The notes beneath the pieces are model-generated. The model was not told the DNA's origin and searched no databases. It saw only the letters and a list, made by a program, of their open reading frames with translations. From the NCBI RefSeq assembly GCF_014207845.1, contig NZ_JACHLC010000001.1:62001-126000 (forward strand): a stretch of DNA of 64,000 nt. Direction: 5' to 3'. Both the position numbers and the translations under genes were made by a program. The stretch comes from Chryseobacterium shigense. Lineage in GTDB: Bacteria; Bacteroidota; Bacteroidia; Flavobacteriales; Weeksellaceae. Below, one piece after another: positions 1-64,000 of this stretch. Numbering within the stretch: the first letter of the stretch is position 1; each line of letters begins with the position of its first letter.

Positions 1-720
1 GATCCCGGCCTTCCGAATTTCCTTGAAAATATTGCCCTTTCTGCAGATACCCAGGATAAGAATACAGACGAAGATATGGTGTCCCTGATGACTATTCACC
101 TTTCAAAGGGACTGGAATTCCCGGTGGTGCACCTTGTAGGTCTTGAAGAAAACCTTTTCCCGAGCTTTATGAGTTCGGCAACAAGGGAGGATCTGGAAGA
201 AGAAAGACGTCTTTTTTATGTAGCACTGACAAGAGCAGAAAAGCAGGTATTTTTCTCTTATGCCGTTTCCCGTTTCCAGTGGGGGAAAATTACGGATGCA
301 GAACCTTCAAGATTCTTAAGCGAAATAGATGAGGAATATATTGAATTCTTAAACCCGGCTCTGGAAAAAAGGTTTATCAATAACGCAGGAATCAAATCCA
401 ATATTTTTGATGAGCATCCTTCCGAGCAACGGTCTTTCAGAAAGGTTGAAAAGAAAACCATTGAAAAAGGAGACAGCTCAAAACCTGCGCCTGAAGCAAG
501 GAAACTAAAACCGGTGAGTACTGCGAAAATTATCAACCCAAGCGGGGCTTCTTCGCAGGATATTGAAGTAGGGGATAAAGTAAGACATGACCGTTTCGGG
601 ATCGGAGAAGTTTCTTTCCTGGATGGTACGGACCCGCAGAATATTAAAGCTAAAGTGATTTTCATTCATGAAGGGGAGAAAAACCTTATCTTAAAATATG
701 CCAAGCTTACGAAAATATAA
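1..720 (+). CDS. uvrD: UvrD/PcrA-type DNA helicase, C-terminal part
   Basis: The gene is cut by the left edge: the frame is open from base 1 and gives 239 residues before the stop. The visible part is the end of helicase domain 2. TIHLSKGLEFPVV corresponds to superfamily 1 motif V, and EERRLFYVALTRAEK to motif VI with its arginine finger region. The last 55 residues contain VRHDRFGIGEV, resembling the Tudor-like tail of PcrA/UvrD that contacts RNA polymerase. By family, it is a 3'-5' ATP-dependent helicase of nucleotide excision repair and of conflict resolution between replication and transcription. The linker before the tail is poorly conserved and charged. A strong terminator follows directly. 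The exact subfamily (UvrD, PcrA or Rep) cannot be settled from this fragment. Confidence 0.9.
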   Translation, partial: DPGLPNFLENIALSADTQDKNTDEDMVSLMTIHLSKGLEFPVVHLVGLEENLFPSFMSSATREDLEEERRLFYVALTRAEKQVFFSYAVSRFQWGKITDAEPSRFLSEIDEEYIEFLNPALEKRFINNAGIKSNIFDEHPSEQRSFRKVEKKTIEKGDSSKPAPEARKLKPVSTAKIINPSGASSQDIEVGDKVRHDRFGIGEVSFLDGTDPQNIKAKVIFIHEGEKNLILKYAKLTKI

Positions 721-755
721 AATCATCAGTAATATAGAATGATTGTAATTTTTAG

Positions 756-786
756 AACGGATTCCATTTGGAGTTCGTTTTTTTTT
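756..786 (+). terminator. Rho-independent terminator of the helicase gene
   Basis: A ten-pair stem (756-765 with 770-779, two G-T wobbles) closes an ATTT loop and runs into a stretch of T. It lies 36 bases after the helicase stop codon. Confidence 0.8.
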
Positions 787-1079
787 AATTGTATAGTTTT
801 TAGCGCAAAGTTTGATTTTGGCTCTTTTTATTTTAAGAAAAGATAAATGATTATACCGTTGATTAAGCAGCTGGTTTATGCGCCCGTTTCGTCAGATCAG
901 TCTTTAATTGATTCTTTCTTTACATTCTACATTCTTACAGTTAAACTTTGCATTAAAAAAGCTTATAATTTTGTTCCAATAGGTTCTCTATCTAAGATTG
1001 TCATTAAATCAGGTTATGATAAAATTTCACCATTTATTATTCAATAGAAGAAGACTATCATCATTTTTTGCAAAACAAA
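787..1079. other. Intergenic stretch without a recognisable gene
   Basis: AT-rich spacer between the helicase terminator and the TonB receptor promoter. It holds a 66-codon open frame (847-1047, plus) with no recognisable composition, motif or conserved family. I see no RNA gene. Confidence 0.5.
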
Positions 1080-1121
1080 AGTCTATTGATTTTGTAGACT
1101 AATAAATTTATTTTACATTTG
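1080..1121 (+). promoter_or_regulatory. Promoter and palindromic operator of the TonB receptor gene
   Basis: A Bacteroidota-type promoter is visible: TTG at 1092-1094, a 19-base spacer and TACATTTG at 1114-1121, 39 bases before the start codon. A perfect inverted repeat AGTCTA-N9-TAGACT (1080-1100) overlaps the -33 element. That position fits a repressor site. The regulator is unknown. Confidence 0.6.
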
Positions 1122-1160
1122 CCACTCAAAAAAACATAAACTATTAATTGATGCAAGGGT

Positions 1161-3905
1161 ATGAAAAATAAAAAGACTATTTTATCAGCTTCTGTTCTGT
1201 TTTTCCTGGGGACATATGCTTTCGGACAGGAAAAAGAAAAAGACAGCGTAAAAACCAATAGTGTAGAAGAGGTTGTTGTGCTGGGTTCAAGAGCCGGCGC
1301 AAGATCAAAAACAGACAGCCCGGTTCCGGTGGATGTCTTTAATATTAAAGAATCTTCAGTGGTTCTTCCACAATCCAGTATAGGGCAGATTTTGAATGCG
1401 GTGGCGCCTTCTTTCACGTCTACCATTCAGACTAACTCAGATGGGACGGACCATTTGGATCCTGCGCAGCTGAGAGGATTAGGCCCGGATCAGGTGTTGG
1501 TTTTGGTGAATGGAAAAAGAAGACATACTTCAGCGTTGGTAAATGTTAACGGAACACCGGGAAGAGGAACGATAGGAACCGACCTGAACTCAATTCCTTC
1601 ATTTGCATTAAACCGAATCGAAGTACTGCGTGACGGAGCCTCTGCCCAATATGGTTCCGATGCTATTGCCGGAGTAATCAACCTTGAGCTGAAAAAAGAT
1701 ATCGGGAAGCTGACAGGGCAGGTGAGTTACGGAGGAAATCTCACTCCGACAGCCAATGACCATACAGGAAATTTTGACGGACAAAATATTCAGGTAGACC
1801 TTAATTATGGGAACAAAATAGGAAGTAGAGGAGGCTTTTATAATATTACATGGTCTTCGCAGTTCAGAAACCCTACTTTCAGGGCCGGAACAGAAAGCGG
1901 GGCAATTTATAATGCATACAATGCAATTGAAAAACGGGCACTGGATGGCGGAGTCAACTTATCTTCTTTATTCACAAATATTAATAGCGTACCGAATTCC
2001 CAGCAGCTTATTAACTATATTCATCAGTATGCCCAGGGAGTAAGTTATTTTTCTCAGGATTTTCAAAATCAGATTCAGGGAGCAAATACAATAACCGCTT
2101 TACAAGGGCTATTGAAAGGAGATGTTACAGATCAGGAACTGGCTTACCGGGGGCTCAACAGAAAAGATTTCAATATGCAGGTAGGGCAGTCTAAACTGAA
2201 TAACCATCAGCTTTTTGCCAATATTGAAGTTCCTGTCAGTGATAACTGGAAAGTATATTCATTCGGTGGATACAGCTTCAGACACGGAAGTTCAGGTGGA
2301 TTCTACAGAAGACCTAACCAGAGCAGAACCTTTACAGGATTGTATCTGGACGGTTATTTACCGCAAATTGGAACAGATATCCAGGATTTGTCTCTTTCGG
2401 CAGGAATTAAAGGAAACTGGGATGGCTGGGATATTGATTTCAGTAATACATTCGGGCAGAATTCCTTTACCTATAATATCAGGAATACAGGAAACACATC
2501 TTTAAGATTTGCATCTCCCGATGAATTTGATGCAGGAGGATTGAGGTTCTCCCAGAATACCATCAATTTAGATTTCTCAAAAAAATACGATGTCTGGAGT
2601 GGGATTAATATAGCTTTCGGAGGAGAGCACCGTTATGAAAATTTCAAAATAACCCAGGGCGAAGAAGCATCTTATGAAACTTATGATGCCGCAGGAAATG
2701 TTTGGAACAATACAAGCCCGAGAGCAACTGATTTCTTTGGAAATGTGCTTCCGGGAGGATCACAGGTTTTCGGAGGATTTAAGCCTGTCAATGCAGTCAA
2801 TAAAAACAGGCAGGCAGTAGCTGCTTATGCAGACGTTGAATTCAATTTTACCGATTGGTTACTGGTAGATGCGGCTGCAAGATATGAGAATTACTCAGAT
2901 TTCGGGTCTACATTCAATTATAAGCTGGCTTCAAGAATCAAAGTGGCGCCTGATTTCAATGTGAGGCTGGCAGGTTCCACAGGTTTCAGAGCGCCTTCTA
3001 TTCATCAGATTTATTATAATGTAACATCAACATTGTTTGTTACTTCCCCGCAATTTCCGGTAGGCCGTCTTCTGGATGTGGGAACCTTCAGCAATGATTC
3101 AGAAATTGCAGGCCTGCTGGAAATGCCAAAATTAAAACAGGAAACATCTAAATCTGCCAGTGTAGGATTCACATACAGAATTCCTTCAGCAAGCCTTACT
3201 TTTACAGCAGACGGATATTTTACAAGAATTAACAACAGGATCATTCTTACAGACCAGTTCTTAAGATCAGATGTGCCTGCTGCTGCACAGATCGCTTTTG
3301 ATGCCCAGGGAGTTAACGGAGCACAGTTCTTTACCAATGCCATTGATACGGAAACGAAAGGGGTAGATGTAGTTATTTCTCACAATGCAAGATTTTCAGG
3401 ATTTAAACTGGATAATAATTTTGCCATCAACATTAGCGAGACGAAGAAAGTAGGGAATACCCATTCTTCGGGACTTTTGCAGTCTCCAAACCTGGAGAAG
3501 ATCTATTTTTCAGAGAAATCCAGAGTATATCTTGAAGAAGCGGTTCCAAGAGTGAAGGCTAGCTTATCTCATACACTTTCGTGGAAAAATGCAAGTATTT
3601 ATCTTAGAAATACCTATTTCGGAAAAGTAACGGGTGCAGATATTATTGATGTGAATGGAGATGGAGTTGTCGGGTTCAATGAACATCAGCAGATCGGGGC
3701 TAAGATCGTTACCGATCTTTCACTGGCCTACCAGTTTACAAAAAATGTAGGTCTGACCTTAGGAGTGAACAATCTTTTTGATGTTTATCCGGATAAAAAC
3801 CTTGCGGCATCTACCAATAATGACCAGTTTATCTATTCCCGCTCAACCTCTCAATTCGGGCAGAACGGAAGGTATGTGTTCACCAGGCTTAATTTCAATT
3901 TTTAA
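1161..3905 (+). CDS. TonB-dependent outer-membrane receptor, ligand unknown
   Basis: This 914-residue protein starts with a typical signal peptide ending at AFGQ (about residue 23). A plug domain of about residues 35-170 follows, with RGLGPDQVLVLVNGKRR and IEVLRDGASAQYGSDAIAGV. A long 22-strand-type barrel ends in an aromatic residue (LNFNF), the usual outer-membrane signature. The family imports scarce substrates such as iron chelates, cobalamin or glycans across the outer membrane using TonB energy. There is no SusD partner or carboxypeptidase-like N-terminal extension, so a glycan-uptake pair is unlikely; a metal chelate or small cofactor is a better guess. It is a single-gene unit with its own promoter, a possible operator and a strong terminator. 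Confidence 0.9.
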   Translation: MKNKKTILSASVLFFLGTYAFGQEKEKDSVKTNSVEEVVVLGSRAGARSKTDSPVPVDVFNIKESSVVLPQSSIGQILNAVAPSFTSTIQTNSDGTDHLDPAQLRGLGPDQVLVLVNGKRRHTSALVNVNGTPGRGTIGTDLNSIPSFALNRIEVLRDGASAQYGSDAIAGVINLELKKDIGKLTGQVSYGGNLTPTANDHTGNFDGQNIQVDLNYGNKIGSRGGFYNITWSSQFRNPTFRAGTESGAIYNAYNAIEKRALDGGVNLSSLFTNINSVPNSQQLINYIHQYAQGVSYFSQDFQNQIQGANTITALQGLLKGDVTDQELAYRGLNRKDFNMQVGQSKLNNHQLFANIEVPVSDNWKVYSFGGYSFRHGSSGGFYRRPNQSRTFTGLYLDGYLPQIGTDIQDLSLSAGIKGNWDGWDIDFSNTFGQNSFTYNIRNTGNTSLRFASPDEFDAGGLRFSQNTINLDFSKKYDVWSGINIAFGGEHRYENFKITQGEEASYETYDAAGNVWNNTSPRATDFFGNVLPGGSQVFGGFKPVNAVNKNRQAVAAYADVEFNFTDWLLVDAAARYENYSDFGSTFNYKLASRIKVAPDFNVRLAGSTGFRAPSIHQIYYNVTSTLFVTSPQFPVGRLLDVGTFSNDSEIAGLLEMPKLKQETSKSASVGFTYRIPSASLTFTADGYFTRINNRIILTDQFLRSDVPAAAQIAFDAQGVNGAQFFTNAIDTETKGVDVVISHNARFSGFKLDNNFAINISETKKVGNTHSSGLLQSPNLEKIYFSEKSRVYLEEAVPRVKASLSHTLSWKNASIYLRNTYFGKVTGADIIDVNGDGVVGFNEHQQIGAKIVTDLSLAYQFTKNVGLTLGVNNLFDVYPDKNLAASTNNDQFIYSRSTSQFGQNGRYVFTRLNFNF

Positions 3906-3922
3906 ATAGATAATCATTAGTA

Positions 3923-3955
3923 ACGAAACAGCCCGGAAAATCCGGGCTGTTTCGT
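3923..3955. terminator. Strong terminator after the TonB receptor
   Basis: A perfect 15-bp stem (3923-3937 with 3941-3955) with a three-base loop is followed by T-rich sequence. It lies between two convergent genes and can serve both strands. Confidence 0.9.
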
Positions 3956-3978
3956 TTTTTGATGAAATTTTATCTTGT

Positions 3979-5820
3979 CTACCTTTCCACAAGTTCTTTT
4001 ACAGGCTCTCCATAAAAATCGGTTTCTGTGGTTCTGATCTGCAGAAGCTGGTACCATTTGATAAATGCACCAATGAATACAATCAGCATCAGGATCATTG
4101 CCGTTGCCGCTAAAGCAGCCAGCAGATACTGTTCTTTAGGAAGATAGATTGTTGTTACCTGGATATAGCCTGCCCAGAAAGTGATTCCGGCCATAAAAAC
4201 TCCGGGAATTGCAGAACATAAGGCATACTTTCCTCTGTTCATGCGGATGAGCATTGTGGTACAGACAATCAGCCCGCAGGCTGCCAATAGCTGGTTACTG
4301 ATTCCAAACAGAGGCCAGATGCTGCTCACGTTACCTGTGAATACAAGATATCCCCAGGCGAAAGTAAATAAAAGACTGCTGATAATAATTCCTGGAACCC
4401 AGTTTTTATCATTGAATTTAGGAATAACGGAACCCAGCATTTCCTGCAGAAAGAAACGGCCTACTCTTGTTCCTGCATCAATAGCCGTAAGGATAAATAC
4501 AGCCTCAAACATAATCGCGAAATTATACCAATATGCTGTCAGCTGGTCCATATAAGGTATCTTATTGAAGATATGGGCCATTCCTACGGCAAGTGATACG
4601 GCACCACCGGTTCTTCCGTGAAGTTCAATGCCTATTTTTTGTGAATAATAATCAATATCTACCCCGTGTAGTGAAGGATGGGCGGCCAGAAAAGCATCAT
4701 ATGATTCTTTTGGTGTATTGATGGCAAAATAGTCCCCCGGCATTAATGTACAGGCCGCAATTAAAGCCATTAAAGCAACAAAACCTTCTACCAGCATAGC
4801 TCCATAGCCTACAAAAAGGATTTCTTTTTCTTTATTAAGCATTTTGGGAGTTGTTCCCGTTGCAATTACCGCATGAAAACCGGAAATAGCACCACATGCA
4901 ATAACAATGAATATAAAAGGTAATACGGGACCGCCTATAACAGGTCCTCCGCCTTTCACAAATTCTGTAAGGGCCGGCATCTGTATCGTAGGATGAATTA
5001 CAATAACACCTACAGCCAGCATAATGATGGTACCTATTTTCAGGTAAGTTGAAAGGTAGTCCCGGGGTACCAAAAGCAGCCAAACCGGAAGAACAGAAGC
5101 AAGAAAACCATATAAGGGAATAGCAATGGAAATGGTTTTGATATCCCATGAAAACAGGTTATTCATCGTTTCATTCTGCATTAGGCTGTGTCCGCCTATA
5201 ATTCCGGCTATTAAAAGTATACCGCCTAAAATACTGGCAAAAAGCACGCTGTTTTTTCTGTATCTCATGATAAGCCCCATAATTACAGCAATAGGCATCG
5301 TAATAACAACAGTGAAAAGGGACCATGAAGCCTCATGCATTGCATTGATACAGGCCAATGATAAACCAGCCAGTGTAAGAATAAGAATGAATAAAATGGC
5401 AAAGCCGGCAACAGTTCCTGTAGCTTTACCTATCTCTTTTGAAGCAATAGTAGCCAGGCTTTGTCCTTTATGCCTTACAGAAGCAAATAATACAACCATA
5501 TCATGCACCCCACCGCCAAGCACGCAGCCAATCAGTATCCACAATGCACCGGGTAAGTATCCGAACTGAGCTGCCAGTACAGGTCCTACCAAAGGCCCGG
5601 CAGCAGCAATTGCGGCAAAATGATGACCGAAAAGTACATTCTTATTGGTAGCTACATAATCTTTACCGTCGGCAAACTCTACTGCCGGAGTAGTATTTTT
5701 ATCATTAAGCCTCAGTACTTTATTGGCAATGAAGATCCCATAAAAACGATAGGCGATTGCAAAGATAAGTATCGATACAAAGATCAGGGTAAGTGCATTG
5801 GTGTTATTCAGAAAATCCAT
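3979..5820 (-). CDS. cstA: Carbon starvation protein CstA (peptide/pyruvate transporter family)
   Basis: The 613-residue protein is almost entirely hydrophobic, with roughly 15-16 membrane spans. It carries the CstA family signatures FGHHFAAIAAAGPLVGPVLA near residue 65 and VGRFFLQEMLG in the second half. CstA-family proteins are inner-membrane transporters induced under carbon limitation that import peptides, and in some relatives pyruvate. Residue 1 sits before a clear first membrane helix, which supports the start. No two-component partner is adjacent. The gene converges on the TonB receptor and shares its terminator. The 5' region up to 6149 should carry its promoter, but I see no clean TAnnTTTG box. 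Confidence 0.93.
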   Translation of the reverse strand: MDFLNNTNALTLIFVSILIFAIAYRFYGIFIANKVLRLNDKNTTPAVEFADGKDYVATNKNVLFGHHFAAIAAAGPLVGPVLAAQFGYLPGALWILIGCVLGGGVHDMVVLFASVRHKGQSLATIASKEIGKATGTVAGFAILFILILTLAGLSLACINAMHEASWSLFTVVITMPIAVIMGLIMRYRKNSVLFASILGGILLIAGIIGGHSLMQNETMNNLFSWDIKTISIAIPLYGFLASVLPVWLLLVPRDYLSTYLKIGTIIMLAVGVIVIHPTIQMPALTEFVKGGGPVIGGPVLPFIFIVIACGAISGFHAVIATGTTPKMLNKEKEILFVGYGAMLVEGFVALMALIAACTLMPGDYFAINTPKESYDAFLAAHPSLHGVDIDYYSQKIGIELHGRTGGAVSLAVGMAHIFNKIPYMDQLTAYWYNFAIMFEAVFILTAIDAGTRVGRFFLQEMLGSVIPKFNDKNWVPGIIISSLLFTFAWGYLVFTGNVSSIWPLFGISNQLLAACGLIVCTTMLIRMNRGKYALCSAIPGVFMAGITFWAGYIQVTTIYLPKEQYLLAALAATAMILMLIVFIGAFIKWYQLLQIRTTETDFYGEPVKELVER

Positions 5821-6149
5821 ATCATCTTTTTTTTAAGAATGAATAATTAAAAATATTGGATGTTTTGTTAAGAATAATTTAAACAAAAGCCAAGTTAATT
5901 ATTTTATAAGTAAAAAAGATGAAATGTATAGCAATGTAGCAATTTTTATGGTATCTGCTAAAATTTGTATATTAATATACTGATTTTCAATTATTTGTTA
6001 ATAATTTGGTTTTAAAATGTATATATTTTTATTTTTTTAAATCATTATAATGGGAATTTATTCCCGGGAATATTTAAGCCGACTTCGGAAAATAGCTTAG
6101 ATAGAAAGAAAAAACTGTGGATGGATATAATTTTAAACAAGGTTATCTG
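5821..6149. other. Spacer upstream of cstA
   Basis: Very AT-rich 329-base spacer containing the presumed cstA promoter region. The only structured element I see is the near-palindrome GGGAAT-TT-ATTCCC at 6052-6065, of unknown meaning. No gene or RNA was recognised. Confidence 0.4.
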
Positions 6150-6533
6150 TTATTTCACCAGTTCTTCGAAAAGTTTACCAAACGTTTTTTCCAGGTCTTT
6201 GGATTTTCCCGGATGAGGTCTTGAAGTTTGAATGGATGAGCTCCTTACGGCAGTCAGCCAGCGGAAACGTTCAGGAATATCCATCAGGGCAACAGGGCCT
6301 CCTTCCTTATCTCCATTGGCAATTCTTTGGAAGCTTTCAAGATTGTGGATAACATCATCATAATCCAGTTTGCTGTGCATCAGCCTGAATTTATCAGGGC
6401 ATAAATAAAACTCCACGCGGATAAATCTCTCCTTTTTGGAAAACATCACAAGCCCGATATTGAAAAACTCTTCTCTTTCAACTTTGGGCACCAGGCGTAT
6501 TACGGCATATTCGTATATTTTATCCTCTAGCAT
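6150..6533 (-). CDS. DUF3037 family protein, partner of a HipA-like kinase
   Basis: A 127-residue soluble protein beginning YEYAVIRLVPKVEREEFFNIGLVMF, a pattern typical of the DUF3037 family (about 120-130 residues, so full length). The function is unknown. The start codon lies 14 bases inside the upstream kinase gene, so the two are almost certainly translated together. Family knowledge: DUF3037 genes are often found directly after HipA-like kinase genes, which suggests a partner, substrate or regulator of the kinase. No catalytic motif is visible. The pair has no obvious promoter between them and ends before cstA. Confidence 0.75.
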   Translation of the reverse strand: MLEDKIYEYAVIRLVPKVEREEFFNIGLVMFSKKERFIRVEFYLCPDKFRLMHSKLDYDDVIHNLESFQRIANGDKEGGPVALMDIPERFRWLTAVRSSSIQTSRPHPGKSKDLEKTFGKLFEELVK

Positions 6534-7293
6534 TTTTAGCTTCGTTTACAAAGATTTGAGAATTTTCTAACCTTGTTTTCAGGAACTGAAAGTAAATCTC
6601 ACGGATTTCTTCAGGAGTTTCGTCGGCATCATCCCAATGAAGCCAGTCTTCAGGAATTAAGCTGACAATTTCCCGGAAAAGGGTGTCATTCAGAACTTCG
6701 TGGGCAAACTGATCTGCTTCATCCAGCATTTTTGCTTTCGGAAGCAGTACATGATCCTTCACATATTTGAACGGTGTTTTTGCTGCTGCATCAAAATTCT
6801 GCCATGAATGATGGAAATAAAATGAAGCCCCATTATCTATAACCCAGAGCTCTTTATGCCACATCAGAAGATTTGTATTTTTAAAAGTGCGGTCAATATT
6901 CGTAATGAAAGCATCCAGCCATACAATTTTCGAAGCAAGGAGAGGATCTATCTTTACGGCAGGATCATAGGTGATGGAGCCTGAAAGATAATGCAGACCC
7001 AGATTCAGGCCTTCCGAAAATTTCAGTAGATCCTGAATTTCCTCATCAGCTTCCGTTCTTCCGAAATCCACATCCAGATTTACAAATACCAGCTCAGGAA
7101 TCTTTAGTCCCAGAGCTTCAGTGATCCTGCCGCCCAAAAGCTCAGAAATCAGCATCTTGACTCCGTGGCCAGCACCCCGGAATTTCAGTACATATTTAAA
7201 ATCATCATCAGCCTCTGCCAAAGCAGGAAGAGATCCGCCTTCTCTTAAAGGCAGAATGTAACGTGTGACGGTTACCGTTCTTAAATCCAGCAT
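6520..7293 (-). CDS. HipA-like protein kinase (short form)
   Basis: 257 residues, about half the length of E. coli HipA (440). It keeps the kinase core: YVLKF near residue 34 as the nucleotide-binding lysine strand, the catalytic-loop pattern TNIDRTFKNTN (N132, D134, N139 region) and a metal-binding IDNGASF with D153. HipA proteins are serine/threonine kinases that target glutamyl-tRNA synthetase and cause dormancy. Here the N-terminal subdomain of HipA is missing and no HipB-type DNA-binding antitoxin is adjacent; a DUF3037 gene overlaps the 3' end instead. The substrate and toxicity are unknown. A divergent hydrolase gene lies upstream. Confidence 0.75.
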   Translation of the reverse strand: MLDLRTVTVTRYILPLREGGSLPALAEADDDFKYVLKFRGAGHGVKMLISELLGGRITEALGLKIPELVFVNLDVDFGRTEADEEIQDLLKFSEGLNLGLHYLSGSITYDPAVKIDPLLASKIVWLDAFITNIDRTFKNTNLLMWHKELWVIDNGASFYFHHSWQNFDAAAKTPFKYVKDHVLLPKAKMLDEADQFAHEVLNDTLFREIVSLIPEDWLHWDDADETPEEIREIYFQFLKTRLENSQIFVNEAKNARG

Positions 7294-7441
7294 ACTGCAA
7301 AAATAAGGTTATTTTTATAACTATTTAATGGGTTCTGCTACAGAATATTAACTTTTCCGGGTAAATATTTTTTTATATATTTAGGTTAAATGAATATTTC
7401 AGATACTGTTATAGTCTAAAAATTGCAATTTAAAATTTGAT

Positions 7442-8284
7442 ATGGAACTGATAAAAAACCTTAATATAAAACTGGAAAATGCTGAAACCAGGAATTTTCT
7501 TGCTGATGCCATCTATCCTGAAACCAGTAAAAAATTGCCGTTAGTGATCTTTGTTCATGGCTATAAAGGTTACAAAGACTGGGGAGCATGGAATCTGATG
7601 GCTGAAAAGTTCGCAGAAGCTGGTTTTTTCTTTGTGAAATTTAATTCGTCCCATAACGGCACTACAGTTGAAGATCCTTGTAATTTTGGTGATCTGGAAG
7701 CTTTCGGGAATAATAATTATTCAAAAGAACTTTCGGATCTGGGTGTCGTGATCGATCATTTTGTAAAAGATCCTCATGTGGATGATCAGCGAATTATTCT
7801 TATCGGGCACAGCAGAGGAGGGGGGATTTCCATTATAAAAACATTTGAAGATGAAAGAATCAACGGACTTATTACCCTGGCAAGTGTAGATACTTTGGAA
7901 AGGTTTCCAAAAGATGAAGCTCTGGAGAAATGGAAAAAAGAAGGGGTATATTACGTACTGAACGGAAGAACAAAACAGGAAATGCCGCATTACTACCAGT
8001 TTTATGAAGATTTTGAAAAAAATATTCATCGTTTTGATGTAGAAATGGCAGCGGAAATGGCAAAAGCTTATGTGCTAATTGTTCATGGAACCCATGATGA
8101 GAGCGTAAGTGTAAAAAATGCAGAACATCTTCATATCCTCAACCCGAATTCAGAGTTGTTCCTGGTTGAAAATGCCGATCATACCTTCGGATCAAAAGAG
8201 CCTTGGATGGAAAAGACTCTTCCTTATAATCTGAATATTGTTACAGAGAGATGCATTGATTTTATCAATAAAAATATGAAATAA
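7442..8284 (+). CDS. Alpha/beta hydrolase (dienelactone hydrolase/acyl-peptidase-like)
   Basis: A 280-residue cytoplasmic enzyme with an alpha/beta hydrolase fold. The oxyanion strand is VIFVHGYKGYKDWGAW near residue 36, the nucleophile elbow GHSRGGG near residue 122, an acidic residue follows HGTHDESV, and the histidine is in ENADHTFG near residue 247. The overall pattern is that of S9/BAAT-like esterases of Bacteroidota. No signal peptide is present. The substrate cannot be inferred, and the neighbours on both sides are transcribed away from it or convergently, so the gene is probably monocistronic. Confidence 0.82.
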   Translation: MELIKNLNIKLENAETRNFLADAIYPETSKKLPLVIFVHGYKGYKDWGAWNLMAEKFAEAGFFFVKFNSSHNGTTVEDPCNFGDLEAFGNNNYSKELSDLGVVIDHFVKDPHVDDQRIILIGHSRGGGISIIKTFEDERINGLITLASVDTLERFPKDEALEKWKKEGVYYVLNGRTKQEMPHYYQFYEDFEKNIHRFDVEMAAEMAKAYVLIVHGTHDESVSVKNAEHLHILNPNSELFLVENADHTFGSKEPWMEKTLPYNLNIVTERCIDFINKNMK

Positions 8285-8492
8285 AATTTCAGGCGGGATC
8301 TCTGATTATTTCGAAACAGATAAAATTCAGACTATATAAAATCTGTGAGATCCGTATAATTGGTGGGAATTATTAACGCAAAGTTTTTAAAATCGGGATT
8401 GCTTATTTAGGTTGACAAAGAAGGAATCAACAAGTTGATTTGATGAAGCGGGCTGTTTTAGCAATTTAGTTTTTTATACCGGAAAATAAATA

Positions 8493-8521
8493 AAAAACCA
8501 GCATGATTTATACTGGTTTTT
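8493..8521. terminator. Bidirectional terminator between convergent genes
   Basis: A nine-pair stem AAAAACCAG/CTGGTTTTT (8493-8501 with 8513-8521) with an 11-base loop sits just after the flavin reductase gene and can end transcription from both sides. Confidence 0.7.
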
Positions 8522-8529
8522 ATTGTGAA

Positions 8530-9354
8530 TTATTGTATTGTTAAAAGCGTCCAGGCTTCTTCAATCTTGCTCTCGATCAATAATTTCTGAGCATTCAGGT
8601 GAATGTTTTCATCTGAATGAAAATCTCCTGCGGGCAGTATCTCTACATTGGCAAGCATTCCCAGGTCGTTTCCTGTAAATACCTTACTGTATTTGATAGA
8701 ATCTGGCAGAAGATCAAAGCCGATTCCCTTTGTGACTAATGGTTTCGGAACCTCAAAAAGGCTGTTCTCATTGCTTCTGGAATACCAGTTACCTCCCAGG
8801 CGGGCTACCATATCCAGTTTTTGCTGGTCTAAATTTCCAGCTTCGTTCAGGTATTCTTCCCTGATGTGGATTTTCTGAACTTCGCAAATCACAAGGTTTC
8901 CTGCACCGCCCTGATCTCCAAGAGATTTTACCTCCAGAACTTTACATTCAAAGTTTACGGGGCATTCTTCAATCAGTTTAGGCTGAACCAGATCTGCATC
9001 CTTCATCGTTAGGCCGGATTTAATAAACTCATTGACTCCGGTTTCATATTCCGTAGAAGCCAGGGAAATTTGCTGAACAATAGGAAAATTTACAGTTCCG
9101 ATTACGACTTCAGGGACTTCCAGAACATTTTCCAAAGTATGTTTTGTAGTATTGTCCCGAACCCTTCTTGAGGGTGAAAAAATCAATACAGGAGGAACCG
9201 TACTGAACATATTAAAGAAGCTGAAAGGTGATAGGTTGATATTTCCGTTTTTATCTACCGTAGAAGCCAAAGCAATAGGACGTGGAGACACAGCGGTCTG
9301 CATGACAGTTTGAAGCTGTACGGGGGATAGTTCGGAGGGGATTACTGTTTTCAT
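8530..9354 (-). CDS. Flavin reductase family protein (FMN-binding)
   Basis: A 274-residue protein with the split-barrel flavin reductase pattern: ISPRPIALASTVDKNGNINL-like N-terminus, then SPFSFFNMFSTVPPVLIFSP, matching the FMN-binding segment of the DIM6/NTAB family. The family reduces FMN or acts with it on aromatic or other substrates. It is the last gene of the minus-strand tyrosine-degradation cluster and lies 170 bases after fahA, separated by a large inverted repeat. That spacing suggests it may have its own transcript. A role in aromatic catabolism is inference from position only. Confidence 0.82.
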   Translation of the reverse strand: MKTVIPSELSPVQLQTVMQTAVSPRPIALASTVDKNGNINLSPFSFFNMFSTVPPVLIFSPSRRVRDNTTKHTLENVLEVPEVVIGTVNFPIVQQISLASTEYETGVNEFIKSGLTMKDADLVQPKLIEECPVNFECKVLEVKSLGDQGGAGNLVICEVQKIHIREEYLNEAGNLDQQKLDMVARLGGNWYSRSNENSLFEVPKPLVTKGIGFDLLPDSIKYSKVFTGNDLGMLANVEILPAGDFHSDENIHLNAQKLLIESKIEEAWTLLTIQ

Positions 9355-9405
9355 TGTTTTTTCTTTAACACTTAATTAAATGTAAGCGTTCAAATTATAT
9401 TAAAA

Positions 9406-9504
9406 AGATGCTTCGACTCCGCTCAGCATGACAGCTCTAATACTAACTGTTTTTATTAGCAATTAATTTATAGCGATGTCATGCTGAGCGGAGTCGAAGC
9501 ATCT
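9406..9504. repeat. 27-bp perfect inverted repeat (REP-like element)
   Basis: The arms 9406-9432 and 9478-9504 are exact reverse complements of each other over 27 bp and enclose 45 bp of AT-rich sequence. The GC-rich arms (GCTTCGACTCCGCTCAGCAT) differ in composition from the surroundings. The element sits between fahA and the flavin reductase gene. It is too long for a plain terminator, has no T tract on either side and carries no gene, so it fits a REP-like or non-autonomous mobile palindrome that can also fold in mRNA. Confidence 0.9.
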
Positions 9505-9526
9505 GGATTATTTGTTTACCACCGAA

Positions 9527-10774
9527 TTAAACCGTAGGAATAATTTTCCCTGAAACGTCACCGAAACCTACTCTCACACCATCCTTTTCAGCCCATGCTT
9601 TCATCGTAACGGTATCGTTATCTTCAATGAACTTTCTTTCCTGACCATTGCTTAGCTGTAAAGGATTTTGTCCTCTCCATGTCAGTTCAAGCATAGATCC
9701 GAAAGATTTGGGATCGCTTCCTGAAATGGTTCCGCTGGCATACAGATCTCCAACTTCAACGTTGCATCCATTCACCGTGTGATGAGCAAGCTGCTGTGTC
9801 ATATTCCAGTACATGAATTTATAATTACTTTCTGAAATCAGGTTTTCTTCACTGTTTTCTGGCTGGATGTATACTTCAAGGTTGATATCATAATTTTTAT
9901 CACCTTCAAATTTCAAATAGTCTAAAACTTCAGGGTCCTGTTTTGGAGAAGCTGTTCTGAACGGTTCTAACGCCTCAAGGGTAACTACCCACGGAGAAAT
10001 AGACGAACCGAAGTTCTTGGCAAGGAAAGGCCCCAGCGGAACATATTCCCAGGATTGGATATCTCTTGCGGACCAGTCATTGAAAATTACCATTCCGAAG
10101 ATGGCGTCTTCAGCATCCTTTGTAGAAATACTTTCACCCATTTCCGTGTTTTTGTTAAGGATAAAAGCCATTTCCAGTTCAAAATCCAGCTGTTTGCTTG
10201 GTCCGAAAAGTGGTTTTTCCGCATCCGCAGGTTTTGTCTGGCCTTTCGGACGGTTAATTTCCGTTCCTGAAACTACTATGGATGATGCTCTTCCATGATA
10301 GCCTACCGGAAGATGTTTCCAGTTTGGAAGTAGGGCATTGGCCGGATCGCGGAACATTTTCCCAACGTTAGTGGCATGTTCAATGCTGCTGTAAAAATCC
10401 GTATAGTTCGGAATGTGTACGGGCATCATCATTTTTACCTTGTCAAGGTCATAGAAAGCATCTTCAATGGTTTTTTCGTCTTTTGACAAGGTGGAGCCTT
10501 CCTGAAGAAGTTCCTGGATTCTGGTACGTGCCGCATTGGTTACAGGTTTTCCCAGTTCAATAAATTCGTTGATGGTGTAAGCTTCAAAAACATTATCATC
10601 CAGTCCTTTAATATCTTCAAAATATCCAAGATCATAAAGGGTGGCAAGATCTACTACCTGATCACCGATCCTTGTACAGCATCCGATGTATTCTTTATTA
10701 AAAACTGCTACTCCGAAAGGAATATTATGTATAGAAAAGTCTGAATCTGAAGAATATTCTACAAATGATTTCAT
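9527..10774 (-). CDS. fahA: Fumarylacetoacetase
   Basis: 415 residues, the normal length for this enzyme. The N-terminal SH3-like domain starts with FSIHNIPFGVAVF. The catalytic domain shows YTDFYSSIEHATNVG (metal and substrate site), LPVGYHGRASSIVVSG and FNDWSARDIQSWEYVPLGPF. It hydrolyses 4-fumarylacetoacetate to fumarate and acetoacetate, the last step of tyrosine degradation. The same strand carries hppD and hmgA upstream. A TAnnTTTG box lies 35 bases before the start, so it can be transcribed independently of hppD, which is closed off by a terminator. Confidence 0.96.
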   Translation of the reverse strand: MKSFVEYSSDSDFSIHNIPFGVAVFNKEYIGCCTRIGDQVVDLATLYDLGYFEDIKGLDDNVFEAYTINEFIELGKPVTNAARTRIQELLQEGSTLSKDEKTIEDAFYDLDKVKMMMPVHIPNYTDFYSSIEHATNVGKMFRDPANALLPNWKHLPVGYHGRASSIVVSGTEINRPKGQTKPADAEKPLFGPSKQLDFELEMAFILNKNTEMGESISTKDAEDAIFGMVIFNDWSARDIQSWEYVPLGPFLAKNFGSSISPWVVTLEALEPFRTASPKQDPEVLDYLKFEGDKNYDINLEVYIQPENSEENLISESNYKFMYWNMTQQLAHHTVNGCNVEVGDLYASGTISGSDPKSFGSMLELTWRGQNPLQLSNGQERKFIEDNDTVTMKAWAEKDGVRVGFGDVSGKIIPTV

Positions 10775-10809
10775 AATTTTTTTGGAATTAAATTAAAATG
10801 GTAAGATAA

Positions 10810-10817
10810 CAAATCTA
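10810..10817 (-). promoter_or_regulatory. Putative -7 box of fahA
   Basis: On the minus strand the sequence reads TAGATTTG, matching TAnnTTTG, 35 bases upstream of the fahA start. The -33 element is not clear. Confidence 0.5.
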
Positions 10818-10845
10818 TGAAGATCTGCCACCAATTCTGCGGGAA

Positions 10846-11304
10846 TTATTTCTTTTTGGAATAAGAGGCCTCATCTATCCATCTGTCTTTTGTATTTACA
10901 TCAATAAGATACAGGATATCATCCTGCCTGGTCAGGAGTAAAGTCTTGGTGACAGGCATCGGAACTTTTTTATTTTCAAGTTTATCTGCTCTCATGGAAA
11001 GTATATTTTTCTTCCTGATGATATCTCCTGTGAAAACGTTTGAGCTGCTTTCGCCGGTAGCTTTGTCATCAAATACTTCTACGTAGGTAGCTTCTTTTCC
11101 TTTTATAATAATAAAATCTCTTTCCGTATGATCTTCTGCATCCTTGATGAAGATGAACTTCTTGTTGTCTATATTTACATTTTCAAGATGCTGGTTGATG
11201 CCTTTTCTTTCTTCCAGACGATTAAGGATCTCATTAAGTGTTCCATACTGGGCTTTAAGGCCCAATGCTCCGAAAAATAAAATCCCGATTAAAATTTTTC
11301 TCAT
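10846..11304 (-). CDS. Exported protein of unknown function
   Basis: 152 residues with a clear signal peptide (MRKILIGILFFGALGLKAQ, cleavage near residue 19). The mature part is small and charged and looks beta-rich: FIFIKDAEDHTERDFIIIKG, then VNTKDRWIDEAS near the end. I do not recognise a named family. It lies between hppD and fahA on the same strand, but the hppD terminator is just upstream and a promoter-like box follows before fahA. Its location inside the tyrosine cluster may therefore be incidental. Confidence 0.7.
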   Translation of the reverse strand: MRKILIGILFFGALGLKAQYGTLNEILNRLEERKGINQHLENVNIDNKKFIFIKDAEDHTERDFIIIKGKEATYVEVFDDKATGESSSNVFTGDIIRKKNILSMRADKLENKKVPMPVTKTLLLTRQDDILYLIDVNTKDRWIDEASYSKKK

Positions 11305-11323
11305 AAGTGTGCTTTTTAAAAAA

Positions 11324-11358
11324 AAGTTTTGCCAGGACTCTGCATCCTGACAAAACTT
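11324..11358 (-). terminator. Terminator of hppD
   Basis: Stem 11324-11337 with 11345-11358 (one mismatch) and a seven-base loop. Read on the minus strand it is followed by nine T. It separates hppD from the exported-protein gene. Confidence 0.8.
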
Positions 11359-11375
11359 ATTATTTTATATTTAAA

Positions 11376-12506
11376 TTAAAGATTTCCTCTTCTTTCCTGC
11401 TCTCTTTCCAGTGCTTCGAACAATGCTTTGAAGTTTCCGGCACCAAAACTCTGTGCACCGTGTCTTTCAATGATCTCGAAGAATAGAGTAGGACGGTCTT
11501 CTACCGGCTTCGTGAAAATCTGAAGCAGGTATCCTTCTTCATCGTGATCAATAAGGATGCCTAAGTCTTGTAATTTCTTAATATCTTCATCAATATGGCC
11601 AACTCTTTCAGGAACCATATCGTAATAAGCCTCTGGTGGAGCGGAAAGGAACTCTACACCACGTTTTTTCAATTCGGTTACTGTGTGGATGATATCTTTT
11701 GTTGCTACCGCGATGTGCTGTACTCCTTCACCTTCATAGAAATCAAGATATTCTTCTACCTGGGATTTCTTTTTACCTTCTGCAGGCTCATTGATCGGGA
11801 ATTTCGCATATCCGTTTCCGTTGGACATTACTTTAGACATCAGGGCAGAATATTCTGTATTGATCTGCTTGTCATCAAAAGAAAGGATGTTTACAAAGCC
11901 CATTACTTTTTCGTACCATTCTACTGTAGGAATCATCCTGTTCCAGTCTACATTCCCTACACAGTGGTCTACATATAATAAACCTGCGTCTTCAGGATTG
12001 TAATCGCTTTCCCATTTTTCGTATCCCGGCATGAAAGATCCTGTGTAATTTTTTCTTTCAACAAACATGTGAACGGTTTCTCCGTATGTATAGATTCCGG
12101 ACATTCTTACTTCACCGTTTTCATCGGTTAAAGTTACAGGCTCCAAATAAGGCTTTCCACCTCTTTTGGTAGTTTCTTCAAAAGCTTTGTAAGCGTCATC
12201 TACCCAAAGTGCCAGAATTTTTACTCCGTCACCGTGTTTTTTTACGTGTTCGCTGACAGATGAATCGGATTTAAGCCCTGTTGTTAATACCAGTCTTATT
12301 TTCCCCTGCTGAAGAACATAAGAAGCACGGTCTCTTACTCCTGTTTCAGGACCTGCATAGGCTACAGACTGAAAACCGAAAGCGGTTTTGTAATAATGGG
12401 CAGCCTGTTTAGCATTTCCTACATAAAACTCAATGTAATCTGTACCGTTGATAGGTAAAAAATTCTCAGCTTGAGCAATTTTTTCGGCAAATGTAAGTGT
12501 TGACAT
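11376..12506 (-). CDS. hppD: 4-hydroxyphenylpyruvate dioxygenase
   Basis: 376 residues with two vicinal-oxygen-chelate domains. The C-terminal domain has the iron ligands: His in YVDHCVGNVDW, His in VQHIAVATKDI and Glu in FFEIIERHG. The GFVNILSFDDKQINTEYSALMSKVMS-type core region is also typical. It converts 4-hydroxyphenylpyruvate to homogentisate, the second step of tyrosine breakdown; HmgA and FahA act after it. The 5' flank has TAATTTG, a one-base-short variant of the usual -7 box, so the promoter assignment is weak. A strong terminator follows. Confidence 0.97.
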   Translation of the reverse strand: MSTLTFAEKIAQAENFLPINGTDYIEFYVGNAKQAAHYYKTAFGFQSVAYAGPETGVRDRASYVLQQGKIRLVLTTGLKSDSSVSEHVKKHGDGVKILALWVDDAYKAFEETTKRGGKPYLEPVTLTDENGEVRMSGIYTYGETVHMFVERKNYTGSFMPGYEKWESDYNPEDAGLLYVDHCVGNVDWNRMIPTVEWYEKVMGFVNILSFDDKQINTEYSALMSKVMSNGNGYAKFPINEPAEGKKKSQVEEYLDFYEGEGVQHIAVATKDIIHTVTELKKRGVEFLSAPPEAYYDMVPERVGHIDEDIKKLQDLGILIDHDEEGYLLQIFTKPVEDRPTLFFEIIERHGAQSFGAGNFKALFEALEREQERRGNL

Positions 12507-12660
12507 ATTTCTATTTTACTTTTATTTTTATGTATGCAAATTACGAAAATCTTAGAAATAGTGAAAACATTGAATCAGATTCCTTGGATATACTTAACAT
12601 AAAGTTAAAGAAGAGTTCATTTAAGTATATTTAAGTTTCTTTATAATAAAATTGGATATC

Positions 12661-12668
12661 TACCTTTG
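12661..12668 (+). promoter_or_regulatory. Orphan -7 promoter box
   Basis: TACCTTTG matches TAnnTTTG on the plus strand, but no plus-strand gene follows; a hairpin begins only 43 bases later. The -33 element is not convincing. Confidence 0.35.
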
Positions 12669-12672
12669 GTAT

Positions 12673-12740
12673 AGAAAGAACAAATGAAAAAAATATTTTC
12701 GAAAAAAGGGAAGCCGTAGAATTTTCTACGGCTTTCTCTA
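12673..12740 (+). ncRNA. Candidate short transcript or mini-ORF
   Basis: A transcript starting after the 12661-12668 box and ending at the hairpin 12711-12734 would be about 70 bases. It would contain an 11-codon frame at 12684-12719 (MKKIFSKKGKP). The plus strand has only short T runs after the hairpin, so the evidence is thin. It may be a by-product of the minus-strand terminator. Confidence 0.2.
12711..12734. terminator. Terminator of the unknown gene at 12751
   Basis: A perfect 10-bp stem AAGCCGTAGA/TCTACGGCTT with a four-base loop. Read on the minus strand it is followed by CCCTTTTTT. It lies 16 bases after the stop of the minus-strand gene. Confidence 0.75.
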
Positions 12741-12750
12741 TTATTTCAAC

Positions 12751-13536
12751 TTATAATTTCCTGTTTAATCGGCCTGCGTCGGGATTATAATTATCCCATA
12801 TTTTCCATATGTTATCTATTTTACGGATAAAATAAATTTGTGTATTGAGCTGATTTACAAAGTGTTCCTCGCCGGTTTCGCCTACTTTGAACAGGAGATT
12901 CCAGAATTCCTGTGCTTCCAGTATCTTTTTGTCGGGCTCATCAGTAACAAGATGAATGTCAAAAACCTCGTAATTTGAACGGTTGTTTTTAGTAACAAGC
13001 TGAAAGTCTCTTTCACACAGTTCCCTGCTGAATTCTGATGCTCTTTCTAAAAATGGAGAGCCGTCAAAAACCAGTTGTTTAAAAATTTCCGTTTTATGAT
13101 CCGGAAAGTTTTTATAAAATTCAAATGCGGTGGCGCAATAATCATACACCATTTTAGTAAGAAATTCCAGATCTCCTTCCGTTGATTCTTTTTCCGGACT
13201 TTTTAATTTTAATGATTGTATATAGTCATTGAGGTCTTTATGGCCCAGAAAAATACAGATTTTATCCAGTGTTTTCAGGAATCTGAGGTCGTTATGGGTC
13301 TTATCCTGATAGTCATTTTCAAAAAAACGCTGTAAAGTAACGTGTGATATTGTATTTCCTATTTCAAATTTTTTTCCGCCTTTCAGTTCTTCAGCTTCAG
13401 ACAGTTCATCTTTTATAATCTCAGAAAGAATAATATAATGGCTTCTTTTCCATTCACTCACATTCCCCAAAACAGAATTCTTTACTTTTGAATGCTTTTC
13501 AACTTCTTCTCTTATCGAATTATATATAGTTTTCAA
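12751..13536 (-). CDS. Unknown cytoplasmic protein with a possible N-terminal HTH-like segment
   Basis: 261 residues, no signal peptide and no membrane span. The segment ISHVTLQRFFENDYQDKT followed by RFLKTLDKICIFLGHKDLNDYI (about residues 65-105) resembles the N-terminal module of many Bacteroidota regulators, where a strand of the type S-TLRRFF precedes a TLd-Ls-ylGf-nw helix. The C-terminal half (about 120-255) looks like an NTF2-type alpha/beta fold ending IWKIWDNYNPD. I do not recognise the family. It stands alone between hppD and the CoA-transferase gene, with its own terminator. Confidence 0.6.
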   Translation of the reverse strand: MKTIYNSIREEVEKHSKVKNSVLGNVSEWKRSHYIILSEIIKDELSEAEELKGGKKFEIGNTISHVTLQRFFENDYQDKTHNDLRFLKTLDKICIFLGHKDLNDYIQSLKLKSPEKESTEGDLEFLTKMVYDYCATAFEFYKNFPDHKTEIFKQLVFDGSPFLERASEFSRELCERDFQLVTKNNRSNYEVFDIHLVTDEPDKKILEAQEFWNLLFKVGETGEEHFVNQLNTQIYFIRKIDNIWKIWDNYNPDAGRLNRKL

Positions 13537-13675
13537 TTTCCCTTGGTTTTGAATGAGTTTATCAAAAACACTGCCAAAATGTTAAAGCTTTTTTAAGATT
13601 CGTCTTGTTTTTGTTATTAATTTGCAGACATCGGTTATTAAAAATATTCACAAACAAATAGTATGAAGATATTTT

Positions 13676-14950
13676 TTAGTGTTTAAATCGTTCATAAGCA
13701 GCTCTTTCCAACATTTCCCTGTCATCAGGATGAGCGATGCTGATGAGCTCTTGTGCCCTCTGGCGGAGATTTTTGCCATATAAATAAGCTGTGCCATATT
13801 CTGTCACAACGTAATGAATATGTCCCCTTGTTGTCACAACTCCGGCACCCTGTTTAAGAAAAGGAACGATCCTTGAGACCCCTTTTTTGGTTCTTGATGT
13901 AATGGCAATGATGGGTTTTCCATCTTCGCTTAAGGCAGCGCCTCTCATAAAGTCCATCTGGCCTCCGATTCCGCTGTATTGTAAAGTTCCGATGGAATCT
14001 GCACATACCTGTCCTGTAAGGTCAATTTCAATGGCAGAATTAATGGCTACCATTTTTTTATTCCTCATGATATTGATCGGAAAGTTCACATCACTTACAT
14101 CTTTGAAGGCAAAAACAGTATTATCGTCCACATAATCATACAGTTTTCTTGTTCCGAAACAGAAGCTTGTAATGGTTTTGTTATCGTTATAGCCCTTATA
14201 TTTGTTGTTGATTACGTCATTCTGGATCAGGTCTATAACGCCGTCACTCAGCATTTCTGTGTGAACTCCAAGATCTTTATGGTTGCTTAAACATTTGAGT
14301 ACGGCATCAGGAATGGTTCCGATACCCATCTGTAATGTTGATTTGTCTTCAATAAGTTCAGCTACATTCTTTCCTACAAGCATTTCTTCAGGGCCTACTT
14401 TTGCACCGTAATCTACTGTCGGAAGCTCTTCTTCATGCCATACCAGTTTATGAATCCTGCTGATGTGGATCATTCCGTCTCCGTGTGTTCTCGGCATCAG
14501 AGGATTTACAACGGCAACAATAATTTTGGCAGTATCAACAGCAGCTCTTGCCACATCCACAGAGGTTCCCAATGTGCAGAACCCATGTTTGTCAGGTGGG
14601 GAAACTGTTACCAAAGCCACGTCCAGCGGCAGGATATTTTTTCTGAATAAAATAGGGATCTCGCTTAAGAAAACGGGAACAAAATCTCCCCTGTCAGAGT
14701 TCACAGCATCCCGCACTGGTGTAGACACGAATAATGAATTGACAAAGAAATTGTTCTTGTATTCAGGTTTTGCAATTTCTACGTTGCCTTGTTGGGTAAT
14801 GGAAACCATTTCTACGTTTTCCAGACGGTGAGACTGTCTTGCCAGCTCATCAATAAGATAATTCGGAGTACATGCACTTCCGTGGAAAAATACGCGGTTT
14901 CCGCTTTTTACAGTATATATCGCTTCTTCTGCACTAATATAATTGTACAT
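13676..14950 (-). CDS. Acetyl-CoA hydrolase/CoA-transferase family protein
   Basis: 424 residues with the two-domain class I CoA-transferase fold. The glycine-rich MGIGTIPDAVL precedes HTEMLSDGVIDL, whose glutamate is the expected CoA-ester-forming residue. The C-terminal part has SRIVPFLKQGAGVVTTRGHIHYVVTEYG, with the RGHIHYVVTEYG motif typical of acetyl-CoA hydrolase/4-hydroxybutyrate CoA-transferase relatives. It lies 26 bases after hmgA on the same strand, so they are probably one transcript. A link to the acetoacetate released by FahA is plausible, but the true acyl donor and acceptor cannot be told from sequence. Confidence 0.85.
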   Translation of the reverse strand: MYNYISAEEAIYTVKSGNRVFFHGSACTPNYLIDELARQSHRLENVEMVSITQQGNVEIAKPEYKNNFFVNSLFVSTPVRDAVNSDRGDFVPVFLSEIPILFRKNILPLDVALVTVSPPDKHGFCTLGTSVDVARAAVDTAKIIVAVVNPLMPRTHGDGMIHISRIHKLVWHEEELPTVDYGAKVGPEEMLVGKNVAELIEDKSTLQMGIGTIPDAVLKCLSNHKDLGVHTEMLSDGVIDLIQNDVINNKYKGYNDNKTITSFCFGTRKLYDYVDDNTVFAFKDVSDVNFPINIMRNKKMVAINSAIEIDLTGQVCADSIGTLQYSGIGGQMDFMRGAALSEDGKPIIAITSRTKKGVSRIVPFLKQGAGVVTTRGHIHYVVTEYGTAYLYGKNLRQRAQELISIAHPDDREMLERAAYERFKH

Positions 14951-14976
14951 AATGAAATTTTTTTATGAGTGATTTT

Positions 14977-16164
14977 TTATTCCTGAGAACGGTCTTCCAT
15001 GGTTTTATCTGATTCTTCCAGCCATGAAGTTTTATATGAAGGATCTTCCACTTTTAAGGCTTCTTCCGTAATTTTCAGCGGACGGAAAGGGTCTACCATT
15101 ACGGCATATTCTTCGGTGAATTTTTTACCGATACTTCTTTCCATTGCTCCCGGATGAGGTCCGTGTACAATTCCTCCGGGGTGTAAAGTGAAATCCATTA
15201 AATCTATATGATTACGGCTCATAAAATCTCCTTCCGTATAGAATAAAACTTCATCGGAATCAATATTTGAGTGGTTATAAGGAGCCGGAATTGCTAAGGG
15301 ATGATAATCGTACATTCTTGCACAGAATGAACATACCACAAAATTATGACCTTCAAAATTCTGGTGTACCGGAGGCGGTTGGTGAATTCTTCCGGTAATA
15401 GGTTCGAAGTTTTTAATATTGAATTTATAAGGATAAAAATATCCGTCCCAGCCTACCACATCAAAAGGATGCGTTGCATAAATGAAATCTGTGATCTGGT
15501 TTTCTTTTTTTACTTTAATTAAAAATTCTCCTTTTTCGTCTTTTGGTTCTTTGAAAACCGGTGCAATAATATCTCTTTCGCAGAAAGGTGAGTGTTCCAA
15601 AAGCTGCCCGAATTCATTTCTGTATCGTTTTGGAGTGTAAATAGGAGAGTGGCTTTCAAGCACAAAAAATACGGTATCGTCCGATTTCAGTTCTACCTGG
15701 TAGATAGTTCCTCTCGGAATAATAAGATAATCACCTGTTACAAATTCCAGGTCCCCTACAAATGTTTTCAGGATTCCTGTTCCCTGGTGAACATATAAAA
15801 GCTCATCGCATTCTGCATTTTTGTAGAAATAGTCCATAGACTTTATCGGCTTCGATAATCCCATTTTCAGGTCATTGTTCATCAGAAGGATTTTTCTGCT
15901 GTCCATGAAATCGTCCTCGGGGGTTACATTCATTCCCTTAAACATTCTCGGAGCCACATTTTTTTCTACGGCAATTTTTGGTGTTACGTCTTTGGCTGTT
16001 CCAATAGATTTAATCTGTGTAGGACGGTGTGTGTGGTATAATAATGAGGAAATTCCGTGAAAGCCTTCTGTTCCGAAGAGCTGTTCATAGTAAAATTTAT
16101 CTTCCGGCGATTTGAAAATCGTGTGTCTTTTTTGTGGGATATTTCCCGCTTGATGATATCTCAT
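14977..16164 (-). CDS. hmgA: Homogentisate 1,2-dioxygenase
   Basis: 395 residues of the shorter bacterial homogentisate dioxygenase form, with the N-terminal MRYHQAGNIPQKRHTIFK. Metal and active-site sequence appears in the second cupin-like half: RNHIDLMDFTLHPGGIVHGP followed by HPGAMERS. The enzyme opens the aromatic ring of homogentisate to maleylacetoacetate. HppD upstream in the pathway and FahA downstream are both encoded nearby, but I see no maleylacetoacetate isomerase (a glutathione-transferase-type gene) in the window. A promoter lies directly upstream, and the gene is divergent from a TonB receptor gene. Confidence 0.95.
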   Translation of the reverse strand: MRYHQAGNIPQKRHTIFKSPEDKFYYEQLFGTEGFHGISSLLYHTHRPTQIKSIGTAKDVTPKIAVEKNVAPRMFKGMNVTPEDDFMDSRKILLMNNDLKMGLSKPIKSMDYFYKNAECDELLYVHQGTGILKTFVGDLEFVTGDYLIIPRGTIYQVELKSDDTVFFVLESHSPIYTPKRYRNEFGQLLEHSPFCERDIIAPVFKEPKDEKGEFLIKVKKENQITDFIYATHPFDVVGWDGYFYPYKFNIKNFEPITGRIHQPPPVHQNFEGHNFVVCSFCARMYDYHPLAIPAPYNHSNIDSDEVLFYTEGDFMSRNHIDLMDFTLHPGGIVHGPHPGAMERSIGKKFTEEYAVMVDPFRPLKITEEALKVEDPSYKTSWLEESDKTMEDRSQE

Positions 16165-16186
16165 TTTACTTTTATATGTAGTTTCT

Positions 16187-16222
16187 CAAATTTAATCATT
16201 TTTCGTGAATTGTTTCCAACAA
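16187..16222 (-). promoter_or_regulatory. Promoter of hmgA
   Basis: On the minus strand TAAATTTG (16187-16194) matches TAnnTTTG, 23 bases before the hmgA start, with two overlapping TTG triplets about 23-26 bases further upstream (16217-16222). Confidence 0.55.
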
Positions 16223-16238
16223 CATTTATCATGGTGTT

Positions 16239-16267
16239 TTGTAATTCAAAAATAATTGTTAGATTTG
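16239..16267 (+). promoter_or_regulatory. Promoter of the TonB receptor/thioredoxin operon
   Basis: TTG at 16239-16241, an 18-base spacer, then TAGATTTG at 16260-16267, 19 bases before the chosen ATG. This promoter rules out the earlier TTG codon at 16256 as the start. Confidence 0.7.
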
Positions 16268-16275
16268 TCTAACAA
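16256..16275. promoter_or_regulatory. Palindromic operator over the -7 box
   Basis: A perfect inverted repeat TTGTTAGA-TTTG-TCTAACAA covers the -7 element of the TonB receptor promoter. The core TTAGATTTGTCTAA resembles operators of metal-dependent DtxR/MntR-type repressors. Regulation by metal is inference. Confidence 0.65.
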
Positions 16276-16285
16276 TTTTAATTTC

Positions 16286-18355
16286 ATGAAGCGAATACTA
16301 TTTTCTGTTACTTTTTTATCTTCTTTTTGTTTTTCTCAGGAAACAGACAGCCTGAATTTGCAGCAAACAGTAAAAACAGATTCCACATCAATGTCGAAAG
16401 CAAAAATTAAAACCAGTACCATTGAAGATGTTGTAATTACCGGAACCATAAAGCCTTTCAGCAGGTCAAAAAGTCCTGTGGCTGTAGAGGTTTACAGTCA
16501 GAAATTTTTTCAGAAAAATCCTACCCCAAGCATTTTTGAGGCCATAGCGATGGTAAACGGGGTTAAACCACAGCTCAACTGTTCAGTATGCAATACGGGT
16601 GATATCCATATCAACGGTCTGGAAGGTCCGTACACGATGATCCTCATTGATGGAATGCCTATTGTAAGCTCTCTTTCCACAGTATATGGCTTAAGCGGAA
16701 TTCCCAATAGCCTTGTAGACAGGATTGAAGTGGTAAAAGGTCCCGCTTCTTCCATTTATGGTTCCGAGGCAATGGGTGGCGTAATCAATATTATTACCAA
16801 GAATGCATTAACCGCTCCTAAACTAAGCGTTGATGTAATGACAAGCTCCTGGAGCGAAAATAATCTTGATATTTCAACAAAGTTTAATGTCGGAAAGAAT
16901 GCTGCCTCATTGTTGAGCTTAAATTATTTCAGTTTTAAAGAAAAAATAGATCAGAATAAGGATAATTTCACAGATGCAGCATTGCAGAGCAGGATTTCAG
17001 TTTTTAATAAATGGAATTTTAAGAGAAAGGAAAACCGACAGGCGAGTGTTGCACTGAGATATTTATATGAAGACCGTTTTGGCGGTGAGATGCAGTGGAA
17101 CAGATCATACCGTGGAAGTGGTGATATATATGGCGAAAGTATTTATACGAACAGGGCAGAAGTATTCGGGCTGTATCAGTGGCCTTTAAAAGAATATATT
17201 GTTACCCAGTTTTCTTATAATTATCATGATCAGGATTCTTTTTATGGAAGTAACCCGTATAATGCGCTTCAGAAAGTGGCTTTTGCACAGACTTATTGGA
17301 GCAAAAAAGTGGGAAATCACGATCTTACAGGGGGAATTACCTTCAAAAGAACATTCTATGATGATAATACACCGGGAACACTATCTTCAGACGGAATCAC
17401 CAATGCACCGATGAAGTCACCAATCTGGGGGGTCTTTGTACAGGATCAGTGGGAAATCAATGAAAAAAATACATTATTAGTAGGTTACAGATTTGATTAC
17501 GACAAAATTCATCATGAAGTTCACTCACCGAGATTGGCGTGGAAATTTTCTCCGAACCCTTATCATACCTTACGGTTTAATTTTGGAACAGGGTTCAGGG
17601 TGGTAAACCTGTTTACAGAAGATCATGCTGCACTTACAGGCTCAAGGGAGGTAATGATTAAATCAGATCTGAAGCCTGAAAGATCAGTGAACGGAAACCT
17701 CAACTACATCTGGAAAATTCCGGTGGGAAACCGTTTGCTTCAGCTTGATGCATCTGCATTTTATACCTATTTCAGTAATAAGATCGTTGGTGACTTTGAT
17801 TCCGATCCGGATAAAATTATCTATGATAACCTCCACGGATACGGAATTTCAAGGGGAGCTTCCCTCAATGTGGATTTCAGTTTTGGTTTTCCTTTGAGCG
17901 TTGGTTTAGGAGTAACCTATCTGGATGTTTACCAGAAATTTGATGGAGAAACTGAAAAATCACAACAGCTGCATGCACCGAAATGGAGCGGAACGTATAA
18001 TCTTTCGTACAAATTTGTGAATGACCTGGCTATAGATTTTACAGGGCAATTGTATGGGCCAATGCGACTTCCGGTATTGCCAAATGATTACCGCCCGGAA
18101 TACTCGCCTTTTTATTCCCTGGCTAACATTCAGGTTTCAAAAAGCTTCAAATCCGGTTTTGAGATCTACTGCGGGATTAAAAACGTTTTCAATTTTACCC
18201 CTAAAGATCCTCTCATGAGACCTTTTGACCCATTCGACAAATATGTAGATGATCCTAAAAACAATCCCAATCATTATACTTTTGATACAGCTTATGGGTA
18301 CGCGCCGATGCAGAAGATCAGAGGTTTTCTGGGCGTAAAATATACTTTGAAATGA
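16286..18355 (+). CDS. TonB-dependent receptor with a CxxC pair in the plug (metal uptake candidate)
   Basis: 689 residues from the ATG that follows the promoter; the signal peptide ends near residue 18 (FCFSQ). The plug domain (about 45-170) has EDVVITGTIKPF, the unusual cysteine pair NCSVCNTGDIHING at residues 99-102, and IEVVKGPASSIYGSEAMGGV. The barrel ends GVKYTLK. The family transports metal chelates or similar ligands through the outer membrane. The stop codon overlaps the start of an exported thioredoxin-like gene by four bases, so both are one operon. The palindrome across its promoter suggests metal-dependent repression. The ligand (iron, manganese, copper or a chelate) is undetermined. 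Confidence 0.9.
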   Translation: MKRILFSVTFLSSFCFSQETDSLNLQQTVKTDSTSMSKAKIKTSTIEDVVITGTIKPFSRSKSPVAVEVYSQKFFQKNPTPSIFEAIAMVNGVKPQLNCSVCNTGDIHINGLEGPYTMILIDGMPIVSSLSTVYGLSGIPNSLVDRIEVVKGPASSIYGSEAMGGVINIITKNALTAPKLSVDVMTSSWSENNLDISTKFNVGKNAASLLSLNYFSFKEKIDQNKDNFTDAALQSRISVFNKWNFKRKENRQASVALRYLYEDRFGGEMQWNRSYRGSGDIYGESIYTNRAEVFGLYQWPLKEYIVTQFSYNYHDQDSFYGSNPYNALQKVAFAQTYWSKKVGNHDLTGGITFKRTFYDDNTPGTLSSDGITNAPMKSPIWGVFVQDQWEINEKNTLLVGYRFDYDKIHHEVHSPRLAWKFSPNPYHTLRFNFGTGFRVVNLFTEDHAALTGSREVMIKSDLKPERSVNGNLNYIWKIPVGNRLLQLDASAFYTYFSNKIVGDFDSDPDKIIYDNLHGYGISRGASLNVDFSFGFPLSVGLGVTYLDVYQKFDGETEKSQQLHAPKWSGTYNLSYKFVNDLAIDFTGQLYGPMRLPVLPNDYRPEYSPFYSLANIQVSKSFKSGFEIYCGIKNVFNFTPKDPLMRPFDPFDKYVDDPKNNPNHYTFDTAYGYAPMQKIRGFLGVKYTLK

Positions 18356-18813
18356 GAATTTTTATTTTATTTTTAATGTTGGTGCCCTGTTTTTGTCTGT
18401 CTCAGATGAAGACAGGCACTTTTTCCGATCTTGAAACGGTAATGAAAAAAGATCCGAAACCTGTTATTATCCACTTATATACAGATTGGTGTTCGGTCTG
18501 TAAAATGGAAAAGCATGCTTTGAATAAAGATAAGGAAATCGTTGACCTGATCAATGAAAATTTTTATATGGTTAATTTTGAAGCCGAAAAAACGAAAGAA
18601 AAAATACAGTTTCAGGGAAGGGAATTTGAGTATCTGCCGAATGGAAATACCGGAATCCATGAGCTGGCACTGGCTTTGTCTAAAAATAAAGATCAACCGG
18701 TTTATCCTTTATGGATTATTTTGGATAGGAACCTAAATTTGGTTTATTATCATGAAGGGCTGGTTATACCTGAAAAAATAAAGCAGAGACTTTTGGAAAT
18801 TTCTGCTTTGTAG
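18352..18813 (+). CDS. Exported thioredoxin-like protein
   Basis: 153 residues with a signal peptide (cleavage near CLSQ, residue 18) and a thioredoxin-fold active site YTDWCSVCKMEK (cysteines 47 and 50), as in DsbD-gamma/thioredoxin_7 proteins. It should act in the periplasm on disulfides. It is translationally coupled to the TonB receptor by an ATGA overlap. Both proteins carry the tetrapeptide CSVC, the receptor in its plug. This makes a redox relation between the two attractive, but it is not proven. Confidence 0.85.
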   Translation: MRIFILFLMLVPCFCLSQMKTGTFSDLETVMKKDPKPVIIHLYTDWCSVCKMEKHALNKDKEIVDLINENFYMVNFEAEKTKEKIQFQGREFEYLPNGNTGIHELALALSKNKDQPVYPLWIILDRNLNLVYYHEGLVIPEKIKQRLLEISAL

Positions 18814-18941
18814 ATGGTTTTTAATGTGTTTTCTTAAATAGTAAAATTATTTTTTCTGTTTTTACTCTCACAGATTTTGCAGATGGGGCAGATTTTTTTT
18901 AATTGTAAATCTGGAATTTTTTAATTTTTAAATCCTTCAAT

Positions 18942-19412
18942 CTAATGTTCAGCATCAATAAGTACTGCAAGCTGAATGCATGGCTCATTTGAACGGTTGC
19001 TCCACGCATGATTGGTCCCTCTCTGAATAACTATGTCTCCGGGTTTGAGAAGCGTTTCGCCTTCTTCCATGATCAGGTAAAGCTCACCGGAAAGGATGAT
19101 GATATAATCTAAAGTTTGTGTCTGGTGCATCATGGGATGAGGTTCTCCCGCTTTGAACTCTACTCCTAAATTTCTATCGGGCGGAATGGAAACGTAGCGG
19201 AAATAGGTTCCGTTTTTAGGAGTTTGCGGAAATCCTGTATTGGGTATGCTCATTTCTAGTTCCAGGCTTGCCGGCATTTTTTGCGTATTCCAGATGTCTG
19301 AAATAATCAGGCCCGGAAGATGTTCTACTGCATTTTCTGCCTGCTGGTCTTCAATAATGGCAGATTTTCCGTCTTTGATTCCTGTTACGATGCGTCTGGG
19401 TATTGTATTCAT
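18942..19412 (-). CDS. Cupin domain protein
   Basis: 156 residues with a C-terminal cupin barrel. Metal-ligand-like residues lie in GEPHPMMHQTQTLDYIIILSG, and the second cupin motif is LKPGDIVIQRGTNHAWSN. The N-terminal 50 residues resemble cupins fused to transcription-factor-like or dioxygenase-like proteins in Proteobacteria. It is separated from the quinone-oxidoreductase-like gene upstream on the same strand by only three bases, so the two form one transcript under the HxlR-linked promoter. The substrate is unknown. Confidence 0.8.
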   Translation of the reverse strand: MNTIPRRIVTGIKDGKSAIIEDQQAENAVEHLPGLIISDIWNTQKMPASLELEMSIPNTGFPQTPKNGTYFRYVSIPPDRNLGVEFKAGEPHPMMHQTQTLDYIIILSGELYLIMEEGETLLKPGDIVIQRGTNHAWSNRSNEPCIQLAVLIDAEH

Positions 19413-19415
19413 AGA

Positions 19416-20405
19416 TTAATGTTTCATAATTAATTTGTGGCCTTGTGTCTGGTTGTTTTTCAGAATAGAGTGTGCTTTTAAGACTGTATCCAAGGAAAGA
19501 TCTCCTACAATTTTGTAATTGGGTGGAGTGATGGTTCCGTTTTCAATAAGTTTTGAAATTTCTTCCAGGTTTTCTTTATAATAATGGTAATCTTTATTTA
19601 TGCTGTAGGAATAATTGGAAATATTCATAATCACTGTTCCTTTATTGAAAAGGGTTTCATGGGCGTCTTTAGAGATCAAGGCGGTTACATCTGCGTAAGT
19701 ACCGTTGATTTTTAAAACATTTGCAGTGACTTCAGACATATAGTTTCCGACAAGATCAATTCCGAAGTCGAAAAGTTTACTGTTATTAGTATTTAAAAGA
19801 TTGTCCACAAGGTCTTCTTCTTTATAATTAATGATCTGATGATCTTTTAAGCCCAGTCCCAGAAGAATCTGCCTGTTTTCTTCACTTCCAACCGTGGCTG
19901 TAATGTTTTGAAAATGGTTGGCTATTAAAAATTTGATTACAAAGGAACCTACTCCGCCAGTTGCCCCGGTTACTAAAACGCTATCATTATCGTTCAGCTT
20001 TAAACGTTTAACGATCTGTCGTGCCGTAAGTCCGGCGGAAGGAATAGCTGCAGCCTGTTCAAAAGAAATATTTTGAGGCTTAAAGGCTACAATTGCTTCC
20101 GGAACGGCAATATATTCTGCATAAGTTCCGTTGCTTCCCATAGATCCGCTTCCGCAAAATACTTCGTCCCCAATATTGAACTGATTGGCGTTTGAACCTT
20201 TTTCTACCACAATACCTGATAATTCACGGCCTAAAATGGGTGAACTGACCAGTTTCCGTTCCAGTTCATTCTCAATCATCTGGTAATCGATCGGGTTGAA
20301 ACCGCTGGCTTTAATCTGTATTAAAACTTCATGATCTTTTGGTATCGGTTTTTCTATTTCAGTATTTTCAAGCTGGAAATTTTTATTTAACACAATAGCT
20401 TTCAT
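19416..20405 (-). CDS. Zinc-free MDR oxidoreductase (quinone-oxidoreductase-like)
   Basis: 329 residues from the ATG at 20405. An in-frame TTG at 20426 lies inside the promoter box, so I do not use it. Medium-chain dehydrogenase fold: MKAIVLNKNFQLEN at the start, GFNPIDYQMIE and VLVTGATGGVGSFVIKFLI as the NADPH-binding glycine-rich loop. Zinc-binding cysteines are absent, as in quinone oxidoreductases. It probably reduces quinones or enals using NADPH. It is divergent from an HxlR-family regulator whose palindromic sites lie between the two genes, and it is followed by a cupin gene. Confidence 0.85.
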   Translation of the reverse strand: MKAIVLNKNFQLENTEIEKPIPKDHEVLIQIKASGFNPIDYQMIENELERKLVSSPILGRELSGIVVEKGSNANQFNIGDEVFCGSGSMGSNGTYAEYIAVPEAIVAFKPQNISFEQAAAIPSAGLTARQIVKRLKLNDNDSVLVTGATGGVGSFVIKFLIANHFQNITATVGSEENRQILLGLGLKDHQIINYKEEDLVDNLLNTNNSKLFDFGIDLVGNYMSEVTANVLKINGTYADVTALISKDAHETLFNKGTVIMNISNYSYSINKDYHYYKENLEEISKLIENGTITPPNYKIVGDLSLDTVLKAHSILKNNQTQGHKLIMKH

Positions 20406-20423
20406 AAAAAGTAATTTGATGAA

Positions 20424-20431
20424 CAAATGTA
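20424..20431 (-). promoter_or_regulatory. -7 box of the oxidoreductase/cupin operon
   Basis: On the minus strand TACATTTG matches TAnnTTTG, 18 bases before the ATG at 20405. Confidence 0.55.
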
Positions 20432-20445
20432 AAAAGAGAATAGTT

Positions 20446-20453
20446 TATATTTG
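20446..20453 (+). promoter_or_regulatory. -7 box of the HxlR regulator gene
   Basis: TATATTTG matches TAnnTTTG, 44 bases before the ATG at 20498. The transcription start would fall inside the palindromes at 20455-20483. Confidence 0.55.
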
Positions 20454-20454
20454 C

Positions 20455-20483
20455 TACCAGTTAACTATTGGTAACCAGTTACC
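20455..20483. promoter_or_regulatory. Overlapping palindromes, likely HxlR operator
   Basis: Two inverted repeats overlap: TACCA-N9-TGGTA (20455-20473) and GGTAAC-CA-GTTACC (20470-20483). They sit between the divergent HxlR and oxidoreductase genes, just downstream of the HxlR -7 box. This fits autorepression together with control of the oxidoreductase. Confidence 0.65.
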
Positions 20484-20497
20484 TTAATGAAACCATT

Positions 20498-20884
20498 ATG
20501 GCAAAAATTACGGAAAACGGCATAGAAAGAGAGGCAAGCTGTACGGAAGAACTGTTTGCCATGCGCGACAGCCTGGATGTTTTGGGAGGAAAGTGGAAAC
20601 TGATGATTCTGCGTTACCTTACCAACAGAACGGATCAGCAGATTCATTTTAAGAAACTGCAGCGGGGAATTGACGGAATTTCTGCCAAAATGCTCAGCAA
20701 AGAACTGAAAGAACTTGAGCTCAATCTTCTCATCACAAGAACAATTCAGGATACAAAGCCAATTACAGTAACCTATGCTGTTACAGAATATGGGAAATCA
20801 GTTTTACCGGTAACGGAAACATTGGTGAACTGGGGGATTATCCATCGGGAGAAGATCAAGGCATCGATGGGAGCAGAGAATTGA
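20498..20884 (+). CDS. HxlR-family winged-helix regulator
   Basis: 128 residues from ATG 20498; the TTG ten codons earlier lies in the operator. The HxlR pattern is complete: CTEELFAMRDSLDVLGGKWK, a cysteine near the N-terminus, HFKKLQRGIDGISAKMLSKE as recognition region, and ITVTYAVTEYGKSVLPV as wing. HxlR regulators respond to reactive electrophiles such as aldehydes and quinones, often through that cysteine, and commonly control a divergent oxidoreductase. The arrangement here is exactly that. Confidence 0.92.
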   Translation: MAKITENGIEREASCTEELFAMRDSLDVLGGKWKLMILRYLTNRTDQQIHFKKLQRGIDGISAKMLSKELKELELNLLITRTIQDTKPITVTYAVTEYGKSVLPVTETLVNWGIIHREKIKASMGAEN

Positions 20885-21076
20885 AAGATTAAAGGATTTA
20901 AAGATTTAAAAATTCCGAGTTTGCAATTAAAGAAACAACTTTATCTTTATTATGAGCCTTCAGATGAAATAATCTCAAAAGTATTCAACCCCAAAAAAAT
21001 TTTGAGATTTGCTTCATCATGCCTGAACTGCATTTGCAGATCTGCAGTTTGTTCTTAACGGTAGTTCTTTATAAAA

Positions 21077-21442
21077 TTATTTCAAAAGCACAGCAATTAT
21101 TGCCAATATCGCAGGTAATGCCTGTACAAAAAATATCCTCTTTGTTGCAGAAACAGCCCCATAAATTCCGGCTACAGCTACACATCCCAAAAAGAACAGT
21201 GCAATATTATCCTGCCACTTCGGATCTTCAATTAAGAAAGACCAGATCAGTCCTGTAGCAAGAAAACCGTTATAAAGCCCCTGATTGGCAGCCAGACCTT
21301 TTGTAGGTTTAAACATTTCTGCCGGTAAAGCAGCTTTGAACACTTCTTTTCCTTTGGTTTCCCAGGCGAACATTTCCATCCACAGGATATAAATATGCTC
21401 CAGCGCAACGATGGCGATCAGAATTTTGGCAACGAGTTCCAT
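21077..21442 (-). CDS. DUF1304 family membrane protein
   Basis: 121 residues with four predicted membrane helices: LIAIVALEHIYILWMEMFAW at the start and FVQALPAILAIIAVLL at the end. ALEHIYILWMEMFAWETKG and LAANQGLYNGFLATGL are the DUF1304 signatures. Full length for the family. The function is unknown; relatives are small inner-membrane proteins. It is divergent from a Crp/Fnr-type regulator gene 67 bases away, which may control it. Confidence 0.85.
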   Translation of the reverse strand: MELVAKILIAIVALEHIYILWMEMFAWETKGKEVFKAALPAEMFKPTKGLAANQGLYNGFLATGLIWSFLIEDPKWQDNIALFFLGCVAVAGIYGAVSATKRIFFVQALPAILAIIAVLLK

Positions 21443-21461
21443 TACTTAAATGTTTTTGATT

Positions 21462-21492
21462 TTGTAAAACTAAAAAAATAAAGTTAAGTTTG
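21462..21492 (+). promoter_or_regulatory. Promoter of the Crp/Fnr-type regulator gene
   Basis: TTG at 21462-21464, a 20-base spacer and TAAGTTTG at 21485-21492, 17 bases before the ATG. It is one of the best matches to the Bacteroidota promoter consensus in the window. Confidence 0.7.
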
Positions 21493-21509
21493 GTTACTTA
21501 ATTGAAAAG

Positions 21510-22082
21510 ATGAATACTTTCAAAGCACATTTAAATAAATTTATTACAGTTACAGATGAGGAGTATGCGTCCATATTTTCTTTTTTTGAGGAAATGGAAG
21601 TGAAGAAAAAGCAGAGCCTGATGCTTAGCGGGGATATCTGCAGATCAATGTATTTTGTCTCTGTGGGTTGTCTGAGAAAGTTTTTCGTCAACGAGAAAGG
21701 AACAGAACAAACCACCGAATTTGCGATAGAAAACTGGTGGATTACGGATACTTTTGCCTATGAAAGACAGATTCATTCAGATTTTTGTATCCAGGCAGTG
21801 GAGCGTTCCGTTATTCTTGTTATAGATCTTCAGCAGCAGGAACTTTTACTGCAGAAGCATCCTGTTATGGAGCGTTATTTCAGGATGATCTATCAGAGGG
21901 CTTATGCAGCTTCTGAAAGACGGATCCGTTATCTGTATGAAATGTCCAGGGAAGAATTATATGTCCATTTCAGTGAGCTGTATCCATGGTTTATCCAAAG
22001 GATTCCACAATATCTGATTGCTTCTTTCCTAAATCTTACTCCTGAATATCTGAGTGAAATAAGAGCAAAATTACGTTCTTAA
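21510..22082 (+). CDS. Crp/Fnr-family transcription regulator
   Basis: 190 residues. An N-terminal cyclic-nucleotide-binding-like beta roll (VKKKQSLMLSGDICRSMYFVSVGCLRKFF) is followed by a C-terminal helix-turn-helix region (IASFLNLTPEYLSEIRAKLR). The phosphate-binding cassette for cAMP is not conserved, and there are no Fnr-type iron-sulfur cysteine clusters. The signal is unknown, as in most Bacteroidota members. The downstream DoxX-like and carboxymuconolactone decarboxylase-like genes on the same strand (gap 63 bases) are likely targets or operon partners. Confidence 0.88.
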   Translation: MNTFKAHLNKFITVTDEEYASIFSFFEEMEVKKKQSLMLSGDICRSMYFVSVGCLRKFFVNEKGTEQTTEFAIENWWITDTFAYERQIHSDFCIQAVERSVILVIDLQQQELLLQKHPVMERYFRMIYQRAYAASERRIRYLYEMSREELYVHFSELYPWFIQRIPQYLIASFLNLTPEYLSEIRAKLRS

Positions 22083-22145
22083 ACCAGTTTAAGATTTTTA
22101 CCGTTTATAAATCGGACATTTGTCATGTTATTAAAAGCCAATATC

Positions 22146-22577
22146 ATGACAGATAAAAATATTCAGTTCCCGCAGTTGTTTTTAAGACTTGCTCTTTCGG
22201 TGACCATGCTTTCTGCCGTGGCGGACAGATTTGGTTTCTGGGGAAAAGACTCTGCATGGGGGAACTGGGAGAATTTTGAAAATTATACCCAAAAACTCAC
22301 CTTCTTTCTTCCGGAAAGCCTAAGTGTATTTTCTGCTTACACAGCTACTTTTTTTGAGATCCTTTTCCCTCTGATGCTTCTTGCAGGCTGGAAAACTAGG
22401 ATTGCTGCCTGCGGAGCCGGATTTCTGCTACTTGTCTTTGCCCTGTCAATGACCATCGCATTAGGATGTAAAGCACCTTTGGATTATTCTGTCTGGGTGG
22501 GAAGTGCCGCAGCTTTTTTATTGGCAGTTCAGCCGAAATATTTATTCAGTATAGATCAATTAACCAACAAATTATAA
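22146..22577 (+). CDS. DoxX-like small membrane protein
   Basis: 143 residues from the second ATG; an ATG seven codons earlier (22125) is equally in frame and cannot be excluded. Four membrane helices are predicted: LFLRLALSVTMLSAVADRFG first, then segments near residues 60-80, 85-105 and 110-130. This is the DoxX/SURF4-like pattern of small inner-membrane proteins often linked with redox stress. The next gene starts four bases after its stop, so the two form an operon. Confidence 0.8.
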   Translation: MTDKNIQFPQLFLRLALSVTMLSAVADRFGFWGKDSAWGNWENFENYTQKLTFFLPESLSVFSAYTATFFEILFPLMLLAGWKTRIAACGAGFLLLVFALSMTIALGCKAPLDYSVWVGSAAAFLLAVQPKYLFSIDQLTNKL

Positions 22578-22581
22578 TATT

Positions 22582-23025
22582 ATGAGCGCAAGATTAAATA
22601 TTGCCAATGTAGATTCAGCTGCTTACAAAGCAATGCTTGGACTGGAAGGATACCTTCAGACCATTTCTTTAAACCATATTCAGAAAGAATTAATTAAGAT
22701 CAGGGCTTCACAGATCAACAGATGTGCTTTCTGTCTCGATATGCACGCGAAAGATGCCCTTAAATACGGTGAAACAACTCAAAGGATTTTTATCCTTAAC
22801 GGCTGGAGAGAAGCAAAAGATTTTTTCACGGAAGAAGAACAGGTACTTTTGGCTATGACAGAGGAAATTACCCTGATCAGCGATAAAGGCCTTACGGAAG
22901 AAACATTCCAGAAAGCAAAACAGTATTTTGATGATGCAAAAATAGCACAGATTATTATGGCTATTGTAACCATCAATGCATGGAACAGGATTGCAGTAAG
23001 CACCCATCTTGAAGTGCCGAAATAG
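22582..23025 (+). CDS. Carboxymuconolactone decarboxylase family protein (AhpD-like)
   Basis: 147 residues with the AhpD core motif RCAFCLDMHAKDALKYGE (CxxC followed by the catalytic-type histidine) around residues 49-60. Family members are alkylhydroperoxidase-type peroxidases that use the CxxC pair. It is tightly coupled to the DoxX-like gene and follows a Crp-type regulator, which suggests an oxidative or electrophile stress unit. A strong terminator ends the unit. Confidence 0.9.
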   Translation: MSARLNIANVDSAAYKAMLGLEGYLQTISLNHIQKELIKIRASQINRCAFCLDMHAKDALKYGETTQRIFILNGWREAKDFFTEEEQVLLAMTEEITLISDKGLTEETFQKAKQYFDDAKIAQIIMAIVTINAWNRIAVSTHLEVPK

Positions 23026-23052
23026 TTTATTGCCTGAAAAAGTTATTTACAC

Positions 23053-23080
23053 AAAGAGTCTTCAGTTTTGAAGACTCTTT
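23053..23080 (+). terminator. Terminator of the DoxX/AhpD operon
   Basis: A perfect 12-bp stem (23053-23064 with 23069-23080) with a GTTT loop, followed by CGTTTTT, 27 bases after the stop. Confidence 0.9.
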
Positions 23081-23273
23081 CGTTTTTGTGATATGGATTT
23101 TATATTGATGAATAAATGATAGCAATGAAGTTTTATTTTTAATTTTTTTTCGTGATAAAGCTGTTTTAGTAGAAAATAAATCATTCAAATTTGAATTTTT
23201 TTAAATTAATTATTATACTATTCGTAACATTTTTGACATTTTTCTACTAACTGCATGAATCAATAAAAAAAAT

Positions 23274-25361
23274 ATGAAAAAAACAACTACAATTATTAAG
23301 GCTTTAGCCTTCACTTTATCTGTTGGTTTTGCTCCATTTGTTTTGGTAAATGCACAGGAGAAAAAAACGGAACTTTCTGTTAAAGATTTACCAAGAATTT
23401 CTACATCTTCAGCAATGGGGAATTTTTATGCAAGCTTTAACGGGCAGAACATTCCTACAGACTTCCTGATAACAAATTTGAAAAAATGGCTGGGAACTGA
23501 CAGCAACCACACCTTTGAGTTGGTAACCGCCAAAACAGACGAGCTGGGAATAAAACATTCTGTCTTCCAGCATTATTACAAAAATGTAAAAGTAGCGGAT
23601 GAATTGATACTGGTGCATGAAAAAGACGGGAAAGTTACCTATGTAAACGGGGAGTTAACACCGGATATTAACCTGGCCATCCAGCAACCGCTTACCAAAA
23701 CGGAAGTTGAAAATATTGTGAATGCCGATCTGAGAATAAGTGATGTAACCTTTGCAGATTTTGGGCAGGTAATTACAAAAGTGTATGCCGGTAAAGGAGT
23801 GGATCTGCATTCGGTTTCCCAGATAGATGCCCTTTCCCTGAAAACTTTACAGGGTTATATGTATTATATAGATAACGGAACAAAGCAGATTGTAAAGAAA
23901 TCAGAAAAAATACACCGTCATAACATAACCCCTGTTATTAACAATATTTCAACTGGTAAGCCTGCTGCAGGAATTACATCTGTGGTCAGTCCTTTTCTGG
24001 ACACTTCTTCTACAAGTGCTACCTATTATAAAGGAAATCAGCAAATTACTGTAGATTCTTACAACGGAGCCTTCCGTTTAAAGGATAATGCAAGGAATGT
24101 ACATACGCTTGACGGAACGGGATGGGATGGTAGCGGAAGCGCTGCTTCAGGGTTGTCAGGTACAATTAATGAATATACCAACAGTACGGCCAACTATACG
24201 GCAGCAGCTACTAAACCTGCTGCGGAAGTACACTGGGCAATGGAGAAGGCACATGATTATTACGTAAGCAGACATAACAGGAACTCTTACGATGGCAGCG
24301 GATCTATTATAAGAAACTATTATAATATTAATTTTAATAGAAATGCCACTACCGGTGCGGGACAAACACCAATTGACGGGACTAATGCAGCAGCAATTGA
24401 TCAGCAGGGAATTGTAGCAATGGTCTATGGCAGCGGTTTATATCAGGGGCAATCAGGATATTTTGGTCCTATTGTAGGGATAGATGTGGCAGGGCACGAA
24501 TATTCACACTTAATGGTCAGCAGAACAGCTAACCTTACCTATGAGGCCGAATCCGGAGCTCTGAACGAATCTTTTGCAGATATATTTGGTACAGCTATAG
24601 AGTTTTATTCCAATGTAAACCCGAACTGGACTATTGCCGAAGGAATTCCAAATGCAGGACTTGGTGCCACTTATTTCAGAAATATGGCCAATCCTAATGC
24701 GGGCGCAAATCAGATTGGAGGGCAGCAGCCTGATACGTATCAGGGGACTAATTGGGCAAGTACAGCACCTCCGTACACCCAGACAAATGATCATGGAGGG
24801 GTGCATAAAAACAGTGGAGTAGGAAACTATTGGTTTTACCTGCTTTCCCAGGGAGGATCAGGGACTAATGATAACGGAACGGCATTCAATGTTACAGGAA
24901 TTACCATACAGAAAGCGGAAAAAATTGCGTTCAGAACTTTAACTACTTATCTTACGGCAAACAGTGGCTATATTAATGCTTACGACCAGTCCAAGCAGGC
25001 CGCTATTGATCTGTATGGTGCCAATTCCAACGAACTGCAGCAGGTAGAAAATGCATGGTGTGCTGTAGGGCTGGGTAACTGTGCCAAGCTGTTAGCTGTT
25101 GATGAAACCATTAAATCTGATCTTCAGAATATTAAAATTTATCCTAATCCGGCTAGTAACGGACAGTTTACTATTGAATCTACACTTAAAGGAAGTGCAG
25201 ATTATGAAATATATGATCTATCAGGGAAACTGATAAAATCGGCTGAAAAACTGGAAAAAGGAATCAACAGGGTAAACGGCAGCGGAATACAGGCAGGAGT
25301 TTATTTAATAAAAATAAATGCAGATGGAAATGTTATTTCGAAAAAAATCGTTGTTAAATAA
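23274..25361 (+). CDS. Secreted M4 (thermolysin-type) metalloprotease with type IX sorting tail
   Basis: 695 residues. Signal peptide to about residue 28, then an FTP/PepSY-type propeptide (about 35-220). The peptidase domain has the zinc site HEYSH at 408-412 and the third ligand in NESFADIFG (E432), and the catalytic histidine region NDHGGVHKNSGVGNYWFY. The last 75 residues (IKIYPNPASNGQFTIES to IVVK) are a type A type IX secretion sorting domain. It should be secreted, matured by propeptide removal, and degrade extracellular proteins. It stands alone with its own terminator. Confidence 0.95.
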   Translation: MKKTTTIIKALAFTLSVGFAPFVLVNAQEKKTELSVKDLPRISTSSAMGNFYASFNGQNIPTDFLITNLKKWLGTDSNHTFELVTAKTDELGIKHSVFQHYYKNVKVADELILVHEKDGKVTYVNGELTPDINLAIQQPLTKTEVENIVNADLRISDVTFADFGQVITKVYAGKGVDLHSVSQIDALSLKTLQGYMYYIDNGTKQIVKKSEKIHRHNITPVINNISTGKPAAGITSVVSPFLDTSSTSATYYKGNQQITVDSYNGAFRLKDNARNVHTLDGTGWDGSGSAASGLSGTINEYTNSTANYTAAATKPAAEVHWAMEKAHDYYVSRHNRNSYDGSGSIIRNYYNINFNRNATTGAGQTPIDGTNAAAIDQQGIVAMVYGSGLYQGQSGYFGPIVGIDVAGHEYSHLMVSRTANLTYEAESGALNESFADIFGTAIEFYSNVNPNWTIAEGIPNAGLGATYFRNMANPNAGANQIGGQQPDTYQGTNWASTAPPYTQTNDHGGVHKNSGVGNYWFYLLSQGGSGTNDNGTAFNVTGITIQKAEKIAFRTLTTYLTANSGYINAYDQSKQAAIDLYGANSNELQQVENAWCAVGLGNCAKLLAVDETIKSDLQNIKIYPNPASNGQFTIESTLKGSADYEIYDLSGKLIKSAEKLEKGINRVNGSGIQAGVYLIKINADGNVISKKIVVK

Positions 25362-25383
25362 CTACATTTAAATAGGTATTATA

Positions 25384-25414
25384 AAATCCGGCAGAACATA
25401 GTTCTGCCGGATTT
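25384..25414. terminator. Terminator between convergent genes
   Basis: A perfect 14-bp stem (25384-25397 with 25401-25414) with a three-base loop, lying between the M4 protease gene and the end of the minus-strand redox operon. Confidence 0.85.
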
Positions 25415-25465
25415 ATATTTTAGGACATTTACAAATTGTTCTATACCTTCTGAGAATAAAACGTA

Positions 25466-26221
25466 TTATTTTTTAAGTTCCTTTAGAATTGCCTCACCAA
25501 CACTTTTTGCCGATTGGGGATTTTGTCCTGTAATAACTCTCTGGTCAGCTACCACATGGTTTTGCCAAAGGCCTGATTTTTCAAATTTGGCTCCTCTTTC
25601 CTTCAATTTATTTTCAAGAAGGAAAGGAACTACATCCGTAAGCTTTACTTCAGCTTCTTCCTCATTAGTGAATGCATTGATCTTTTTGCCATCTACAAGA
25701 TATTTTCCGTTATTAAGTTTGATGTTTACAAGACCGGCCGGGCCGTGGCATACTCCAGCTACAATACCTCCGTTTTCATAGATTTTTGAAGCAATACCTG
25801 CTAATTCCGTATTATCGGCAAAATCCCACATCGCTCCGTGACCTCCTGCATAGAAAATAGTGCTGTAATCGGCTGGGTTTACCTGGGAAGGCTGTAAAGA
25901 ATGGTCAATCTTGTTTTTATATTCTGTATTTTCCCAGAATTCCTTGTTTACAGGATCTTTTAAATCAAATCCGTCTACCGGAGGTGTTCCGCCTTTCGGG
26001 CTTACAAAATCAATTTCGTATCCGGCTTTGTGAAGCACTTCCCATGGATGGGAAACCTCTCCCAAATAATATCCTGTATCTTCACCGGTATTTCCTTTTT
26101 TGTCGTGGCTTGTTACCACAAATAAAATTTTCTTTTTCATATGTTTAGATTTTTTTTGGTGTTGTGCCTGAACAAATCCTATTGCAAACAGGGCTAAAAA
26201 TAAAAATGCTAATTTTTTCAT
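25466..26221 (-). CDS. Exported DJ-1/PfpI (Hsp31-like) family protein
   Basis: 251 residues. The chosen start gives an N-terminal signal-like segment (MKKLAFLFLALFAIGFVQAQ) and overlaps the upstream stop by four bases, which supports it; an internal Met near residue 28 would give a cytoplasmic form. The DJ-1 core has the nucleophile elbow AGVCHGPAGLV, GEDTGYYLGEVSHPWEVL with the conserved glutamate, and FYAGGHGAMWDF. Family members act as glyoxalase-III-like or chaperone proteins. It is the last gene of the four-gene operon opposite a LysR regulator. Confidence 0.87.
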   Translation of the reverse strand: MKKLAFLFLALFAIGFVQAQHQKKSKHMKKKILFVVTSHDKKGNTGEDTGYYLGEVSHPWEVLHKAGYEIDFVSPKGGTPPVDGFDLKDPVNKEFWENTEYKNKIDHSLQPSQVNPADYSTIFYAGGHGAMWDFADNTELAGIASKIYENGGIVAGVCHGPAGLVNIKLNNGKYLVDGKKINAFTNEEEAEVKLTDVVPFLLENKLKERGAKFEKSGLWQNHVVADQRVITGQNPQSAKSVGEAILKELKK

Positions 26222-26508
26222 AGTAAGATGTGAGTAGTATAAATTTGAGGTTTCTCCTGTAATTTTTCATCAACAATAGCGCCAAAAGCCTGAATATAGG
26301 GCTGCTGATTGTGCTGTGCGAGTCCTTCTTCTGTTTTCCAGATCTCATAGAAAGTGAACTGGTTCTTATCTTCAATTCCCTGGTGAAGGCTGTACAGCTC
26401 GCATGCGTCCTCTTTTCTGGTTTCTTTTACCATGTTCTGAAGAATGTCCAGTACTTCTTCCCGGTTTTCTTCTTTGGCTTTTATAATTGCTGTAAGATAA
26501 ATTTTCAT
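26218..26508 (-). CDS. ABM-domain protein (putative quinol monooxygenase)
   Basis: 96 residues, the usual size of an antibiotic-biosynthesis-monooxygenase (ABM) dimeric alpha-beta barrel. Typical segments are IIKAKEENREEVLDILQNMV and QFTFYEIWKTEEGLAQHNQQ with the conserved histidine. The family includes YgiN-type quinol monooxygenases, but binding-only members exist. It overlaps the DJ-1 gene by four bases and lies two bases after the epimerase stop, so it is central in the operon. A role with the quinone-reductase-like gene is plausible. Confidence 0.85.
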   Translation of the reverse strand: MKIYLTAIIKAKEENREEVLDILQNMVKETRKEDACELYSLHQGIEDKNQFTFYEIWKTEEGLAQHNQQPYIQAFGAIVDEKLQEKPQIYTTHILL

Positions 26509-26510
26509 AA

Positions 26511-27395
26511 TTAAATAAATTTTTCAATTGATGTATGTTGGGGATTCCAGCCCAGTTCTGCTTTTGCTTTGTCAGAATTACATAAACTGTTGGATGCAAA
26601 TCCGAAATATCCGCCTGCCGGACCAAATGTATTCACTGCTTCCTGTATGCTTACGGACTGTGCCGGCTGTAAATTATATTGTCTGCTTATATTTTCTGCC
26701 AGGTTCCTGATGGTTGAAGATCCGTTTTCCGCATAATACAGTGAACCCGCTTTTGCTTTTTCCAATGCAAGAACATACAGATCTGCCAGGTCTTCAATGT
26801 GAAGGTTTGACCATATATTTTCACCTTTTCCGAAATAAACCCCGAATCCTTTTTCTTTAGAAAAATTAATTAAGGCGGGAAGCTGGATACTGTCTTTTTT
26901 CAGGCCGAGACCGTTGCCGTATACCATTGTGGGTACAATAACAATGCTTCTTATGTTTTTTTTGGCAGACTGAAGTACATAATTATTAATCAGTACGCGG
27001 GAAGCCATTTCCAGTCTTGGGCTCAGGGGAATGTCTTCGGTGTGAACAAAATCATTCTTCTCTCCATTTTCTTTTCCTCCGAAAATAGCAGAGCCTGAAG
27101 TGAAAATAAATGTTTTGCCGCTTCCTTCCAGTGCATTGATGAAGCTGTCTGCAGCATAGGCATCATCAGCAGAATCTGCAGTGTGGATAATAATGTCAGC
27201 ATTAGAAATGGCTACATTTAAAACAGTTTCATCATGTATATTTCCTATAATGGATTCAATTCCCAGCTGCTGTAACTTTTCTGCTGCGGCTGCATTACGG
27301 ACAAGTCCTGCTACACTGTAGTCTTTCTCCAATAATTTCTTTGCAACAGTACCACCGATATAACCGGTAATTCCTGTTATAAATACTCTTTTCAT
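26511..27395 (-). CDS. NAD-dependent epimerase/dehydratase (extended SDR)
   Basis: 294 residues. The nucleotide-binding Rossmann motif ITGITGYIGGTVAKKLLEKD is at the very start, then ADIIIHTADSADD and a substrate region with a YGNGLGL motif. The catalytic YxxxK is degenerate or shifted, so this may be an atypical NmrA/SDR family member rather than a sugar epimerase. It shares one base with the stop of the upstream flavodoxin-fold gene, which indicates an operon. Confidence 0.83.
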   Translation of the reverse strand: MKRVFITGITGYIGGTVAKKLLEKDYSVAGLVRNAAAAEKLQQLGIESIIGNIHDETVLNVAISNADIIIHTADSADDAYAADSFINALEGSGKTFIFTSGSAIFGGKENGEKNDFVHTEDIPLSPRLEMASRVLINNYVLQSAKKNIRSIVIVPTMVYGNGLGLKKDSIQLPALINFSKEKGFGVYFGKGENIWSNLHIEDLADLYVLALEKAKAGSLYYAENGSSTIRNLAENISRQYNLQPAQSVSIQEAVNTFGPAGGYFGFASNSLCNSDKAKAELGWNPQHTSIEKFI

Positions 27396-28009
27396 TACAC
27401 TAATTGCGGTTTAAGTTCTTTTTCGAAAACATTTTCAAGATGCTCTCTGTAAAGTTTCATATCACGCTCTATATCAGCATTTTTTTCTACATCATGAAAG
27501 TGAAAACTTTCCATTTTTTCTAAAGAGACAAAGGCATTCATTCTATGGAACCCGAATAATGGTCCATTATCTACACTTGTTTCATTGAAGAATTCTCCCG
27601 GAAGTGTAAAAGCGGTTTCAGGTGCGTTCCAGCTTGTGGTTACCATATATTTTCTCCCTCCCAGCATTCCTCCGGTTCCGTAATTGATTTTCGGGTTTTC
27701 TGCGTTTCTTCCGTCACTCATGTAAATTCCTTTGGCATGACCGGCTGTGAAAACTTCGTCAATATATTTTTTAAAACCATTAGGAAGCTGGAACCACCAG
27801 ATAGGAGTGTGGTAGATGATATAATCTGCCCATACAAATTTCTTAACCTCTTCATCCTTATCGAAGCCCTCTGCAATTTGTGTGGTTTTTACCTCGATAT
27901 TTTCAAATTTTTTAAGTACTTCTAATGTATTTTCTGCAATCGTGTTATTATATTTTCCTCCGGAATGTCCGAAATTTTGTCCTCCGTTAATGATCAATAC
28001 TTTTTTCAT
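27395..28009 (-). CDS. NAD(P)H dehydrogenase (quinone), flavodoxin-fold (MdaB-like)
   Basis: 204 residues. The N-terminal LIINGGQNFGHSGGKYNNTIAE is the FAD/phosphate loop, WADYIIYHTPIWWFQLPNGFKKY the central strand and substrate loop, and TSWNAPETAF a further MdaB-type segment. Such enzymes reduce quinones by two electrons. It is the first gene of a four-gene operon (this gene, epimerase, ABM, DJ-1) divergent from a LysR regulator. Confidence 0.9.
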   Translation of the reverse strand: MKKVLIINGGQNFGHSGGKYNNTIAENTLEVLKKFENIEVKTTQIAEGFDKDEEVKKFVWADYIIYHTPIWWFQLPNGFKKYIDEVFTAGHAKGIYMSDGRNAENPKINYGTGGMLGGRKYMVTTSWNAPETAFTLPGEFFNETSVDNGPLFGFHRMNAFVSLEKMESFHFHDVEKNADIERDMKLYREHLENVFEKELKPQLV

Positions 28010-28035
28010 TTTATGATTGTTTAAATTTTATGATG

Positions 28036-28043
28036 CAAAGTTA
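28036..28043 (-). promoter_or_regulatory. -7 box of the four-gene redox operon
   Basis: On the minus strand TAACTTTG matches TAnnTTTG, 26 bases upstream of the MdaB-like start codon. Confidence 0.55.
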
Positions 28044-28086
28044 CTTCGTGTTGTTGTATAATAAAAATAGGATAAATTATAACTAA

Positions 28087-28104
28087 CTATCAGAATAATG
28101 ATAG
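28087..28104. promoter_or_regulatory. Inverted repeat in the LysR intergenic region
   Basis: CTATC-N8-GATAG, with a further GATAGT half site directly after, lies between the LysR gene and the divergent operon. It is a candidate LysR-type binding site. Confidence 0.4.
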
Positions 28105-28223
28105 ATAGTGATTGTAATAGGAATTATGAATTGCAATTGTTGTAAATAGTGAATAGTAAAGATGAAACTGTCAATCAGAGATTCACCATTCATCTTTTAA
28201 ACATCAGTATTATAATTATTTTG

Positions 28224-28231
28224 TAATTTTG
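28224..28231 (+). promoter_or_regulatory. -7 box of the LysR gene
   Basis: TAATTTTG matches TAnnTTTG, 25 bases before the LysR start codon. The -33 element is unclear. Confidence 0.45.
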
Positions 28232-28256
28232 TATCAGAATATTTATAATTAAAGTT

Positions 28257-29159
28257 ATGGTGAATTTAGAATGGTACCGCACTTTTAAAGCAATATATAA
28301 AACCGGAACACTGACGGGTGCAGCAGATTCCCTGTTTATTTCCCAACCCGGCGTAAGTTTACATTTAAGTTCACTGGAAGCTTATGTAGGCTATAAGTTA
28401 TTTGACAGGACCGGCAGGAAAATGATACCTACTGAAAGGGGGAAGGTTTTATTTAATGCTGTGGCTGAACCGCTGTCCAAGCTGGAAGACGTGGAGAAGA
28501 ATTTTCAGAAATCTACGGAAAAGCTGACTCCTACCATCAGTGTAGGAATGTGTTTTGAAACATTTCAGACTACCCTGGAGCAATATGTTTCTACTTTGCC
28601 TTTCAATCTGATTATCAGTTTCGGGGAATATCCTGAAATGCTGGATCAGCTTGATAAAGGAATTCTGGATCTGATTATTACCCCTAAAAAAGGAGTATCG
28701 CCTAACATAGAACATGAGGCATTTTCTTCAGAACAGATCATTCTTGTAGGCGGAAAAGAGGTAGATACCGAAAGTTTCCTTAAAACTCTTAAAATAAAAG
28801 GAATTGAACATGCCGAAGAATGGCTGAAGCAGGAAAAATGGTACGGAACAACGGGCGATATGGAGCATCTTTTTCAGTTCTGGATCATGAATTTCGGTCA
28901 TAAGCCGAATTTCCGCCCCAATTATATCGTCCCTAATTTAAATTCAATTATCCGTTGCCTGAAAGGGGGAACCGGGCTGGCTGTTATTCCGAATTTCCTT
29001 TGTAAAAATGAAATAGAGAGCGGTGAAGTTAAACTGATCTGGGAAGGCGAGAAAAAACTTGAAAATACATTGTATTTCGGTTGCAGAAAAAAAACAAACT
29101 ACCAATCCGAGATCGACCATATTAAAGGGTTATTCAGAAAGGTGATGAACAAGATGTAA
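28257..29159 (+). CDS. LysR-family regulator
   Basis: 300 residues, the family standard. The N-terminal winged helix (TFKAIYKTGTLTGAADSLF, then ISQPGVSLHLSSLEAYVGYK) is followed by a periplasmic-binding-protein-like effector domain from about residue 90. It is divergent from the quinone-reductase/epimerase/ABM/DJ-1 operon, the usual arrangement for a LysR activator that senses a substrate of the operon. The effector is unknown, but quinones or related electrophiles fit the neighbours. Confidence 0.93.
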   Translation: MVNLEWYRTFKAIYKTGTLTGAADSLFISQPGVSLHLSSLEAYVGYKLFDRTGRKMIPTERGKVLFNAVAEPLSKLEDVEKNFQKSTEKLTPTISVGMCFETFQTTLEQYVSTLPFNLIISFGEYPEMLDQLDKGILDLIITPKKGVSPNIEHEAFSSEQIILVGGKEVDTESFLKTLKIKGIEHAEEWLKQEKWYGTTGDMEHLFQFWIMNFGHKPNFRPNYIVPNLNSIIRCLKGGTGLAVIPNFLCKNEIESGEVKLIWEGEKKLENTLYFGCRKKTNYQSEIDHIKGLFRKVMNKM

Positions 29160-29174
29160 TTTCCGGCTGAAGAC

Positions 29175-30626
29175 CTAATTATCAAGATTTTTAAACCAGA
29201 GATAAATATCTTCTTCAGTAGGGATATTCAGCTTTTTTCTCAGTCTGTTCTTCCTGGTCTGTATAGACTGATGCTGAACAAAGGTATATTCTGCGATATC
29301 TTTGGAAGAAAAATTAAGAAACAGTAAAGCGCAGAATTTCAGCTCACTGGTTTTTAACTGTGGATCTATCTGCAGTAATTTCTTTATGATGTTGGGATAT
29401 ACCTCCTGAAACCTTGCCAGAAAACTTGGAGAATTATTTTTTGCCAGTTCAACGACTTCATCGAAGGCCGTGTTCAGCTGTTGCTTCAATTCAGCGGTTT
29501 CCTTTTCTTTAATAACTATATTGCTGATAATTTTTCCTTTTTCTTTTTGATGTCTGTATCTTAAAATAATCAGAACCGTAAATAATATCAGCAGTGCGGC
29601 TAGGCTCCAGTATAACAGAGATCTTTTTTCGGATTTTAACGGCTTTTCATTTTGTTCAATTAATTTATTGATGGGAGCGGCTATATTTGATTTTTCTACC
29701 CTGGATATACTGTCATTTAAGATCGTATATTTTGTTAAATATTTTTGTGCACTGTCCTGTTTTGCTGTTTTACTGTAAGTCTCATACAGTAAACGATATA
29801 AATCCCTTAACATATCCGGAGTTTTTTTAGCTACAGGGAGCTGCATTGCTTTTTTATAGTTGTCTACAGCAATATCGTATTCTTTTTTTGCAAAATTAAT
29901 TTCTCCGGTTAATCTGGTAGCTGTATATTGGTTAAATTCACTCTTGCTGTCTTTATTGTATGACTCGTATTTTTGCAGATAGTAAGTTGCGGAATCCATT
30001 TTGGATTGGGCGAATTTACTGTTGACAACACTAAGAGTTACTATATTTAATAGAGCATTCAGCTTGACATTTTTATTTTTTAACGTATTTATATTTTTAT
30101 AGGCATTCATATAATAAACAGCCGCTGAATCTATTTGTTTTAACTCATTATAAACATCCCCCATATTGTTTTGAGAAGCACTTACTGAAAAAACACGGCT
30201 ATCCTCATCCTTTATTTTTAATGCGGTTGCCTTCATTTTTCTATATTGCTCAATAGCTTCCTGGAAAAGACCTAAGCTGAGGTAAATATTTCCGAATTCC
30301 CTGAGAATTGTGCTTTGCAATTCATAATCGGTAGACGTATATTTTTCTTTTTCTGCAATATCAAGATAAGCCATACTTTTTTTGTACTCTTTGTTAAAAG
30401 AAGAGACTATAGCAAGGCGGACGTTGCCGGTAGCAATACCTTTAGAATAATTAATTTTTCTGGATGCTTCAATAATGGCTGTATTTTCTTTTATATACTC
30501 CTCCGGTTTACCCTGTGCATACAACATAGTGGTAGATTCCAGCCAATTATCAATATCCTGAGTAGTTTTTTGTTGAGAAATAGCTGTAATGGAATAGAAT
30601 AGAAAGAAGAAAATTAAATATTTCAT
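29175..30626 (-). CDS. TPR sensor with membrane span and C-terminal LuxR-like HTH
   Basis: 483 residues. Signal peptide (MKYLIFFFLFYSITAISQ), then several tetratricopeptide-like helices to about residue 295, a single membrane span near residues 335-353 (LLYWSLAALLILFTVLIIL), a short coiled coil, and a C-terminal helix-turn-helix of the LuxR type (SSKDIAEYTFVQHQSIQTRK, RLRKKLNIPTEEDIYLWFK). The architecture suggests a one-component regulator that senses in the periplasm and binds DNA in the cytoplasm. The HTH is closely similar to that of the regulator at 34839. Targets are unknown. Confidence 0.8.
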   Translation of the reverse strand: MKYLIFFFLFYSITAISQQKTTQDIDNWLESTTMLYAQGKPEEYIKENTAIIEASRKINYSKGIATGNVRLAIVSSFNKEYKKSMAYLDIAEKEKYTSTDYELQSTILREFGNIYLSLGLFQEAIEQYRKMKATALKIKDEDSRVFSVSASQNNMGDVYNELKQIDSAAVYYMNAYKNINTLKNKNVKLNALLNIVTLSVVNSKFAQSKMDSATYYLQKYESYNKDSKSEFNQYTATRLTGEINFAKKEYDIAVDNYKKAMQLPVAKKTPDMLRDLYRLLYETYSKTAKQDSAQKYLTKYTILNDSISRVEKSNIAAPINKLIEQNEKPLKSEKRSLLYWSLAALLILFTVLIILRYRHQKEKGKIISNIVIKEKETAELKQQLNTAFDEVVELAKNNSPSFLARFQEVYPNIIKKLLQIDPQLKTSELKFCALLFLNFSSKDIAEYTFVQHQSIQTRKNRLRKKLNIPTEEDIYLWFKNLDN

Positions 30627-30730
30627 TACTTTGCCTTTGGTTTGTGAAGTAAATATAAATAAAATAATACCATTGAATTTTATAAAATGAAATAAAATAT
30701 AATATAATGGATCAGATGTAAAATAGCTAT

Positions 30731-30880
30731 CTAATGCTCAGAAAAGAGATGGGAAAGAATAACCACATCGCGCATCTGTATTCCGTTTTCATAAACCGGA
30801 GATGGGTGATTGTTGATAGCTTCAACAGTTTCATCAGCAAGCAGCAGCAATTCATACGGAATATCTCCCCGGAGCTGATC
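30731..30880 (-). pseudogene. Fragment of a GNAT-type gene
   Basis: Between an in-frame stop at 30881-30883 and the stop at 30731, the minus strand encodes 49 residues with coding character, including GDIPYELLLLADETVEAIN. This resembles the N-terminus of GNAT acetyltransferases from related genera. No start codon precedes the conserved part, and the rest of a GNAT fold is missing. A larger GNAT gene lies just upstream on the same strand. I read it as a decayed gene; a small real gene is less likely. Confidence 0.4.
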
Positions 30881-30903
30881 CTATTAAAAACAAAATTTTC
30901 CAT

Positions 30904-31338
30904 TTACAGACTCATATGGATAAGCGGATAATCTTTTCCTGAACCGTCTTTTTCCGATCTTCCAGTCTTTTTAAATCCCATTTTTTCATAAAACCCGACA
31001 GCCTGAGTATTCTGTTCGTTAACATCTACTTTGGTAAGGCCTGTAGTCTCCTTCATAAATTCGTACAGCCTTTTGCCATAACCTTTTCCGCGCATATCAT
31101 TATGAATGAAAAGCATCTCCAGATTACCCTCAGCTACAGAAGCAAAACCTGCTGCCTTTCCGTTCTCTGAAATAAGGTAAACTTCCAGGTTGGGCAGATA
31201 ATCTCGTGGTATAATTTCTTTAAAATAATTGAAATCCTCTTCAGAAAGAAAATTATGGGTGGCTTTTACAGCAGATTCCCAGATCTCCATAATTCCTGGA
31301 TAATCTTCCGTATTGGCTGGCCTGATTGAATGTGGCAT
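30904..31338 (-). CDS. GNAT-family N-acetyltransferase
   Basis: 144 residues with a complete GNAT fold: SIRPANTEDYPGIMEIWESA at the N-terminus, LEMLFIHNDMRGKGYGKRLY as the acetyl-CoA pyrophosphate-binding motif A (near residue 80), and VNEQNTQAVGFYEKMGFKK near the C-terminus. The pattern is that of YjaB-type acetyltransferases. The substrate is unknown. Confidence 0.9.
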   Translation of the reverse strand: MPHSIRPANTEDYPGIMEIWESAVKATHNFLSEEDFNYFKEIIPRDYLPNLEVYLISENGKAAGFASVAEGNLEMLFIHNDMRGKGYGKRLYEFMKETTGLTKVDVNEQNTQAVGFYEKMGFKKTGRSEKDGSGKDYPLIHMSL

Positions 31339-31645
31339 TAGGTAAGGTTTCTTACAAAAATAAGGAAAATCGGGGATTGAGTCTTAAAATTCCAGATGAA
31401 GGGCAATAAATAATCATTAATTTCAAAGAGTGTTATATCATTTAAATCTCTTACTTACCGTTACAACATATGGCCTTCAAACTTTATTTTTTACTTATTA
31501 AAAAAGAATTTCATATTGAAGCGAATTCTTCTTATAATAAATATGAATAATTGGAAAATAGAAATAAAAACGGTAAAAATGGTAAGCCGGATTTCCAATT
31601 TTTTATCGCAAATTTGTTAAGCTTTAAAAATTAAATTAAAGAATT
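31339..31645. other. Intergenic stretch upstream of the aldo/keto reductase
   Basis: AT-rich, 307 bases, no gene recognised. It holds a 9-bp inverted repeat AATTGGAAA/TTTCCAATT (31549-31557 and 31592-31600) with a 34-base spacer, followed by T. No clean promoter box was found. Confidence 0.4.
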
Positions 31646-32521
31646 ATGCAAAAGAAAACATATACAGGACAGCCTGTAGTGACATTAAATAATGGATTGG
31701 ATATTCCGGCTTTGGGCTTTGGAGTATGGCAGATGGAAGATATGAAAGAGTGTGAAAACGCTGTAATCAAAGCTATTCAGACCGGGTACAGGATGATTGA
31801 TACAGCTTCTATCTACCTTAATGAAACAGCAGTAGGAGACGGGGTGAAAAACAGCGGGGTAAGCAGGGATGAACTGTTTATCACATCAAAACTCTGGGTT
31901 CAGGATCATGGATATGAGAAAGCAAAAAGTGCATTCCAGAGAACTCTGGACAGATTACAGATGGATTACCTGGATATGTATCTTCTTCACTGGCCTTTCG
32001 GAGATTTCCTGGGAGCCTGGAAAGCATTGGAAGAACTTTACCGTGAAGGAAAAATAAAAGCTATCGGAGTATGTAACTTTACTGTTGAGAAACTGGAAGA
32101 ATTGAAAGCCAATTCAACTGTTCCTCCGGTGATTAACCAGATCGAGCTTCACCCGGTTTTCCAGCAGAAAGAACTTCAGGTGTACGACAGGGAAAATAAT
32201 ATCATAACACAGCCCTGGAGCCCGCTTGGGAACGGAAATGCAGATCTTTTAAGCAATTCCCTGTTAAAAGCTGTTGCTGAAAAATATAATAAAACAGTTG
32301 CTCAGGTAATTTTAAGATGGCACCTGCAGGAAGGCTTCTGTGTAATCCCAAAATCCGTGACACCTTCCAGAATTGAAGAAAACTTTAATGTTTTTGATTT
32401 CGAGCTGACTGAAGAAGAAATGAATACCGTTCGTTCTTTAGATACAGGAAAAAGACTGTTTTTTGATCCGAAAGATCCAGAATGGGAACAGAAAATGCTG
32501 AAATCTGTAGCAGATATTTAA
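31646..32521 (+). CDS. Aldo/keto reductase
   Basis: 291 residues, the normal length. It carries the AKR signature GYRMIDTASIYLNETAVGDG (catalytic Asp and Tyr), the lysine in FITSKLWVQDHGY, the histidine in YLLHWPFGDF, and the NADPH-binding IPKSVTPSRIEENFNVFDF near the C-terminus. This matches AKR5-type 2,5-diketo-gluconate reductase relatives that reduce aldehydes and ketones with NADPH. No partner gene is coupled to it. Confidence 0.94.
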   Translation: MQKKTYTGQPVVTLNNGLDIPALGFGVWQMEDMKECENAVIKAIQTGYRMIDTASIYLNETAVGDGVKNSGVSRDELFITSKLWVQDHGYEKAKSAFQRTLDRLQMDYLDMYLLHWPFGDFLGAWKALEELYREGKIKAIGVCNFTVEKLEELKANSTVPPVINQIELHPVFQQKELQVYDRENNIITQPWSPLGNGNADLLSNSLLKAVAEKYNKTVAQVILRWHLQEGFCVIPKSVTPSRIEENFNVFDFELTEEEMNTVRSLDTGKRLFFDPKDPEWEQKMLKSVADI

Positions 32522-32613
32522 TAAATTGCCTTATAGCTTACACCAATCAAGGGCGGAAAATAAATCCGTGTTTATTTGTGTAATCTGTGAGGCTGTAATT
32601 GAAACTCAAAACC

Positions 32614-33315
32614 ATGACTGCCGAACAATTCACAGAAAAGCTTTCCTCTTTCATTAACGAAAAAGAGATTGATAAAGTAGAAAAATTTTTTAAAGGGAAT
32701 GATGGAATCACTAAACATTTCGGAGTAAAATTCGGGGATGTATTCAAAATTGCCAAAGAGTTTTCAGCCATGCCTTTGGATGAGGTGAACAAACTGCTGG
32801 ACAGTGATTTCTATGAAATCAGAATGGGAGCGGTAAGCATCATGGATTTTCAGGCAGGAAATAAAAAAACCTCTGCAGAAAAGAAAAAAGAGCTTTTCAA
32901 TTTGTATATGCTTCGTCATGACCGTCTGAATAACTGGGATTTTGTAGACAGAGCAGCAAGAAATATTGTCGGTGAATATTTAATTGACAAACCACGGAAT
33001 ATATTATATCAGCTGGCAAAATCTGAAAGTCCCTGGGAAAGAAGAACAGCCATAGTAAGTACGCATGCTTTTATCAGAAAGAATGATACAGATGATACTT
33101 TTGCCATTGCCGAAATCCTGGTTCATGATTCCGATGGATTGGTGAACAAGGCTGTAGGAAGCTGGGTGAGAGAAGCCGGAAAGAAAAATCCTGAAAGGCT
33201 GTATCATTTTCTTGACCAATATATAAAAACTATGCCTGCAGTAACATTTTCTTATGCAACAGAAAAATTGGATACAGAAAAAAAGAAATATTATAAAGAA
33301 CAAAGGAAGCGATAA
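32614..33315 (+). CDS. DNA alkylation repair protein (AlkD-like, HEAT-repeat fold)
   Basis: 233 residues from the ATG at 32614; the TTG five codons earlier is less likely. All-helical HEAT-like repeats carry the AlkD-type segments YEIRMGAVSIMDF, NNWDFVDRAARNIVGEYL and ESPWERRTAIVSTHAF. AlkD-type proteins excise N3- and N7-alkylated purines, though several family members are structural relatives without shown activity. Its stop overlaps a terminator hairpin. Confidence 0.85.
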   Translation: MTAEQFTEKLSSFINEKEIDKVEKFFKGNDGITKHFGVKFGDVFKIAKEFSAMPLDEVNKLLDSDFYEIRMGAVSIMDFQAGNKKTSAEKKKELFNLYMLRHDRLNNWDFVDRAARNIVGEYLIDKPRNILYQLAKSESPWERRTAIVSTHAFIRKNDTDDTFAIAEILVHDSDGLVNKAVGSWVREAGKKNPERLYHFLDQYIKTMPAVTFSYATEKLDTEKKKYYKEQRKR

Positions 33316-33326
33316 TGGCTTCCTTT
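33302..33326 (+). terminator. Terminator overlapping the AlkD-like stop codon
   Basis: A nine-pair stem AAAGGAAGC/GCTTCCTTT with a seven-base loop and a following T tract overlaps the stop codon region. Confidence 0.7.
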
Positions 33327-33351
33327 TTTATGAATTTTAAATCAATACAAT

Positions 33352-34410
33352 ATGTTTTGGCCGGATACCATCAGTAAAATTTTAAATACAAAATATCCTG
33401 TAATTCAGGCTCCGATGTTTGGGGTAAGCACTCCTCAGATGACGGCAGCTGCTGCACAAGCGGAATGTCTGGGATCATTGGCTTTAGCTGATCTCTCTGC
33501 GGATAAATGCGCTGAGCTGATCAGGAATACTAAAAAACTCACGGACAAGCCTTTTGCAGTTAATATCTTTGTGCATCATATTCCGGAGCTGACAGACGCT
33601 TTGAGAGAAAAATTTGTTAAAGCTAAACAGTTTATCACCCGGCTGGCCGGAGAAAATCATATAGAAGTTAATCTGCCGGATCTTGAAGAGATAAAAGTGA
33701 GCAGCTATCATGAGCAACTAGAGGTCATTATTGAAGAAGGCTGTAAAATACTAAGTTTTACTTTCGGGAATCTGGATGATACAAGTATCCGGAAGCTGAA
33801 AGAGAATGGGGTAGTACTTATCGGGACATGCACTTCATTAGAAGAAGCATTAATCCTGGAAAAATCGGGGATTGATATAATTTGTGTCCAGGGAATTGAG
33901 GCTGGAGGCCACCGGGGAAGCTTTGAAGCTGAAAATATTCCGCAGATTGGCGGTTTTTCTCTGCTGTCAGGGGTTTATGATCATGTACATGTTCCGTTGA
34001 TCTATGCAGGCGGTATTTATAACGCGAAAACCTTGCAGGCTGCAGGAAAACTTGGAGCGCAGGGATTCCAGGTCGGAAGCATGCTGCTGGCATCACAGGA
34101 AAGCGCGATGCACCCTTTCGAAAAAGAAAAGCTTAAAAGTGTATCAGAAAAAGATATTGTATTGACCCGAAGCTTTTCAGGGCGTTATGCCAGGGGAATT
34201 GCAAATAAATATATCCGGACGATAGACAATTCAGAGTATATTTTACCCTATCCTTACCAAAATAAACTGACCAATGAACTAAGACGTATTTCTAAAACCT
34301 TATATAATACAGATTTTGTAAGTATTTGGGCAGGACAGTCAATTCATCATTACAGTGAACTTTCTACAGTTGATATTTTAAACAATCTTATTCTTGAAAC
34401 TGAATCTTGA
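33352..34410 (+). CDS. Nitronate monooxygenase (2-nitropropane dioxygenase family)
   Basis: 352 residues with the FMN-binding TIM-barrel pattern of the family: YPVIQAPMFGVSTPQMTAAA at the N-terminus, GIDIICVQGIEAGGHRGSF with the catalytic-type His, and LIYAGGIYNAKTLQAAGKLG plus GAQGFQVGSMLLAS for the FMN phosphate site. It oxidises toxic alkyl nitronates. It lies 36 bases after the AlkD-like gene with a terminator between them. The next 428 bases contain no gene. Confidence 0.92.
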   Translation: MFWPDTISKILNTKYPVIQAPMFGVSTPQMTAAAAQAECLGSLALADLSADKCAELIRNTKKLTDKPFAVNIFVHHIPELTDALREKFVKAKQFITRLAGENHIEVNLPDLEEIKVSSYHEQLEVIIEEGCKILSFTFGNLDDTSIRKLKENGVVLIGTCTSLEEALILEKSGIDIICVQGIEAGGHRGSFEAENIPQIGGFSLLSGVYDHVHVPLIYAGGIYNAKTLQAAGKLGAQGFQVGSMLLASQESAMHPFEKEKLKSVSEKDIVLTRSFSGRYARGIANKYIRTIDNSEYILPYPYQNKLTNELRRISKTLYNTDFVSIWAGQSIHHYSELSTVDILNNLILETES

Positions 34411-34668
34411 ATAAGCAAAGTATTTTTTTTTCAACATAAATTTTAACTTTCCTTTTTATTTTTTACCCGGACTCTGCATTTTGGGGAATAACTTGTTACT
34501 TTTTCCGGCATTTATGTAAGATAACGGGCAAACCAGAATGCTGTGTGGTACAGTCATTATAAAAATTGACCGTAAATCGAGAAACAGAAGCAATAAAAAG
34601 TTTTAGTATTAAGGTATATATCAAGTATTTAACATGAGTGCATCACACTCGCCAATAAGCTGATATAC
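34411..34668. other. Start of the surface-protein island, non-coding
   Basis: AT-rich spacer without a recognised gene. A short hairpin GAGTG-CATCA-CACTC (34636-34650) sits just before the conserved 42-bp element and uses the same GAGTG/CACTC letters as that element. Confidence 0.45.
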
Positions 34669-34738
34669 GTTTATATACTCGTGAGTATTTATGAGTGTGT
34701 TTTTTTTGTGGTACCAGGGAACAATAAGGATAAATTTG
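34669..34738 (+). promoter_or_regulatory. Copy 1 of the conserved operator/promoter module, upstream of the regulator gene
   Basis: The 42-bp element (34669-34710) carries CTCGTGAG and GAG-N7-GAG with a 10-bp period, ending in a T run and TTG (34706-34708). TAAATTTG, a match to TAnnTTTG, lies at 34731-34738 after a 22-base spacer. Copy 3 has the same spacing, and 36 of 42 bases are identical between the two. Confidence 0.65.
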
Positions 34739-34789
34739 CTGTTTTATTAAACTATCTGGTTGAAAAGAAATTGTATAATACATACACAA

Positions 34790-34838
34790 ATGAGGCTAAA
34801 CGCAATTTCCGGACAGGTAGGTATTAATACTTTACACT
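34790..34838 (+). pseudogene. Remnant of an exported-protein N-terminus
   Basis: In the leader of the regulator gene a frame beginning ATG 34790 reads MRLNAISGQVGINT. Bases 34811-34830 match 42404-42423, the signal-peptide end of the 469-residue protein, at 19 of 20 positions. The frame then runs out of homology and into the regulator gene in another frame. I read it as a decayed fragment of a paralogous gene. Confidence 0.4.
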
Positions 34839-35846
34839 ATGGCTTTGAAAAAAAAATTTTTTTCTTCAAAATTTTTACAATTATCAGGATTTATTTCTTC
34901 ATGGGGGATCAATGAAAATACGAACGAATCTGAAAAGAACTTCACAGTACTGATTAATCAATATTTGGTACTGCTTTTCATTATTTTTTTCTTTCACAGT
35001 ATTTCTATTATTGTATTTTTAGGAATAACACCGGATAGTATTTTTTTGGGATGCATCTCTTTTTTCTGGATAGGATCAATGCTGTTAAAAGAATATAGAA
35101 AAAATAAAAAGGTAATTATCTGTACTTTTATCTTTCTGTGTCTGGTTATTACCTATTATTCTTCGCTCTGCGGACAGGAAAGCGGTGTCTTTTTGTTCTA
35201 TTTTTCGCTAATATCAGCGCTGCCCTTTTTTTTTGAGATCAAAACAGAAAAAAAAATCATTTATTCTATCGCTTGTTTCGTTCTTGTGCTTCTGTATATC
35301 ACAGTAATATATGATTTTCAGTTAGTTGATAAGAATTCCTTGATCGTTGCTGAGAAATATGAAAAAAAACTAATGCTCCTGAATGTAACTTTCAGCATAT
35401 TGGTTTTTGTTGTGGATTATTATTTTATAGAAAGGAAAAGGTTGATTGTTTCCATGCTTCGGTCTGAAAATGAATATAATATTAATACAATTAAAACATT
35501 ACAGACAGAAAACGAACGGCTGCTGAAGAACCAGTTTATAGTAAACAATCTCACAGAAGACAATATTGATGAGATTATGAAGCTTGCCCAAAAGGATGAC
35601 CCTTTCTTTTTAGATAAATTTCAGTTCTTCTTTCCTGATTTTTTTTCCAGACTGGATGCCGAGACAAAGCTTATTTTATCTGATCAGCGGTTGTGTGCAA
35701 TGATGAGGCTGAATTTAGATACCAAGCAGATAGCCACCTATACCAATACCACAATAAAATCCGTAGAAAGCAAAAAATACAGATTAAGAAAAAAACTGAA
35801 TATTCCTTCTGATGTAGAAATAACTCAGTGGATATTAAGGATTTAA
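34839..35846 (+). CDS. Membrane-anchored LuxR-type HTH regulator of the surface-protein island
   Basis: 335 residues. About six membrane helices lie between residues 45 and 200 (LVLLFIIFFFHSISIIVFL first, LLNVTFSILVFVVDYYFI last), a coiled-coil-like linker spans about 205-240, and a C-terminal helix-turn-helix follows (LNLDTKQIATYTNTTIKSVE, KYRLRKKLNIPSDVEITQWI). No receiver or enzymatic domain is present. This is a one-component membrane regulator of unknown signal. The conserved 42-bp module lies before this gene and before two further units, which suggests it controls itself and the island. A hairpin terminator follows. Confidence 0.78.
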   Translation: MALKKKFFSSKFLQLSGFISSWGINENTNESEKNFTVLINQYLVLLFIIFFFHSISIIVFLGITPDSIFLGCISFFWIGSMLLKEYRKNKKVIICTFIFLCLVITYYSSLCGQESGVFLFYFSLISALPFFFEIKTEKKIIYSIACFVLVLLYITVIYDFQLVDKNSLIVAEKYEKKLMLLNVTFSILVFVVDYYFIERKRLIVSMLRSENEYNINTIKTLQTENERLLKNQFIVNNLTEDNIDEIMKLAQKDDPFFLDKFQFFFPDFFSRLDAETKLILSDQRLCAMMRLNLDTKQIATYTNTTIKSVESKKYRLRKKLNIPSDVEITQWILRI

Positions 35847-35873
35847 ATAAAATGCCTTGTGTACTCATTTAGG

Positions 35874-35892
35874 CTCACTTATGTGAGTTTTT
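35874..35892 (+). terminator. Terminator of the membrane regulator gene
   Basis: The CTCAC-TTAT-GTGAG hairpin (35874-35887) is followed by TTTTT, 28 bases after the stop. It abuts copy 2 of the conserved module. Confidence 0.6.
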
Positions 35893-35956
35893 ACCCTTGC
35901 GAGTGTTTATGAGAGTTCTTTTTTTTGGAAAAAGAATGGATTAAAGGAGATTTTTG
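35887..35956 (+). promoter_or_regulatory. Copy 2 of the conserved operator/promoter module
   Basis: The 42-bp element at 35887-35928 (32 of 42 bases as copy 3) has the core CGAGTGTTTATGAG and a T run with TTG at 35925-35927. The expected -7 position holds GATTTTTG (35949-35956), which keeps TTTG but loses the first T of the consensus. It would drive the 36202 gene and possibly the giant gene after it. Confidence 0.5.
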
Positions 35957-36201
35957 TATCTACTTTAAAACACACTGACATATGATGAAACTTCGTTGCA
36001 ATAACGTACTTGTTATTAACTAATTACATTTTTATTACAGAACTATAGGATAGGAGCTTGCCAAGGTAGGTTTGTATTCTGCTTTCTGATGCTGAAAACA
36101 GCATCCGGACTTCTGTAAAGTTCAATTCTTTTAAATAATAGACACCTTTCATTCAAAATAATACCCTGAATATTTTTTTGAAAGACCCCATATATCTATC
36201 A
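35957..36201 (+). other. Long structured leader of the exported-protein gene
   Basis: About 240 bases separate the module from the ATG at 36202. They contain a 13-codon frame MMKLRCNNVLVIN (35982-36023) and a perfect 7-bp hairpin with an AAAA loop (GATGCTG/CAGCATC, 36088-36105). No larger gene is seen. The leader could regulate translation or simply be relic sequence. Confidence 0.35.
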
Positions 36202-36840
36202 ATGGTAAAAAAACAAATAATCAAAACTTTTCATCCGGGATACTTTCTGATTATCAGAAGGTCTCTGGGGTTTTGTTATTTATTTTTTTGTTTCACGTCA
36301 TTCCCGTCACAGACATTTATCCATAATAAGAATTTCCTGCATAGCCATAAAGGAACTGTAATTCATATAGAACAGGATTCACAAACAGAAGCTGTTATTT
36401 TCATTGCAGATAAAACAGAGATTTCAGGATTAGAAAACATCAGTTCTTCCAAATATATAATAAAACAAAAAAACACCAAACTTTCAGACAAAGCCGCTAA
36501 AAAAAGAAGCTCTGATAAGAGTGTCAGGAAGCTGACTGGAGATAAAATGAATTCCTCTTCGCAGGTTTCCACTGTACATAAAACTTCTCCGGTAATCAGA
36601 AATATTTTCCAGCCAAAATCCAGCGAATATTTCACTACAGGCAGCCATTTTAATAATTCTGCGGTGATTCCTGCCGGTAATTTGAATATAAAAATAGCAG
36701 TGCTTTCTGCACCTTATTTTAACAGATTCAGGAATTTTTCATTAGATCCATCATTTGAAAAAAAATATTTATCCTTATTGATTTATAAGGTCTTAATTAA
36801 TAATCATACCGTAAGGCCTCCTCCCTGTAATGCCATATAA
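36202..36840 (+). CDS. Small exported or membrane-anchored protein of the island, unknown function
   Basis: 212 residues from the ATG at 36202; an in-frame TTG at 36178 is less likely. The N-terminus has a long hydrophobic stretch (YFLIIRRSLGFCYLFFCFTS) that can be a signal anchor. After it come a probable beta segment (KGTVIHIEQDSQTEAVIFI) and a basic, serine/lysine-rich middle (SDKAAKKRSSDKSVRK). The C-terminus is poorly structured. I do not recognise a family. It precedes the giant gene by 133 bases and probably shares its transcript. Confidence 0.55.
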   Translation: MVKKQIIKTFHPGYFLIIRRSLGFCYLFFCFTSFPSQTFIHNKNFLHSHKGTVIHIEQDSQTEAVIFIADKTEISGLENISSSKYIIKQKNTKLSDKAAKKRSSDKSVRKLTGDKMNSSSQVSTVHKTSPVIRNIFQPKSSEYFTTGSHFNNSAVIPAGNLNIKIAVLSAPYFNRFRNFSLDPSFEKKYLSLLIYKVLINNHTVRPPPCNAI

Positions 36841-36973
36841 ATATTTGTAATACAGTGAAAAAATATCCTGTATTGCATCTTATTATCCGCTTTATTATAA
36901 ATGTATAATGTCGTTCTGTTTCTATGGAATAGATCAGGCGGATTCTTTAAGTTATTAAATTTTATACAATTAG

Positions 36974-39900
36974 ATGAGAAAAACAAACATATTAATTTGG
37001 TGTATATTCTGCTTTTTCAGCAGTATGATATACGCCCAGACTCCGGGGGGAGTTGCAGGAACCACAATTGAGTACTGGTTGAGCGCAGATCAGGTACAAG
37101 CAAGTTTGCCTGCCGATGGTTCAGATATTACTGCTTGGCAAGATCTATCAGGAAATGGAAGAAACTTTAGTAACGGAGAAGCAAATCCATTTTTTCCAAA
37201 GTTTAATAAATCTGCTATGAATTTTCACTCAGCAGTAGATTTTTATTTTCAGGACTCAGATGATGGAGGACCAAGTGACGCCAATAATAGAAGAAGAAAA
37301 CTTATAGCAAATGCTAATTCATTAGTGCCGAATACAGGCAGATCTTATTTTGTGATTTGGATTTCTAAATTGGATCAGGGGAACTCGGCTTCGGAAGCTA
37401 CAGTATTTGGTCTTAATGGAGATACAAGTTCAGGAACCACCAATGGAAATCAATATGGATGGAATGGCAGCAACGGAAGATTATGGCATAGAACAAGAGC
37501 TACTGCATATACTCATAATAGTACAGCAGAGCGGAATTATGGAATTGGGATTGCTGTATTACCAAATAATAGCGGAACTGCCCAACAACAATATCTTAAT
37601 GCTTTAGCAAGCTCAACATCTATGCCGGGAAGAACATTAGGAACAGGAACGTTTCCTAGTGTAATAGGTACTTCGGCAACAGATACAGGCTCTGATCGTT
37701 ATTTCTTTGGAGAAGTTATGGAGATTATAGTAATGTCAAAAACTGGTACAGGAAATACACTTACTGCTGATGAGTTAAAAAAAATAAACACACATCTTGC
37801 CGTTAAATATGGTATCACATTAAATGCATCACAGACAGATTATATTCTTTCTGACGGTACATCCATTTATAATAGTGCCAATGCAGGATATACGGCTTAT
37901 AATAAGGATATTTTCGGTATTGCCAGAGATAATGCCAGCGGTTTATACCAAAAGCAGTCTGCAAGTACAGACAACCCTGTACTGACCGTTTATTTGGGAA
38001 GCACAATAGCAGAAACCAATGCTGAAAATACAGAAACTATGACAGATAAAAATGCACTTATGTTTGGTGCTAATGGCCTGTCAGGAAATGCTTCTTATTC
38101 TCATGATGTTGGGACTGCGTTTCAAAACTATACATTACAGTCGAATACAGATCCGGTTACAGGGGCTATCACATCAGAAAGATTGTCAATTATTTTCAAT
38201 TATAAATTAAGAGCCCAGACTACAGGACAGTCTTCTTTCACGGTAAATATGAAACCCGGCCAGGGAGAATGGCTTTTAGTAAGCAGCGATCCTACTTTTG
38301 CTCCGGCTAACACAAGAATCTACAAGATTACCGGAGGAAACGTAAATAACGTAGTAATCAACAATGGAGATTACGTAGGCTTTACATCATTTATTAAAGC
38401 ACCTGCTGGAGTTGCAAACGGGTTGAAAATGTGGCTGAATGCTTCTAAAGAAAGTACCATTACATTAAACGGTGCAGGAGAAGTAATTAACTGGGTAGAC
38501 CATGCAGGATACGGAACTACGTTTTCTAAGATTACTTCGAATTCCACAGCTCCGTTATATATGAGCTGTGATGAGAAGATGAACTTCCACCCGTCAGTAT
38601 ATTTCCGTCAGTCAGCGCAGTATTTATCGACACGTAAAGGTCCTTTTAGTGTTGCTGCCCCGGATGATTATACCATTTTTACAGCACTTAATGCTAACTT
38701 CAATACTTCAAACCGTATCTATTTTACATCTTACGGATCATTAACCCGAAGCCTATACCCTGCATTAGGGGTAAGAGAAGGTGCTACTAACCTGCAGGGA
38801 AGAGCCAGAATATATGACAGCGGCGGAGCAGGAGCTGTAGACGGTACCGCCATATTATTTAATGGTGGAGCTACAACAGCTATGGCGCATACCATGAAGA
38901 AAAATACCTATTTCCGGTTATATGCAGACAGCTATATGGAACAGCTTAACGAAACCAGTGCCGGACGAGGATCAAGAATGAACGGACCTGGTACTCTTGG
39001 TTATGGAGGATCATCCGATTCAAGAAACCTAATAGGGGTTATAGGAGAGCATATTGCTTACGAAGGAGATCTTTCAGATGCAGACCGTTATAAAATAGAT
39101 TCTTACCTGGGATTAAAATACGGAATTACCACAGACAGAAACAAAACATCCAATACAGTTAACTTTGATTTCGTTTTGTCAGACGGAACAATCGTTTGGC
39201 CGGGAACTTCTAACAGTGCGTATAATAATTATCACCACAATGTAGCCTCTGTAGTAAGAGACGATGTGGCAGATTTATACAACAGACAGGCTAAATCTAC
39301 CGATTTAGGAGCAATCCTGCATATGGGAGTAGGTACATCATTAGGATGTAATGCCCAGCTTACGGATATTATTAATGATAAGTCTGCCCTTACATGGGGA
39401 CATAATGCACAGCCGGTTACAACACTTTCATTAGCCGGAAATACAGCGATATGCGGTGCATTTGACAGCAAAATTAATGGCAGAATCTGGTTAGTGGATA
39501 ATACAAACTTTAACCAGAGTGTTTTGGTAAGAGCAGCAGGCGGGGACTTCCCGTACAGCGGTGCCAACTGGCAGGTGTATATGCTGGTAGCAGACAGTGA
39601 AGCTAAATTTGCAGCGAATAACTGGGATGAAGCTATTCCAATGACATTCTCCAATGGAGGACACCAGGCGAATTATAATTTTAACGATAAGAAAACGTAT
39701 ATTTCATTTGCAGCAAAACAGCTGCCTGGAGCGTGCGAAGCCTGTACATTCAGCGGAGTTAAAAAATTAGAGTTCAATACATGGACAAGAGGAGCAATGA
39801 CCAAATCTTATGATTTAGGTGACGGATTTACAGCTAACGTAAATGTAACCATTGAATCTCCTGCCACTATGAGGACCAACTATCCAAGAGCTTCCGACTA

Positions 39901-41461
39901 TAGATCATTGAGAGAATATAGAAGAGGAGATATTACCAAGAAGATGACCACAAAAGTTACCTTCTCAAAATCTGCCAATGCAAAATTTGAAATTTTTGAA
40001 ATCAGCAGAAGAACAGGAAGACTGGATAATGTAGAAGTGTACGGTATGTGCAGCGGAGGAAAAGTTTATCCTAAGCTAAGTTATACAAGAACTGCAGCAA
40101 GATCTTCTTATACTATCCTTGCTGACGGAAAATCTGTTGCAAAACCAATGTCTTCTTCTTATACAAGCACAAGAGGAAGAATGCAGGTAGAATTTGATCA
40201 GGCTGTAGAAGAAATATACATTGTACATTATGGAACCGGAAGTACTTCCGGAAGCGGAAATATGAGAATTGGTATAGGAGCCATGAAGCTGTCTTGTCCT
40301 AAAGCTCTCCCTCCGGCAAATGAAGACGGTTTAATATTTACCAAAGAAGCAGATACTGATGTACTGTTATGTAACGAAGTGAACTTTGCTTATAAAGTTT
40401 ACAACACAAACTGTGCAGTAAAAACAGTTAATTTTACAGATGTACTGCCTGCAGGAATGAAATGGTTAGGAAACAGCCTTTCAGCAGATCAGAATAATGA
40501 TGCAGCTGTAGATGCAGCGCCGTTATATGCTAACGGAAATACAATCAGCCTTACAGGTATAACTGTTCCTGGATCAGGATATGTTACAATCAGAGGAAAA
40601 GCGTATTTTGAAGATACGGCAGCAGCAGGATTATATGATACAGGACATGCTTCCATCAGCTATGTAAGCCTTGGTGTAAACAAAACACTTCAAAGTTGTG
40701 ACACATATGCGGCAGGCTGTGCAGTAACCACAGTAAATGCCCTGCCTACTCCAAACAGACCAAAACCTATTGTTGTCAATTCTTATGTTACAGACAAATC
40801 GTGTTACGATTCTGAAGGAGTAATTACAGTTACCTTAACAGTAGACAACCAAAATGCTTCTGCTGTTTCAGATGCAGTAGTAGATTTTAACTACACTGAT
40901 ACCTTTACATTGGTAGCGAATTCATTAAAAATCAACAATAATGATTTCCCGGCCGCCTCTTTAGAGACTACAGCAGGTGATATTTCTGTTGACGGATTTA
41001 ATCTGCCGGCAGGTGTCAGCACGATTACATTTAAGTTAAAAGCTCCTATTGTTGCCTCATTAATACCGGTGCCAGACGTTTTATCTATAGCTTATGACCT
41101 GTCGACTTCAGGAGAATCAGACTGTCAGCCTCTGGTTATTAGCGATAATAATGATGAACTTAATGTACCGTTCTGTGCTTACTGTACTCAAAACCCTTCT
41201 ACTGCAGCAGGTGTGAAATCTTCTGTAGGTATATCAACGCTTAAAACACAAGATGTTCAGGCTTGGATGAACGGCGTTAAAAATGGACAGATTGTAATAG
41301 AATCTAAAGAAAAAGGATTCATCATTACAAGAACTACAAGAGCTTCTATTGCACAGCCGGTTGCAGGTATGATTATTTACGATACAACCAGTGATGCAAA
41401 CTGTATCAGTTTATACAATGGTACTGCCTGGAAGTGTATAGAGAGAAAGTGTAACCAATAA
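36974..41461 (+). CDS. Giant secreted surface protein with laminin-G-like and DUF11-like domains
   Basis: 1495 residues. Signal peptide to about residue 22 (SSMIYAQ). Two similar halves follow, each beginning WLSAD or WLNASKE with a WQDLSGNG/WVDHAGYG strand, typical of a concanavalin-like fold. Each ends with a KYGIT-type block and YILSDGT/FVLSDGT (about 275-320 and 700-745), matching the repeat module of Bacteroidota surface proteins (DUF8202-like). A DUF11-like beta domain follows near residues 1120-1220 (VLLCNEVNFAYKVYNT). The C-terminus has GMIIYDTTSDANCISLYNGTAW. No type IX tail and no enzymatic motif are visible, so it is an adhesin-like or structural surface protein. Confidence 0.8.
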   Translation: MRKTNILIWCIFCFFSSMIYAQTPGGVAGTTIEYWLSADQVQASLPADGSDITAWQDLSGNGRNFSNGEANPFFPKFNKSAMNFHSAVDFYFQDSDDGGPSDANNRRRKLIANANSLVPNTGRSYFVIWISKLDQGNSASEATVFGLNGDTSSGTTNGNQYGWNGSNGRLWHRTRATAYTHNSTAERNYGIGIAVLPNNSGTAQQQYLNALASSTSMPGRTLGTGTFPSVIGTSATDTGSDRYFFGEVMEIIVMSKTGTGNTLTADELKKINTHLAVKYGITLNASQTDYILSDGTSIYNSANAGYTAYNKDIFGIARDNASGLYQKQSASTDNPVLTVYLGSTIAETNAENTETMTDKNALMFGANGLSGNASYSHDVGTAFQNYTLQSNTDPVTGAITSERLSIIFNYKLRAQTTGQSSFTVNMKPGQGEWLLVSSDPTFAPANTRIYKITGGNVNNVVINNGDYVGFTSFIKAPAGVANGLKMWLNASKESTITLNGAGEVINWVDHAGYGTTFSKITSNSTAPLYMSCDEKMNFHPSVYFRQSAQYLSTRKGPFSVAAPDDYTIFTALNANFNTSNRIYFTSYGSLTRSLYPALGVREGATNLQGRARIYDSGGAGAVDGTAILFNGGATTAMAHTMKKNTYFRLYADSYMEQLNETSAGRGSRMNGPGTLGYGGSSDSRNLIGVIGEHIAYEGDLSDADRYKIDSYLGLKYGITTDRNKTSNTVNFDFVLSDGTIVWPGTSNSAYNNYHHNVASVVRDDVADLYNRQAKSTDLGAILHMGVGTSLGCNAQLTDIINDKSALTWGHNAQPVTTLSLAGNTAICGAFDSKINGRIWLVDNTNFNQSVLVRAAGGDFPYSGANWQVYMLVADSEAKFAANNWDEAIPMTFSNGGHQANYNFNDKKTYISFAAKQLPGACEACTFSGVKKLEFNTWTRGAMTKSYDLGDGFTANVNVTIESPATMRTNYPRASDYRSLREYRRGDITKKMTTKVTFSKSANAKFEIFEISRRTGRLDNVEVYGMCSGGKVYPKLSYTRTAARSSYTILADGKSVAKPMSSSYTSTRGRMQVEFDQAVEEIYIVHYGTGSTSGSGNMRIGIGAMKLSCPKALPPANEDGLIFTKEADTDVLLCNEVNFAYKVYNTNCAVKTVNFTDVLPAGMKWLGNSLSADQNNDAAVDAAPLYANGNTISLTGITVPGSGYVTIRGKAYFEDTAAAGLYDTGHASISYVSLGVNKTLQSCDTYAAGCAVTTVNALPTPNRPKPIVVNSYVTDKSCYDSEGVITVTLTVDNQNASAVSDAVVDFNYTDTFTLVANSLKINNNDFPAASLETTAGDISVDGFNLPAGVSTITFKLKAPIVASLIPVPDVLSIAYDLSTSGESDCQPLVISDNNDELNVPFCAYCTQNPSTAAGVKSSVGISTLKTQDVQAWMNGVKNGQIVIESKEKGFIITRTTRASIAQPVAGMIIYDTTSDANCISLYNGTAWKCIERKCNQ

Positions 41462-41520
41462 TGCTATTTATATCTCTGTCTGTTTATGACAGGCAGAGAT
41501 TAATCAAAATTTTTATTAAC

Positions 41521-42030
41521 ATGAAAAAATTATTTTTATATATAGGCTTTCTTTCTTTTTCGGGCTTGGCTTTAGGTCAGGTGGCAATAGGAAAAAGCAC
41601 TATAACAAACAATAGTGTTTTATTAGAGTTTGATGACTCGGCATCAAATGCAAAAGGAATTATTCTGCCTTCTGTAAGTACAGTCCCTTCGGCTCCTGTT
41701 AACGGAACTTTTATTTTCAATGCAAACACAAAGAAAATTGAAGTTTACCAAAACGGCAGCTGGGTAGGACTTACAGATGCGGGAAATATTACAGGGCTTT
41801 ATAATAACAGCTCTTCAGAAGTTGCTTCTGCCGGAGTTATTATTGGGAATAAAGACACAGCACCCAAAGGAGCTTTAGTGCTGGAAAGTGATAACAAAGC
41901 ATTGATTCTTCCAAAAATTGGAAACCCGCATACTGCTGTAGGTTCTCCATATCCCGGAATGATCTGTTATGATACCGTAAGTAACTCTTTAGCTGTTTTT
42001 GATGGCAATGTCTGGAGTTATTGGAAGTAA
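41521..42030 (+). CDS. Exported protein with GMICYDTVS-type surface motif
   Basis: 169 residues from the ATG that opens a signal peptide (MKKLFLYIGFLSFSGLALGQ); the in-frame ATG at 41461 would add 20 residues ahead of it and is less likely. The mature part consists of short beta segments with two similar blocks (GTFIFNANTKKIEVYQNGSW, and MICYDTVSNSLAVFDGNVW). This pattern recurs at the end of the giant protein and near the start of the 469-residue protein. The function is unknown; co-expression with the giant gene (60-base gap) suggests a surface role. Confidence 0.65.
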   Translation: MKKLFLYIGFLSFSGLALGQVAIGKSTITNNSVLLEFDDSASNAKGIILPSVSTVPSAPVNGTFIFNANTKKIEVYQNGSWVGLTDAGNITGLYNNSSSEVASAGVIIGNKDTAPKGALVLESDNKALILPKIGNPHTAVGSPYPGMICYDTVSNSLAVFDGNVWSYWK

Positions 42031-42055
42031 AAATGAAATTTAACTATTCTATTTT

Positions 42056-42090
42056 AATTGCCGCTTACGAAAGTAAGCGGTAATTTTTTT
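42056..42090 (+). terminator. Terminator of the giant gene unit
   Basis: CCGCTTAC-GAAA-GTAAGCGG (42061-42080), extended by A-T pairs on both sides, is followed by T. It lies 26 bases after the stop of the 169-residue protein gene and isolates the upstream unit from the next promoter module. Confidence 0.85.
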
Positions 42091-42207
42091 AACCCCTTAT
42101 ATTTCATAATAAAAAAACACCTGATGTCATTTCTCCTGTTAAAATCCTTAAATGAATATTGGGTTAGTGTAGTAAGTGACTCATATTCAATTGATTTTGA
42201 CAGACAA
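42091..42207. other. Spacer before copy 3 of the module
   Basis: AT-rich spacer between the terminator and the third module copy. An 86-codon open frame that covers this region (42058-42318) shows no signal peptide, motif or coding bias and overlaps both the terminator and the promoter, so I do not call it a gene. Confidence 0.4.
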
Positions 42208-42277
42208 GTTTATATCCTCGCGAGTGTTTATGAGGGGGTATTTTTTGTGCGAAAAAAAGACAATTGCAATAATTTTG
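42208..42277 (+). promoter_or_regulatory. Copy 3 of the conserved operator/promoter module, upstream of the 469-residue protein
   Basis: The 42-bp element at 42208-42249 has CTCGCGAG, CGAGTGTTTATGAG, a T run and TTG at 42245-42247. TAATTTTG (TAnnTTTG) lies at 42270-42277 with the same 22-base spacer as copy 1. The -7 box is 72 bases before the ATG at 42350. Confidence 0.65.
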
Positions 42278-42349
42278 CACAATTAATATTAAATACTGTT
42301 TTCCTTAAAACAGCCTAAGATATTAACAAAAAACACAGTTAAAATTTAA

Positions 42350-43759
42350 ATGATGAAAAAAGCTTTATTAATAACATCTATGTTATTTTCAGTTGCTGTT
42401 TTTGGACAGGTAGGTATCAATACGGGAAATCCTAATTCCAAATCAGGCCTGCATGTATCCGAAAGAAATGATCCTGCAAGTACATCCGCACCGGACAGAT
42501 ATAGCGGTGTCATTGTACCGCGTTATACAACAGGGGAAAGAGCGAATATTAATCCCGCTGCCACTGAAAACGGATTAACCATCTATAACGTTACCTCCAA
42601 CTGTTATAACATATGGAACTGGAATGCACAGACCTCAACAGGTGCCTGGGCAGAATCATGCGGGCAGAAACCCGCAAGTGTGGATTTTACCAATTGTGCG
42701 GCTGTTAAAGTAGAAGGCGTTTATAACTCGGATCTGCTGGTAGGCGGGAACCAAACCGTGAGAATTGTGGTTCCGGTAAACGTTACCGCTTTAGGAACCT
42801 ACAGCTACTCTGGTCTTATTAATGGAGTGACCTTCAAGGCAGAAGGGACATTCGTTAATTTGGGAGCCCAGAACGTATACTTATACCCTTCCTCAGGTAC
42901 ACCAACAGTGGCATCTACTACCGCTACAGGTTCTGTAACCATTGCACCCACCAACGCTGCTGGAGCAGCAGGAATTACATGCAGTAATATTTCATTAAAA
43001 TTTATTAGCAGAGCTTCTTCTACAATGATTATTCTTAATCTGCAGGGAGACCAGAATGGATCTAATCTTTTAGGTCCCGGAACAAATACAGGCGTTTACA
43101 CTACCGTGGGATCCTGGCTGAACGGCGGTGCATATTCTACAGCATTGGCAGCAAAAACCTATGCAGGAACTGCGGCGGTTTCCCTTATTAATGTACCGGC
43201 CGGTAATGCAGGAGATATAACCAGATTCAATAACCTGTTGAAAAGAGCATCTATTGTTTGGGTAGGTGCAAGAGAATGGACTGCAAGCCAGGGGACAGCT
43301 TATGGAAACTTATTAAAAGACTGGGTTGCTGCGAAACAGGGAATAGTAATGATAACAGGAGACAAAGATGAAGAAGGAGGCATTGCCCAGGCAATGGGAT
43401 ATTATATAGAAAATGGAGATGCCCAGGCAAGTTCCGCTACTGGCTACACCGTACTGCCGGAAGTCTTTAATAACACAGCCATACCTACACCTTTTAACCC
43501 GTCGGGATATACCTTTGGATGGAGTTCTTCTAATGCAGGGCTTATCAGCTCCAATGCAGGAGTAGAAATAGCAGAGCTTACAGCAGGAAGCAGTGCAGGG
43601 GGTACCGTAATGTTCGGAGATACTACAAACGGAGTATTTATTTTCGGAGATAAATTCGGAGAGGGAAGCAGCAATGGAACAGCCGCACAAAGAAACAACT
43701 TTGGGAATTATCTGGTTGATATTTTCGCATGGTCCCTTAAAAATGCACCAGTAAAATAA
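42350..43759 (+). CDS. Exported 469-residue surface protein with an amidotransferase-like C-terminal region
   Basis: 469 residues. The signal peptide ends at VFGQ, and mature QVGINTGNP begins the common Bacteroidota surface-protein pattern. A GLTIYNVTSNCYNIWNW block (about 75-95) matches the motif in its upstream neighbours. The middle is beta-rich (VRIVVPVNVTALGTYSYSG). From about residue 230 the sequence looks alpha/beta: MIILNLQGDQNGSNLL, then IVWVGAREWTASQG and GIVMITGDKDEEGGIAQAMG, a pattern reminiscent of ThuA/glutamine-amidotransferase-like folds, without a visible nucleophilic cysteine. The function is unknown. It has its own promoter module and a terminator. Confidence 0.65.
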   Translation: MMKKALLITSMLFSVAVFGQVGINTGNPNSKSGLHVSERNDPASTSAPDRYSGVIVPRYTTGERANINPAATENGLTIYNVTSNCYNIWNWNAQTSTGAWAESCGQKPASVDFTNCAAVKVEGVYNSDLLVGGNQTVRIVVPVNVTALGTYSYSGLINGVTFKAEGTFVNLGAQNVYLYPSSGTPTVASTTATGSVTIAPTNAAGAAGITCSNISLKFISRASSTMIILNLQGDQNGSNLLGPGTNTGVYTTVGSWLNGGAYSTALAAKTYAGTAAVSLINVPAGNAGDITRFNNLLKRASIVWVGAREWTASQGTAYGNLLKDWVAAKQGIVMITGDKDEEGGIAQAMGYYIENGDAQASSATGYTVLPEVFNNTAIPTPFNPSGYTFGWSSSNAGLISSNAGVEIAELTAGSSAGGTVMFGDTTNGVFIFGDKFGEGSSNGTAAQRNNFGNYLVDIFAWSLKNAPVK

Positions 43760-43775
43760 AATTTTATTACAACTA

Positions 43776-43812
43776 AAACAGGGAAAGGTAGAATAGTACT
43801 TTTTCCCTGTTT
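43776..43812 (+). terminator. Hairpin after the 469-residue protein gene
   Basis: An 11-bp perfect stem AAACAGGGAAA/TTTCCCTGTTT with a 15-base loop that can pair internally. The T tract is short, so termination may be partial. Confidence 0.5.
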
Positions 43813-43891
43813 ACAAATATTTTCTAAAGGATTATAGAACTAAATCCAATAGAGCACACACTAAGGAATGAATTAATTATAAACTAAAACA

Positions 43892-46800
43892 ATGAAAAAG
43901 ATTTTAATACCGGTATTATTCTTGCCATTTGCTATCTCTGCCCAGAACCTTTTCCAGATGGAAGTTTCTACGCAGAATAATGATGTAGAAATAAGAGCAA
44001 ATAATACAGCTGATATTGCAAGTTCTGACCTGGAGCTTGCAGGGAGAGACGGAACTGTTTCTCAGGAAACCTATTTAAGATTTGAAGGTATTACATTGCC
44101 CTCAGATGCGGTTATCAATAATGCCTACCTTGTATTCTATGGTGATGAGGCAAGCAGTACTCCGACTGTTATAAAAATTACCGGGGAAATAGGAGGCTCT
44201 CTGGCATATCCTGCATCTACTGCGGCGACAACCGGACAGAACATAAAGTCAAGAAATTACAGCACCTCTTTTGCAGAATGGATAACCGCCGGCTGTGTAC
44301 TGAACCAAAAATACCAGTCACCGGATTTGAAAAACGTTATTCAGGAAATGTTCCCTAACGGGATCAGCAATGCTGATCTTGCATTCCGCCTGCAGGGAAA
44401 TGAGCAGGGTGCCTTTACTGTAAAATCTTTCTCAGATGCTGCCTACAGACCAAAGCTGGTTATAGATTACTGGTCTATGCAGGGATCTACAGCATCAGTA
44501 GTTGCATCAGCTAATGATGACGGACGCGAAAGTACATCTGGTGTGATGACATTAGGAAGTGCTTATCTCCAAATCGGAGGAAGAGCTGATTCCAAAGATA
44601 ATGCAGTCCGTTTTCAGAATGTTCAGATTCCGGCAGATGCACAAATCACAGATGCTTATATCGAATTTTATACCTATGGGGCAAGCCCGGCAGGAAATGC
44701 CGATATCTATTCCGAAATTGGGAACCCGGATATCTACAGTACTGCGGCAAAAAATATAACTTTAAGAGAACGTTCAGTAAATAAAGTAAACTGGCAGACT
44801 GCGGCATGGACTGCTGACTTTACCAAAAACCGCACACCCAACCTCAAAAATATTATAGAAGAAAACCGCCTGAGCGGATGGCAGTCTGGCAATAGCCTTG
44901 CTTTTCAGTTTAAAGGGACAGGAACAAATAACAGTATGGCAGTACGTTCTTTCGAAGGCGGTGTCAACTACCGTCCAAGGTTGGTAGTAGAATATCAGAA
45001 CAACGGGCAGGGAGCATCTATTGACGGAGCAGTAACTGATCCGGCTTTAATGAACCAGCTTTATATTAATGAGATTTCTTCTCAGGGTACTGTAGCACAA
45101 GATGAAGACTGGATAGAATTATACAATAACAGTGACGACAACCTGCATATAAAAGGAGGAATCTATCTATCCAACAAAAGTACAGACAGAACATTACACG
45201 AGCTTAAAAATATCTTTATTCCCGCTCATGGATTTGCTGTTTTTCAGGCGGATAAAAAAACTGAAAAAGGAAATCAGCATTTAAATTTTGACCTGAAAAA
45301 TTCCGGAGCTACCATTTATCTTTCCAGAAAAGAAGCAGGAAATATTGTTTCCCAGAATGAACTGACTTACGGAAATGTACCTTTTAACCAATCTGTAGGA
45401 AGGCTGCCGAATGGTACAGGAAGCCTAACCAATTTTATTACACCTACCTATAAAGTATCTAATGCAGAAGGAAAACAAAAATTAGATCTTGCATTCAGTA
45501 AAGAAAGAGGAATCTATCCGTCAGGATTTGATCTGACAATTTCTGCACCGGCCGGTACAACCATTAAATATACACTTGATGGGAAATATCCGTCAGAAAC
45601 GGTGGGAACTGTGTATTCCGGGCCCATTACTATAGACAAGACATCCGTTGTTAAAGTATATGCATATAACGCGGCCGGTAATTCGGAGACCATAGCACAG
45701 ACTTATGTTCTGAAAAATAACTATGCCAATGAAAATACAAGCGGAGGATATAACCAATGGCTGTATAAATCTAATATTACGGCAGATGAATATGCTCAGG
45801 CTATTGCAGAAATACCGGTAGTTTCTGTCTCTACAAATGCTGAACCCAGCAATACTGTATGGGCACAGGGATCAGTAGAATACATTGATAATAATGTGTA
45901 CAGCGGAAGAGCCAATTTCTTCAGCAATTCAATGACAAGAAAATTCGGGCAGGAAAGTGTAGCTTTTTACAATCCGAACCTTAAGTTTAAGTTCAATGCC
46001 GATGCAGGTGTGAAGAAGGCTAATTATCCTTTCTTTGATGCCTACCCGGGAGATGCTTTCGAAATGCCTGAAAAAATTCAGACCATCGAATTGAAACAGG
46101 GGCAGGATAACGCAACAAGAAATGTATACAACCTTGGATTTATGCGTTACAGCGAAAAAATTTCGATGAATCTGCAGAAAGAAATGGGGAAATATGCATT
46201 GGAAACCCGTTATGTTAACCTCTTTATTAACGGTAAATACCGCGGCCTGAAAACAATGCGTAATGACTTTAATCCCAATAACCTTGAAGAAGTATTTGGA
46301 GATAATGATGATAACTACACAAAAGTAAATCTTCAGGACGGGTATTTCACCAACGGAATTGTAGAAGCCGGAGACGGTGATACTGCGGTTTGGAATACCA
46401 TCAGAAGTACTGCTACAGCCAGAAATTTCCAGCAGTTCAAAAACCTGGTAGATGTAGATGATCTGATCAAGTTCCAGATCATGTTTATGTTTACCGATAC
46501 CGAAAACGAAGCGGTGGCTATCACCCATAATACAGATGCTGATGTAATGAAAGCCAAATTTATGATCAATGATACGGACGGATCATTCTTTGGAGGACTT
46601 ACAGCTTCATCATCCAACGTAACGCTGAATCCGTTAGGATTTGCCGGCGGTGGCGGAAATTATAAGTACAAATGGCAGTTGACTGCCAGCAGAAATGGTC
46701 CGGGTGCACTTTTTGGACAGTTTATGGGTTCAAATACGAATGCTTCCACAGGAAATTTAGAGTTCAAGACTCTGGTTAAAGATGCTGTATTGAAATATAT

Positions 46801-48034
46801 AGGTCCAGCTTCCGGCAGTTTCTCAGGAACAGACGGAGCTCCTTTATCTGTAGCACATGTACAGAATAAAATGACTGAAACGATGGCTGAGCTAGACAGA
46901 GTGTATAAACTTGATGCCGCCTATATGGGCTACACGGGTAATGTTTACCAGCAGTGGAAAACCGTTGATTATCCCCGTATTTTGGCGCAGGTGCCGGAAA
47001 GAGTAGGATTTACCCTAAAAAAATGGCTGGAATATAATATGGCGCACACACTGTCTGCTACCAATATTCTTGCTGCAGATGTTATTACGGAAACAGACAA
47101 TATTCAGATTGATAATCCGAATTCAGGAACACAGCTTTATTATACGCTGAACGGGAAAGACCCGATGGGCAATGACGGAGTGGTTTCTTCTGATGCTCAT
47201 CTATATAACGGAACATTTACACTGCCTGCAGGAAACTACAGTATTGCGGTACGTCCATTTACTACCAATAACTGGGGACCTATTTCATCCAAAGCAGTAA
47301 AAGTGGAAGCTCCGGAACTTGGTAAATTTGTGATTGCAGGAATTAACTATAAACCGCTTACTAATGGAGATGCCGAATTCGTATTAATATCAAATCCAGG
47401 TAATGCTGATCTGGATGTTTCCGGTTATACCATCTCTGATGCGGTAAACTATACATTCCCTCAGGGAACGGTAATCGGTCAAAATCAGACTATTATGCTG
47501 GCGAAAAACCTGTCGTTAATCTCAGGATTTGACCAGTATGCCAAATACCAGTGGACCAGCGGAAGTCTTAGTAATTCTGGTGAACCAATGACCTTTAAGG
47601 ATGTATCAGGAAATACAATAGACTATGTTTCTTACAGCAGTGCTGCACCATGGCCGGCTGAGGCAAACGGACAGGGATACTATCTGAAACTTATTGCTCC
47701 GGATCTGGATAATACACTTCCGGGAAGCTGGGAATCAAAATCTTTAACCTCTTCAAATGCCAAGAAAGGCTCTTCAAAACCTGTTGATAAGACAGAAGCG
47801 GTTACTTTGGCAAGCATAAGGGTGTATCCAAACCCTGTAAAAGATGTCTTACATATTGATCTGAAGGAGAAATCTGTAATCACAATTTACAATACCGGCG
47901 GACAGATGATTGAAACAAAATCGCTGAACGAAGGCAATAATACCCTACATGTTTCATACTGGAATAAAGGAATTTACCTGATCAGTATCTCCGGACAGAA
48001 AGAAACAAAAACGTATAAAGTAATTAAAGAATAA
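43892..48034 (+). CDS. CotH-kinase surface protein with type IX sorting tail
   Basis: 1380 residues. Signal peptide (AISAQ, about residue 18), then two DNRLRE-like beta domains (about 25-195 and 205-370). A lamin-tail domain starts LYINEISSQGTVAQDEDWIE (about 390-520), followed by a chitobiase-like beta segment (about 545-610) and a CotH kinase-like domain (about 640-1050) with LFINGKYRGLKTMRNDF, MFTDTENEAVAITHN and the metal-site-like INDTDGSFFGG. A second lamin-tail domain lies near 1150-1270, and the type IX tail (VYPNPVKDVLHID to YKVIKE) ends the protein. Family knowledge: CotH proteins are secreted protein kinases known from spore coats. The substrate here is unknown; neighbouring surface proteins are natural candidates. 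Confidence 0.85.
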   Translation: MKKILIPVLFLPFAISAQNLFQMEVSTQNNDVEIRANNTADIASSDLELAGRDGTVSQETYLRFEGITLPSDAVINNAYLVFYGDEASSTPTVIKITGEIGGSLAYPASTAATTGQNIKSRNYSTSFAEWITAGCVLNQKYQSPDLKNVIQEMFPNGISNADLAFRLQGNEQGAFTVKSFSDAAYRPKLVIDYWSMQGSTASVVASANDDGRESTSGVMTLGSAYLQIGGRADSKDNAVRFQNVQIPADAQITDAYIEFYTYGASPAGNADIYSEIGNPDIYSTAAKNITLRERSVNKVNWQTAAWTADFTKNRTPNLKNIIEENRLSGWQSGNSLAFQFKGTGTNNSMAVRSFEGGVNYRPRLVVEYQNNGQGASIDGAVTDPALMNQLYINEISSQGTVAQDEDWIELYNNSDDNLHIKGGIYLSNKSTDRTLHELKNIFIPAHGFAVFQADKKTEKGNQHLNFDLKNSGATIYLSRKEAGNIVSQNELTYGNVPFNQSVGRLPNGTGSLTNFITPTYKVSNAEGKQKLDLAFSKERGIYPSGFDLTISAPAGTTIKYTLDGKYPSETVGTVYSGPITIDKTSVVKVYAYNAAGNSETIAQTYVLKNNYANENTSGGYNQWLYKSNITADEYAQAIAEIPVVSVSTNAEPSNTVWAQGSVEYIDNNVYSGRANFFSNSMTRKFGQESVAFYNPNLKFKFNADAGVKKANYPFFDAYPGDAFEMPEKIQTIELKQGQDNATRNVYNLGFMRYSEKISMNLQKEMGKYALETRYVNLFINGKYRGLKTMRNDFNPNNLEEVFGDNDDNYTKVNLQDGYFTNGIVEAGDGDTAVWNTIRSTATARNFQQFKNLVDVDDLIKFQIMFMFTDTENEAVAITHNTDADVMKAKFMINDTDGSFFGGLTASSSNVTLNPLGFAGGGGNYKYKWQLTASRNGPGALFGQFMGSNTNASTGNLEFKTLVKDAVLKYIGPASGSFSGTDGAPLSVAHVQNKMTETMAELDRVYKLDAAYMGYTGNVYQQWKTVDYPRILAQVPERVGFTLKKWLEYNMAHTLSATNILAADVITETDNIQIDNPNSGTQLYYTLNGKDPMGNDGVVSSDAHLYNGTFTLPAGNYSIAVRPFTTNNWGPISSKAVKVEAPELGKFVIAGINYKPLTNGDAEFVLISNPGNADLDVSGYTISDAVNYTFPQGTVIGQNQTIMLAKNLSLISGFDQYAKYQWTSGSLSNSGEPMTFKDVSGNTIDYVSYSSAAPWPAEANGQGYYLKLIAPDLDNTLPGSWESKSLTSSNAKKGSSKPVDKTEAVTLASIRVYPNPVKDVLHIDLKEKSVITIYNTGGQMIETKSLNEGNNTLHVSYWNKGIYLISISGQKETKTYKVIKE

Positions 48035-48047
48035 TCAAATTTAAAAC

Positions 48048-48110
48048 AGGCCCCCTGATCAAAGCATACACACAAATGATGGGAGAGAATCCTCATAGGG
48101 GGCTTATTTT
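48048..48110 (+). terminator. Terminator of the CotH gene
   Basis: The GCCCCCT/AGGGGGC stem with A-T and G-T extension (48048-48056 with 48097-48105) closes a 40-base loop and is followed by TTATTTTTT. Confidence 0.5.
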
Positions 48111-48174
48111 TTATTTTTCTAAAGACCGGACCTCATTTATATATGAATAGAATTCACCTTAAAAATCACTAATT

Positions 48175-48636
48175 ATGGCCATTAATTTTAAAAACATCCA
48201 TATAGGAAATCTGATACAACAAAAAGTAACGGAAAATCAAATAGAGATGTCCCGTATCTGTAATTTTCTGAAATTATCCGAAGATGAAATAGTCAATATG
48301 TTTCAGACTGAAAACCTTGATTCTGATATTCTTTTAAGATGGAGTAAGCTTCTGAAATATGATTTTTTCAGACTATATTCTCAGCATTTAATATTATATG
48401 CTCCACCTGTAGGAACCGCTTTAAAGAAAGAAGTAAGTAATATGCCCGTATTTAGAAAGCATATTTACACCAAAGAGATTATAGATTTTATTTTGGAATT
48501 AGTCAATGGTAAGGAGAAAACGAAGCAGCAGATTATTGATGAATATAAAATTCCCAAAACCACTTTATATAAATGGATTGCCAAACAACCGGATAGAACT
48601 GTTAAAAAAATAAAAAATGAATTGTCCCAATTATAA
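48175..48636 (+). CDS. Transposase-OrfA-like helix-turn-helix protein
   Basis: 153 residues. The N-terminal half has IGNLIQQKVTENQIEMSRIC, then LLRWSKLLKYDFFRLYSQHL, a pattern seen repeatedly in Chryseobacterium proteins annotated as transposase or hypothetical. The C-terminal part is a homeodomain-like HTH (FILELVNGKEKTKQQIIDEY, KIPKTTLYKWIAKQ). There is no DDE catalytic domain and no inverted repeat or target duplication nearby, so it is not an active element by itself. It overlaps the next gene by 20 bases. It may be an IS3-derived DNA-binding protein put to other use. Confidence 0.7.
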   Translation: MAINFKNIHIGNLIQQKVTENQIEMSRICNFLKLSEDEIVNMFQTENLDSDILLRWSKLLKYDFFRLYSQHLILYAPPVGTALKKEVSNMPVFRKHIYTKEIIDFILELVNGKEKTKQQIIDEYKIPKTTLYKWIAKQPDRTVKKIKNELSQL

Positions 48637-48937
48637 TAAGATTTATACTGATTTAATTGAAAGAAAATTTCCCGAAAAAAAAGAGGAATTTGCTCCTTTG
48701 CTTACAAGAGAAATAAAAAACTCACTTGAAATTATTAAGATCAATAATATAATTTTTAATCGGCAGGACAAAGAAATAAATTTTTTAAACCAAAGATTAC
48801 GTTCTTATGATGAAGAGAGTATTAAAAGAGTTTTAGAATATCAGGTATCTAACAGGCTTAATAATCGAGAGATGGCTAGCCTTTTCAAATTCAGCAGAAA
48901 TACAATTGCCAAATGGAGGAAAACATTTGCCAAATAG
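48617..48937 (+). CDS. Second HTH protein of the pair
   Basis: 106 residues. Helical N-terminal half (PNYNKIYTDLIERKFPEKKE), C-terminal HTH (RLNNREMASLFKFSRNTIAK, WRKTF) of the same homeodomain-like type as the neighbour. It overlaps the preceding gene by 20 bases, so the pair is one operon. No catalytic domain is present. The two proteins may form a complex or act on the same DNA. The function is unknown. Confidence 0.65.
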   Translation: MNCPNYNKIYTDLIERKFPEKKEEFAPLLTREIKNSLEIIKINNIIFNRQDKEINFLNQRLRSYDEESIKRVLEYQVSNRLNNREMASLFKFSRNTIAKWRKTFAK

Positions 48938-48952
48938 TCTATTTAAATTAAT

Positions 48953-48979
48953 AAAGCCTTTCAATAGCTGAAAGGCTTT
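48953..48979. terminator. Bidirectional terminator between the HTH pair and mpl
   Basis: A perfect 11-bp stem AAAGCCTTTCA/TGAAAGGCTTT with a five-base loop and T/A runs on both sides, placed between convergent genes. Confidence 0.85.
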
Positions 48980-48997
48980 TTAATTACTTGTTATTCT

Positions 48998-50335
48998 TTA
49001 TTTCGTCAGGTCAAGGCCACCGAAGTTGCCGGAGCTCATCATGAGGAAAACACCGTTTGTTTTGTCTAAAGTTTGCCAGTATGCATGAAGATCTTCAGCA
49101 TTTGTAAATACCCTCAATCTGTCATTCTTAAACTTCTCTTTAATAAATTCCGGAGAAATCGGTTCCATTCTTTTGATTTTTAAAGCATCTTCAGAATAGA
49201 AAACAATGGCTTCATCCAAACCGTCCATAGCGTGATCGTACTGTTCAAGGAAAACAGGGTTTAAGCTTGAATAAGTATGAAGCTCCAGGAATCCGTATTT
49301 TTTTTCTTTTTTAAACTGCTCGCAGAAAGCTTTTACTGTAGCCTTTACCTTGCTTGGTGCATGGGCAAAATCTTTGTATAAAGTTCCCTGGTCTTCTCTT
49401 TCTACTTTTTCAAGACGCTTTGAAGCACCTTTGAAGCTCATAATGGCTTCGTAGAAATCTTCATCCATGATCCCCAGCTGCCGGCAGATATGTCTTGCTC
49501 CTTCCATATTCAGCAAATTGTGGGAACCGAAAACGGAAAGAGGAACATCGCCCATTTCAGTTTTCAGGTATACTTTTCCATTGCTGATTTCATATTCAGG
49601 GGTTTTGTAAGGAATTTTCCTGAAATAATTTTCAGCAGCTTCCACCACTTTTACCACTTCTGCATCCTCTTCATTGTATACCAGAACGCCGCCCGGAGTA
49701 ATACTTGCAACAAATTTTCTGAACTGATCTATATAATCATCAAATGTTTTGAATACATTAATATGGTCCCACGCAATACCACTCATCAAAGCAATATTCG
49801 GCTGATACAGAAGAAACTTTGAACGCAGATCGATAGGAGAGGAAAGGTATTCATCACCTTCCAGTACCATAAAATCATTTTCCTGCGTTAGTTTTACCAT
49901 ACAGTCAAAACCTTCAAGTTGTGCCCCTACCATAAAATCCACGTCTTTTTGGTGGAAGTTCAGTACATGAAGAATCATTGAAGTGATTGTTGTTTTTCCG
50001 TGTGAACCGGCAATTACCACTCTTGTCTTGTTTTTAGACTGTTCGTAAAGGAACTCAGGATATGAATAAATTTTTAAACCCAGCTCTTTTGCTTTTGCCA
50101 GTTCAGGGTTATCCTGATGAGCATGCATTCCAAGAATAACAGCATCAATATCCGGAGTTATTTTTTCCGGGAACCAGCCCATTTCCTGAGGCAGAATTCC
50201 TTTCTTTTCCAGCCTGGATTTTGAAGGTTCAAAAATAGCATCATCCGAACCTGTTACCTGATATCCTTTGTCTTTTAACGCAATAGCAAGATTATGCATG
50301 GCGCTTCCGCCAATAGCAATGAAGTGGGTTTTCAA
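48998..50335 (-). CDS. mpl: UDP-N-acetylmuramate:L-Ala-gamma-D-Glu-meso-Dap ligase
   Basis: 445 residues, a Mur-ligase: HFIAIGGSAMHNLAIALKDKGY (Rossmann-type start), VVIAGSHGKTTITSMILHVL with the P-loop, and LEGDEYLSSPIDLRSKFL near residue 158. The N-terminus of GGSAMHNLA type and the length agree with Mpl rather than MurC. It recycles the murein tripeptide by ligating it to UDP-MurNAc. It is the most downstream of four minus-strand genes (NUDIX, plsC-like, lipoprotein, mpl) with very short gaps, so probably one transcript. Confidence 0.9.
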   Translation of the reverse strand: MKTHFIAIGGSAMHNLAIALKDKGYQVTGSDDAIFEPSKSRLEKKGILPQEMGWFPEKITPDIDAVILGMHAHQDNPELAKAKELGLKIYSYPEFLYEQSKNKTRVVIAGSHGKTTITSMILHVLNFHQKDVDFMVGAQLEGFDCMVKLTQENDFMVLEGDEYLSSPIDLRSKFLLYQPNIALMSGIAWDHINVFKTFDDYIDQFRKFVASITPGGVLVYNEEDAEVVKVVEAAENYFRKIPYKTPEYEISNGKVYLKTEMGDVPLSVFGSHNLLNMEGARHICRQLGIMDEDFYEAIMSFKGASKRLEKVEREDQGTLYKDFAHAPSKVKATVKAFCEQFKKEKKYGFLELHTYSSLNPVFLEQYDHAMDGLDEAIVFYSEDALKIKRMEPISPEFIKEKFKNDRLRVFTNAEDLHAYWQTLDKTNGVFLMMSSGNFGGLDLTK

Positions 50336-50337
50336 CT

Positions 50338-50778
50338 TTATTTACTGTTTTTTACATTGTTATTAATAATATCCTGAAAAGCATTCAGAATATTGTTCCA
50401 GTTTGTTGTAAAGTTTGGCATCATCATGCTGGCATCTGACTTGTTGCCTTCATTCGGGCCTTTTTTTACATTGATGGAAGTGGTCACATTATCATACAGT
50501 TTTTTGTGATCTTCCTGTATTCTTCTGAAATTGTTCTGGGAAAGTGTCTGATCCAGTTTTTTTAGATCTTCATCAGAAATTTTAAAATCCTGTTTGTATT
50601 TTTTCCCGCCTTCCTCCAGGGAATAATGAACATTATTACCCTTGATGAGTACATTTTCATATCTGGGAGCATAACCTCCGCTTTTGGAATAACTTATATC
50701 AAAATCTGAATATACTTTCTGGCTGTTGCACGAAACTAATACTATGATCGTGAATAAGATCCCTAATATTTTGTTCAT
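50338..50778 (-). CDS. Lipoprotein of unknown function
   Basis: 146 residues. The lipobox LVSC gives the acylated cysteine at residue 17, so it is a membrane-anchored lipoprotein. The mature part is basic and predicted mixed alpha/beta (FDISYSKSGGYAPRYENVLI, YKQDFKISDEDLKKLDQTLS). I do not recognise a family. It lies two bases upstream of mpl and 15 bases after the acyltransferase gene, so it is co-transcribed with envelope genes, which suggests an envelope role. Confidence 0.7.
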   Translation of the reverse strand: MNKILGILFTIIVLVSCNSQKVYSDFDISYSKSGGYAPRYENVLIKGNNVHYSLEEGGKKYKQDFKISDEDLKKLDQTLSQNNFRRIQEDHKKLYDNVTTSINVKKGPNEGNKSDASMMMPNFTTNWNNILNAFQDIINNNVKNSK

Positions 50779-50793
50779 AATTTTCTACTTACT

Positions 50794-51597
50794 TTAATTA
50801 TTTGAATCCTTTTCTAATTTTTTAGCTTTAAGTTCTTCATCATAATTGTGCAGTACATTGAAATCTTCAGTCTGCTCGATGGCAGTCATAATTTTCAATA
50901 AAATTTCAGGCGCTTTTTCATTGTCATAATCTATATCCAGAGGTGCCTTAAACTCCATGGTAGGTTTTACGCCCGTAACCTTTACACGGAGGCCTTTTTT
51001 GTCAAATGCCCTTCTGAATCCGTTGATTTTGATAGGAATCACAATAGGGCGCTGGTTTTTAACCAGTTTGGCTGTACCTCTTCGTCCCTGGGCAAAAGCA
51101 GATGTAGTACCTTGAGGGAAAGTAGCTACCCAGCCGTTGTCCAAAGCTTTCATAATATTGTCAACCTCAGTAAGATCCACCATTCTGTTGACATTTTTGC
51201 CTTCTGCTCTCCAGGTTCTTTTTACCGTTACAGCACCGGCAATCTTGAAAATCTTCGGAAGAATTCCTTTATTCATGGTTTCTTCTGCTGCCACATAATA
51301 AAAATCAATCTTTGGATTGAGCAGATAAATAGGGTTTTTAATCGTATCAAGATATCCATTGTTTACAGCACAGAATGCATGGTACATTGCTGCCACATCT
51401 GCAAAATAGGTCTGATGGTTGGATACGAAAAGCACGTTGGAATCTGGAAGATCCACAAGGTGTTCTGTACCGGTTATCCTTAATTTATTAAAGCCGTTGA
51501 ATCTTCTGTAAGATACAATCCCTAAAATAAAAATAATAAACCTTTTTAAAAAATAAGGTGTTCCGAATGCATCGGTGAAAATATTTTTCTTCGCCAT
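50794..51597 (-). CDS. 1-acyl-glycerol-phosphate acyltransferase-like protein (PlsC family)
   Basis: 267 residues with the acyltransferase pattern: SNHQTYFADVAAM for motif I, FPQGTTSAFAQGRRGTAKLV for motif III, and IVIPIKINGFRRAF. Two departures from E. coli PlsC are visible. Motif I has five rather than four residues between His and Asp, and motif III has Gln instead of Glu. The enzyme would acylate lysophosphatidate or a related lipid at the inner membrane, but the changed motifs make another acceptor possible. Confidence 0.75.
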   Translation of the reverse strand: MAKKNIFTDAFGTPYFLKRFIIFILGIVSYRRFNGFNKLRITGTEHLVDLPDSNVLFVSNHQTYFADVAAMYHAFCAVNNGYLDTIKNPIYLLNPKIDFYYVAAEETMNKGILPKIFKIAGAVTVKRTWRAEGKNVNRMVDLTEVDNIMKALDNGWVATFPQGTTSAFAQGRRGTAKLVKNQRPIVIPIKINGFRRAFDKKGLRVKVTGVKPTMEFKAPLDIDYDNEKAPEILLKIMTAIEQTEDFNVLHNYDEELKAKKLEKDSNN

Positions 51598-51619
51598 CTC
51601 TCAATTAAACACGGTAATG

Positions 51620-51627
51620 CAAAGTTA
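51620..51627 (-). promoter_or_regulatory. -7 box upstream of the acyltransferase gene
   Basis: On the minus strand TAACTTTG matches TAnnTTTG, 22 bases before the start; it overlaps the stop of the NUDIX gene. It could be an internal promoter of the operon. Confidence 0.4.
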
Positions 51628-52254
51628 CATTTTTTTCAGTAACTGGCTAAACTCACTCAATATCATTGCTGTAGCCCCCCAGATAATATACCCGTTGAAA
51701 TTAATGACCGGAACTTCATGTCCGGCAGCACCTGGCAGTGCCATAATTTCAGGGTTATCCGGAAGACTGAGAAAAGAAGTAATAGGAAATTCTATAGTTT
51801 CTACCGCCTCACTCTGCTGAAGAACGAAAAGCGGATTCTTTTTAGTATACGAAATGTATGGATAAACATAAAAATTACTTGGCGGAATATAAATAGGAGA
51901 CATTTCCCTGATTACCCTTATGTAATGTTTATCTATCCCGATCTCTTCCGAGGTTTCACGTACAGCAGTTTCAGCGAAGTCTCTGTCCAGCTCTTCACGC
52001 TTTCCGCCGGGTAGGGAGATTTGTCCGCTGTGCCTGTCGTGTTCATTAATGGTTCTTTGGATCAGCGGGAAATACCATTCATTATCTTTTAAATAGAGTA
52101 CAATATTAACGGCCGCAAACTTTGGGTTTTTTGCCAGCACTTCATCATACGTAAATACAGGTCGGGAAGGAGGTGAAAATACTCCGTGGGCATTGATCCC
52201 GGGCAGCTCTACATTTGTAATTTTCCTCAATAAATCTTTTCCAAAACTTTCCAT
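51625..52254 (-). CDS. NUDIX hydrolase, probable CoA pyrophosphatase
   Basis: 209 residues. The NUDIX box is complete: GGKREELDRDFAETAVRETS followed by EEIG (about residues 95-118). The preceding QRTINEHDRHSGQISLPGGK matches the CoA-pyrophosphatase (NudL-type) signature. It would cleave CoA or acyl-CoA to 4'-phosphopantetheine products. A TAnnTTTG-like box (52259-52266) lies only five bases before the ATG; if active, the transcript would be almost leaderless. Confidence 0.88.
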   Translation of the reverse strand: MESFGKDLLRKITNVELPGINAHGVFSPPSRPVFTYDEVLAKNPKFAAVNIVLYLKDNEWYFPLIQRTINEHDRHSGQISLPGGKREELDRDFAETAVRETSEEIGIDKHYIRVIREMSPIYIPPSNFYVYPYISYTKKNPLFVLQQSEAVETIEFPITSFLSLPDNPEIMALPGAAGHEVPVINFNGYIIWGATAMILSEFSQLLKKM

Positions 52255-52266
52255 ACATCAAATTTA

Positions 52267-52484
52267 GCAATATATACTGAAGAAAAGAAGAGGCATTAAC
52301 ATTAATTAACCATTGACAGATAATTAAAAAATTGAATGATTAAAAGGTTTAAAAGTTGAAATGCTGAAAAATAAAGAAAAATTTTTTAATTGAATAATTG
52401 GAGTTATTTTTTGTATCTATGTGTAAATCATGGTGTAATATACCGTATTTTTACGTAACTGAAACAAGTGATGCGGGGAAAACC
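52267..52484. other. Spacer upstream of the curli operon
   Basis: AT-rich spacer without a recognised gene. The first half holds the usual TTTAAAAG-type low-complexity sequence. The sequence GTAACTGAAACAAGTGA near 52455 is a loose relative of the direct repeats that follow. Confidence 0.4.
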
Positions 52485-52515
52485 GTAAACAGTTACTTTC
52501 AAAACGGTAAACAGT
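52485..52515. promoter_or_regulatory. Direct repeats upstream of the curli promoter
   Basis: GTAAACAGT occurs at 52485-52493 and again at 52507-52515, 22 bp apart (two helical turns) and about 50-80 bp upstream of the csgA -7 box. The spacing fits a dimeric activator site on one DNA face. A LuxR-type activator is a candidate. Confidence 0.5.
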
Positions 52516-52566
52516 GATTTTTAAAATTTACACTTTAGCAGTGGTTTTTCATTTTGGTTTAGCGTA

Positions 52567-52574
52567 TACCTTTG
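52567..52574 (+). promoter_or_regulatory. -7 box of the curli operon
   Basis: TACCTTTG matches TAnnTTTG, 31 bases upstream of the csgA start. No good -33 TTG lies at the expected distance, so the promoter probably needs an activator. Confidence 0.6.
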
Positions 52575-52605
52575 TCATACTATTAACCAATTAATTTTTA
52601 TCAAA

Positions 52606-53424
52606 ATGAAAAACTTTATTACAGGTGTATTTACACTAATGGCCATGAGTTTCAGCTTCGCACAATCAAATATTGATGTTACTGCCCAGATCGGAAACTT
52701 GAATACTGCTACTGTTGACCAAACAGGACTTTTGAATATCAACAGCCTTACACAGGATGGAAACCGTAATACGGCAGACATTGACCAAGTAGGTGTTCTG
52801 AATGTTAACACGGCTGAAAGTATCGGTAACAGAAACTCTATTGACGTAGACCAAACTGGTCTTGCCAACACTAATGACGTAAGCCAACAGGGAAACAGAA
52901 ACTCTGCAGTAACCTGGCAGCTTGGTGCATTTAACTCTACAGAACAAACTCAGATCGGAAGAAGAAATGAAACATCTTCTGTACAGCTCGGTATAGGAAA
53001 CTCCGTGGTACAATATCAGGATGGAAGAAGAAACGATGCTTCAGCTATTCAGGTAGGTAACGGAAACGATGCCTATCAGATCCAGCTTGGAAGAAGAAAC
53101 GAAGCAAGCGGTCTTCAGATAGGTGACGATAACCTTTTAATACAATACCAGGATGGTAATGATAACAGTGCAATGCACGATCAGGTAGGTGACGATAACG
53201 TTGCTGCTTCCGTTCAGATCGGTGATGACAATACAGCTATGGGTGTACAGGTTGGAAACAGCAACCAGTTATATCAAATTCAATTAGGAGATTCCAATAC
53301 AGCAATTGATGTTCAGATGGGTAACAATAACTTTACCTGGGTAGCACAAAGCGGAGACGCTCACATTCATGTAGGAACTCAAATGGGTAACGGAAATTCA
53401 ATGGTGGTTAATCAATCTAATTAA
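52606..53424 (+). CDS. csgA: Curlin major subunit (CsgA-like), 22 half-repeats
   Basis: 272 residues: signal peptide (MKNFITGVFTLMAMSFSFAQ), then 22 units of about 11 residues of the type QxGxxN, beginning AQIGNLNTATVDQTG and ending GTQMGNGNSMVVNQSN. One unit has ESIG instead of QxG. E. coli CsgA has five double repeats, so this subunit is about twice as long. Such repeats stack as a beta helix and assemble into functional amyloid on the cell surface. A terminator follows, which would let csgA exceed the downstream genes in expression. Confidence 0.92.
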   Translation: MKNFITGVFTLMAMSFSFAQSNIDVTAQIGNLNTATVDQTGLLNINSLTQDGNRNTADIDQVGVLNVNTAESIGNRNSIDVDQTGLANTNDVSQQGNRNSAVTWQLGAFNSTEQTQIGRRNETSSVQLGIGNSVVQYQDGRRNDASAIQVGNGNDAYQIQLGRRNEASGLQIGDDNLLIQYQDGNDNSAMHDQVGDDNVAASVQIGDDNTAMGVQVGNSNQLYQIQLGDSNTAIDVQMGNNNFTWVAQSGDAHIHVGTQMGNGNSMVVNQSN

Positions 53425-53446
53425 AATATGTACTGTAATTTAAAAT

Positions 53447-53480
53447 AAAAGGAGAGGCTGCGGTTATCTCCTTTTTTAAG
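53447..53480 (+). terminator. Terminator or attenuator between csgA and csgB
   Basis: AAAAGGAGA/TCTCCTTTT (53447-53455 with 53467-53475) with an 11-base loop and a T tract. It lies 23 bases after the csgA stop and before the rest of the curli genes, which suggests partial read-through. Confidence 0.7.
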
Positions 53481-53585
53481 CTTTTCATGATGAAACATAC
53501 CCAGAAACCGTGATTTTATATCTATCCCTGCTGGGTGTGTTTTTCTCAATCTTCTATTCGTGTACCTTTATTAAAAATTAATACC

Positions 53586-53984
53586 ATGTTTAAACCGGGA
53601 TGGGGTGCCTTTACACTTTTCGCAGTACTCTGTGTGCAAGCGCAGCAACTAGACTGGGATAAGGTCAACAGCAATACGGTTCTTGATCTTATGGCAAGAC
53701 AGCAGACGGAACAAACGCTTTATGGTTCCAGTATTATACAAATAGGGGACTATAATAATGCAGAACTTTCTCTTAATGCTAAAACAAACATTGCCGTACA
53801 ACAGCTGGGAGATTTCAATACACTTTATTTCATCAATTCTTTTACAGATAAAGAAACCAGAACAGCAGTTACTGCGCAGGGGAATAACAATATTATTGAT
53901 ATTACCGGAAGCAACAGCGTTTCAGACGGGATGCAGATCAGTGTAAAAGGCGACAACAAGACCATTTTTATGAGGAATTATTAA
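53586..53984 (+). CDS. csgB: Curlin minor subunit (CsgB-like)
   Basis: 132 residues from the ATG that starts a signal peptide (MFKPGWGAFTLFAVLCVQAQ); an in-frame GTG at 53535 would add 17 residues before it. The mature part has several curlin-type units (IQIGDYNNAELSL, VQQLGDFNTLYFI, VTAQGNNNIIDI), fewer than CsgA. In E. coli the minor subunit nucleates CsgA at the cell surface. It lies eight bases before the csgE-type gene, so the downstream genes share its transcript. Confidence 0.8.
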   Translation: MFKPGWGAFTLFAVLCVQAQQLDWDKVNSNTVLDLMARQQTEQTLYGSSIIQIGDYNNAELSLNAKTNIAVQQLGDFNTLYFINSFTDKETRTAVTAQGNNNIIDITGSNSVSDGMQISVKGDNKTIFMRNY

Positions 53985-53991
53985 AATACAA

Positions 53992-54726
53992 ATGATGAAA
54001 ACTTTTTATTCTTTAAGTCTGTATACTTTATTTATCTTCCTGTCTGCAATGGTTGATGGGCAGGAGGATAAAAAAGTAAATGCCAGGATAGAAAGCAGTA
54101 TCCTTGAAAACCAGATCAGGCTTAAAGCGGTTGTAACCAATAATACAGCAGTTTATAAAGAATTAAATTACCTGTTAGTTTCCATCAAAAAAGGCAATGC
54201 CGGAAATCTTTCCAATAACCAGCAGAGCGGAAAATTCTCCATAAACCCCAATGAAGTAAAAATTTTATCCGAGATCAATGTTAACCTTCAGCAGAAAGAT
54301 GCTTTGAAAGCTTTTCTCTACATAAAAGATGAAGAAACTCAGAAGCTCATTGCAAAAGACAGTCTTGAAGTAAATACAGATCTGTTCAAAAAGAAAACCG
54401 CCAAAGTAGAAGAAGATGCAGTCTTTGAACTGAAAGGGCTCACCATTGATGAAACCAAAACAAAGGTCGGGAAAGATTTTTATGACCTTTTCTATCTCCA
54501 GTACAGCCAGATTCCGGATAAAAGCAGCGGCGCGGTTACCATCTCCGAACTTCCCCTTCGCGGAACCAGCGGGCAGATCAACATCCAGATCGAGGATAAA
54601 GTAATTTACAGCTTTATGACCAATCCAGGCGAAGATTACCTGAAAGAACAGCTGGCAGCCAGCTTAAAATATATCAAAGAGTTTAATGCAAAGAAAAATC
54701 TTATTAAAAATGAATTTATCTACTAA
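53992..54726 (+). CDS. csgE: Curli assembly factor CsgE with CsgH-like N-terminal domain
   Basis: 244 residues, nearly twice the E. coli CsgE length (129). Signal peptide to about residue 23. The C-terminal half (about 147-244: FELKGLTIDETKTKVGKDFY to NEFIY) matches CsgE, the periplasmic capping factor of the CsgG pore. The N-terminal half (about 30-125: ARIESSILENQIRLKAVV, QSGKFSINPNEVKIL, INVNLQQKDALKAFLYIKD) resembles CsgH, a chaperone-like curli protein of Alphaproteobacteria that keeps CsgA soluble. This would be a two-domain assembly protein; the CsgH relation is my inference from pattern. Confidence 0.8.
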   Translation: MMKTFYSLSLYTLFIFLSAMVDGQEDKKVNARIESSILENQIRLKAVVTNNTAVYKELNYLLVSIKKGNAGNLSNNQQSGKFSINPNEVKILSEINVNLQQKDALKAFLYIKDEETQKLIAKDSLEVNTDLFKKKTAKVEEDAVFELKGLTIDETKTKVGKDFYDLFYLQYSQIPDKSSGAVTISELPLRGTSGQINIQIEDKVIYSFMTNPGEDYLKEQLAASLKYIKEFNAKKNLIKNEFIY

Positions 54727-54737
54727 AAACGTCCGCC

Positions 54738-55148
54738 ATGAAAACCTTTATCATTATTTTAATCTTTATTGCGGGTATTTTCTCCGGAAAATCTCAGCAG
54801 CTCGTTTATAAGCCCATTAATCCGGCCTTCGGAGGTGATACTTTTAATTACCAGTGGCTTTTAAGTTCAGCAAATGCTCAGAATCAGTTTGATGAAAAAG
54901 ATGATTACAGCAGTTTGCTTGATGATGTTAATTCTCTGAACAGTTTCAGCCAGAGCCTCAACAGGCAGGTACTGAGTGAACTGTCCAGGAAATTGTTTGA
55001 AGATCAGTTCGGGGAGGGCAGTATAAAGCCCGGAAATTATCTTTTCGGTTCGCTCTATCTGCAGATTACAACTACCGCCCAGGGACTTTTGATCAATATT
55101 TTGGATACCAGCACAGGCGATCAGTCCGAGATCGTAATTCCAAAATAA
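54738..55148 (+). CDS. csgF: Curli assembly factor CsgF
   Basis: 136 residues, about the E. coli length. Signal peptide (IAGIFSGKSQ), then the CsgF signature LVYKPINPAFGGDTFNYQWL near residue 24, which inserts into the CsgG pore in E. coli, and a C-terminal helical/beta part. It lies 11 bases after csgE and 25 before csgG. It should act at the cell surface as a secretion specificity and nucleation factor. Confidence 0.93.
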   Translation: MKTFIIILIFIAGIFSGKSQQLVYKPINPAFGGDTFNYQWLLSSANAQNQFDEKDDYSSLLDDVNSLNSFSQSLNRQVLSELSRKLFEDQFGEGSIKPGNYLFGSLYLQITTTAQGLLINILDTSTGDQSEIVIPK

Positions 55149-55173
55149 AAAATAACTAAAAACCAGACTTATC

Positions 55174-56538
55174 ATGAGAACTTACACTTACACCAGAATT
55201 TTTTTCTGTACGTTCCTGCTGTGCCTAATGCAGGCCTGCAGTTCGATCCTGGGTCTTCCTTCCGATCCTGAAAGATCCACCATGGGAGAACTCACCCCTT
55301 CTACTACAGAACTGAGGAATCTTCCTCTCCCCAAAGAAAAAATCGTTATAGGTGTCTACAAATTCAGAGACCAGACCGGCCAGTATAAACCGTCAGAAAG
55401 CGGGAATAACTGGAGCACGGCGGTTCCCCAGGGAACTACAACCATCCTCATTAAAGCATTGGAAGACAGCAGATGGTTTATTCCAATCGAAAGAGAAAAT
55501 ATTGCCAATCTTTTAAACGAAAGGCAGATTATCCGGTCCACAAGACAGGAATACATGAAAGATGCCGAAAAAAACAGCCAGTCGCTTCCACCTCTTCTTT
55601 ATGCGGGAATTCTTCTAGAAGGTGGCGTTATTTCCTACGACAGCAATGTAATGACCGGCGGTCTGGGAGCAAGATACTTCGGAATCGGAGCTTCCACACA
55701 ATACCGCCAGGACAGGATTACCATATACCTGCGTGCTGTTTCTACCCTTAACGGCGAAATCCTTAAAACAGTCTATACTTCTAAAACCATTCTTTCCACA
55801 AGTGTGAACGGAAGCTTTTTCAGATATATTGATACGGAAAGATTATTGGAAGCGGAAGTGGGACTTACCCAAAATGAGCCTGTACAGCTTGCCGTAACCG
55901 AATCCATAGAGAAAGCGGTAAGATCTCTTATTGTAGAAGGAATCAGGGATAAAATATGGGGGAAAGCATCTGAAAACTTAACGGGATACCAGGCCCTGAT
56001 CAATGATTATAATAAAGAGCAGGAAAAAAATGTAGGTAGATCGGTTGGCAATAAGTTTCCTGAAAATTACAGACAGAAAATGTCCGTTTTCGCCAACATA
56101 GAAGCTCAGAAAATCAAAGATGATTATGTGAATCCTGAGATGAATGCCGGTGGAAAACTGGGAATCAAATATTTTATAAGTCCCAATTTTAATCTTGAAG
56201 CCAGCGGAAGCTTTTTCACGTTAGAAAATAAGAATATTGTTAAAAGAAATTATATTGTTCCTGAGCTTAACCTCGAATTTCTTCTGTTTCCAAAATACAG
56301 GTTCAGTCCATATGTATATGGTGGATTGGGGGCTATGTTTTCAAAATACAAACCCCAGTATAAAGGCCAGGTGGGCGGAGGTTTGGAGTATATGATCGGT
56401 AATAATACCGCAATCCGGGCTTCCTCACAGTATGATATCGGCTTTAAAGATAACTGGGAAGGCATGGTAAATGGGAAAAGAAAAGACCAGGCACTCCGGT
56501 TCGCAATTGGAATCAACTTCTATCTTGGAAACAAATAA
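55174..56538 (+). CDS. csgG: Curli secretion pore CsgG with extra C-terminal barrel-like domain
   Basis: 454 residues compared with 277 in E. coli. Lipobox LMQAC puts the acylated cysteine at residue 22. The CsgG core extends to about residue 270 (EKIVIGVYKFRDQTGQYKPS, GGVISYDSNVMTGGLGARYF, QDRITIYLRAVSTLNGEIL). A further 170 residues (about 285-454) contain alternating aromatic/polar strands (KLGIKYFISPNFNLEASG, YRFSPYVYGGLGAMFSKY, RFAIGINFYLGNK) ending in the KxxxxNFYLGNK type of outer-membrane barrels. The extra part resembles a small OmpA/OmpW-type barrel. Confidence 0.92.
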   Translation: MRTYTYTRIFFCTFLLCLMQACSSILGLPSDPERSTMGELTPSTTELRNLPLPKEKIVIGVYKFRDQTGQYKPSESGNNWSTAVPQGTTTILIKALEDSRWFIPIERENIANLLNERQIIRSTRQEYMKDAEKNSQSLPPLLYAGILLEGGVISYDSNVMTGGLGARYFGIGASTQYRQDRITIYLRAVSTLNGEILKTVYTSKTILSTSVNGSFFRYIDTERLLEAEVGLTQNEPVQLAVTESIEKAVRSLIVEGIRDKIWGKASENLTGYQALINDYNKEQEKNVGRSVGNKFPENYRQKMSVFANIEAQKIKDDYVNPEMNAGGKLGIKYFISPNFNLEASGSFFTLENKNIVKRNYIVPELNLEFLLFPKYRFSPYVYGGLGAMFSKYKPQYKGQVGGGLEYMIGNNTAIRASSQYDIGFKDNWEGMVNGKRKDQALRFAIGINFYLGNK

Positions 56539-56549
56539 AAACATGAACT

Positions 56550-58061
56550 ATGAAAACTTTAATCAAAATACTCAGCATATTCATCCTTACTTTTTGTCTG
56601 TTTTCATGTGATGAAGATCTTGTGGATCAGGCTCAGACAGGGATATTGAAAGGAAAAGTTGTAAAAAGAGGTACCAATGTGCCTATTCCTAATGTGAAAG
56701 TTTTTACAGCACCAACTACTCAGACTGTTTTCAGCGGTACAGACGGCACATTCGAAATTGCTTCTATGCCTGTGGGAAATTATTCTGTGAAAGCCGAATT
56801 ATCAGGTTATATCACCACTTTTCAGGGTGTTAATATACAAAACCAGGGCCAGGTTGTTACCGTGGTCTTTGAGATGGACGATGACGAATCGCTCAACTCT
56901 CCTCCTTCTGCACCGCAGCTGCTAAGTCCGGTAGACAATGCGGTCAATCAACCTTTGAACGTTGAGCTGACATGGACTGCTACAGATCCTGATACTGCCG
57001 ATGTTTTAAAATATAGTTTAACAATTAAAAATAACCTTGATACAAATGTTATTCAGGTTAATGATTTGGCAGTGAATCATTATTCGCTGACCAATTTGAA
57101 GTTTGGTGTTAGTTACTTCTGGCAGGTGTCTGTTTCGGACGGCATTCACCCGCCAGTTTTAAGTTCCATCAGTAAATTTACCACCAATACAGTTCCGGCC
57201 AACCGCTATCATTATGTACAGAAACAGAATGGAAACTTTGTCATCATGTCCAGTAATGATCAGGGAAACAGTTTCCAGTTTACCAATTCTTCCTATAACA
57301 GCTGGAGGCCGAGAAAAAACAATAATGCAGGACTGATTGCATTTCTGCGGACCGAGGGTGGAAGTACCCATATTTATACTGCAAATCCTGATGGGTCAAA
57401 TCCTTTCAAGGTAACGACAGTACCTGCTGCAGGATTTAACAATTATGAATTGGATTTTGCATGGAATACAAACGGTCAGGAAATTCTCTATTCAAATTTC
57501 AATAAGTTATACAGAATTAATAAAGATGGAAGCGGACTGACTCTTGTTTACACAACTCCGGACGGCAGCATGATCTCTGAATGTGACTGGAGCTATGACG
57601 GCAGCCGGATTGCTTTAAAAACCAATGACTACAGCGGTTACAATACAAAGATTTATATTATAGATATGACAGGAAGCGTATTGAAAACCGTTCTGACAGG
57701 ATCATTAGGAGCATCCGGAGGACTGAATTTTTCTGTAGACGGACAAATGCTTGTTTTCACCCGTGATATTTCAGGATATCAGGACGGAAGCGGAAATTAC
57801 CGTCAGCTAGATTCCCATATCTTTATCTATAACCTGACCAATGATACGGTATACGATATTTCTGAGGAAAGCGAAAAACCAATGGGAACCAATGATCTTG
57901 ATCCAAGATTCTCTCCAAATAATGCCCAGGTCATCTTTATGAATACTTCCAATGACAATATATCACAGAAAAATGTGATGGTTATTGATCTCAACAGTAC
58001 GATGACCGATCTTTCCAGGGCTTCTCTTTTCAGCAACGGCGAAATGCCGGATTACGAGTAA
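56550..58061 (+). CDS. Curli-linked lipoprotein with carboxypeptidase-regulatory, Fn3-like and propeller domains
   Basis: 503 residues. Lipobox LFSC gives an acylated cysteine at residue 20. A carboxypeptidase-regulatory-like domain follows (about 30-115: GILKGKVVKRGTNVPIPNVK), then a fibronectin type III-like segment (about 120-215: PSAPQLLSPVDNAVNQPLNV) and a TolB/PD40-type propeller (about 220-500) with repeats such as FAWNTNGQEILYS, DWSYDGSRIAL and RFSPNNAQVIFM. It lies 11 bases after csgG and ends the operon, so it is probably a surface or periplasmic accessory of curli. The function is unknown. Confidence 0.8.
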   Translation: MKTLIKILSIFILTFCLFSCDEDLVDQAQTGILKGKVVKRGTNVPIPNVKVFTAPTTQTVFSGTDGTFEIASMPVGNYSVKAELSGYITTFQGVNIQNQGQVVTVVFEMDDDESLNSPPSAPQLLSPVDNAVNQPLNVELTWTATDPDTADVLKYSLTIKNNLDTNVIQVNDLAVNHYSLTNLKFGVSYFWQVSVSDGIHPPVLSSISKFTTNTVPANRYHYVQKQNGNFVIMSSNDQGNSFQFTNSSYNSWRPRKNNNAGLIAFLRTEGGSTHIYTANPDGSNPFKVTTVPAAGFNNYELDFAWNTNGQEILYSNFNKLYRINKDGSGLTLVYTTPDGSMISECDWSYDGSRIALKTNDYSGYNTKIYIIDMTGSVLKTVLTGSLGASGGLNFSVDGQMLVFTRDISGYQDGSGNYRQLDSHIFIYNLTNDTVYDISEESEKPMGTNDLDPRFSPNNAQVIFMNTSNDNISQKNVMVIDLNSTMTDLSRASLFSNGEMPDYE

Positions 58062-58081
58062 AGGAAAGTAGAATAATAAGG

Positions 58082-58118
58082 AATGGCCAATTGTCAATAG
58101 ATAATTGGCCATTTTTTG
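58082..58118 (+). terminator. Terminator of the curli operon
   Basis: A perfect 11-bp stem AATGGCCAATT/AATTGGCCATT (58082-58092 with 58103-58113) with a 10-base loop and a T tract. Confidence 0.85.
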
Positions 58119-58263
58119 TAGGGGAGTGAAGGATGTATAGTTCGTGTTTCCGGATTCGGGGGTTGAAAGGCTTCAGAATTTTTTTATGTGTATTTTGGTG
58201 ATTGCTGGCTCTGGGTAAAGATTTTATGAAGAAACCATTATGAAATCAATCCGGAATAAAAAA

Positions 58264-58287
58264 ATTCCAAACATTGTGGTTTGGAAT
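58264..58287 (-). terminator. Terminator of the LuxR-type regulator gene
   Basis: The ATTCCAAAC/GTTTGGAAT stem with a six-base loop is followed on the minus strand by seven T. It lies 33 bases beyond the stop of the regulator gene. Confidence 0.75.
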
Positions 58288-58320
58288 CTTCGGGAGTTAA
58301 TCAAAATGGTTTTTTTTTCA

Positions 58321-58971
58321 TCAGTCGATAATGTGGTTTTCTAAGGCATATTTTACTATTCCTACGGAATTTTTTGCGTTTAATTTTAGAAGTATCCTTT
58401 TGCGGTGGGTTTCTACGGTGTTGATGCTTATGAAGAGTTTTTCAGAAATATCTTTGCTGCTGAAGCCGTCGCATATCAGTTTGAGGATCTCCATTTCTCT
58501 GCGTGTAAGGGGCTCTTTAATATGCGGATTGGGTTTTCCTTCTTCGCTGCTGATAAAATTGATCATTCTTTCTTTTGCATGATCGCAAATATAGATTTCA
58601 TTTAAAAGCAGGACATTTATAGATTTCAGGAATTCGTCGTATCTGCTGTTTTTGTCGAGATAGCTTTTTATGCCCTTGTTAAAAAGCTTCCGGATGTCGA
58701 TCATATCATAACTATTGCCTATGACAATAATTTTGATTTGTTTGTTTGTTGAGGTAATGTCTTCTGTAAGTCTGAAAATATCTGTAAGCATCAGCATATT
58801 GGAGCTTAGTACCAGAATTTCCGGGGGATCTAATTTTAATTGTTCAAATAGGTGTTCATAAGAATTACAAATGTCAATCGTGTTAAAAATTTTGCTCTGT
58901 GAGAGCAGTTTTGATAAACCTTCTGTGTAGAGTAACGGTTCATCAAAAATAGTTAATCTCGGTTTCATCAT
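58321..58971 (-). CDS. LuxR-type regulator with degenerate receiver (CsgD-like candidate)
   Basis: 216 residues. The N-terminal region folds like a receiver domain (LTIFDEPLLYTEGLSKLLSQ), but the phosphoacceptor site reads ILVLSSNML, with serine at the Asp position (residue 56). The C-terminal LuxR HTH is intact (LTRREMEILKLICDGFSSKD, ISINTVETHRKRILLKL). It should therefore not be phosphorylated in the usual way. E. coli CsgD has the same kind of atypical receiver and LuxR HTH. Together with its place right after the curli operon, this makes it the best local candidate for a curli activator. Confidence 0.85.
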   Translation of the reverse strand: MMKPRLTIFDEPLLYTEGLSKLLSQSKIFNTIDICNSYEHLFEQLKLDPPEILVLSSNMLMLTDIFRLTEDITSTNKQIKIIVIGNSYDMIDIRKLFNKGIKSYLDKNSRYDEFLKSINVLLLNEIYICDHAKERMINFISSEEGKPNPHIKEPLTRREMEILKLICDGFSSKDISEKLFISINTVETHRKRILLKLNAKNSVGIVKYALENHIID

Positions 58972-59196
58972 GGTTAGTTTTGTTTATATAAAAATATAAA
59001 AAAATATTTACATTTTACATAAAAATAATAAATATTTACACTTTATTTTGATAATAATGATTATAAAATCGAAATATTATTGATTATTTGATAAATAATT
59101 CTCTTGTTGTGGAGTTTTAAATAAATATTTTAGAGTTATTATTTTTGAAACTTAATATTGATGGGATATTTGGTTTGTTTAAGTTTTTGATATGTA

Positions 59197-59667
59197 TTAT
59201 TTAACTAACGTGGTAGGGATATGTTTTACCGGAAAGTTAACAGACCTGGCAATAAAACAAAATTGATTTGCCTTATGGTGCAGTTCTCCAGCTCTCTCAA
59301 TCATAGATTTTTCCTGTACAATAACTGTGGGGTGTAAAGTAACAGATGTAAAATGTCCGCTTCCGTCAGCGGTTTCTTCCATGATTCCGGTAGCTTCGTC
59401 CGTGTAATGGGTAACAATGATGCCTTCTTCCGAACAGAAATGAAGATACCATAGCATATGGCAGGAAGAAAGTGAGGATAGAAGCAGGTCTTCAGGGTTG
59501 TGCCTGGTTTTGTCTCCCCGAAATGCCGGATCGGAAGAGCCTTCAATAAGAGCCTTATTTTCAACCTGAATGGTGTGGCTTCTTTCATAGTTTCTGTAGC
59601 TGCTGGTTCCTGTTCCTGTATTTCCGGTCCAGCTGATGGTTGCTTTGTAGTGATGTTCTTTGCCCAT
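59197..59667 (-). CDS. OsmC family protein
   Basis: 156 residues with the OsmC fold. The two redox cysteines lie in LSSLSSCHMLWYLHFC and HHKANQFCFIARSVNFPV, and the N-terminal HHYKATISWTGNTG strand is typical. Family members are thiol-dependent peroxidases acting on organic hydroperoxides. It is the first of no obvious operon: ten bases separate it from the PD40 protein gene upstream on the same strand, so the two may be co-transcribed. Confidence 0.9.
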   Translation of the reverse strand: MGKEHHYKATISWTGNTGTGTSSYRNYERSHTIQVENKALIEGSSDPAFRGDKTRHNPEDLLLSSLSSCHMLWYLHFCSEEGIIVTHYTDEATGIMEETADGSGHFTSVTLHPTVIVQEKSMIERAGELHHKANQFCFIARSVNFPVKHIPTTLVK

Positions 59668-59677
59668 TTTGCAGGAG

Positions 59678-60607
59678 TTATTTTATGATAAAATGAGTTT
59701 TGTAGATTTTACTTAAGCCGTTTTGGCCTTCGTTGATGTATTCCTGAAAATCCGATATATTTTTGAATTTTTTTGGAGACATATTATTTCTTTTACTGGT
59801 AAAGTATAAAATCTGGTTTTTTTCGTCATAAAAAGGACAGTATTCCATAGATTTTGTATTAATGGGTATTCCCAAATTCTCTGCTTTTTGCCATTTCCCC
59901 TCAGAATCCTTTTTGGAAATATAAAGATCGCCGCTTCCTTGTCCGCCTTTTTCATTATACTTTGTAAAGAGTATAAAATTTTCTTTTTTAGAAATAAAAG
60001 CATTGAATTCATATCCATCGCTGTTGATATTTTCATCCAGTATTTGCGGACCAGAATATTGGTTGTTTTCCCATTGGCATACATAGATATCATCTTTTCC
60101 CATCCCGGTTGGTGATTCCAGGGTGAAGTATAAATTTTTATTGTCAGAAAGGGTAGGAAAGAACTCGTTCAGATCGGAATTGACAGGTTTGCCCATATTT
60201 ACAGGTTCGGACCATTCTGAATTCTGATTTTTTCTTTCCACATACCATATGTCGAAATCCTTCTTTTCTGATTTTGTTTTGTCCAGAGGACGGTCAGATG
60301 CAAAATACAAACGGGTTCCATTATCAGCTAAAAAAGGCTCCATATAGGAGTAATTGTCATTAAAGGATAATAGCTGAGTCTCGGACCAATTGTTTTTTCC
60401 ATTCTTTTTGATGCTGGTGATTTGTGAAATTTCCTGGTTGGGGCTCTGTATTGTGAAAAAGACCTCATTTCCATCTTCTGAAACTGAAAAATCTCTTACA
60501 TTAAGAAACTGATTGAGCTTTTTCTCAAAAAGTGTTATTGTATTTGAATCCTGGGCATTGAGCAGACTGACTATAAGAAAGAGCAGGGCTGTAAATATAC
60601 TTTTCAT
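59678..60607 (-). CDS. Exported PD40 (WD40-like propeller) protein
   Basis: 309 residues: signal peptide (MKSIFTALLFLIVSLLNAQ) and several PD40-type repeats, for example PFLADNGTRLYFASDRPLDK, FPTLSDNKNLYFTLESPTGM and CPFYDEKNQILYFTSKRNN. Such TolB-like propellers occur in OmpA-linked surface lipoproteins and PorE-type proteins, but this one has no OmpA domain and no lipobox. The function is unknown. It lies ten bases upstream of the OsmC gene. Confidence 0.82.
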   Translation of the reverse strand: MKSIFTALLFLIVSLLNAQDSNTITLFEKKLNQFLNVRDFSVSEDGNEVFFTIQSPNQEISQITSIKKNGKNNWSETQLLSFNDNYSYMEPFLADNGTRLYFASDRPLDKTKSEKKDFDIWYVERKNQNSEWSEPVNMGKPVNSDLNEFFPTLSDNKNLYFTLESPTGMGKDDIYVCQWENNQYSGPQILDENINSDGYEFNAFISKKENFILFTKYNEKGGQGSGDLYISKKDSEGKWQKAENLGIPINTKSMEYCPFYDEKNQILYFTSKRNNMSPKKFKNISDFQEYINEGQNGLSKIYKTHFIIK

Positions 60608-60704
60608 CTTTAGAAATTAATTATCTAATTTAATTAAATAATATAATTCAATTGTGTCTGATGGTCATTTAATACTGTCTTATTTGAGTAACTATGGAAA
60701 TAAT

Positions 60705-60735
60705 AAAAGGCTGCCTCAAAATATGGCAGCCTTTT
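60705..60735 (-). terminator. Terminator of the RNase E/G gene
   Basis: An 11-bp perfect stem AAAAGGCTGCC/GGCAGCCTTTT (60705-60715 with 60725-60735) with a nine-base loop. On the minus strand TTTTATTATTT follows. It lies ten bases after the stop. Confidence 0.85.
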
Positions 60736-60744
60736 TGAATTTTT

Positions 60745-62304
60745 TTAATTAGAAAACTCTATCAATTCTTCTTTCTTGGAATTGTAAATTTTGTATTCTA
60801 AGTACTTAAAAGAATCCCTTGGGATAATGGTTACCCATTTTTTGTATTTGATAAACCATTTCATCTGGATGCTTTTGATGCCTTTGGTAAGGTAGGCTTC
60901 CACGAAGGGGTGCACATGCAGGAAAATTTTTCCTTTCTCTTTCTGCAGGATGCTTCTGAGGGTTTCACCCATTCTTTCCACGATCACAATTGGAGCTACA
61001 ATTTCTCCGTCTTTGTTCGGGTTTTCTTCTTTGGTTTCGATCTGTTTTTCCGGGCGGTTCCTTTGTCTGGTAATCTGGATCAGTCCAAATTTGCTCGGAG
61101 GAAGAATTTTGTGGCGTGCTTTGTCACGTTTCATTTCTTCTTTCAGATGCTCGTACAGGTCCCTTCTGTGTTCAGGGTTCTGCATATCGATGAAATCGAT
61201 TACAATGATGCCTCCCATATCACGGAGACGAAGCTGTCTGGCAATCTCGGTGGCTGCCATTTTGTTGACTTTAAGAGCGTGCTCTTTGTTTACGGCGGTT
61301 CCGGTTGTGATATTATTTCCGGAGTTTACATCAATCACATGAAGTGCTTCTGTATGCTCTATAACAAGATAAGCACCTTTTGAACTTGGAATATTAACGT
61401 GTTTTCCAAAGCTTTGTTTAAGCTGTTTTTCAACGTTGTAATATTCGAGAAGAGGAATGTGGGAATTGTAAAACTGGACAATATTCTTTTTTTCAGGGGC
61501 TATGACCTCTACATAATTGGTCATTTCATCTACCATCTGTTCATCGTCACAGATGATGCTTACGAAATCCTGGTTGAAATTGTCCCTCAAAATAGCTGAA
61601 GCTTTGTCTTCTTCGCTTAAAACTTTAGCCGGAACTTTGCTTCTCTGAATGTTTTTGAAAGTACTTTCCCATTTCTGGATCAGCTGATTCATATCATTAT
61701 GAAGGTCTGCTACTTTTTTTCCCTCGGCTACAGTTCTTATAATAACACCGAAACCTTCTGGCTTGATACTGTCAATAAGTGTTCTCAGTCTTTCTTTTTC
61801 CTCAGTAGTTCTGATTTTTTTGGAAATGGAAACTTTGTTATCGAAAGGGATCAGGACCAGAAAACGTCCTGTTAAAGAAACCTGGGTAGAGATCCTCGGA
61901 CCTTTGGTGGAGATAGGTTCTTTAGTAATTTGAAGCAGAACGAGATCGTCTTTTGCAATGACTTTGTCTACGGTTCCGTTTTTGTCTATTTCGGGTTGTA
62001 TCTCGAAATTTTTTAAGCTTGAAGAACTCTGTTTTTTAGAAATAGTATCTTTTAAAAACTTTCTGTAGGTGAGGTATTGTGGTCCCAGGTCCTGATAATG
62101 CAGGAATGCATCCTTATCGTACCCGATATTTACGAATGCGGCATTCAGGTTGGGGGCTAACTTTTTTACTCTTCCTACAAACAGATCTCCAACTATAAAT
62201 TCGCTTTTGTCCTCTTGTTCATGAAGTTCACATAGTCTTCCGTCTTCCAGCAGTGCAATCTTTGTAAGATCATCTTCATGCGAAACTATTAGTTCTTTCT
62301 TCAT
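60745..62304 (-). CDS. rng: Ribonuclease E/G family protein
   Basis: 519 residues, close to RNase G length rather than the long RNase E. The S1 domain (EFIVGDLFVGRVKKLAPNLN, AAFVNIGYDKDAFLHYQDL, about 35-125) is followed by the catalytic DNase I-like domain with the metal ligand region IDFIDMQNPEHRRDLYEHL (about 360-390) and ITRQRNRPEKQIETKEENPN. It processes rRNA and degrades mRNA with 5'-end dependence. No scaffold tail is present, so it is not a degradosome organiser. A strong terminator ends the unit. Confidence 0.94.
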   Translation of the reverse strand: MKKELIVSHEDDLTKIALLEDGRLCELHEQEDKSEFIVGDLFVGRVKKLAPNLNAAFVNIGYDKDAFLHYQDLGPQYLTYRKFLKDTISKKQSSSSLKNFEIQPEIDKNGTVDKVIAKDDLVLLQITKEPISTKGPRISTQVSLTGRFLVLIPFDNKVSISKKIRTTEEKERLRTLIDSIKPEGFGVIIRTVAEGKKVADLHNDMNQLIQKWESTFKNIQRSKVPAKVLSEEDKASAILRDNFNQDFVSIICDDEQMVDEMTNYVEVIAPEKKNIVQFYNSHIPLLEYYNVEKQLKQSFGKHVNIPSSKGAYLVIEHTEALHVIDVNSGNNITTGTAVNKEHALKVNKMAATEIARQLRLRDMGGIIVIDFIDMQNPEHRRDLYEHLKEEMKRDKARHKILPPSKFGLIQITRQRNRPEKQIETKEENPNKDGEIVAPIVIVERMGETLRSILQKEKGKIFLHVHPFVEAYLTKGIKSIQMKWFIKYKKWVTIIPRDSFKYLEYKIYNSKKEELIEFSN

Positions 62305-62540
62305 TTTGTATAAGATAAAAATTTATTAAGATTATAGAAAACTGGCGTATTTTTTAGCGAATAAATAATTTTAAATATAAGAATTTAGAATGAAATTGCT
62401 GTATATTTTTAAAAATATCTGCAAAAGCCTTGCTTTCCTTTGGAAATCTTATAGTTGCAAACAAAAATATAGTCGGTGAACGCTTAAATAATTAAAATCA
62501 CCAACTATATTATTATATTGTAAATCCCGAAAAAAAGAGA

Positions 62541-62630
62541 TTATTTTTTCTTATGTCTGTTTGCTCTTCTTCTTTTCTTTCTTTTGTGAGTTGCAACCTT
62601 GTGTCTTTTTCTTTTCTTTCCGCTTGGCAT
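62541..62630 (-). CDS. 29-residue basic ribosomal-type protein
   Basis: An open frame of 30 codons on the minus strand begins MPSGKKRKRHK and ends HKKK; 19 of 29 residues are Lys, Arg or His. The composition and the KKRKRHK/HKRKKRRR pattern match the tiny basic proteins of the AURKAIP1/COX24 (bS22/mS38) type that bind the small ribosomal subunit and are conserved in this position in many Bacteroidota. It lies 43 bases after the HU gene on the same strand, so they are probably one transcript. It is too short for usual gene finders. Confidence 0.75.
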   Translation of the reverse strand: MPSGKKRKRHKVATHKRKKRRRANRHKKK

Positions 62631-62673
62631 AATTTTAATTTTTTAGTAACTAGTTAATATTCAGTTAATGTTC

Positions 62674-62964
62674 TTATTTTACTGCAACTTTTGTTTTTAC
62701 TTTCTCTACAAAAGATTTTGAAGGTTTGAAAGCAGGAATATTGTGAGCAGGAATCTCAATTGCAGTGTTCTTAGAAATATTTCTCCCTGTTTTAGCAGCT
62801 CTTGTTTTAATGATAAAAGATCCAAAACCTCTCAGATAAACGTTATCCCCATTATACATAGAAGTCCTGATCTCCTGCATAAAAGCTTCTACAACTTTCT
62901 GTGTTTCATTCTTTTCTGTTCCCAACTTATTTGAGATGGTGTTTACCAATTCTGCCTTTGTCAT
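62674..62964 (-). CDS. hup: HU family DNA-binding protein
   Basis: 96 residues, the usual HU length. The DNA-binding arm and body motifs are visible: MTKAELVNTISNKLGTEKNE at the start, GFGSFIIKTRAAKTGRNISK (the basic arm with the conserved R-AAKTGRNP-like stretch) and the C-terminal AFKPSKSFVEKVKTKVAVK. HU compacts DNA and bends it. The following tiny basic protein is probably co-transcribed. A good promoter lies upstream. Confidence 0.95.
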   Translation of the reverse strand: MTKAELVNTISNKLGTEKNETQKVVEAFMQEIRTSMYNGDNVYLRGFGSFIIKTRAAKTGRNISKNTAIEIPAHNIPAFKPSKSFVEKVKTKVAVK

Positions 62965-62994
62965 TTCCTTTTTTAATTTTAAATTTTAGGTGTG

Positions 62995-63026
62995 CAAATT
63001 TAGTTAAAAAAATTGAATACTAGCAA
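62995..63026 (-). promoter_or_regulatory. Promoter of the HU gene
   Basis: On the minus strand TAAATTTG (62995-63002) matches TAnnTTTG, with TTG at 63024-63026 (21-base spacer). The -7 box lies 30 bases before the start. Confidence 0.65.
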
Positions 63027-63102
63027 ATTAGTGGTAAAATATTTTTGTTTAAAGAGTTGGAGTTTTCATGTTTGGTTTATATTAATATTACGTTAAATCT
63101 CT

Positions 63103-63774
63103 TTACATGCTGGAATTGTAGTAGCCATTTTCCACACAGAAACGGATGAGGTGCAGTTTTGTTTTCAGTCCCAGCTTTTCCGTAAGCCTGTTAATATAAG
63201 TATCAATGGTGCGGGTGCTGAGGTTCAGCTTTTCCGCAATTTCCTTATTGCTATAGCCTTCATAGCAGAATTTCATGAGCTGTATCTCAGTGGGGCTGAG
63301 TTCTTCCTGGCCTTTCTTCTGCCTTTCCATGTAGTTCTGTACTGCAAGAGGCTGCTGCTCCCATTCCTTGGAATATTTTTCGTAATCGAACCCGTCAGAA
63401 GCAATACTGCCTTTAATAATATCCTTTATAATAGTGCTTTTTTTCTGGCAATAATAAATATTGGGAATTTTCGAAAGAATCTCGGCCATATCTTCCTGAT
63501 AAGTGCTGGAATAGGTTACAATAGGGGTTTCCGTATTGTTTTTCCTGATGTATTTAATGGCTTCTATGCCGCTTAATACAGGCATAAACAGTTCTATAAT
63601 AAACACATCTTCCTGCCTCCTGTAAATCCTGTTTACAAGCTCGTGGCCGTTATTACAGTCATTCAGAAGCATATAGAAAGGATTTTCCATAAGCGTTTTA
63701 ATCATGATTTTCTTAAAATAGAAATCACTGTCAGCTATAGAAAACCGCACTGTGTTTGATAATAATTTACTCAC
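63103..63774 (-). CDS. LuxR-type response regulator with Glu at the phosphorylation site
   Basis: 223 residues from a GTG start, which includes the receiver start FSIADSDFYFKKIM with the acidic pair D15/D17. The phosphoacceptor position reads FIIELFMPVLSG with glutamate (residue 61) in place of aspartate, so the receiver is locked in an acidic, phosphomimetic state. The LuxR HTH is intact at about 155-215 (LSPTEIQLMKFCYEGYSNKE, LSTRTIDTYINRLTEKLGLK). No histidine kinase is adjacent. Targets are unknown. Confidence 0.85.
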   Translation of the reverse strand: MSKLLSNTVRFSIADSDFYFKKIMIKTLMENPFYMLLNDCNNGHELVNRIYRRQEDVFIIELFMPVLSGIEAIKYIRKNNTETPIVTYSSTYQEDMAEILSKIPNIYYCQKKSTIIKDIIKGSIASDGFDYEKYSKEWEQQPLAVQNYMERQKKGQEELSPTEIQLMKFCYEGYSNKEIAEKLNLSTRTIDTYINRLTEKLGLKTKLHLIRFCVENGYYNSSM

Positions 63775-63953
63775 TTTTAATATCGATTTGGTGTGTGATA
63801 TTTAAAATTCAGATGCCTAATTTATGAAAAACTTATTAAAGTTGAGATTAAACTTGATTAATTAGGGTTTTCACTAAATTATGTTGGGGAAAATACGTAT
63901 TGTACATAAATTTTTTTTTTTATATTTTCACAAGCCAAACAAATCACAAAAAT

Positions 63954-64000
63954 ATGTCTTCTAACAGGGAAAAAAAATTAAACAAATCTGATGTCAGAGT
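63954..64000 (+). CDS. Possible gene start cut by the right edge
   Basis: An ATG at 63954 opens a frame that reads MSSNREKKLNKSDVR to the window edge. The basic, charged start gives no family clue. No clean promoter box is visible upstream, so this is a tentative call. Confidence 0.3.
   Translation, partial: MSSNREKKLNKSDVR

Follow-up and report, generated by a model that had tools for sequence, protein, structure and literature searches.

By comparison of related genomes alone, we arrived at a 31-bp operator, at its fixed distance from the -7 box of the promoter, and at its likely reader. In the window, i.e., the whole 64,000-nucleotide stretch of DNA that was analyzed, this element is very probably the private control site of the adjoining membrane regulator, because relatives carry the same switch at a fixed promoter distance, together with regulator and surface-protein genes of the same kind. 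In our assessment, it is likely that a one-component regulator with about six transmembrane (TM) segments binds three such sites and activates its own gene and a private set of surface-protein genes. Each site would comprise a dyad, itself made up of two half-sites, and, 10 bp downstream and facing the same side of the helix, one additional half-site or more. A signal in or across the membrane would alter the oligomeric state of the regulator and, through it, DNA binding; the regulator would occupy the core, which spans about -76 to -46 and is followed by a -7 box of the sigma-A type, and, once bound, would recruit RNA polymerase at three promoters: (i) its own; (ii) that of the small/giant protein unit; and (iii) that of a 469-aa surface-type protein. 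The outcome would be a private surface-protein locus under positive autoregulation. We infer that the regulator binds the sites, that it acts as an activator and not as a repressor, that a signal controls it, and that the products are surface-exposed.

To our knowledge, the number of defined regulator-operator pairs is small in Bacteroidota, the promoters of which differ from those of E. coli. The operator makes activation at such an unusual promoter testable, and offers a way to study when these bacteria produce a secreted protein that changes fast.

Operator anatomy and promoter spacing

Around regulator homologues of ~40% identity, 31-bp elements of the form GAGTTTTACTACKCRYGMGTARTATTGMGTA precede the regulator unit and neighboring genes. 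A total of 34 sites, including the three from the window, align nearly gap-free over the whole stretch from core to -7 box, and a sequence-only operator profile was built from them. In the anatomy set (the window, L046, and the 55 named loci L112-L166), this profile gave 130 matches at E <= 0.05, 128 of which share the strand of the regulator. The other two, both weak (15.3 bits each) and on the minus strand, were removed to give the 128 sites: one is in L136 (14390-14443) and one is in the window (49739-49786), inside a listed minus-strand open reading frame (48998-50335). Another Elizabethkingia site, the second in L115 (E 0.096), and two plus-strand matches in L136 (E 0.03 and 0.06) fell below the cut and were not counted.

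The distance from the end of the core to a TAnnTTTG -7 box is 32 or 33 bp at 126 of the 128 sites, a regularity that is partly built into the profile (with gaps allowed), the -7 box being the best fit 26-40 bp on. The box is exact at 100 sites and has one mismatch at 28. Other spacings were found at two type B sites (see below), one in L155 (34 bp) and one in L157 (30 bp). Elizabethkingia has the identical anatomy, with five sites beside regulators 46-47% identical to that of the window, three of them at spacing 33 and two at spacing 32.

The -7 box of Bacteroidota sigma-A promoters is placed at -12 to -5 in the promoter passages of PMC6847099 and PMC9723704. With the box in this place, the core spans approximately -76 to -46, the center of the dyad is at -61.5 (spacing 33) or -60.5 (spacing 32), and a GAG/GCG half-site follows 10 bp past the right half of the dyad. 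A dyad at -61.5 fits activation without proving it; we take this operator position to be like that of class I activators such as CRP. If the regulator instead bound these sites as a repressor, the membrane protein would keep the locus off until a signal released it. The sign of regulation is not readable from sequence, and autorepression is common in bacterial regulators; a repressor, however, would presumably not require its core to lie upstream at a fixed distance (126 of 128 sites, the core spanning about -76 to -46), and we consider repression considerably less probable than activation.

In the original prediction, the operator was joined to the -33 box. We rejected this extension: TTG at -33 occurs at 27 of 127 sites (one duplicate was removed from the 128), compared to 26.9 in shuffled spacers, that is, at chance level, so a fusion of the operator to a -33 box is not supported. 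TTTG is in mild excess (19 of 127 versus 10.9 in shuffled spacers). All three window copies have TTG at -33, and TTTG as well; even the two nearest relatives have a T-run that differs from that of the window. It is the 32-33-bp distance from core to -7 box that is conserved; of the sigma-A promoter features, these sites regularly show the -7 box but not the TTTG -33 box. At 108 other TAnnTTTG sites upstream of long open reading frames in the same loci, TTG at -33 was found in 14 versus 16.2 expected, so the missing -33 box is no special mark of operator promoters. The absence of an excess is indeed expected, because the -33 motif is described, in the part of PMC6847099 that deals with F. johnsoniae, as much less evident in that species. 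The operator promoters share the -7 box with the Bacteroidota sigma-A promoters described in the relevant passages of PMC6847099 and PMC9723704, and differ from them in having no TTG enrichment at -33.

The same observations bear on two other conceivable functions of the element: a terminator, as a T-run comes after the dyad in the window, or a recombination site for switching, as three direct copies flank genes of secreted proteins. The arms of the dyad are short, the T-run is lost in relatives, the element is tied by distance to the downstream -7 box, and 128 of the 130 matches lie on the strand of the regulator, the other two being weak. Both functions are very improbable, and were rejected on the -7 distance and the orientation.

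Copies of the element in the window

The three related elements that had been proposed, at 34669-34710, 35887-35928, and 42208-42249, were borne out on recount, with pairwise identities of 36/42 (copies 1 and 3), 32/42 (copies 2 and 3), and 31/42 (copies 1 and 2). The core GAGTRTTTATGAG is common to all three. The palindrome claimed for them is a dyad in copies 1 (CTCGTGAG) and 3 (CTCGCGAG) and an imperfect one in copy 2 (CTTGCGAG); the GAG repeat with a 10-bp period, also noted earlier, is real and corresponds to the right half of the dyad plus the half-site 10 bp on. A -7-like box does follow at a nearly constant distance, 22, 21, and 22 bases past the TTG in copies 1, 2, and 3, respectively. 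The functional unit is the 31-bp core (the dyad and the GAG half-site 10 bp on), rather than the 42-bp block, which begins 2 bp inside the core and extends 13 bp past its end. The features are listed in Table 1.

Table 1. Operator cores, -7-type boxes, and genes of the locus, in window coordinates.
Feature	Position	Strand	Remarks
Operator core, site 1	34667..34697	+	before the regulator gene; R1 profile 43.4 bits; 33-bp spacing
-7-type box TAAATTTG, promoter 1	34731..34738	+	33 bp past core
Membrane regulator, 335 aa	34839..35846	+	hydropathy, domain search; homologues adjoin operators
Operator core, site 2	35885..35915	+	before the small/giant protein unit; R1 profile 32.0 bits
-7-type box GATTTTTG, promoter 2	35949..35956	+	one mismatch
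212-aa protein, hydrophobic N-terminus	36202..36840	+	follows site 2
1495-aa secreted-type protein	36974..41461	+	
189-aa secreted-type protein	41461..42030	+	
Operator core, site 3	42206..42236	+	before the 469-aa protein gene; R1 profile 44.6 bits
-7-type box TAATTTTG, promoter 3	42270..42277	+	33 bp past core
469-aa secreted-type protein	42350..43759	+	follows site 3
1380-aa T9SS-sorted protein, CotH and lamin-tail domains	43892..48034	+	candidate regulon member
Small HTH protein, 153 aa	48175..48636	+	candidate regulon member
Partner small HTH protein, 106 aa	48617..48937	+	

Within the window, a 20-base pattern with up to 3 mismatches matches only the three elements, compared to 0.05 matches expected from 100 shuffles; this chance figure is post hoc, because the pattern was built from the elements themselves. 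In the whole own genome, an 18-base core pattern finds only the three window elements at up to 2 mismatches (backwards control, 0), and 6 matches versus 5 for the backwards control at up to 3 mismatches, so the matches beyond the three are noise. The independent evidence against a chance origin of the elements is their conservation across related genomes. Occurrence throughout the genome, part of what the original prediction named as speaking against it, was not seen: by profile (E <= 0.01), the own genome has, beyond the three window elements, only two sites of a different variant, at the locus of a paralogous regulator.

The membrane regulator

The hydropathy plot of the regulator contains seven peaks, two of them overlapping, which gives about six segments in residues 43-197, followed by a linker and, at the C-terminus, a putative LuxR/GerE-like helix-turn-helix (HTH) in residues ~280-335. 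The match to Pfam GerE (PF00196) is below the cut-off (17.3 bits versus 23.5, E 0.0037), and the match to Sigma70_r4_2 is about as weak (E 0.0051); each of the two models matches 7 of 46 regulator homologues at E <= 0.01, the best GerE value being 0.0031. There are also weak matches to the HTH end of the NCBIfam UvrY/SirA/GacA model (E 1.4e-4, far below the cut-off) and to PdeL in the PDB (E 0.49). No other Pfam domain was found at E <= 1, receiver and kinase domains included. With several TM segments N-terminal to the HTH and no receiver or kinase domain, the protein has the layout of a membrane-spanning LuxR-type one-component regulator. Its nearest relatives are in C. carnipullorum (79% identity) and C. 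shigense (77%), followed by Elizabethkingia (46-47%) and then by a large set, mostly from Chryseobacterium, at ~40%; we assign the window to Chryseobacterium or a close neighbor of it.

Among known systems, ToxR/CadC-type activators are likewise membrane-bound DNA-binding regulators that act on nearby genes; unlike the window regulator, they have an N-terminal winged-helix domain and one TM helix. No paper describing this operator or regulator came up in searches of open-license papers. The closer comparison is to the Coriobacteriia LuxR-type regulators DadR, HcdR, and CadR, for which we draw on part of PMC9734109: these are likewise one-component proteins with an N-terminal multi-helix membrane part and a C-terminal LuxR-type HTH, the latter putative in the window regulator, and likewise have many diverged paralogues encoded near their likely targets. 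According to the same part of that paper, activation of catechol-metabolism genes by such regulators has been shown in Eggerthella. The differences are several: the Coriobacteriia proteins have 10-12 TM helices, compared to about six by hydropathy in the window regulator; the latter comes from another phylum and has an HTH below the Pfam GerE cut-off; the cargo consists of secreted surface-type proteins in the window and of metabolic enzymes in Coriobacteriia; and regulation was established there by experiment, whereas the window operator is defined by comparison (PMC9734109, as far as drawn on here). In architecture, the window regulator resembles these Eggerthella proteins.

Operator types and regulator clades

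We distinguish three operator types: (i) type A, with 7 sites from the window, C. shigense, and C. carnipullorum; (ii) type E, with 5 sites from Elizabethkingia; and (iii) type B, with 114 sites, the L155 and L157 sites having been excluded for their spacing. Types A and E are alike, and both are unlike type B. Type A sites scored 32.1-39.1 with an A/E matrix built without the locus under test (close relatives retained), and 8.7-18.9 with the B matrix. Conversely, the 114 B sites had a median of 42.8 with the B matrix, from which they were not left out, and of 9.8 with the A/E matrix (largest value, 24.6); the five lowest B sites reached only 5.7-15.2 with the B matrix. The own genome itself encodes, on another contig, one regulator paralogue of ~40% identity with a distinguishable operator type, so that two operator types within one genome can be separated by weight matrices, and might serve as a pair of orthogonal parts.

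The regulator tree is split in agreement with the operator types, with support of 100/100 on long branches. Three residues of the putative recognition helix, T305, K307, and S308, are shared by 6 of 6 A/E regulators and correspond to S, R, and A, respectively, in all 34 B regulators of alignment A5; overall, 29 columns show fixed differences between A/E and B regulators, including two that are N-terminal gaps alone. It should be noted that these differences trace to essentially one split. They therefore agree with co-evolution but do not amount to a replicated test of it; the co-variation of operator and HTH is one event or a few.

Six of the 57 sources have no counted site, and all six have clade C regulators. 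When eight clade C loci, among which L151 and L062 are partly near-copies, were inspected by eye, a dyad-plus-GAG-like element before a -7 box was seen in three (L164, L060, and L163).

Co-occurrence of operator and regulator

The loci described above were fetched via the regulator, so the presence of the regulator there is no evidence; genome-wide co-occurrence is. We surveyed 148 genomes of the genus for the operator profile (E <= 0.01) and the regulator (E <= 1e-30). Operator matches were found in 64 genomes, 54 of which have 2 or 3, and the regulator was found in 65: 61 genomes have both, 3 have the operator only, 4 have the regulator only, and 80 have neither (Fisher p 1e-32, the species not being independent). 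After removal, by subtraction, of the 14 genomes that supplied training sites, the corresponding numbers are 47, 3, 4, and 80. Near-threshold matches were counted as they stand, including those of the operator-only genomes G066 (E 0.0025) and G115 (E 0.008), and that of G131 (E 0.0017), which has no listed place.

Positions are listed for 150 of the 167 sites counted in the genus; of the sites with a position, 148 are no more than 2461 bp from a regulator gene (low end to low end). The two exceptions are site 3 of the window, which is 7.4 kb away because the giant gene intervenes, and one strong orphan site in G163, located at the usual neighbors, with none of the six locus proteins in 13 kb. 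The 17 unlisted matches are the weakest, and those seen again in the family survey are mostly beside regulators; for the weak matches G160:C41 (E 0.0076) and G146:C11 (E 0.01), there is no regulator among the matches listed for their contigs.

In the family survey of 246 genomes (regulator by profile A3, E <= 1e-40; sites at E <= 0.01), sites were found in 47 genomes and the regulator in 58, i.e., both in 42, sites only in 5, the regulator only in 16, and neither in 183. All 38 genus genomes with sites have the regulator, as do all four of genus g49, which we take as Elizabethkingia from its tandem regulators and in which the sites are beside the regulators. The five sites-only matches (G240, G263, G287, G288, and G302; E 0.001-0.008) are probably due to chance. 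In G238 and G301 (genus g35), which have strong regulator matches (7e-116 and 4e-111), no site was found at E <= 0.01; their operators may be too divergent or absent.

These counts also bear on whether another protein reads the sites, be it the pair of small HTH proteins encoded at the locus or a factor with its gene elsewhere. The complete pair is present at 41 of 51 operator loci, 35 of the 128 sites precede the 137-aa member, and 16 of the 246 family genomes have the regulator without a site. However, nine of the 51 operator loci, three of them from Elizabethkingia, lack both members in the stretch searched, and one has the 106-aa member alone; the pair was judged an unlikely binder on account of the nine. 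A factor encoded elsewhere would leave unexplained why, within the genus, both the presence and the type of the operator track the regulator. Taken together, a reader other than the membrane regulator is improbable.

Genes behind the operators

The first recognized gene within 700 bp past the 128 sites encodes a VGINT surface-type protein in 45 cases, the regulator in 38, and a small HTH protein in 35; another open reading frame follows in 8 and none in 2. Some type B loci have the regulator gene, too, downstream of the site that precedes the small HTH pair, with the same orientation. In the window, the local regulon of the original prediction is sustained by comparison as to the operator, the three promoters, the regulator as its own target, and the secreted-looking targets, the -33 fusion being the part that was not supported.

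The counterparts of the 212-aa protein in C. shigense and C. carnipullorum (38-40% identity) follow the corresponding site. For the 1495-aa protein, no family was found at E <= 0.001 in Pfam, NCBIfam, and PADLOC, DUF7933 matching weakly (0.0084); among the ten loci compared, its match is limited to the last ~50 residues, in a 739-aa protein of L151. Relatives of the 189-aa protein are encoded behind two clade C regulators (L151 and L161). Neither this protein nor the 469-aa protein has a family at E <= 0.001 in Pfam, NCBIfam, and PADLOC (for the 189-aa protein, in part of the searches). The N-terminal part of the 469-aa protein is homologous, among the ten loci compared, to a ~600-aa VGINT protein behind type B operators.

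Site 3 has no counterpart at the loci of the two nearest relatives, and the 1495-aa/189-aa pair is absent there as well. We advance tentatively, as a generalization that is somewhat more doubtful than not, that Weeksellaceae may carry insulated membrane-to-DNA switches, in which each regulator would read its own operator type alone, at about -61.5/-48 and with no conserved -33 box, and that such loci may gain surface cargo by operator duplication, the cargo diverging fast and the regulator not. Duplication is suggested because site 3 and the 1495-aa/189-aa pair are present in the window and absent at those two loci.

Further downstream, where the 1380-aa protein and both members of the HTH pair (43892-48937) are candidate regulon members, the 153-aa HTH protein is the counterpart of the 137-aa protein that has its own operator in many type B loci. 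By eye, inverted repeats with T-rich tails precede both the gene of the 1380-aa protein and the HTH pair.

Conservation within the locus

Comparing the window locus with its C. shigense and C. carnipullorum counterparts, we found 77-79% identity for the regulator, ~79% for the 1380-aa protein and 72-77% for the small HTH pair, whereas the identity was only 38-40% for the 212-aa secreted-type protein and 43-45% for the 469-aa secreted-type protein. On these identities, we take the two secreted-type proteins to be fast-changing cargo, in contrast to the well-kept regulator, 1380-aa protein and HTH pair. Neither C. shigense nor C. carnipullorum has a counterpart of the 1495-aa/189-aa gene pair or of operator site 3 at its version of the locus; relatives of the 189-aa-type protein are located behind clade C regulators at two compared loci, L151 and L161.

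Positions of the features compared
Feature	Location	Coordinates
212-aa secreted-type protein	window	36202-36840
469-aa secreted-type protein	window	42350-43759
1495-aa/189-aa pair and operator site 3	window	36974-42236
Type B locus, paralogous to the window locus	L046, own genome, contig C3	3995-6239
Operator core without regulator	L212, G163:C98	near 70364
Two regulators of the same family in tandem	L114, Elizabethkingia	10001-12119
Two regulators of the same family in tandem	L123, Elizabethkingia	10001-12114

Paralogous and related loci

The window locus coexists in one genome with a type B locus, which includes two operators, a small HTH pair, a regulator and a 602-aa VGINT protein (secreted, surface-type). 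In both Elizabethkingia tandem pairs, each main side of the regulator tree supplies one member. The operator core in G163, another genome of the genus, lies beside the usual neighbouring genes without the regulator, and no good -7 box was seen there by eye; this arrangement looks like a deletion scar.

Symmetry between the two dyad halves of type B operators is avoided: core positions 13 and 18 are asymmetric as (G,A) in 45 and (T,C) in 37 of the 114 sites, and symmetric as (G,C) in 14/114 and (T,A) in 8/114. This avoidance may reflect ancestry or tuned affinity.
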